Source: a virus
Length of the DNA: 20,481 nucleotides
Strand: one strand, 5' to 3'
Virus record (IMG/VR): IMGVR_UViG_3300032006_000119
Span: 1 to 20,481 of that record
Shown: one piece after another, positions 1 to 20,481 of the stretch
How the letters are laid out: each line of letters opens with the position of its first letter
Numbering within the stretch: the first letter of the stretch is position 1
Notes under the pieces: generated by a model
Told to the model about the DNA's origin: nothing
The model's input: only the letters and a program-made list of their open reading frames with translations
Databases searched by the model: none
Position numbers and translations under genes: made by a program

Positions 1-8
1 AAGGAGAC

Positions 9-389
9 ATGAACATCAATGGTCAACTATTCCAGAACAACTCTGAATTCGTAACATCTCGTTGGACACAGGCTTCTAACGGTAATGACATTTATAGATT
101 ATCCAAGGTTGGTGTTAATAAGTCTAACCCAACTTATGAGATGCATATCAGTGGTAAGTGTAACATAGAAGGACAAAACTTCAGTAACCAAACCAATGAT
201 AGTGTTCTCTATGCTAATGGAGACAGACAATGGATAGATACTTATGGAGTATTCAAGTGTAATAGAAGTACAGTGAGTGAAAACATAACTGTACCTAATA
301 ATCACAATTGCATGAGTGCAGGTCCAATAACCGTAAATAATAATATCGTAGTTACCATCGCTAGTGGTGGTAGTTGGGTTGTTATTTAA
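9..389 (+). CDS. Appendage/tail-fibre-like structural protein
   Basis: The product is 126 aa, probably a small virion appendage or fibre-tip protein. The start is firm: AAGGAG sits at 1-6, two bases before the ATG. The C-terminal quarter (about residues 95-126) has the N-x-N-C-M-S-A-G-P-I-T-V pattern followed by an I-A-S-G-G-S-W-V-V-I ending. This kind of ending closes many cyanophage fibre and structural proteins. The middle part has short beta-like segments and a DRQWID stretch, also usual just before that ending. It is short for a fibre, so it may be a stand-alone tip or a chaperone-like module cut from a longer fibre gene. Family membership is inferred from motif resemblance; receptor binding is not shown. 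It is the first complete gene of the window, and a late-promoter motif follows it. Confidence 0.6.
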   Translation: MNINGQLFQNNSEFVTSRWTQASNGNDIYRLSKVGVNKSNPTYEMHISGKCNIEGQNFSNQTNDSVLYANGDRQWIDTYGVFKCNRSTVSENITVPNNHNCMSAGPITVNNNIVVTIASGGSWVVI

Positions 390-394
390 ACCTT

Positions 395-402
395 GCTAAA
401 TA
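395..402 (+). promoter_or_regulatory. Late promoter motif GCTAAATA
   Basis: CTAAATA lies 26 bases upstream of the next ATG, just after the stop of the preceding gene. It resembles the T4 late -10 element (TATAAATA) in the C-variant found elsewhere in this window (5703, 9172, 16909). An AGGAG follows at 411-415. Assigned by motif and position only. Confidence 0.5.
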
Positions 403-428
403 TATAAGACAGGAGAGCAATCTGAGAC

Positions 429-1565
429 ATGGCTTCAGAATTAAGAGTAGATCAACTTAAATATAGTTCTGCTGGTAGTGGTACGACACCAAACATTACC
501 CTTAACAGCAATGGAACTGTAAATTTTGGTAGTAATATTGATATAGGTGGGTCTTTGTTGGTGCAAGGTGCTCCTTTCACCACATTACCAACACAGTATG
601 CATCTGGAGAAAACTCCACGGTAGGTGCTGTATTGAAATCTGATGGTACTAATGCCTTCTGGGAAACTTCCGTAAGTTTTGAAGATGGTTTTAATATCAC
701 CAAAGGATATCCTATTGCTGGATATAGAGGTGGATCTTCTTGGAGGAATGTAAACAGATGTACTCATTCCACACAATCTATGGCAAACTTAGGTGATCAG
801 ATCACCTATTCTGATGCTTATACTGCTGGAGCAAGAAACTCTGCTGGTAGAGCATATGTCTTCTGTACTGCTAACGGTTGGAACAGTACTGGTAATGCAG
901 TATCTACTTTCAACATGGTTAGTGAGAGTAACGGAGGTACATCAACAAACATGTCTACTTCCAGAAACAGAACTTCTGTTATGCAAAGGGACTTTAAGTA
1001 TGCTTATGTTTGTGGTAATAATAATGATAGACCAGATAGATTTGACTTAACTACTGATGGTGTAACAACTGTTAGTGGATCAGGTGGATCAGGTGGAGAC
1101 AACCCTGCCTGTGGATACGGTGAAAAGTATGGTTGGTATAAGCAAGGTGGTAATGGATATTCCTTTGCTTGGGCAACTGAGTCATGGTCTAGTTGGAATA
1201 ACCGTCCTGGTACAGACGGAACTAACAAAACATGGTCTACTAGAAAAGGACATAGTTACTGGAACGAATCAGGTGGTTATCAAACCAACACTGCTTTAAC
1301 CAGAAGAAATGATGAAACTGGAACAAACCTCGGTTCAGTTGGTAAACCAGGAACAACTGGGGAAGAAACAAACCACACTGGTATGTCTTACGGATTCATG
1401 AATGGAATGTATAATGGACAGCAGAATAATCAAGGTGGATGGATTAACTTATCATCTCACTCATTCAGCTGGAATGGTAGTTTGAACTCTACAGGTACAA
1501 GTGGCAGAGCATCTGGTGCTGCTGTAGAATGGGGAACCTTAGCATCAGGATACACAGGTATTTAA
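429..1565 (+). CDS. Virion structural protein, Gly/Ser/aromatic-rich, possible receptor-binding appendage
   Basis: The product is 378 aa. The N-terminus (M-A-S-E-L-R-V-D-Q-L-K-Y) and the segment near residues 70-80 with K-S-D-G-T-N-A-F-W-E are typical of cyanophage structural and fibre proteins. From about residue 90 on, the chain is very rich in Gly, Ser, Asn, Thr, Tyr and Trp. It shows repeated blocks of similar look: a Thr/Ser/Arg stretch, then a Tyr- or Trp-containing beta-like stretch with G-N, Y-G-x-x-Y-G-W, Y-x-F-A-W, H-S-Y-W-N and M-S-Y-G-F-M. This suggests a beta-propeller or stacked-beta distal domain. There is no signal peptide, membrane segment or catalytic motif. The next gene starts two bases after the stop, so the two are probably co-translated. 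A host-contact role is inference from composition and location. Confidence 0.6.
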   Translation: MASELRVDQLKYSSAGSGTTPNITLNSNGTVNFGSNIDIGGSLLVQGAPFTTLPTQYASGENSTVGAVLKSDGTNAFWETSVSFEDGFNITKGYPIAGYRGGSSWRNVNRCTHSTQSMANLGDQITYSDAYTAGARNSAGRAYVFCTANGWNSTGNAVSTFNMVSESNGGTSTNMSTSRNRTSVMQRDFKYAYVCGNNNDRPDRFDLTTDGVTTVSGSGGSGGDNPACGYGEKYGWYKQGGNGYSFAWATESWSSWNNRPGTDGTNKTWSTRKGHSYWNESGGYQTNTALTRRNDETGTNLGSVGKPGTTGEETNHTGMSYGFMNGMYNGQQNNQGGWINLSSHSFSWNGSLNSTGTSGRASGAAVEWGTLASGYTGI

Positions 1566-1566
1566 A

Positions 1567-2340
1567 ATGGCACAAAGATACTTTATTGCAAAAAATCCAG
1601 ACACGGATCAGTTATCCACTTATGTTCCAATAACACAAGTATTGGAATGGTGTGTATATTCTCTTGATTCTGATGATCTTAACTCAATTAACCAACAAGC
1701 ATCATTTGCTGAAAGGGTTACTGAGTTAGATAAAGAAACAGCATTCTTTGGGTTAAGACATTTCGCTGATATTCGTACTACTATTAAAGTACCTGCTGAC
1801 GAAAGAGAAGAACAGGAAAAATTTGATGATCTTAGTTACTCAGATCTTTGGGTTGATGCATCAAAGAATGTAGTTCCTGTAACACAAAAGAGAATGAATA
1901 CTATTCTTAGATCAATGAAGTTTCTTGCGAAACTCATGATTGAAGATATATTTAATAAGAGATTTGCAGCTCTTGATGAAGGTGCTTCTGCAATAGAGAA
2001 GAAGGTATGGGAATATCAGATTGATGATCTGAATAATGCAACTAATTTTATTATTCCAGACTTAGCAACAGCAAAAGGTGTTACAGTAGAAAAGTTAAAG
2101 TCTCAAATTGCTGAGAAGAAAGCATTCTATGATAAGAGTGTTAAATCTTATTACATTGAGATGGTTAACTTGAAGCAATTATTCAATAACTGTACTACAA
2201 TTAGGCAATTGAATGTATTGTTTGAAGATAAAATGGGAATCCTAATGCCTCAGGCACAAGCAGAGGATGAAGGAAGAACCTATGACCATCCTTCTTATGG
2301 TATAATAAGGACAGAAGTAAAACCTGGTATAAAATTCTAA
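1567..2340 (+). CDS. Conserved-looking helical protein of unknown function
   Basis: The product is 257 aa and I do not recognise the family. It starts one base after the previous stop, which suggests translational coupling to the appendage gene. The sequence is mainly alpha-helical, with charged stretches at residues 40-85 and a long central helix region around 100-200 (K-R-M-N-T-I-L-R-S-M-K-F-L and later L-K-S-Q-I-A-E-K-K). No signal peptide, membrane segment, metal-binding cysteine set or nucleotide-binding loop is visible. Codon use and AT content match the neighbours. Position next to a structural gene suggests a virion or assembly role, for example a fibre-assembly chaperone, but this is only inference. 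Confidence 0.6.
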   Translation: MAQRYFIAKNPDTDQLSTYVPITQVLEWCVYSLDSDDLNSINQQASFAERVTELDKETAFFGLRHFADIRTTIKVPADEREEQEKFDDLSYSDLWVDASKNVVPVTQKRMNTILRSMKFLAKLMIEDIFNKRFAALDEGASAIEKKVWEYQIDDLNNATNFIIPDLATAKGVTVEKLKSQIAEKKAFYDKSVKSYYIEMVNLKQLFNNCTTIRQLNVLFEDKMGILMPQAQAEDEGRTYDHPSYGIIRTEVKPGIKF

Positions 2341-2356
2341 AATATAATTTTTCATT

Positions 2357-3124
2357 ATGAGTCTAACAGCAGAAGAAATTAAGGAGTATTCCAAAAAGGT
2401 TGCTCTTGGGATGTCTAATCAGCAAATTCAAGACTATGTGATTGCTTCACATGTTACGAATGATAGACAATTTAAACAAGCATTACTTGAGATTGAGCAG
2501 AGAGAGCACAATCGCAAGAAGATGGTGATTGGAAAAAGAAAGAGTTTATGTGATGTCAAGAGAGCTGAGAGAGAATTAGCAGAAGCTATAAAGTCAGGTG
2601 ACGAATTAGCAATAGAAGTTTTACAAATCGATGTTGATGATTTTAATCTAGATGTTGATATGTGGGATAGAAGAATGATGCAACTTGATTATGAGCATAA
2701 TGTTTTCATTGAGTTCATTCAAAAGAATGCTGATAGTATAGAAGACTTAATGAGTAAGGCAGATTGGAGTGACGAGGAAGAGAAGAGATATTGGGTTGCT
2801 CGGATGGGTAAACAAGCAGCATTGGATATTGTCTCTCATGGTAGAATCAGTGTAGGTAATATGGATTCTATTGCTATGATGAAAGAAGATGATCAGATGC
2901 AAATCTTGGATCTAGCATCACAATATTCTTGCTTAATGAAAGTATCTATGGCCAAGATACAAGGAAGAACAGATAAGTATTTTAAAGCATACGCCGAATC
3001 ACCTGATATCAATATCCCAAGTTTCCACGGTATTGAAGAAGGAATGAATATACCACTACTTGATCAAATTAAAAATGATGTTGACGGAAAAATGCTTCAG
3101 TCTTCCGATCAACCCAAAGAGTGA
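2357..3124 (+). CDS. Coiled-coil protein of unknown function
   Basis: The product is 255 aa with no family recognised. The N-terminal third is highly charged and helical. Residues about 45-85 carry a K/R/E-rich stretch (R-E-H-N-R-K-K then E-R-E-L-A-E-A-I-K) that should form a coiled coil. A very acidic D-V-D-D-F-N-L-D-V-D stretch follows near 90-100, then helices with many Met and Trp residues. The C-terminal tail overlaps the start of the U32-like gene in another frame, so the two are likely translated together. No enzyme motif, signal peptide or membrane span is seen. It might scaffold or partner the downstream enzyme, which is inference from overlap only. Confidence 0.6.
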   Translation: MSLTAEEIKEYSKKVALGMSNQQIQDYVIASHVTNDRQFKQALLEIEQREHNRKKMVIGKRKSLCDVKRAERELAEAIKSGDELAIEVLQIDVDDFNLDVDMWDRRMMQLDYEHNVFIEFIQKNADSIEDLMSKADWSDEEEKRYWVARMGKQAALDIVSHGRISVGNMDSIAMMKEDDQMQILDLASQYSCLMKVSMAKIQGRTDKYFKAYAESPDINIPSFHGIEEGMNIPLLDQIKNDVDGKMLQSSDQPKE

Positions 3125-4781
3125 TTGGAAATTTATACAAAACATTTTTATCCCGTTCTTAAAAGAACATAGGGATGTAATATATGATTTATATTTTACT
3201 TGTCGCATAGCACCTTTTGGACAGGATGCTATGGGAGATGTCTTTGTTTCTGACCCTAGAGAGTCAGCAAAGAATGCTCTATGGATACAGGAACAAGTAG
3301 ATATTCCTTTGTCTGCTACCTTTAATAATATATGGGTAAGACCAGATCAGAAGAATCTTAATCTATGGATTGAAAACTTTAAACCATTATATGATAGAGG
3401 AGTTAAAATAGTAACTCTTCCTCATACTTCATGGGTATTAACTGGACAGATACAAAAAGAATATCCAGATCTATTCATTAAGAATACTATTCTTAGGGAA
3501 GTAACAAGACCTAATGAAATAGTTCAATTAGCAGAAGCAGGATTCCATTATGTGAATCTTGATAGAGATTTAATGCGTGATCGTGATCAGTTAGATCGCA
3601 TCATGAAAGCAAAGGCATATTGTGCTGACATAGGTAAACCAGTTAAGATATCATTACTTGCTAATGAGGGATGTTGGGGTGGTTGTCCTATCATGCCAGA
3701 GCATTATCAATATAATAGTACAAGGCAAGGAGATCAACCACACTATTTTAATGATATTATGAGTAGGGTATCATGTTCTACTTGGGACATTAAACATGCA
3801 GAGTATGATTTAAAACAAGCAAATATACCACCTTGGAGAGAGGATTGGGAAGAGTTCTTAGAGTTGGGTATAGATGTCTTTAAGATGCATGGTAGAGAAA
3901 GTCATGTAAGACTTAAAGAATCAATGGATCTTATGACTAGATGGAAGAATCATGAGGAATTATTATATCCCCAATTAGAACCATATATGGAAGATCTAGG
4001 TTTGAAAGAGAAACCTATTGATGTATGGAGAGATAAGATAAAGAATTGTAAGTTTGATTGTTGGGATTGTAATTACTGTGAAAATGTTATTGATGCTCAT
4101 TTAAGAAAACAAGATAGAATATTACACCCATTTGTTGATAGATGTTTAAAATCTATTGATGATGCTGAAGATAATACATCTAACTTTACTGGACATAATA
4201 TAGAAGGGTTCTCTTCTGATAGGGTAAGACATTTCTTAAATAATCTTTGCTCTTATGAGGATACAAAGTATCTTGAAGTTGGTGTTTATAAGGGTAGTAC
4301 ATTCTGTGCTGCTATTCAAAATAATGATGTAACTGCTTATGCTGCTGATCATTGGCTTGATAAAGATATAAAACCAATAAGAGAAGATATAGAATGGAGT
4401 AATGAAGAACCATCTATAGATATATTCATCAAAAATGTTAAGGAGAACTGGACAGACAATAGTAATATTGCTATATTGAGTGGTGATATTAGAGAAGCAA
4501 CAGAAGAGAACTTAGATAAAAAAGTCAATACTGTGTTTTATGATGCTGACCATGAGTTCTGGACACAGAAGGCTTGTTTGGAACATGTGCTACAATATAC
4601 AGAAGATGAATTTATCTTGGTTGTTGATGATGCTAATATGGATGATGTGGTAAAATCATTTGAAAGATTTGTAGAGGATAACAACTTGGATGTTTTATAT
4701 AAACGAGTCATTCTAACTGAAGAAGTAGAAGATGCTGACGCATGGTGGAATGGTGTATGTATTGCGGTACTTAAGAAATGA
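3075..4781 (+). CDS. Fusion: U32-like cysteine-rich barrel plus class I SAM methyltransferase
   Basis: The product is 568 aa. I start at ATG 3075; ATG 3078 is an alternative and an upstream TTG at 3060 is less likely. Residues about 15-300 alternate strand and helix like a TIM barrel. They carry N-E-G-C-W-G-G-C-P at 197-205, resembling the U32 peptidase/hydroxylase cysteine motif (C200, C204), with C234 further on. Residues 325-335 hold C-x3-C-x2-C-x2-C. Residues about 375-568 form a class I methyltransferase: motif I Y-L-E-V-G-V-Y-K-G-S-T at 399-409, an acidic F-Y-D-A-D-H at 488-493 and V-V-D-D-A at 516-520. U32 relatives such as UbiU/V, RlhA and TrhP bind Fe-S clusters and act in hydroxylation; others are called peptidases. 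The substrate here is unknown. The stop overlaps the oxygenase start, so a linked modification role is inferred. Confidence 0.7.
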   Translation: MMLTEKCFSLPINPKSDWKFIQNIFIPFLKEHRDVIYDLYFTCRIAPFGQDAMGDVFVSDPRESAKNALWIQEQVDIPLSATFNNIWVRPDQKNLNLWIENFKPLYDRGVKIVTLPHTSWVLTGQIQKEYPDLFIKNTILREVTRPNEIVQLAEAGFHYVNLDRDLMRDRDQLDRIMKAKAYCADIGKPVKISLLANEGCWGGCPIMPEHYQYNSTRQGDQPHYFNDIMSRVSCSTWDIKHAEYDLKQANIPPWREDWEEFLELGIDVFKMHGRESHVRLKESMDLMTRWKNHEELLYPQLEPYMEDLGLKEKPIDVWRDKIKNCKFDCWDCNYCENVIDAHLRKQDRILHPFVDRCLKSIDDAEDNTSNFTGHNIEGFSSDRVRHFLNNLCSYEDTKYLEVGVYKGSTFCAAIQNNDVTAYAADHWLDKDIKPIREDIEWSNEEPSIDIFIKNVKENWTDNSNIAILSGDIREATEENLDKKVNTVFYDADHEFWTQKACLEHVLQYTEDEFILVVDDANMDDVVKSFERFVEDNNLDVLYKRVILTEEVEDADAWWNGVCIAVLKK

Positions 4782-5437
4782 CAACAGTTGATATGTTCCC
4801 TAACCCACTCTATAGGAAACCTTATCCTGAGAGTGATCAAGTTGAAAGGGATATTAGATCTATACTCGATAAAGGGAATACCAATCCAGTAAAGAATGGA
4901 ATGACAGAAGAGTTAATGCATTATGAAAATGATGTTGGTGAATCTCTTTTAGATAGAGAAGAGTTTTCTTGGTTTAAGGTATGGATAGAAGATACAGCTG
5001 CTACTTATGTTAAGGATGTTCTTGGAGAACTTCTGATTGAAGATATAGTAGTTACCGATAGTTGGTTGAATGTCTGTAATAAAGGTGGTTATCAATATCC
5101 TCACCATCATACAAATTCATATATTTCTGGTACTTACTATGTTAACTTTGAAGAAGGACATGCACCATTAATTTTCAGAAATGAAAATTGTTCTATGTTT
5201 AGTAGACAGCAATCTATAAGTCTGGGTATTGACAATGATAACCCAAACAAGTATAATTCTGATACAATCATATGGCCAGAGAAAGGTGAGTGTCTTTTTT
5301 GGCAATCACATTTAACTCACGGATATACAGATAATGGGAAAGACGATAGAATTTCTATCTCTTTTAATCTTATGCCAACAGTGGTGAATACCGACAAATA
5401 CTCATTCAGAGTAACCCCTTATAAGAGGGATAAATAA
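4778..5437 (+). CDS. 2-oxoglutarate/Fe(II)-dependent oxygenase
   Basis: The product is 219 aa. It matches the small phage and marine-bacterial 2OG-Fe(II) oxygenase group (TIGR02466/PF13759 type). Such enzymes use O2 and 2-oxoglutarate to hydroxylate a substrate through a non-haem iron. Visible signature: P-H-H-H-T-N-S-Y-I-S-G-T-Y-Y-V at 108-122, which holds the proximal iron-ligand region. Distal H181 lies in S-H-L-T-H-G-Y, and R191 in D-R-I-S-I-S-F-N is the expected 2-oxoglutarate carboxylate anchor. The strand before it (G-E-C-L-F-W) is the usual beta segment. The ATG overlaps the preceding stop (ATGA), so it should be co-translated with the methyltransferase fusion. Cyanophages often carry several such enzymes; substrates are mostly unknown. 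Confidence 0.85.
   Translation: MTTVDMFPNPLYRKPYPESDQVERDIRSILDKGNTNPVKNGMTEELMHYENDVGESLLDREEFSWFKVWIEDTAATYVKDVLGELLIEDIVVTDSWLNVCNKGGYQYPHHHTNSYISGTYYVNFEEGHAPLIFRNENCSMFSRQQSISLGIDNDNPNKYNSDTIIWPEKGECLFWQSHLTHGYTDNGKDDRISISFNLMPTVVNTDKYSFRVTPYKRDK
5429..5436 (+). promoter_or_regulatory. Late promoter motif GATAAATA
   Basis: GATAAATA overlaps the stop codon of the oxygenase gene and lies 21 bases before the ATG of the small coiled-coil gene. It fits the NATAAATA late -10 pattern seen repeatedly in the window. Confidence 0.55.
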
Positions 5438-5457
5438 TACACACATCATTTATTACT

Positions 5458-5682
5458 ATGACTACATCTCCAGAGGAACTTAAGAAAAATTTCACGGATC
5501 AAATTGAGAACACTGATAAGCAGATCAAAGAACTCGAAGAGAATCTAAAGAAAGCAACAGAGTATAAATTGAAATTGGAAGGTGGTTTAGAAACCTTGAG
5601 ACTTCTTGCTGGAGAAGGTGATCAACCACCAGCAGAAGCAGCACCTCCAGAACCTCCAGTAGCACCAGTTGCAGATTCTTAA
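5458..5682 (+). CDS. Small coiled-coil protein with Pro/Ala-rich tail
   Basis: The product is 74 aa and the function is not recognised. Residues about 5-50 form a strongly charged heptad-like coiled coil (E-E-L-K-K then I-K-E-L-E-E-N-L-K-K-A). Residues 55-74 are a flexible tail made almost only of Pro, Ala, Glu and Val. The architecture resembles small oligomerising or adaptor virion proteins. It has its own late-promoter motif and is followed at once by a strong terminator hairpin, so it seems to be a one-gene or last-gene transcript. No SD match is obvious just before the ATG. Confidence 0.65.
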   Translation: MTTSPEELKKNFTDQIENTDKQIKELEENLKKATEYKLKLEGGLETLRLLAGEGDQPPAEAAPPEPPVAPVADS

Positions 5683-5691
5683 ATAATCCCG

Positions 5692-5728
5692 AAATCCCTT
5701 CTACTAAATAAGTAAGAAGGGATTTTTT
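5692..5728 (+). terminator. Rho-independent terminator hairpin
   Basis: An 11-bp perfect stem (AAATCCCTTCT at 5692-5702 with its complement at 5715-5725) surrounds a 12-base loop and runs into TTTTTT at 5723-5728. It ends the transcript of the left block. The loop itself contains a CTAAATA promoter-like motif. Confidence 0.85.
5703..5710 (+). promoter_or_regulatory. Late promoter motif ACTAAATA in terminator loop
   Basis: ACTAAATA sits in the loop of the terminator, 25 bases before the gp13 ATG. The expected start of transcription would fall within the 3' arm of the hairpin. AGAAGGG (5715-5721) may serve as a distant SD. Assigned by motif and position. Confidence 0.5.
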
Positions 5729-5735
5729 ATATCTA

Positions 5736-6548
5736 ATGGCATCACCTGCATCTAAAGCTGATCTTATAACTTATTGCAAGAGGCAATTAGGTGAACCTGT
5801 ACTACAGGTTAATATTGATGATGAACAAGTAAACAATGTAATAGACGACACATTCCAGTTCTTTAATGAGAATTGCTATAATGGTATGGAGCGTTGTTAT
5901 CTAGTACATGAGATGACTGCTGACGATAAAACTCGTTTAGCAGCAACTAGTACTTCTACTAAAGTTGAAGGATCAGTAACAACCACTTGGGAGGAGTCAA
6001 CGAACTATCTTCCTATACCAGCTCATGTAGTTGGTGTATCAAAAGTATTTGGAATGGTTGGTAACTCAATTCGATCCAACTTGTTTGGTATTGAATATAG
6101 AATGTTTTTGAATGACTTATATGCATTCGGATCACTTGATATTCTAAACTATTATATGACGAAACAATATCTTGAAACATTAGATATGGTTTTAAATAAT
6201 GGTTCCTTCCAACAGTTCAGATTTAATCAACGCCGTGATCGTCTGTACTTAGATATTGATAAAGACTTTCTCCAAACAGGTCAAAGTCTTTTGATAGAAG
6301 CACATCGTTTGCTAGATCCAACCGATGCTACTGAGATGTATAATGATATGTTTGTTAAGAGATACGCCACTGCTTTAATGAAAAAGCAATGGGGTCAGAA
6401 TTTGATCAAGTATAAAGATGTCCAACTACCTGGTGGCATTAGTCTTAATGGTAGAGAGATCTTTGAAGATGGTCGATCAGATCAACGAATGATAGAAGGT
6501 GAAGTTCTCAGTAAGTATGCTGTTCCACCAATGGATATGATAGGTTAA
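5736..6548 (+). CDS. 13: gp13-like neck protein (head completion)
   Basis: The product is 270 aa. In T4, gp13 joins gp14 to make the neck that closes the filled head and receives the tail. Assignment rests on sequence resemblance of the N-terminus (a small helical stretch T-Y-C-K-R-Q-L-G-E-P-V-L-Q-V-N-I-D-D-E-Q-V), the Y-M-T-K-Q-Y-L-E-T-L segment of cyanophage neck proteins, and the order 13-14-15-16 directly after it. The length is close to that of T4 gp13 (about 309 aa). The gene starts after the terminator-promoter element and is followed by gp14 one base later, so 13, 14, 15 and 16 look like a co-translated set. No enzyme motif is expected or seen. Confidence 0.85.
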   Translation: MASPASKADLITYCKRQLGEPVLQVNIDDEQVNNVIDDTFQFFNENCYNGMERCYLVHEMTADDKTRLAATSTSTKVEGSVTTTWEESTNYLPIPAHVVGVSKVFGMVGNSIRSNLFGIEYRMFLNDLYAFGSLDILNYYMTKQYLETLDMVLNNGSFQQFRFNQRRDRLYLDIDKDFLQTGQSLLIEAHRLLDPTDATEMYNDMFVKRYATALMKKQWGQNLIKYKDVQLPGGISLNGREIFEDGRSDQRMIEGEVLSKYAVPPMDMIG

Positions 6549-6549
6549 T

Positions 6550-7437
6550 ATGGCTACTAATACTTATTTCCCAACTTATTACGCTGGTCATGTAGGTGAA
6601 CAGAACCTGCATCAGGATCTTGTCGATGAACAGATCAAGATGTTTGGAAGTGATATCTATTATCTACCTAGAACTATACTGAAAGATAATACTTTGGATG
6701 ATATAATCTATTCAAAGTATAACGATGAATTTCAGGTGGAAATGTTGCTGCAAAATGTAGCAGGATTTGGTGGAGATGAGCAATACATCAGTCAATTCGG
6801 ATTGCGTATTACTGATGAAGTTATATTTCATGTATCTACTAGGAGATGGACTGAAGCAGTAGCAGCTAATACTCCTGTGTTAACTGATCCTTCTAGACCT
6901 AATGAAGGAGATCTATTATACTTTCCATTGACAAAGGACTTATATGAAATTAAGTATGTTCAGTTAGAAACTCCTTTCTATCAGTTTGGTAAAATTCAAT
7001 ATTATACCATGACTGCTGAACTTTATGTCAGCACTACAGGAGACGATATATCTACTGGAGTTGCTGAAATAGATGTAGTAGAAACTATATTCTCTTCTGC
7101 TATCGCTTTAACACTTGGTGTTGGTGGTACAGGAGATTATACAGTAGGTGAGAAAGTCACAGGTGCTACATCTGCATCTGAGGCAGAGGTTAAGTCTTGG
7201 GATAGTGCTTCTAGGATTATTCAAATCATTAATCGTACTGGTACATTTGCAACAGGTGAAGCATTAACTGGAGACAGTAGTGGTGCTGTTTGGGTTGTAT
7301 CAACATTTGATACATTACAAGACACAAATAGTGAGTATGATCAGAATAGAGTAATTGAGGATACCGCTGACAATATCATAGATTGGACAGAAGGTAATCC
7401 ATTTGGCGAAGCTGGTAATTTTACAGGTAGTATCTAA
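6550..7437 (+). CDS. 14: gp14-like neck protein with a Gly/Thr-rich insertion
   Basis: The product is 295 aa. In T4, gp14 is the second neck protein and anchors the connector to the tail and whiskers. The N-terminal part (residues 1-160), with N-x-H-Q-D-L-V-D-E-Q-I-K-M-F-G and Y-Y-L-P-R, is typical of the cyanophage family. Residues about 186-252 hold an extra module with two similar motifs: V-G-E-K-V-T-G-A-T-S (199-208) and T-G-E-A-L-T-G-D-S-S (235-244). The conserved end (E-G-N-P-F-G-E) resumes after it. Similar G-E-x-x-T-G-x-S repeats occur in other cyanophage structural proteins. The stop overlaps the start of gp15 (TAATG), which implies coupled translation. Confidence 0.85.
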   Translation: MATNTYFPTYYAGHVGEQNLHQDLVDEQIKMFGSDIYYLPRTILKDNTLDDIIYSKYNDEFQVEMLLQNVAGFGGDEQYISQFGLRITDEVIFHVSTRRWTEAVAANTPVLTDPSRPNEGDLLYFPLTKDLYEIKYVQLETPFYQFGKIQYYTMTAELYVSTTGDDISTGVAEIDVVETIFSSAIALTLGVGGTGDYTVGEKVTGATSASEAEVKSWDSASRIIQIINRTGTFATGEALTGDSSGAVWVVSTFDTLQDTNSEYDQNRVIEDTADNIIDWTEGNPFGEAGNFTGSI

Positions 7438-8240
7438 TGTTAGGTTCACATTTTTATAACGAGATTGTTCGTAAGAATATAGTTGCCTTTGGTACACTCT
7501 TCAATAATATTAGTTTGAAGAAGTTTGAACCAGGAACTACAACAGTCATTGAAGAATCAAAGGTTCCTCTGGCTTATGGTCCTAAGGCAAAGTTCTTAAC
7601 TCGTTTAGAACAAATGAATTCTGGAAACCGTAAGGTTTCTGTTACGGTTCCTCGTCTCTATTTTGAGATGACGAATCTTACTTATGATTCAACAAGGAAG
7701 ACTTCTCCTATTCAGAAATATAAAACTATTGTTAATGATAATGGTGAAGAAGTAAAGGCACAGTATGTTCCAGTACCATATAATTTAAACTTTGAATTAG
7801 GTGCTATTGCTACATCACAAGATGATGCACTTCAAATTATAGAACAGATACTTCCATATTTTCAACCATCATTTAGTATTACATTAAATCTTATTCCTGA
7901 TATGAATGAGAAGAGAGATGTTGCTATTGTTTTAGATGGTATAAACTATGAGGATGAGTGGGATGATTCATTCTTAAATAGAAGATGGATTGTTTACACA
8001 TTAAATTTCAGTGTTAAGACTTGGCTATACGGTCCTTACAGTAATGCTGATATTATTCGTCAGGCAATTATCCATGAGACTATTGGTGATGCTGCTGTAA
8101 ATAGAAGAGCAGTAACAAGAACATACTCACCTAAAGCGAAGACTGATATCAATGCTGATGGTAATATAGATGCAGCAGATGATCTATTAGTAACAGCAGA
8201 TGACGATTTTGGATTTAATGAAGGCGTTACATTCTATTAA
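7437..8240 (+). CDS. 15: gp15-like tail terminator/sheath-stabiliser protein with EF-hand-like loop
   Basis: The product is 267 aa, close to T4 gp15 (272 aa), which caps the finished tail and joins it to the neck. The N-terminus H-F-Y-N-E-I-V-R-K-N-I-V-A-F-G-T-L-F-N-N-I matches the family, followed by K-V-P-L-A-Y-G-P-K and L-P-Y-F-Q-P-S-F. Residues 237-248 read D-I-N-A-D-G-N-I-D-A-A-D, a full match to the calcium-binding loop of EF-hands/dockerins (acidic or Asn at loop positions 1, 3, 5, 9 and 12, Gly at 6, Ile at 8). A calcium role is inferred, not known for gp15. The acidic D-D-D-F-G-F-N-E end follows. The gene overlaps gp14 and is two bases from gp16. Confidence 0.88.
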   Translation: MLGSHFYNEIVRKNIVAFGTLFNNISLKKFEPGTTTVIEESKVPLAYGPKAKFLTRLEQMNSGNRKVSVTVPRLYFEMTNLTYDSTRKTSPIQKYKTIVNDNGEEVKAQYVPVPYNLNFELGAIATSQDDALQIIEQILPYFQPSFSITLNLIPDMNEKRDVAIVLDGINYEDEWDDSFLNRRWIVYTLNFSVKTWLYGPYSNADIIRQAIIHETIGDAAVNRRAVTRTYSPKAKTDINADGNIDAADDLLVTADDDFGFNEGVTFY

Positions 8241-8242
8241 TC

Positions 8243-8662
8243 ATGGAAGATAAACTTGAAAAAAATATGGAAAACATCCTTAACCTTGATGTTTCTGAAA
8301 CACCTGAGAATGGATGTACAACTAGGAAGAGTAACTTAAAGGATGTTACTGAAGACAGGGAGAAGGACTATGAGTATACTAGGGCAGAACTCTATAGACT
8401 TATAGACCAAGGCCAGGAAGCAGTACAAGGTGCTTTAGAGGTTGCACAGGAGAGTGGACATCCTAGAGCATTTGAAGTTGCTACAAATGCCATGAAGCAA
8501 GTAGCAGACATGACTGATAAACTTATGGATCTTCAGAAGAAGGTTGCTGATCTTGATGAAGAAAAGAAAGGTCCAACTAAGGTCACTAACAATGCTATGT
8601 TTGTTGGTAGTACAACAGAACTTCAGAAGATGTTAAAACAAATGGGTGGTGGTAAAAGATAA
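8243..8662 (+). CDS. 16: gp16-like small terminase subunit
   Basis: The product is 139 aa (T4 gp16 is 164 aa). The small terminase forms a ring that recognises phage DNA and regulates the gp17 motor. It is mostly helical and charged, with central heptad-like helices (L-Y-R-L-I-D-Q-G-Q-E-A-V then M-K-Q-V-A-D-M-T-D-K-L-M-D-L-Q-K-K-V), consistent with the coiled-coil oligomerisation core. The C-terminus (T-E-L-Q-K-M-L-K-Q) is the usual end of the cyanophage version. It comes two bases after gp15. Unlike in T4, gp17 does not follow at once: several small genes and petE lie between. Assignment is by position plus this architecture. Confidence 0.82.
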   Translation: MEDKLEKNMENILNLDVSETPENGCTTRKSNLKDVTEDREKDYEYTRAELYRLIDQGQEAVQGALEVAQESGHPRAFEVATNAMKQVADMTDKLMDLQKKVADLDEEKKGPTKVTNNAMFVGSTTELQKMLKQMGGGKR

Positions 8663-8665
8663 ATA
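8658..8665 (+). promoter_or_regulatory. Late promoter motif GATAAATA
   Basis: GATAAATA overlaps the gp16 stop codon and lies 26 bases before the next ATG. AAGGAG follows at 8669-8674 and GGTGGA at 8681-8686. Fits the local late-promoter pattern. Confidence 0.55.
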
Positions 8666-8691
8666 TTTAAGGAGACCTGCGGTGGACTAAA

Positions 8692-8958
8692 ATGGCAAAC
8701 ATGGATTATTTACAGAGAAATCATGATAACTCTCTAGCTGATCCAGCATTAGGATTCACAACTGTCAATCGTTTCTCAGGTAACGAGGGATGGGCTACTA
8801 AACAGTACAAGGATTTTAATGCTGATTTCCAAGCTAGGAATCATGATAACACTACAAGAACTCCTGCTGCATTTCAAGCTAGGAATCATGATAATACTAC
8901 GAGGACTCCTGCTGCATATCAACGGCACAACGAATCAAATAACGCAGTTTCGGCATGA
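8692..8958 (+). CDS. Small protein with tandem N-H-D-N repeats
   Basis: The product is 88 aa and the function is unknown. It contains a near-perfect tandem 15-residue unit, F-Q-A-R-N-H-D-N-T-T-R-T-P-A-A, at residues 46-60 and 61-75. Degenerate copies flank it at the N-terminus (Q-R-N-H-D-N near 8-13) and the C-terminus (Y-Q-R-H-N-E-S-N at 76-83). The middle has A-L-G-F-T-T-V-N-R-F-S-G-N-E-G-W. It is polar and probably mainly disordered, with no membrane segment. The next gene starts at an ATGA overlap. Expression from a late promoter between terminase genes suggests a minor virion or packaging-related protein, which is inference. Confidence 0.65.
   Translation: MANMDYLQRNHDNSLADPALGFTTVNRFSGNEGWATKQYKDFNADFQARNHDNTTRTPAAFQARNHDNTTRTPAAYQRHNESNNAVSA
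8827..8916 (+). repeat. 45-bp direct tandem repeat (two copies)
   Basis: Copies at 8827-8871 and 8872-8916 encode the same 15 residues apart from wobble changes (for example AACACTACAAGA versus AATACTACGAGG). The synonymous differences show the duplication is old enough to have diverged while the protein sequence was kept. Confidence 0.85.
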
Positions 8959-9134
8959 TACATTTTAACGAAAAAGACATGGCTCGTCTTGAGAAAGCAT
9001 GTGAGTCATACAGAGACCAAACAGGTTCTGAGTATATGTGGGATGAGTATACAGACCTCATTCACAAGTTAAAAAATTATGAGGAAGAGATAGATTGTCC
9101 TGATTGTGTGCTATGCTCAATACATAGTCAGTAA
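8955..9134 (+). CDS. Small acidic protein with C-x2-C-x2-C tail
   Basis: The product is 59 aa. Its ATG overlaps the stop of the repeat protein (ATGA), which supports it as a real coupled gene. It is acidic and helical over residues 1-45 (N-E-K-D-M-A-R-L-E-K-A-C). It ends with D-C-P-D-C-V-L-C, giving C48, C51 and C54, a possible metal site with too few ligands in one chain for a full zinc finger unless His57 or a dimer helps. I do not recognise the family. It is followed by a short weak inverted repeat (9137-9151) and a new promoter motif. Confidence 0.6.
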   Translation: MIHFNEKDMARLEKACESYRDQTGSEYMWDEYTDLIHKLKNYEEEIDCPDCVLCSIHSQ

Positions 9135-9171
9135 CTCCTAACATAATTAGGTATTTGTTACTACAAAATTT

Positions 9172-9179
9172 ACTAAATA
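9172..9179 (+). promoter_or_regulatory. Late promoter motif ACTAAATA
   Basis: ACTAAATA lies in the intergenic gap 25 bases before the ATG at 9205, in the same relation as at 5703 and 16909. It would drive the small ORF and petE. Confidence 0.5.
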
Positions 9180-9204
9180 ATGGCAGTATGGGATTGAAAC
9201 AATC

Positions 9205-9450
9205 ATGCCCCTGACTCAACAGCGACATTACACAGTCGGTTATCACGACACAGCACAGCATACTTACGAAATATGTGAGTACGCTATGAGTGCATACGAA
9301 GCAATAGAACACTGTAAAGAGGATGTATCCTATCTAAAGGATCATCCTCATTTTATTGACTATTGTATAGACATCAAAAAAGAAAACGCATTTAAAGAGA
9401 TTGATAACATCTCTAAAATGATGGCAGCTGGTATCCCAATGGGACATTAA
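9205..9450 (+). CDS. Small hypothetical protein upstream of petE
   Basis: The product is 81 aa and no function is recognised. It begins with a basic/polar beta-like stretch (R-H-Y-T-V-G-Y-H-D) and then a helical region with several His, Cys and Tyr residues (Y-E-I-C-E-Y-A-M-S-A-Y-E-A-I-E-H-C). It ends in a helix rich in Lys and Glu. The phage-typical composition, a promoter motif 25 bases upstream and a 2-base gap to petE favour a real gene. There is no membrane span or signal peptide. It may share petE's transcript without sharing its role. Confidence 0.6.
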   Translation: MPLTQQRHYTVGYHDTAQHTYEICEYAMSAYEAIEHCKEDVSYLKDHPHFIDYCIDIKKENAFKEIDNISKMMAAGIPMGH

Positions 9451-9452
9451 TC

Positions 9453-9833
9453 ATGACAACTATAACAAAACATAAGCACGAAATTATGTGGTGGATGAGT
9501 AGACTTACAATAATGTTAACATCATTATTCCTTTCTTTTACATTAGCATCAACAGCATATGCTGCTGATACTATACAGATGGGTGCTAATGGCAACCTAA
9601 TCTTTGAACCTAATGAACTTACAGTTAGTGCAGGTGATACAGTTACATTTGTGAATGGTGATTTACCACCACACAACATAGTGTTCCTTGACAATGCAGA
9701 GTTGTCACATCCTGATCTAGCATTTGTGAGTGGAGAACAATTTCCTGTTACTTTTACAGAAGCAGGTAATTATGAATTCCAATGTGAACCTCATGCTGGT
9801 GCTGGTATGAAGGGTGTGATCCATGTACAGTGA
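9453..9833 (+). CDS. petE: Plastocyanin
   Basis: The product is 126 aa. Plastocyanin is a soluble copper protein carrying electrons from cytochrome b6f to photosystem I in the thylakoid lumen. It has an N-terminal signal peptide (basic start, hydrophobic core at about 18-32, likely cleavage after A-Y-A at 38) followed by a mature cupredoxin domain. All four type 1 copper ligands are present: H74 (P-P-H-N), C111 and H114 (Q-C-E-P-H), and M119 (G-A-G-M-K-G). Such phage-borne auxiliary genes are known in cyanophages and are thought to sustain host electron transport during infection. It lies between the terminase genes, two bases after the previous gene, and its end overlaps the next start. The mature length is normal, so it should be functional. 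Confidence 0.95.
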   Translation: MTTITKHKHEIMWWMSRLTIMLTSLFLSFTLASTAYAADTIQMGANGNLIFEPNELTVSAGDTVTFVNGDLPPHNIVFLDNAELSHPDLAFVSGEQFPVTFTEAGNYEFQCEPHAGAGMKGVIHVQ

Positions 9834-10017
9834 AGTAGTTTGGTCAATTAATATAATGCTTGGCACTCTTCTTGTTGGTGTTGGTATTGCAATTTACTAC
9901 ATATTCATGTATGATACATGGTATCCAAATGACGGAACAGAGCATGGAAACCAAGATAGCAGTCTTGGAAGCGAAGGTAGAACACATGATGGTTCATACG
10001 AAGGAGCTCACCCTTAG
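9823..10017 (+). CDS. Small single-span membrane protein
   Basis: The product is 64 aa. Its ATG overlaps the last 11 bases of petE, so translation is likely coupled. Residues 9-30 form one hydrophobic span (N-I-M-L-G-T-L-L-V-G-V-G-I-A-I-Y-Y), followed by a polar tail rich in Gly, Ser and His. The last 24 residues are encoded in bases that also encode the start of the next frame. No family is recognised. Possible roles are a lysis or holin helper, or a membrane partner for petE function; neither is supported by a motif. The hydrophobic segment and coupling make it plausible. Confidence 0.5.
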   Translation: MYSEVVWSINIMLGTLLVGVGIAIYYIFMYDTWYPNDGTEHGNQDSSLGSEGRTHDGSYEGAHP

Positions 10018-10441
10018 AGTTCGTGCGAATGAGAAGGTAGTTGCTTCTGTTAGTCTTTTAGGAGTTATAGCCTGTACCTTTATTGGTGCAGGTTATTTTG
10101 CTCCAAAGGCAGATGCTATGACTCCAGGTGAAATGATTCAGAAGATGAGGGACTGGGAATCAGAGCAGAATAGAACTCCCATAGAAGAATCTATAAATAG
10201 CTCATTACTAGAATATGAGAAGGAACCAGATGGGAGCGATGAAACCACCAAGCAGGAAGTCTTGTTACAACTTCCGAGTGACGGAGATCAACCGAGTGCT
10301 GGACGGAGATACGATAGATGTCACCATCGATCTTGGATTCGATTTATTCAAAAAAGAACGGGTAAGAATTGCTGGAGTGGACACCCCAGAGAAGAGAACG
10401 AGAAACCTAGAAGAGAAGGCCCTTGGTATAGACGCAACTAA
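9944..10441 (+). CDS. XhlA-like coiled-coil membrane protein, overlapping two neighbours
   Basis: The product is 165 aa from ATG 9944. Residues 1-32 form a charged coiled coil (M-E-T-K-I-A-V-L-E-A-K-V-E-H-M). Residues 33-52 form one membrane span, then comes a polar tail. This layout resembles XhlA/haemolysin-type lysis accessory proteins, where a helix with the L-E-x-K-V-E-H pattern precedes one span; the link is by architecture only. The start lies inside the preceding gene in another frame. The last 70 codons overlap the nuclease gene. Their Arg/Cys/Trp-rich content looks like a shadow frame, so the true gene may once have ended near 10250. A frameshift or a genuinely long overlap are both possible. 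Confidence 0.5.
   Translation: METKIAVLEAKVEHMMVHTKELTLRVRANEKVVASVSLLGVIACTFIGAGYFAPKADAMTPGEMIQKMRDWESEQNRTPIEESINSSLLEYEKEPDGSDETTKQEVLLQLPSDGDQPSAGRRYDRCHHRSWIRFIQKRTGKNCWSGHPREENEKPRREGPWYRRN
10192..10199 (+). promoter_or_regulatory. Exact T4 late promoter TATAAATA
   Basis: TATAAATA matches the full T4 late -10 element. It lies 30 bases before ATG 10230, with AGAAGGA (10218-10224) between, which gives a short leader for the nuclease and gp17. It sits inside the overlapping upstream frame. Confidence 0.6.
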
Positions 10442-10697
10442 TTGGTTAAAGAAAAAACTTGAAGATACTATTGCAGGAGAAGGTGATGAACTCACTGTTA
10501 GAACAGAACTTGTGGGTGGGACTGGGAAGTATGGTAGGCTTCTTGGTTGGCTCTATATTAACGAAGATACTATTTCATTGAACGAGCAGATGATTACCGA
10601 AGGGTATGCTCATGCTTATGATGGTGGAACTAAAGATATGAACCTAGAGAAACTACGAGAGATACGTAGATCATTTGGGACTTTGAATGAAGGATAA
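10230..10697 (+). CDS. Staphylococcal-nuclease-like (thermonuclease) enzyme
   Basis: The product is 155 aa with an SNase fold that cuts DNA/RNA using calcium. From the chosen start the motifs are D-G-D-T-I at 25-29, V-R-I-A-G-V-D-T-P-E at 45-54 (R46, D51, E54, equivalents of R35, D40, E43) and Y-G-R-L-L-G at 101-106 (R103, equivalent of R87). All key residues are kept, so it should be active. I chose ATG 10230 because AGAAGGA precedes it at good spacing and the TATAAATA promoter gives it a leader; ATGs at 10215 and 10239 are alternatives. No signal peptide is seen, so it acts in the cytoplasm. Its stop overlaps the gp17 start (TAATG). Host DNA breakdown or a packaging-linked role is inference. 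Confidence 0.85.
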   Translation: MGAMKPPSRKSCYNFRVTEINRVLDGDTIDVTIDLGFDLFKKERVRIAGVDTPEKRTRNLEEKALGIDATNWLKKKLEDTIAGEGDELTVRTELVGGTGKYGRLLGWLYINEDTISLNEQMITEGYAHAYDGGTKDMNLEKLREIRRSFGTLNEG

Positions 10698-12349
10698 TGC
10701 CAGCAACAACTGATGTATACTTAGGTAATCCCAACCTGAAAAAGGCTGGTACTGAGTTACAATTTACTAAAGAGCAGGTAGCAGAGTGGATCAAGTGTAA
10801 GAAAGATCCACTATATTTTGCTATGAACTATATGCAGATCATCAACTTGGATGAGGGTCTGGTTCCATTTGACATGTATGATTTCCAAAAGGAAATCTTA
10901 ATGGATTTTCATGAAAATAGATTTAACATTGCAAAACTTCCTAGACAGACTGGCAAATCAACCACGGTTGTTGCTTACCTCCTACATTACGCTATCTTTA
11001 ATGATAGTGTTAACATTGGTATTCTGGCTAACAAAGCATCTACCGCTAGGGAACTTTTAGGTAGATTACAATTAGCGTATGAGAACTTGCCTAAATGGAT
11101 ACAACACGGTATACTAGTATGGAACAAAGGTAATGTCGAACTCGAAAATGGATCAAAGATATTGGCAGCTTCTACATCTGCAAGTGCTGTCCGAGGCATG
11201 TCGTTCAATATCCTCTTCCTCGATGAGTTCGCCTTCGTTCCGAACCATGTTGCAGAGCAATTCTTTGCCTCTGTTTATCCTACTATTACGTCTGGTAAAT
11301 CAACGAAAGTCATAATCATTTCTACTCCTAATGGAATGAATCACTTCTACAAGATGTGGGAGGATGCTAGGAATGGTAAGAATGGTTATGTAACAAATGA
11401 AGTACATTGGTCTCAAGTACCTGGCAGGGATGCCAAGTGGAAAGAAGAGACAATGAAGAACACTTCTAAGAGACAGTTCGCACAGGAGTTTGAGTGCGAT
11501 TTCCTTGGATCTGCTGATACTTTAATTTCTCCATCCAAACTACAATCTATACCATTTGAAGATCCAATTACAACCAATGCAGGACTGGACGTATATAAGA
11601 GAGCAGAAGAAGATCATGAATACATTATCACTGTGGATGTTGCCAGAGGTATCGGTGGCGACTACAGTGCTTTTATCGTCTTTGATATTACCGATCTACC
11701 GTATAAAGCGGTTGCCAAATACAGAAATAACGAGATTAAGCCTATTCTATTTCCGAGTGTCATCCTCCAAGTAGCAAAGGAATATAATAATCCTTATATA
11801 CTTGTAGAGGTTAATGATATAGGTGATAGTATAGCAGCAACATTAAACTATGATCTTGAGTATCCCAATGTATTAATGTGTGCTATGAGAGGTAGGGCAG
11901 GACAAATTGTTGGACAAGGGTTCTCAGGTAATAAGACACAGTTAGGTGTCAAGATGAGTATCACTGTTAAGAAACAAGGTTGTGCAAACCTTAAAGCAAT
12001 TATAGAAGAAGATAAATTAACCTTCACAGATTTTGATATACTGAGAGAATTAACTACATTCATCCAAAGAAAGCAAGCATGGGAGGCTGATGAAGGATAC
12101 CATGATGACTTAGTAATGTGTATGGTTCTCTTTGCATGGTTGGTCATGCAAGAATACTTTAAAGAAATGACCGACATGGATGTCAGAAGGAGGATATATG
12201 AAGAACAACGAAATCAAATTGAACAAGATATGGCTCCTTTTGGTTTTATCGATGACGGCATGGGTGATGATACCTACTTGGACGCAGAAGGTGATCTGTG
12301 GGCCTACGGAGATAAACAAGAAGAAGTTTCCTATATGTGGAACTACTAG
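10697..12349 (+). CDS. 17: gp17 large terminase subunit (packaging ATPase-nuclease)
   Basis: The product is 550 aa (T4 gp17 is 610 aa). It powers DNA translocation into the prohead through the portal and cuts the concatemer. ATPase domain: Walker A P-R-Q-T-G-K-S-T at 82-89, Walker B I-L-F-L-D-E at 172-177 (D176, E177), and coupling motif S-T-P-N-G at 209-213. RNase H-like nuclease domain: acidic V-D-V-A-R-G with D314, E371 in V-E-V-N-D-I-G, and the H-D-D-L-V-M set at 469-474. These are the expected catalytic acids. The start overlaps the nuclease stop and the end overlaps the zinc-protein start. No intron, split or frameshift is seen. Confidence 0.97.
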   Translation: MPATTDVYLGNPNLKKAGTELQFTKEQVAEWIKCKKDPLYFAMNYMQIINLDEGLVPFDMYDFQKEILMDFHENRFNIAKLPRQTGKSTTVVAYLLHYAIFNDSVNIGILANKASTARELLGRLQLAYENLPKWIQHGILVWNKGNVELENGSKILAASTSASAVRGMSFNILFLDEFAFVPNHVAEQFFASVYPTITSGKSTKVIIISTPNGMNHFYKMWEDARNGKNGYVTNEVHWSQVPGRDAKWKEETMKNTSKRQFAQEFECDFLGSADTLISPSKLQSIPFEDPITTNAGLDVYKRAEEDHEYIITVDVARGIGGDYSAFIVFDITDLPYKAVAKYRNNEIKPILFPSVILQVAKEYNNPYILVEVNDIGDSIAATLNYDLEYPNVLMCAMRGRAGQIVGQGFSGNKTQLGVKMSITVKKQGCANLKAIIEEDKLTFTDFDILRELTTFIQRKQAWEADEGYHDDLVMCMVLFAWLVMQEYFKEMTDMDVRRRIYEEQRNQIEQDMAPFGFIDDGMGDDTYLDAEGDLWAYGDKQEEVSYMWNY

Positions 12350-12579
12350 TGGATATTTCGACTCAATTCTCATTAGAGCACCTGCTGTTCAAAGAGAGGA
12401 TATGTAGAGTCTGTGGTGAAACAAAAGATTTAATAGAAGATTATTATATGGTTCGTAAGCATAAGAAGCATTTACCTTCTGCTTATTCTTACGAATGTAA
12501 GGAGTGTACTATAAAAAGAATAGTATCTACAAGGAAGAAAAGAGATCCATTTACTGATTGGGGATACCCAGACTGGTAG
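12349..12579 (+). CDS. Small C2-C2 zinc-binding protein
   Basis: The product is 76 aa from GTG 12349, which overlaps the gp17 stop (TAGTG); GTG 12337 is an alternative, and no ATG is available before the first cysteine pair. Residues C19-x2-C22 and C50-x2-C53, separated by a basic segment (R-K-H-K-K), form one zinc ribbon. The pattern C-R-V-C-G-E-T-K then C-K-E-C-T matches the zinc lead-in of phage endonuclease VII/HNH-type proteins, but the catalytic part is absent. The C-terminus is W-G-Y-P-D-W. It is likely a DNA- or RNA-binding helper. A pseudogene remnant of a nuclease is also possible, though the intact frame argues against it. Confidence 0.6.
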   Translation: MDISTQFSLEHLLFKERICRVCGETKDLIEDYYMVRKHKKHLPSAYSYECKECTIKRIVSTRKKRDPFTDWGYPDW

Positions 12580-12615
12580 TTCATGCACAGTTTCCCCTCT
12601 GAAAGAATATATTAT

Positions 12616-12623
12616 GATAAATA
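12616..12623 (+). promoter_or_regulatory. Late promoter motif GATAAATA
   Basis: GATAAATA is in the 82-base gap before gp18, 38 bases from the ATG. GGAGAGG at 12648-12654 is a good SD. Unlike most others here, it does not overlap a stop codon. Confidence 0.6.
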
Positions 12624-12661
12624 ATTTCAGGTAAATTTGGAATCTTTGGAGAGGTAAAAAC

Positions 12662-14557
12662 ATGGCTAGTCAAGTCTCGCCTGGTGTCGTTATTAAAGAA
12701 CGTGACCTGTCGAATGCAGTTGTAGTTGGTGATGTCGCACTAACTGCTGCTTTCGCAACAACCTTTGCAAAAGGTCCAGTAGGAACTATTACATCAATCT
12801 CATCTGAAAGAGAATTGATTGATCAATTTGGTAGTCCTTCTGCATCTAATGCATCTGATTGGCTGGTCGCATCAGAATATCTTGCATACGGCGGTAGGCT
12901 CGCTGTTGTTAGAGCAGAAACAGGAGTAGTTAATGCAACTGCAACTGGAACTGGAGTTCTAGTAAAAAATAAAACAGATTTCGAGGCAGGAGCTTCTAGT
13001 GAAACTCTACTCGCTCGTTACGCTGGAACAGAAGGTAATAAGTATCGTGTCGTAGTAATTGACCGTGGTGCTGACCAAATCCTTGGAGTTAATGCTCATG
13101 GATTAAGTGTTGGTGGTACATACAACGATGGTACTAACAACCACGAAGTGTATGAAGTAATTGATACTAATACAATTGCTGTTATTAACGCAACTGCTAA
13201 AGCAACTGTTGCTGGTACTACACTTTCAATCGCTCCTTGGTACAACAACACATCGATTGCATCAACAGGTCTTAAGTTAAGTGCAGTTGGTCCTCGTCCT
13301 GGTACATCAGCATTTGCTGCTGAAGCATACCTTTCATGGGATGAAGTTCATGTTGCTGTAGTAGATGAGACAACAAACACAGTCTTAGAAAGATTTACAT
13401 ATCTCTCGAAGTTAAGTGATGCTAAGACCCCAGAGGGTGCATCAAACTACTGGAGAGATGTTATTAATAACGAGTCATCTTACATCTATAGTGGTGCTGA
13501 GATAACTTCTGGACTTCAAGCAACAGGAAATGCTTGGGGTAATACCGCTGCTTCTTATGCAGCAACATCAGGAGCACCTGAAAAGATGAAGTTAGCTCTT
13601 ACAAGAGAGACACTTCTTTCTGGTGGTACTGATGATTATGTTTATACCTCTGGTGAGATACAAACTGCTTATGGTTTATTCAACGATACTGAGTCAACTT
13701 CAGTTGATTTCGTTATCATGGGTGGATCTATGGCAGCAGAATCAGATACTAAAGTAAAAGCAAACGCAGTTATCGGTGTTGCTACAAGCAGAACTGATTG
13801 TGTTGCTTTTGTATCTCCTCATGGTGGAAACCAAATCGCTGCTTCTGGTGGTGCTTTGACTTCTACTGCACAAAGAGATAATACAATTGCATTCTTTGAT
13901 TCATTACCATCAACATCATATGCTGTTTTTGATAGTGGTATCAAGTATACATATGATCGCTTTAATGACAAGTATGTTTATGTTGGTTGCAACGGAGACA
14001 TTGCTGGTCTATGTGTAAGAACATCTGAAACTGTAGATGACTGGATTTCACCTGCTGGACTTAACCGTGGCGGTCTCCGCAATGTAGTTAAGTTAGCATA
14101 CAATCCTAACAAAGCAGATAGAGACGAATTGTATCAGTCAAGAATCAACCCAGTTGTTTCCTTCCCTGGTTCTGGTCCTGTCCTATTCGGTGACAAGACT
14201 GCTCTTGCTTCACCTTCCGCGTTTGACAGAATTAATGTTCGCCGTCTATTCCTCAATATTGAGGCTAGAGCAGAAGGACTTGCGAAGCAAGTACTATTCG
14301 AGCAAAATGATTCTATTACAAGAGGTGGTTTCAATTCCGCTATTACTTCTTACCTAGCAGAAGTACAAGCACGCCGTGGTCTAACTGACTACTTGGTTGT
14401 ATGTGATGAAACAAATAACACACCTGCTGTTATAGATCGCAACGAGTTTGTTGCTGAACTCTACCTAAAACCAACTCGCTCAATTAATTATGTAACGGTT
14501 ACAGTAACCGCAACGAGAACTGGCGTGGCTTTCTCTGAAGTCACTGGCCGTGGGTAG
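12662..14557 (+). CDS. 18: gp18 contractile tail sheath protein
   Basis: The product is 631 aa (T4 gp18 is 659 aa). Sheath subunits surround the tail tube and contract to drive it through the host envelope. The N-terminus S-P-G-V-V-I-K-E-R-D-L-S, the A-F-A-T-T-F-A-K-G-P-V-G segment and the C-terminal R-S-I-N-Y-V-T-V-T-V-T-A-T-R-T-G block are the conserved core and linker strands that interlock neighbouring subunits. The variable Gly/Thr-rich middle fits the surface domains. A clear SD (GGAGAGG) and promoter precede it. A GATAAATT motif at the stop introduces gp19. No sign of truncation or frameshift. Confidence 0.96.
   Translation: MASQVSPGVVIKERDLSNAVVVGDVALTAAFATTFAKGPVGTITSISSERELIDQFGSPSASNASDWLVASEYLAYGGRLAVVRAETGVVNATATGTGVLVKNKTDFEAGASSETLLARYAGTEGNKYRVVVIDRGADQILGVNAHGLSVGGTYNDGTNNHEVYEVIDTNTIAVINATAKATVAGTTLSIAPWYNNTSIASTGLKLSAVGPRPGTSAFAAEAYLSWDEVHVAVVDETTNTVLERFTYLSKLSDAKTPEGASNYWRDVINNESSYIYSGAEITSGLQATGNAWGNTAASYAATSGAPEKMKLALTRETLLSGGTDDYVYTSGEIQTAYGLFNDTESTSVDFVIMGGSMAAESDTKVKANAVIGVATSRTDCVAFVSPHGGNQIAASGGALTSTAQRDNTIAFFDSLPSTSYAVFDSGIKYTYDRFNDKYVYVGCNGDIAGLCVRTSETVDDWISPAGLNRGGLRNVVKLAYNPNKADRDELYQSRINPVVSFPGSGPVLFGDKTALASPSAFDRINVRRLFLNIEARAEGLAKQVLFEQNDSITRGGFNSAITSYLAEVQARRGLTDYLVVCDETNNTPAVIDRNEFVAELYLKPTRSINYVTVTVTATRTGVAFSEVTGRG
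14496..14510. repeat. 15-base inverted repeat in the gp18 C-terminal coding region
   Basis: CGGTTAC (14496-14502) and its exact complement GTAACCG (14504-14510) flank one base. It encodes part of a conserved alternating Thr/Val strand, so codon repetition probably explains it. No functional claim is made. Confidence 0.3.
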
Positions 14558-14564
14558 ATAAATT
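14557..14564 (+). promoter_or_regulatory. Weak late promoter motif GATAAATT
   Basis: GATAAATT begins at the last base of gp18, 33 bases before the gp19 ATG. It has one mismatch to the common form. GAGG at 14584-14587 is the SD. Confidence 0.35.
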
Positions 14565-14597
14565 ACACTAAGCATAAAGTAACGAGGTAAAAACAAA

Positions 14598-15179
14598 ATG
14601 GCATTAGCAAGTAATGTAAATGATTTTCTACAGAGAGTTGGTCAGGGCGTTAAGCCCAATATGTTTGAGGTGAGGGTTCCTTTCCCAACTGCTCTGAATA
14701 CAGGTGGTGCAGACGATGAGATTATTACTCTTCTCTGCAAGTCAACGAACCTACCAGGTTCTTCACTAGGAAGTATTGATGTTCCTTTCCGTGGTAGAAC
14801 AGTTAAAATTGTTGGTGATCGCACCTTCGATAACTGGTCTGCTGTATTCTTCAATGATAAAGAAATGAAGATACGCTCAAGATTTGAGAAGTGGATGGAG
14901 AGCATGAATACTCATGAAGGAAACTCTTCTCCTTTATTCACACCAGGTGGTACTTCAAGGTACATGTCTGATGTTGAAGTTGATCAACTTGAAAAGAACA
15001 ATACCGCAAACGGTGAGGTTCTAAGAAGTTATAAACTGTGGCACGCATTCCCAACAAGTATTTCTCAGATTGATCTTGCTTATGATAGCAATGATCAGAT
15101 TGAAGAATTCACTGTTGAATTTCAAATGTCTTACTGGACAGTTGAAGATGGAGGCAAATCTGGCATTTCTATAGCCTGA
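14598..15179 (+). CDS. 19: gp19 tail tube protein
   Basis: The product is 193 aa (T4 gp19 is 163 aa). It polymerises into the inner tube through which DNA passes. The N-terminus D-F-L-Q-R-V-G-Q-G-V-K-P-N-M-F-E-V, the segment L-C-K-S-T-N-L-P-G-S-S-L-G and the V-P-F-R-G-R-T-V-K-I-V-G-D-R-T-F strand pair are typical of the tube/Hcp-like fold. F-Q-M-S-Y-W-T-V at the end is also conserved. It follows gp18 after 40 bases with its own weak promoter and an ACGAGG SD. The stop is part of the gp20 promoter motif. Confidence 0.95.
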   Translation: MALASNVNDFLQRVGQGVKPNMFEVRVPFPTALNTGGADDEIITLLCKSTNLPGSSLGSIDVPFRGRTVKIVGDRTFDNWSAVFFNDKEMKIRSRFEKWMESMNTHEGNSSPLFTPGGTSRYMSDVEVDQLEKNNTANGEVLRSYKLWHAFPTSISQIDLAYDSNDQIEEFTVEFQMSYWTVEDGGKSGISIA

Positions 15180-15185
15180 TAAATA
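15178..15185 (+). promoter_or_regulatory. Late promoter motif GATAAATA
   Basis: GATAAATA overlaps the gp19 stop and lies 25 bases before the gp20 ATG. A perfect palindrome (15182-15199) overlaps its end and the expected transcription start. Confidence 0.55.
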
Positions 15186-15199
15186 GTATTGATACTATT
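15182..15199. repeat. 18-base palindrome in the gp20 leader
   Basis: AATAGTAT, two bases, then ATACTATT: a perfect inverted repeat directly at and after the promoter motif. It could form a small hairpin or be an operator-like site. AT-rich, so chance is possible. Confidence 0.4.
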
Positions 15200-15210
15200 G
15201 GAAATTTGCG

Positions 15211-16917
15211 ATGAGTCAACTATTTGGCTTCCAGATCAACAGAAAACCTGGTAACAAAGGGCAATCTCCTGTACCACCTAATGCTGATGACGCTATAGCA
15301 GTCGCAGCAGGTGGTTACTATGGAACATATGTAGAAACGGACAACCAATCTCGTAACGAGTTTGAGTTGATCCGTAGGTATCGTGACATGGCGATACACC
15401 CAGAAGTTGACAGTGCTGTTGATGAGGTTGTTAATGAATTTGTTGTCAGTGATTTGAATGACAGTCCAGTTGAAATTAACTTAGATAATCTAACTGTAAG
15501 TGCTGGAGTAAAAAATAAAATTCGTGCAGAGTTTGATCATATCAAAAAACTTTTGAACTTTGATCAGAGAGCACATGAAATCGTCCGTTCATGGTATATT
15601 GACGGACGAATTTTTTATCATAAGGTAATTGATTTAGACAACCCTAAGAAAGGTTTACTCGAACTTCGTTATATTGATCCTATGAAGATCAAGAAAGTTC
15701 GTCAAAAATTGGGTGAAGCAAAGAATAAGGATGCTGTAACAAGAGCAGCAGTAAAAGGAACTGCACTAGAACATGAGTATGGAACCTTTGTAGATTACTA
15801 TTTGTATAATCCAAAAGGATTTTATAAGGGTGGTGTACTAGGACCAATAGGAGACATGTCATTGTCTCAAGGAATTAAGATAGCAGTTGATGCAATTACT
15901 TACATACCATCTGGATTGCAAGATCTTAATAAGCGTATGGTGATGAGTTTCTTGCATAAAGCAATTAAATCACTCAACCAACTTCGCATGATTGAAGATG
16001 CGTTGGTTATCTATAGATTATCAAGAGCACCTGAAAGAAGAATTTTTTATATTGATGTAGGTAATCTTCCGAAGATAAAAGCGGAACAATATCTGCGTGA
16101 TGTCATGTCTCGTTACAGAAACAAGTTAGTATATGATGCTAACACTGGTGAGATGCGTGACGATAAAAAGCACATGAGTATGCTTGAAGATTTCTGGTTA
16201 CCTCGTAGAGAGGGTGGTCGTGGAACTGAGATCACCACGCTACCAGGAGGGCAGAACCTTGGCGAACTCAAGGATGTGGAATATTTTAAGAAGAAGCTCT
16301 ATAATTCCCTTAATCTTCCTCCTTCAAGGCTCACAGATGATAACAAAGGATTTAACCTTGGTAAAACCACAGAAGTCCTCCGTGACGAGATTAAGTTTAC
16401 CAAGTTCATTGGAAGATTACGTAAAAGATTTAGCGAACTCTTTCAAGACCTGGTCAAGACGCAACTCATCCTCAAGGGAGTAATAACTCCTGAAGATTGG
16501 GATGAAATGAAAGAGCATATTCAATATGACTATCTCTTTGATAATCATTTCAATGAGTTAAAAGAAATTGAGATGATGAATGCTCGTATGCAAGCAGTCA
16601 CTCAAATGGATCCGTTTGTTGGTAAGTATTATTCTATTGAATATGTTCGTAGAAATATATTGAATCAGAAGGATCAAGAGTATAAGGATATTACTAAGCA
16701 GATTAAAGCAGAGGTTGATCAAGGTCTTCTAATAGATCCAGTTAATGTCACTCAGTTTGATACTATGGATCGTCAGAATATGGCATTTGCTCCAGAAATT
16801 GACGCAGAACAAGCGGCAATTGAAGCAGGACAGGAGCAAGATAGAGCTGATGATCAGCATAAAAAGGATCTAAAATTAGCTAAAGCACAACCTAAGCCTT
16901 CTAGTAATACTAAATAA
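15211..16917 (+). CDS. 20: gp20 portal protein
   Basis: The product is 568 aa (T4 gp20 is 524 aa). Twelve copies form the portal ring at the capsid vertex; it nucleates prohead assembly and is the docking site for gp17 and the neck. Conserved stretches: Y-R-D-M-A-I-H-P-E-V-D-S-A-V-D-E-V-V-N-E near 56-75, R-Y-I-D-P-M-K-I-K-K-V-R near 146-157, R-A-P-E-R-R-I-F-Y-I-D-V-G near 273-285, and L-P-G-G-Q-N-L-G-E. This gene is the usual cyanophage diversity marker. The Gln/Lys/Asp-rich C-terminal end is variable. The stop overlaps the next promoter motif. No defects are seen. Confidence 0.97.
   Translation: MSQLFGFQINRKPGNKGQSPVPPNADDAIAVAAGGYYGTYVETDNQSRNEFELIRRYRDMAIHPEVDSAVDEVVNEFVVSDLNDSPVEINLDNLTVSAGVKNKIRAEFDHIKKLLNFDQRAHEIVRSWYIDGRIFYHKVIDLDNPKKGLLELRYIDPMKIKKVRQKLGEAKNKDAVTRAAVKGTALEHEYGTFVDYYLYNPKGFYKGGVLGPIGDMSLSQGIKIAVDAITYIPSGLQDLNKRMVMSFLHKAIKSLNQLRMIEDALVIYRLSRAPERRIFYIDVGNLPKIKAEQYLRDVMSRYRNKLVYDANTGEMRDDKKHMSMLEDFWLPRREGGRGTEITTLPGGQNLGELKDVEYFKKKLYNSLNLPPSRLTDDNKGFNLGKTTEVLRDEIKFTKFIGRLRKRFSELFQDLVKTQLILKGVITPEDWDEMKEHIQYDYLFDNHFNELKEIEMMNARMQAVTQMDPFVGKYYSIEYVRRNILNQKDQEYKDITKQIKAEVDQGLLIDPVNVTQFDTMDRQNMAFAPEIDAEQAAIEAGQEQDRADDQHKKDLKLAKAQPKPSSNTK
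16909..16916 (+). promoter_or_regulatory. Late promoter motif ACTAAATA
   Basis: ACTAAATA overlaps the gp20 stop codon and lies 20 bases before the gp67-like ATG. It probably drives the core peptide and protease genes. Confidence 0.5.
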
Positions 16918-16936
16918 ATTATATTGAACTCTTATT

Positions 16937-17164
16937 ATGACTGAAAAAGTTGAAGAACCAACATTAGATGTAGGCACTGTCGATATCGTTAACAAGATTA
17001 GGGATAACGATAGAGCGTCTGCTATTGATGATATACATGATTTGTTATTCGCTAACTCAGCGGATGCTATGGCCAAATACAAAGAGGTTGTAGCAAAATC
17101 TATGTTTGATAAACCTACCGAAACAGAGCCAGAGAAAAATGAAACTGATAACGGAACAGATTGA
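16937..17164 (+). CDS. gp67-like prohead core peptide
   Basis: The product is 75 aa, close in size to T4 gp67 (80 aa), a prohead core component. A central helix (about residues 17-57, I-V-N-K-I-R-D-N-D-R-A-S-A-I) resembles the gp67 helix start (I-K-S-N-D). An acidic/polar Glu-Asn-Asp-Thr tail follows, as in gp67. The position between gp20 and gp21 is the same as in T4. The identity is weak at sequence level and rests mainly on size, position and layout. Its last 26 bases overlap the start of gp21 in another frame, implying coupled translation. Confidence 0.65.
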   Translation: MTEKVEEPTLDVGTVDIVNKIRDNDRASAIDDIHDLLFANSADAMAKYKEVVAKSMFDKPTETEPEKNETDNGTD

Positions 17165-17783
17165 AGATATTAAACTCCTTAGAGAGGAGAAAGATGGTAA
17201 GAAACTCCTTTACATTGAAGGAGTATTTTTGCAATCTGAGATCGTTAATCGTAATGGTCGTAAGTATCCTTTTGAAACTCTAAACAGAGAAGTACAAAGA
17301 TACAACGAAGAATATGTAAAGTCTAATAGAGCTTTAGGCGAACTCGGTCATCCAGATGGACCTACAATAAATTTGGATAGAGTATCACATAAAATTGTAG
17401 AACTCCGCGCAGAAGGCAACAACTTCATGGGCAAGGCACAGATCCTTGATACACCTATGGGTAAGATTGCTAAGTCCCTTTTAGATGAGGGTGTTCAACT
17501 AGGAGTTTCTTCAAGAGGTATGGGAAGCATCGATAAAATGGAAGATATTTCTGTAGTAAAAGATGACTTCATGTTGACTACTGCTGCTGATATAGTGGCA
17601 GATCCTTCCGCACCTGATGCATTTGTTAATGGAATCATGGAAGGTAAAGAGTGGGTTTGGCAAAATGGTATCCTTAAGGAGACCGAAGTTGCTAAATACA
17701 AGGGAGCTATGGACGCGGCAAGTCGTGGAAAGCTCGAAGAAAGGACACTTCAAGTCTTTAATGACTTCCTTTCAAAACTTTGA
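17139..17783 (+). CDS. 21: gp21 prohead core protease
   Basis: The product is 214 aa (T4 gp21 is 212 aa). This serine protease (S80 family) is built into the prohead core, activates itself and trims scaffold and capsid proteins. Start ATG 17139 gives M-K-L-I-T-E-Q-I-E-D, the normal family start; a longer TTG-initiated version at 17106 is rejected. Catalytic His is expected at H71 in E-L-G-H-P-D-G-P-T, and nucleophile Ser at S124 in L-G-V-S-S-R-G. The segment A-D-I-V-A-D-P-S-A-P-D-A-F is strongly conserved. The gene overlaps the gp67-like gene and precedes gp22 by 52 bases that hold a new promoter. Confidence 0.95.
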   Translation: MKLITEQIEDIKLLREEKDGKKLLYIEGVFLQSEIVNRNGRKYPFETLNREVQRYNEEYVKSNRALGELGHPDGPTINLDRVSHKIVELRAEGNNFMGKAQILDTPMGKIAKSLLDEGVQLGVSSRGMGSIDKMEDISVVKDDFMLTTAADIVADPSAPDAFVNGIMEGKEWVWQNGILKETEVAKYKGAMDAASRGKLEERTLQVFNDFLSKL

Positions 17784-17786
17784 TTT

Positions 17787-17794
17787 AATAAATA
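17787..17794 (+). promoter_or_regulatory. Late promoter motif AATAAATA
   Basis: AATAAATA lies just after the gp21 stop and 41 bases before the gp22 ATG. GAGGG at 17823-17827 is the SD. Confidence 0.5.
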
Positions 17795-17835
17795 AATCTA
17801 GTAATAATTATACGGAAACTACGAGGGAACTCAAA

Positions 17836-19023
17836 ATGTCAGATATGCTTAACGAAAAGTTTGCGAAGTTAGCCGCTGAGAAGGAAATAGTTGTAGAGGA
17901 CGATCAAACATCGATGCCTACTGTACAAGCAACTGTTATACCTGGAACAGGCAGCGATCCTTCACAAGTTTCTGACGCTCAGACTGCTAATTCTACAGCT
18001 GCTGGCGATCAAGGCACACAACCAACCGTCTCACCATCCGCAGCTCCAAGTGGGCAGTCAATAACTGACTTGGGTGGAAGTACAACTACTCCTAATGAGC
18101 ACGATGAAGATGGAGAAGAAAATCCAGGTGCTAAGGCGGCTGCTCCTGTTGGAGATAAGGCAGCACAAAGCGATGGATCTGCTCAGACTGGTAGCATCAA
18201 TGATGCTGGCGATCAGGGTACACAACCCACAGTTGGTGCTGAAGTAGCATACGGAACTGGAATTGGTAGTGCAGTTACATATCCTATTCATGCAGGATTT
18301 GAATTGGATGTTTCCGATGACATCAAAGCCCTATTAGAGGGAACAGAACTCTCTGAAGAGTTTGCCGAGAAAGCAAAGACAATTTTCGAGGCTGCTGTTA
18401 AAGCAAAACTTCAGGAAGAGTATAACAAGCTTGTAGAACACTTTGCCAAAGAAACAGAAGAGAAGATCGCCGTAGGTATTAAAGATCTCTCTGAAGATGT
18501 TAATGGTACAGTTAACTACGCCGTGAGACAATGGCTCGAAGAGAATCAGTTAGCCGTTGATCGTGGTATAAAGAATGAGATAACAGAAGACTTCATTGCA
18601 GGTCTGAAGAATCTCTTTGAAGAGCACTACATTTCTATCCCCGATGAGAAAGTCGATGTGGTAGAAGGTATGGCTGATCAAATTCGTGAGATGGAAACTC
18701 GCCTTGACGAACAGGTCAAGTCTAATGTGAAACTACAAACCCGTCTAAATGAGACTGCAAAAACAAATATTCTGAACACTGTTTCAGAAGGACTAGCAGA
18801 TACTCAGAAGGACAAACTCAGCAAGCTCGCTGAAGCAGTTGAGTTCGTTTCTGAAGAAGATTACACCAAGAAAGTTAATACTCTCAAGGAGTCATACTTC
18901 AAAGAAGCAACCGCAACTCCTAGTGAGATTGCAAATGAGTCTCCAGTAGAAGGAGCATCAGATAAGGATGTGACACCAGCAATGGCAAGCTACCTTGATG
19001 CGATGAATCGCTGGAACGCTTAA
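17836..19023 (+). CDS. 22: gp22 prohead scaffold protein
   Basis: The product is 395 aa from ATG 17836 (T4 gp22 is 269 aa). It forms the internal core around which gp23 assembles and is later degraded by gp21. The C-terminal 240 residues are charged and helical (E-E-F-A-E-K-A-K-T-I-F-E-A-A-V-K-A-K-L), typical of the scaffold, with the usual Y-L-D-A-M-N-R-W end. The N-terminal 150 residues are a low-complexity Gly/Ala/Pro/Thr/Gln linker with a repeated G-D-Q-G-T-Q-P-T-V motif at 57-65 and 125-133, making it longer than T4's. A-L-L-E-G at 165-169 fits the gp21 cleavage rule ([I/L]-x-E, then Ala/Gly/Ser). A longer start at 17617 would run through gp21 and is rejected. Confidence 0.93.
   Translation: MSDMLNEKFAKLAAEKEIVVEDDQTSMPTVQATVIPGTGSDPSQVSDAQTANSTAAGDQGTQPTVSPSAAPSGQSITDLGGSTTTPNEHDEDGEENPGAKAAAPVGDKAAQSDGSAQTGSINDAGDQGTQPTVGAEVAYGTGIGSAVTYPIHAGFELDVSDDIKALLEGTELSEEFAEKAKTIFEAAVKAKLQEEYNKLVEHFAKETEEKIAVGIKDLSEDVNGTVNYAVRQWLEENQLAVDRGIKNEITEDFIAGLKNLFEEHYISIPDEKVDVVEGMADQIREMETRLDEQVKSNVKLQTRLNETAKTNILNTVSEGLADTQKDKLSKLAEAVEFVSEEDYTKKVNTLKESYFKEATATPSEIANESPVEGASDKDVTPAMASYLDAMNRWNA
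18004..18234 (+). repeat. 27-bp repeated motif in gp22 (two separated copies)
   Basis: Copies at 18004-18030 and 18208-18234 both encode G-D-Q-G-T-Q-P-T-V with synonymous changes. Only the ends of the span are repeat; the middle is unique low-complexity coding sequence. Confidence 0.7.
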
Positions 19024-19054
19024 TTATAACCCTATTTACTTTTAAGTTAGAAAA

Positions 19055-20481
19055 ATGTTTAACGCTAAAGCTCTAACAGAAAAGTGGGACCCTGTTCTAG
19101 GTCATGAAGGCGCAGGAGCCATCAAAGACAATTATAGAAAGGCAGTCACCGCTGTTCTATTAGAAAATACAGAAAATCAACTACGCGAAGAGCGTGGAAT
19201 GATTAATGAAGCTTCTAACACTGTAGGTGCTATAGGTAATAACGCACTATCTGGATCTGGTCTTGATACCAAGACTGGTGGTCTAGCAGGTTTCGACCCT
19301 GTAATGATCAGCTTGATCCGCCGTGCTATGCCTAACCTCGTTGCATACGACATCTGCGGAGTTCAACCGATGAGTGGTCCAACAGGACTAATCTTCGCGA
19401 TGAAGTCTCATTATCAAGAGCAAGGTTCAGCACTTCGTGCAGGCCCAGAAGCTCTATACAACGAAGCAGATTCAAGCTTCTCTGCTTCATCTGCTGGTCC
19501 CGCTGCTTACAACCAGACTAATGCTTCTGGTGGTAACGACACTCATCCTCGTGGTGACGGCGGTACTACAGACGCTAACCCAGGTCTTCTTAACGATACA
19601 TCAGGAGGTGGTACAACTACTGGAAACTACGAACGTGGTGAAACAGGTATTGCCAGAGAAGACGCTGAAACTCTAGGATCAGGTTCAACCTTATTCAACG
19701 AAATGAGCTTCAGCATCGAGAAAACCTCGGTGACAGCTAAGACTCGTGCTTTAAAAGCAGAGTACACACTAGAACTTGCTCAAGACTTGAAAGCAATTCA
19801 TGGTCTTGATGCAGAGCAAGAACTCGCTAACCTATTGTCTAGTGAGATCCTTGCAGAAATCAACCGTGAAGTTGTTCGTACAGTATATACAGTCGCTAAG
19901 TCTGGTGCTCAGAACAATGTTGCCAACGCAGGTGTATTTGACCTAGACGTTGACTCAAACGGAAGATGGTCAGTTGAAAAATTCAAGGGACTTATGTTCC
20001 AAGTTGAGAGAGATGCCAACGCAATCGCACAGCAAACTCGTAGAGGAAAGGGTAACTTTATCCTAACATCTGCTGATGTTGCTTCTGCACTTGCTATGAG
20101 TGGTACTCTTGACTACTCTTCAGGTCTAACTGGTCCTGGCGGTCCATCCGTTGGAGATGTAGATGACACTGGAAACCTACTTGTAGGTACAATGAACGGA
20201 CGCATTAAGGTCTATGTTGATCCTTACTCTGCTAACGTTTCTGGAACACACTACTATGTTGTAGGTTATAAGGGTTCTTCACCTTATGATGCTGGACTAT
20301 TCTATTGTCCTTATGTTCCTCTCCAGATGTTAAGAAGCATCGATCCATCAACCTTCCAGCCCAAGATTGGCTTCAAGACAAGGTATGGTATGGTTGCAAA
20401 CCCATTCGTTGTAGCTGCTAATGGTACTCCTGACGCTGAGGCATTGACTCACGCAAGGAACCAGTACTACAGAAGGGTTCG
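19055..20481 (+). CDS. 23: gp23 major capsid protein (3' end beyond window)
   Basis: At least 475 codons are visible, with no stop before the window end; the last residues (Q-Y-Y-R-R-V) are the usual near-C-terminal block, so little is missing. It forms the HK97-fold capsid hexamers. The start M-F-N-A-K-A-L-T-E-K-W matches the family. The N-terminal propeptide should be cut by gp21 after E52: M-I-N-E/A-S-N-T fits the [I/L]-x-E rule. Residues about 140-210 are a Gly/Thr/Asn/Ser-rich stretch, followed by conserved M-S-F-S-I-E-K and L-E-L-A-Q-D-L-K-A-I-H-G-L-D-A-E. Later blocks A-G-L-F-Y-C-P-Y-V-P-L-Q and Q-P-K-I-G-F-K-T-R-Y-G are invariant in cyanophages. No strong SD and no clear late-promoter motif precede it. 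Confidence 0.97.
   Translation, partial: MFNAKALTEKWDPVLGHEGAGAIKDNYRKAVTAVLLENTENQLREERGMINEASNTVGAIGNNALSGSGLDTKTGGLAGFDPVMISLIRRAMPNLVAYDICGVQPMSGPTGLIFAMKSHYQEQGSALRAGPEALYNEADSSFSASSAGPAAYNQTNASGGNDTHPRGDGGTTDANPGLLNDTSGGGTTTGNYERGETGIAREDAETLGSGSTLFNEMSFSIEKTSVTAKTRALKAEYTLELAQDLKAIHGLDAEQELANLLSSEILAEINREVVRTVYTVAKSGAQNNVANAGVFDLDVDSNGRWSVEKFKGLMFQVERDANAIAQQTRRGKGNFILTSADVASALAMSGTLDYSSGLTGPGGPSVGDVDDTGNLLVGTMNGRIKVYVDPYSANVSGTHYYVVGYKGSSPYDAGLFYCPYVPLQMLRSIDPSTFQPKIGFKTRYGMVANPFVVAANGTPDAEALTHARNQYYRRV

Follow-up and report, generated by a model that had tools for sequence, protein, structure and literature searches.

What does a cyanophage modify with a single protein that joins a U32-like barrel to a methyltransferase, and which of its neighbors is that protein tied to? 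The question is raised by a 20,481-nt stretch of marine cyanophage DNA (the window), positions 1 to 20,481 of the IMG/VR record IMGVR_UViG_3300032006_000119. U32 proteins were long mislabeled as peptidases and were later shown to support oxygen-independent hydroxylation. The protein in question is already catalogued as hypothetical or unknown (T4-GC 354, phrog_1458; e.g., Syn33_045 and PSSM4_035); new here are the fusion and its cassette, a variant of the U32 family.

A U32-like barrel fused to a methyltransferase

By ORF reading, the fusion gene spans 3075 (ATG) or 3060 (TTG) to 4781 on the plus strand (Table 1). Its stop overlaps the start of a 2OG-Fe(II) oxygenase gene by 4 nt (ATGA, 4778), in agreement with the first-pass annotation, and the fusion of barrel and methyltransferase described there is confirmed by PF13578 in the C-terminal half and by the family at large, in which all complete members found are fusions (short-tailed ones are contig ends or over-extended domain borders).

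Table 1 Features of the fusion gene and its surroundings in the window
Feature	Position	Strand	Evidence
Tail fibre protein, C-terminal end, cut by window start	3..389	+	phrog_5342 7.6e-51; 49% identity to S-RSM4 tail-fibre end
T4-GC 351 ("sericin 1 precursor-like")	429..1565	+	phrog_1417; tblastn
T4-GC 352-like protein, no annotated function, fast-evolving	1567..2340	+	phrog_1604 1.1e-32
T4-GC 353 protein, no annotated function	2357..3124	+	phrog_1409 2.4e-61
U32-like barrel/methyltransferase fusion, 568 aa, T4-GC 354, phrog_1458	3075..4781	+	phrog_1458 1.4e-239
U32-like (beta/alpha)8 domain, residues 1-352	3075..4130	+	AF2, Foldseek, hhalign, tblastn
First cysteine set: C183 (3621-3623), C200 (3672-3674), C204 (3684-3686), C234 (3774-3776)	3621..3776	+	invariant 84/84
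Second cysteine set, C325-x3-C329-x2-C332-x2-C335	4047..4079	+	invariant 84/84
Class I SAM-dependent methyltransferase domain, residues 364-568	4164..4778	+	PF13578, AF2, Foldseek, invariant columns
2OG-Fe(II) oxygenase; accessory in the window's clade	4778..5437	+	PF13759, TIGR02466, phrog_81 8.6e-44

Searches of the N-terminal half against Pfam and NCBIfam stay empty up to E = 10, and PF01136, the U32 model against which the first-pass annotation had proposed to check it, finds nothing at E <= 10 in the window or in nine related records. As PF01136 is blind to the barrel, the U32 assignment stands on profile-profile, tblastn, and fold evidence. The phage profile aligned with a profile of 11 U32 proteins, each of which individually passes PF01136 (set A5), over residues 72-344 (hhalign: P = 6.1e-17, 98.8%), the best of 40 column-shuffled controls reaching P = 1.4e-4. 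Plain tblastn with a cellular U32 protein (L162) as query also leads to this gene in cyanophages, with genus counts of 77+38+6 and a lowest E of 3e-10 among the matches seen. The AF2 model of this half is an eight-stranded barrel (pLDDT 82.6, pTM 0.83). Among its PDB matches the U32 protein 5d88 ranks third, with a TM by target (0.67) that is the highest among the 50 matches listed (Foldseek); MTHFR barrels take first rank, so that fold alone is not specific for U32. Plain sequence and profile searches of the barrel against PDB chains returned noise only. The relationship to U32 is distant, yet established by profile, tblastn, and fold, which bears out the U32-type barrel of the first-pass annotation: the AF2 barrel, 5d88, and hhalign give the N-terminal half both a TIM-barrel and a U32 match.

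Eight cysteines (C183, C200, C204, C234, C325, C329, C332, and C335) are invariant across an alignment of 84 sequences, made up of 82 relatives plus the window and its own copy. The first-pass annotation had placed C200, C204, and C234 correctly, and these line up with cysteines of PF01136 proteins; its list omitted C183 and the whole second set, which is also present in the cellular proteins L159-L162 and most A5 members. By analogy with UbiU/UbiV (PMC6747719), the first set is a likely candidate to bind a [4Fe-4S] cluster, with a spacing (C-x16-C-x3-C-x29-C) that differs from the CX6CX16CX38C of UbiU (PMC6747719). The second set is possibly another Fe-S or metal site. The AF2 model is poor precisely at the loops of the first set (residues 201-205 and 231-237).

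The C-terminal half matched PF13578 (Methyltransf_24; 35.2 bits against a cut-off of 26.3, E = 2.5e-8), carries the glycine motif LEVGxYxGST, and was modeled with a Rossmann-like fold (AF2, pLDDT 90.5). Its Foldseek matches are mixed, with O-methyltransferases such as TrmR, MycF, Rv0187, and COMT beside other class I enzymes, and are not specific for O-methylation. Three acidic residues, D490, D518, and D519, are invariant and are candidates for the acidic metal-binding triad of COMT/MycF/TrmR-like O-methyltransferases. The methyltransferase profile found no convincing solved relative among PDB chains, and a weak profile match to YrrM/TrmR (E = 0.17) was dropped after it disappeared with a slightly different alignment.

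A cassette shared with tail-fibre genes

The constant partners of the fusion are the upstream genes GC 351 and GC 353. For each of the three, tblastn gives 123 phage records, and the genus counts are identical; gp15, by comparison, occurs in at least 438 cyanophage records. The comparison is one of counts rather than accession lists, and the 123 records are mostly near-identical S-RIM2 and S-RIM12 isolates. GC 353, which shares its last 50 nt with the fusion gene, is directly upstream of it in 80 of 86 unique loci, and the GC 352-like protein is detectable in 17 records only (tblastn), its position being kept in L002, L003, and L205. GC 351 has a fibre-like N-terminus followed by C-terminal repeats rich in Gly, Ser, Thr, Asn, Tyr, and Trp, which suggest a candidate fibre-tip adhesin and a candidate substrate; we rejected the "sericin-like" label as uninformative, the sequence resembling a fibre or adhesin.

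The fusion is absent from the whole genomes of S-SM1 and S-RSM4. S-RSM4 is collinear on both sides, and there glycine-rich, fibre-like proteins containing 26-32% Gly take the place of the whole block, together with several 2OG oxygenases. The cassette sits between tail fibre and neck genes, a location compatible with the earlier suggestion that the enzymes act in step with virion assembly. The late-promoter motif ATAAATA has six sites, no more than chance. The joint linkage of GC 351, GC 353, and the fusion may merely reflect a host-range block moving whole.

A proposed two-step modification and its alternatives

The fusion probably adds a methoxy group to some substrate. Our leading proposal, held tentatively, is that it belongs to an exchangeable tail-fibre cassette and modifies its substrate in two steps, U32 hydroxylation and then O-methylation, with GC 351 as the likeliest target. 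We infer the following scheme, from Fe-S clusters to substrate. The barrel would hold one or two Fe-S clusters on both cysteine sets and would first hydroxylate a ring or other C-H position with no need for O2; the fused class I methyltransferase would then O-methylate the new hydroxyl with SAM, for a methoxy group as net product. The target would be a residue of, or a sugar attached to, the cassette-encoded GC 351, whose modification could alter host binding or fibre stability. A fibre substrate is proposed because GC 351, GC 353, and the fusion match in their record and genus counts and because S-RSM4 swaps the whole block. To our knowledge, U32 enzymes act on RNA and on quinone precursors and never on proteins, which counts against a fibre protein; as substrates we would nonetheless place the fibre protein first and RNA second.

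Hydroxylation with O-methylation is proposed because the pairing of a hydroxylase with an O-methyltransferase recurs. In B. subtilis, trhP1-trhP2-trmR (yrrN-yrrO-yrrM) form one operon making mo5U34, TrhO-TrmR fusions are known in some eukaryotic microbes (PMC6599085), and at the loci of the nearest cellular relatives (set A6: L159, L160, L161, L173, L174, and L185) a PF00891 O-methyltransferase adjoins the U32-like gene in three of six cases. U32 members with known roles (UbiU/V, RlhA, and TrhP) all support ring hydroxylation (PMC6747719, PMC6599085). The first-pass analogy to U32 hydroxylases, with hydroxylation followed by methylation, is on these parallels upheld as the likely chemistry.

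The same operon and the fused ho5U hydroxylase-TrmR genes (PMC6599085) are also the closest functional precedent for a somewhat unlikely alternative, in which the U32 half hydroxylates a pyrimidine at C5, either in tRNA of host or phage or in rRNA, and the methyltransferase makes the methoxy form, as TrhP and TrmR do for mo5U34. The methyltransferase half has Fusobacterium TrmR (8k1f, TM about 0.6) as one of its fold matches, and the A5 profile matches TrhP (P = 8e-11) and RlhA (P = 3e-10). The phage profile itself, however, is not significant directly against E. coli TrhP, RlhA, UbiU, or UbiV (hhalign; TrhP P = 0.0066, RlhA P = 0.023), domain searches found no RNA-binding accessory domain, the window has no tRNA gene, and RNA modification leaves the strict tail-fibre linkage unexplained.

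Slightly less probable is an enzyme hydroxylating and methylating a metabolite such as a quinone precursor, nucleotide, or glycan sugar, for which UbiU/V, working on the quinone ring alongside O-methylation (PMC6747719), set the precedent. Enterobacterial T4-like phages carry a stand-alone U32 gene in a block of nucleotide genes that includes a thymidylate-synthase homologue (in PM2, with chorismate mutase), and the cellular relatives adjoin reductive dehalogenases as well as the O-methyltransferase, but the cassette lacks genes of nucleotide, quinone, or sugar pathways, its members being fibre-like and unannotated proteins.

The first-pass annotation had further paired the U32-like protein with the 2OG oxygenase, the two hydroxylating one substrate at low and high oxygen, respectively. 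The downstream product is a 2OG enzyme (PF13759: 4e-18, 66.1 vs. 27 bits; TIGR02466: 1.4e-22, 80.5 vs. 62.5 bits) with HHH at 109-111 and H181 as candidate Fe ligands, and in addition to the 4-nt overlap, its gene is directly downstream of the fusion in 26/26 relatives with at least 65% identity. Adjacency, which the annotation had taken as a test of the pair, fails in more distant relatives (5/72; 31/98 overall), and the oxygen-condition pair therefore finds no comparative support. The fusion occurs in 123 records and a full-length match to the window's 2OG protein in only 39, other 2OG genes being common nearby; the gene downstream of the fusion is denV-like in Syn33 and P-SSM4, and GC 585 in P-HM2. 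We rejected the pairing as a general rule on the 5/72 adjacency, and consider it very improbable. Least probable of all is that the barrel, though related to U32, has no hydroxylase activity and is structural or protease-like, with the methyltransferase alone active, since, although the family carries a "peptidase" annotation and the activity of this subfamily is only predicted, the N-terminal half is more conserved between the window and its relatives (60-77%) than the methyltransferase half (38-72%) and, with its eight invariant cysteines, fits an active cofactor site.

If the fibre is indeed modified, no earlier U32 enzyme would have acted on a protein, and the virion would carry a post-translational modification of a new kind; with GC 351 as target, modification of a receptor-binding protein would be linked with cassette exchange. 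A very conserved phage branch of U32, fused to a methyltransferase and tied to tail-fibre genes, would widen the range of U32 substrates and assign a function to T4-GC 354, a common unannotated gene of ocean cyanophages. The fusion is a single testable protein, for which we predict an Fe-S cluster and a +30 Da methoxy product. The boldest version, which includes this first protein substrate of a U32 enzyme, is doubtful: that the fusion is dedicated to hydroxylating and O-methylating the phage's own host-recognition fibre protein, and that cassettes rich in 2OG oxygenases fill the locus in other cyanophages as an O2-dependent alternative.

Comparison with known systems

T4-GC 354/phrog_1458 of cyanomyoviruses is the same full-length protein in the same order (GC 351-352-353-354). 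It is listed as hypothetical, and our literature search found no description of its U32 and methyltransferase make-up, nor any paper describing U32 proteins in phages or U32 domains fused to methyltransferases. With the U32 family (PF01136; UbiU/UbiV, TrhP, RlhA, archaeal, and Chloroflexota members) the fusion shares the TIM barrel, the position of the Cys motif, and the FK.xGR motif; unlike that family, it is missed by the PF01136 model, has the extra C-x3-C-x2-C-x2-C, and carries an attached methyltransferase. The nearest cellular relatives found, in a comparison without cyanobacterial genomes, are the Dehalococcoidia-type stand-alone proteins of set A6 (P = 2e-25), which have seven of the eight cysteines in common with the fusion (C183 is missing) and are unfused, beside reductive dehalogenase-like genes.

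The B. subtilis trhP1-trhP2-trmR system (PMC6599085) resembles the fusion in pairing a U32 hydroxylase with a following SAM methyltransferase, but its genes are separate and its substrate is RNA, and the phage protein lacks direct profile similarity to TrhP. Enterobacterial T4-like phages such as Proteus phage PM2 have a stand-alone U32 "peptidase" that is, like the fusion, phage-encoded and has both cysteine regions, and it matches PF01136; unlike the fusion, it has no methyltransferase and lies amid nucleotide-metabolism genes.

Gene layout

The window runs from the end of a tail-fibre gene through a block without assigned function to structural genes and plastocyanin, and is a piece of a T4-like marine myovirus. 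A cyanobacterial host is indicated by its plastocyanin gene and nearest relatives. The 5′ part of the fusion gene shares 50 nt with the end of the preceding gene. ATAAATA, the core of the T4 late promoter, has six sites in the window, a number no higher than chance would give; five of them lie ≤50 nt 5′ of an ORF start.

Features of the window
Feature	Position	Remarks
GC 351	429-1565	Fibre-like protein
GC 353	2357-3124	
Fusion ORF	3075-4781	568 aa; TGA stop overlaps ATG of the oxygenase
2OG-Fe(II) oxygenase	4778-5437	
ATAAATA	5430, 8659, 10193, 12617, 15179, 17788	All six on + strand
Right of block, in order		Neck, tail-sheath stabiliser, terminase, plastocyanin, sheath, tube, portal, scaffold, capsid genes

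Assignment of the two domains

The C-terminal part of the fusion is a class I methyltransferase (Pfam PF13578; structure model pLDDT 90.5). The N-terminal part had no match in Pfam or NCBIfam. Its model, with 34 related sequences as input, folds as an alpha/beta barrel of eight strands (pLDDT 82.6, pTM 0.83) that resembled many barrels in Foldseek: MTHFR ranked first among the 50 matches listed, and the U32 protein MK0906 (5d88) ranked third, with the highest TM-score by target (0.67) of those 50. The predicted fold would not by itself decide whether the barrel is U32.

A profile built from the phage domain matched stand-alone Chloroflexota proteins of ~410 aa (E 1e-24 to 1e-27) and, weakly, the cellular protein L162, a clear PF01136 member (1.2e-15); all 11 L162-like proteins passed PF01136. 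Residues 72-344 of the phage profile aligned with the profile of these eleven, and the alignment paired C200, C204, and C234 as well as the C-terminal cysteines (P = 6e-17; best of 40 column shuffles, 1.4e-4; reversed profile, 0.08), the L162 set having been collected using an alignment containing phage rows, with a small bias possible. Two unrelated barrels gave no match to the phage profile. The stepwise chain from phage through Chloroflexota to PF01136 gave P = 2e-25, then 2e-16. In plain tblastn, L162 alone matched 342 phage records (77 Synechococcus, 38 Cyanophage, and 6 Prochlorococcus among them), and all cyanophage positions among the matches listed fell in the fusion gene. By profile comparison, the L162-like set matched E. 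coli TrhP (P = 8e-11) and RlhA (3e-10); the phage profile gave no direct match to either. The profile match, the L162 search, and the fold match together assign the barrel to the U32 family.

Eight cysteines are unchanged across 84 aligned sequences: C183, C200, C204, C234, and C325-x3-C329-x2-C332-x2-C335. The first-pass annotation had named C200, C204, and C234, which are indeed invariant, although its list was too short. The second set also occurs in the Chloroflexota proteins and most L162-like proteins; the first-set loops are the least certain part of the structure model. UbiU binds one [4Fe-4S] cluster through four cysteines, as does UbiV, and four is also the number in most U32 families (PMC6747719). 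We infer that the fusion's cysteines bind Fe-S.

Genomic neighbourhood

The 2OG gene adjoins the fusion in 26/26 unique loci at ≥65% identity, 4/59 at 55-65%, and 1/13 below 55%; since adjacency is mostly confined to the first group, it is a trait of one clade. Directly 3′ of the fusion, cyanophage records L002 (9692-10192) and L205 (12154-12663) carry a denV (endonuclease V) annotation, not a 2OG oxygenase. GC 353 lies directly 5′ in 80 of 86. By tblastn, GC 351, GC 353, and the fusion each occur in 123 phage records with identical genus counts (77, 38, and 8), these being redundant records matched by counts only; gp15 occurs in at least 438 cyanophage records, vs. 123 with the fusion. In S-ShM2, 5.8 kb with several 2OG genes separates the fusion from GC 353, all genes being retained.

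S-RSM4 and the window have collinear flanks (tail fibre 49%, gp13 77%, gp17 89%, capsid 75%), whereas the S-RSM4 block between them differs: a Gly-rich fibre-like protein is encoded at each end (26 and 32% Gly), along with several 2OG-oxygenase genes. At S-RSM4 positions 4762-13796, this block encodes many 2OG or phytanoyl-CoA-type oxygenase-like proteins between the two Gly-rich ones. The fusion was not found in the whole genomes of S-RSM4 and S-SM1; at the equivalent place, the S-SM1 annotation lists three 2OG oxygenases. These two genomes, examined closely, therefore suggest an exchangeable fibre cassette bringing its own oxidising enzymes.

Close phage copies of the fusion gene in contigs of Dehalococcoidia and Euryarchaeota MAGs (L085, L086) are probably phage DNA within the bins.

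Other U32 settings

Among Chloroflexota relatives of the phage domain (L167, L168, L169, L173, L174), a reductive dehalogenase or related TAT/Fe-S protein adjoins in 5/6 loci. In enterobacterial T4-like phages (L203, accession NC_055727, 5983-9166; L204, 5001-7095; L196), a stand-alone U32 gene is flanked on one side by a thymidylate kinase-like gene and on the other by a thymidylate-synthase homologue. The same block of Proteus phage PM2 encodes a chorismate mutase (PF01817, 3.4e-12), an enzyme yielding prephenate, which TrhP and RlhA require. The thymidylate-synthase homologue is the reported 5-hydroxy-dCMP synthase of Mosigvirus (PMC13390438).

Candidate substrates and comparison with known systems

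The U32 proteins characterised so far support O2-independent hydroxylation of rings, the targets being a quinone precursor (UbiU/V), 23S rRNA (RlhA), and tRNA (TrhP) (PMC6747719, PMC6599085). For the fusion, we favour the fibre protein GC 351 as substrate and rank it first, since its gene is strictly linked to the fusion and the cassette appears exchangeable. RNA, which has the precedent of known U32 enzymes, takes second place, and a small molecule third.

The fusion protein was already catalogued as a hypothetical family (T4-GC 354, phrog_1458), and its U32 and methyltransferase parts were not named in the open-access journal papers searched. O-methylation is often the next step on U32 products, trhP1, trhP2, and trmR share one operon in B. 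subtilis, and TrhO-TrmR fusions are known (PMC6599085). An O-methyltransferase also adjoins the Chloroflexota relatives in 3/6 loci, but is of another family (PF00891) than the phage enzyme (PF13578). Given these precedents and neighbours, the natural reading is a hydroxylase and O-methyltransferase in one chain, in which the barrel would hydroxylate and the fused methyltransferase would O-methylate afterwards. The fusion is a variant within the U32 family rather than a new sort of system.
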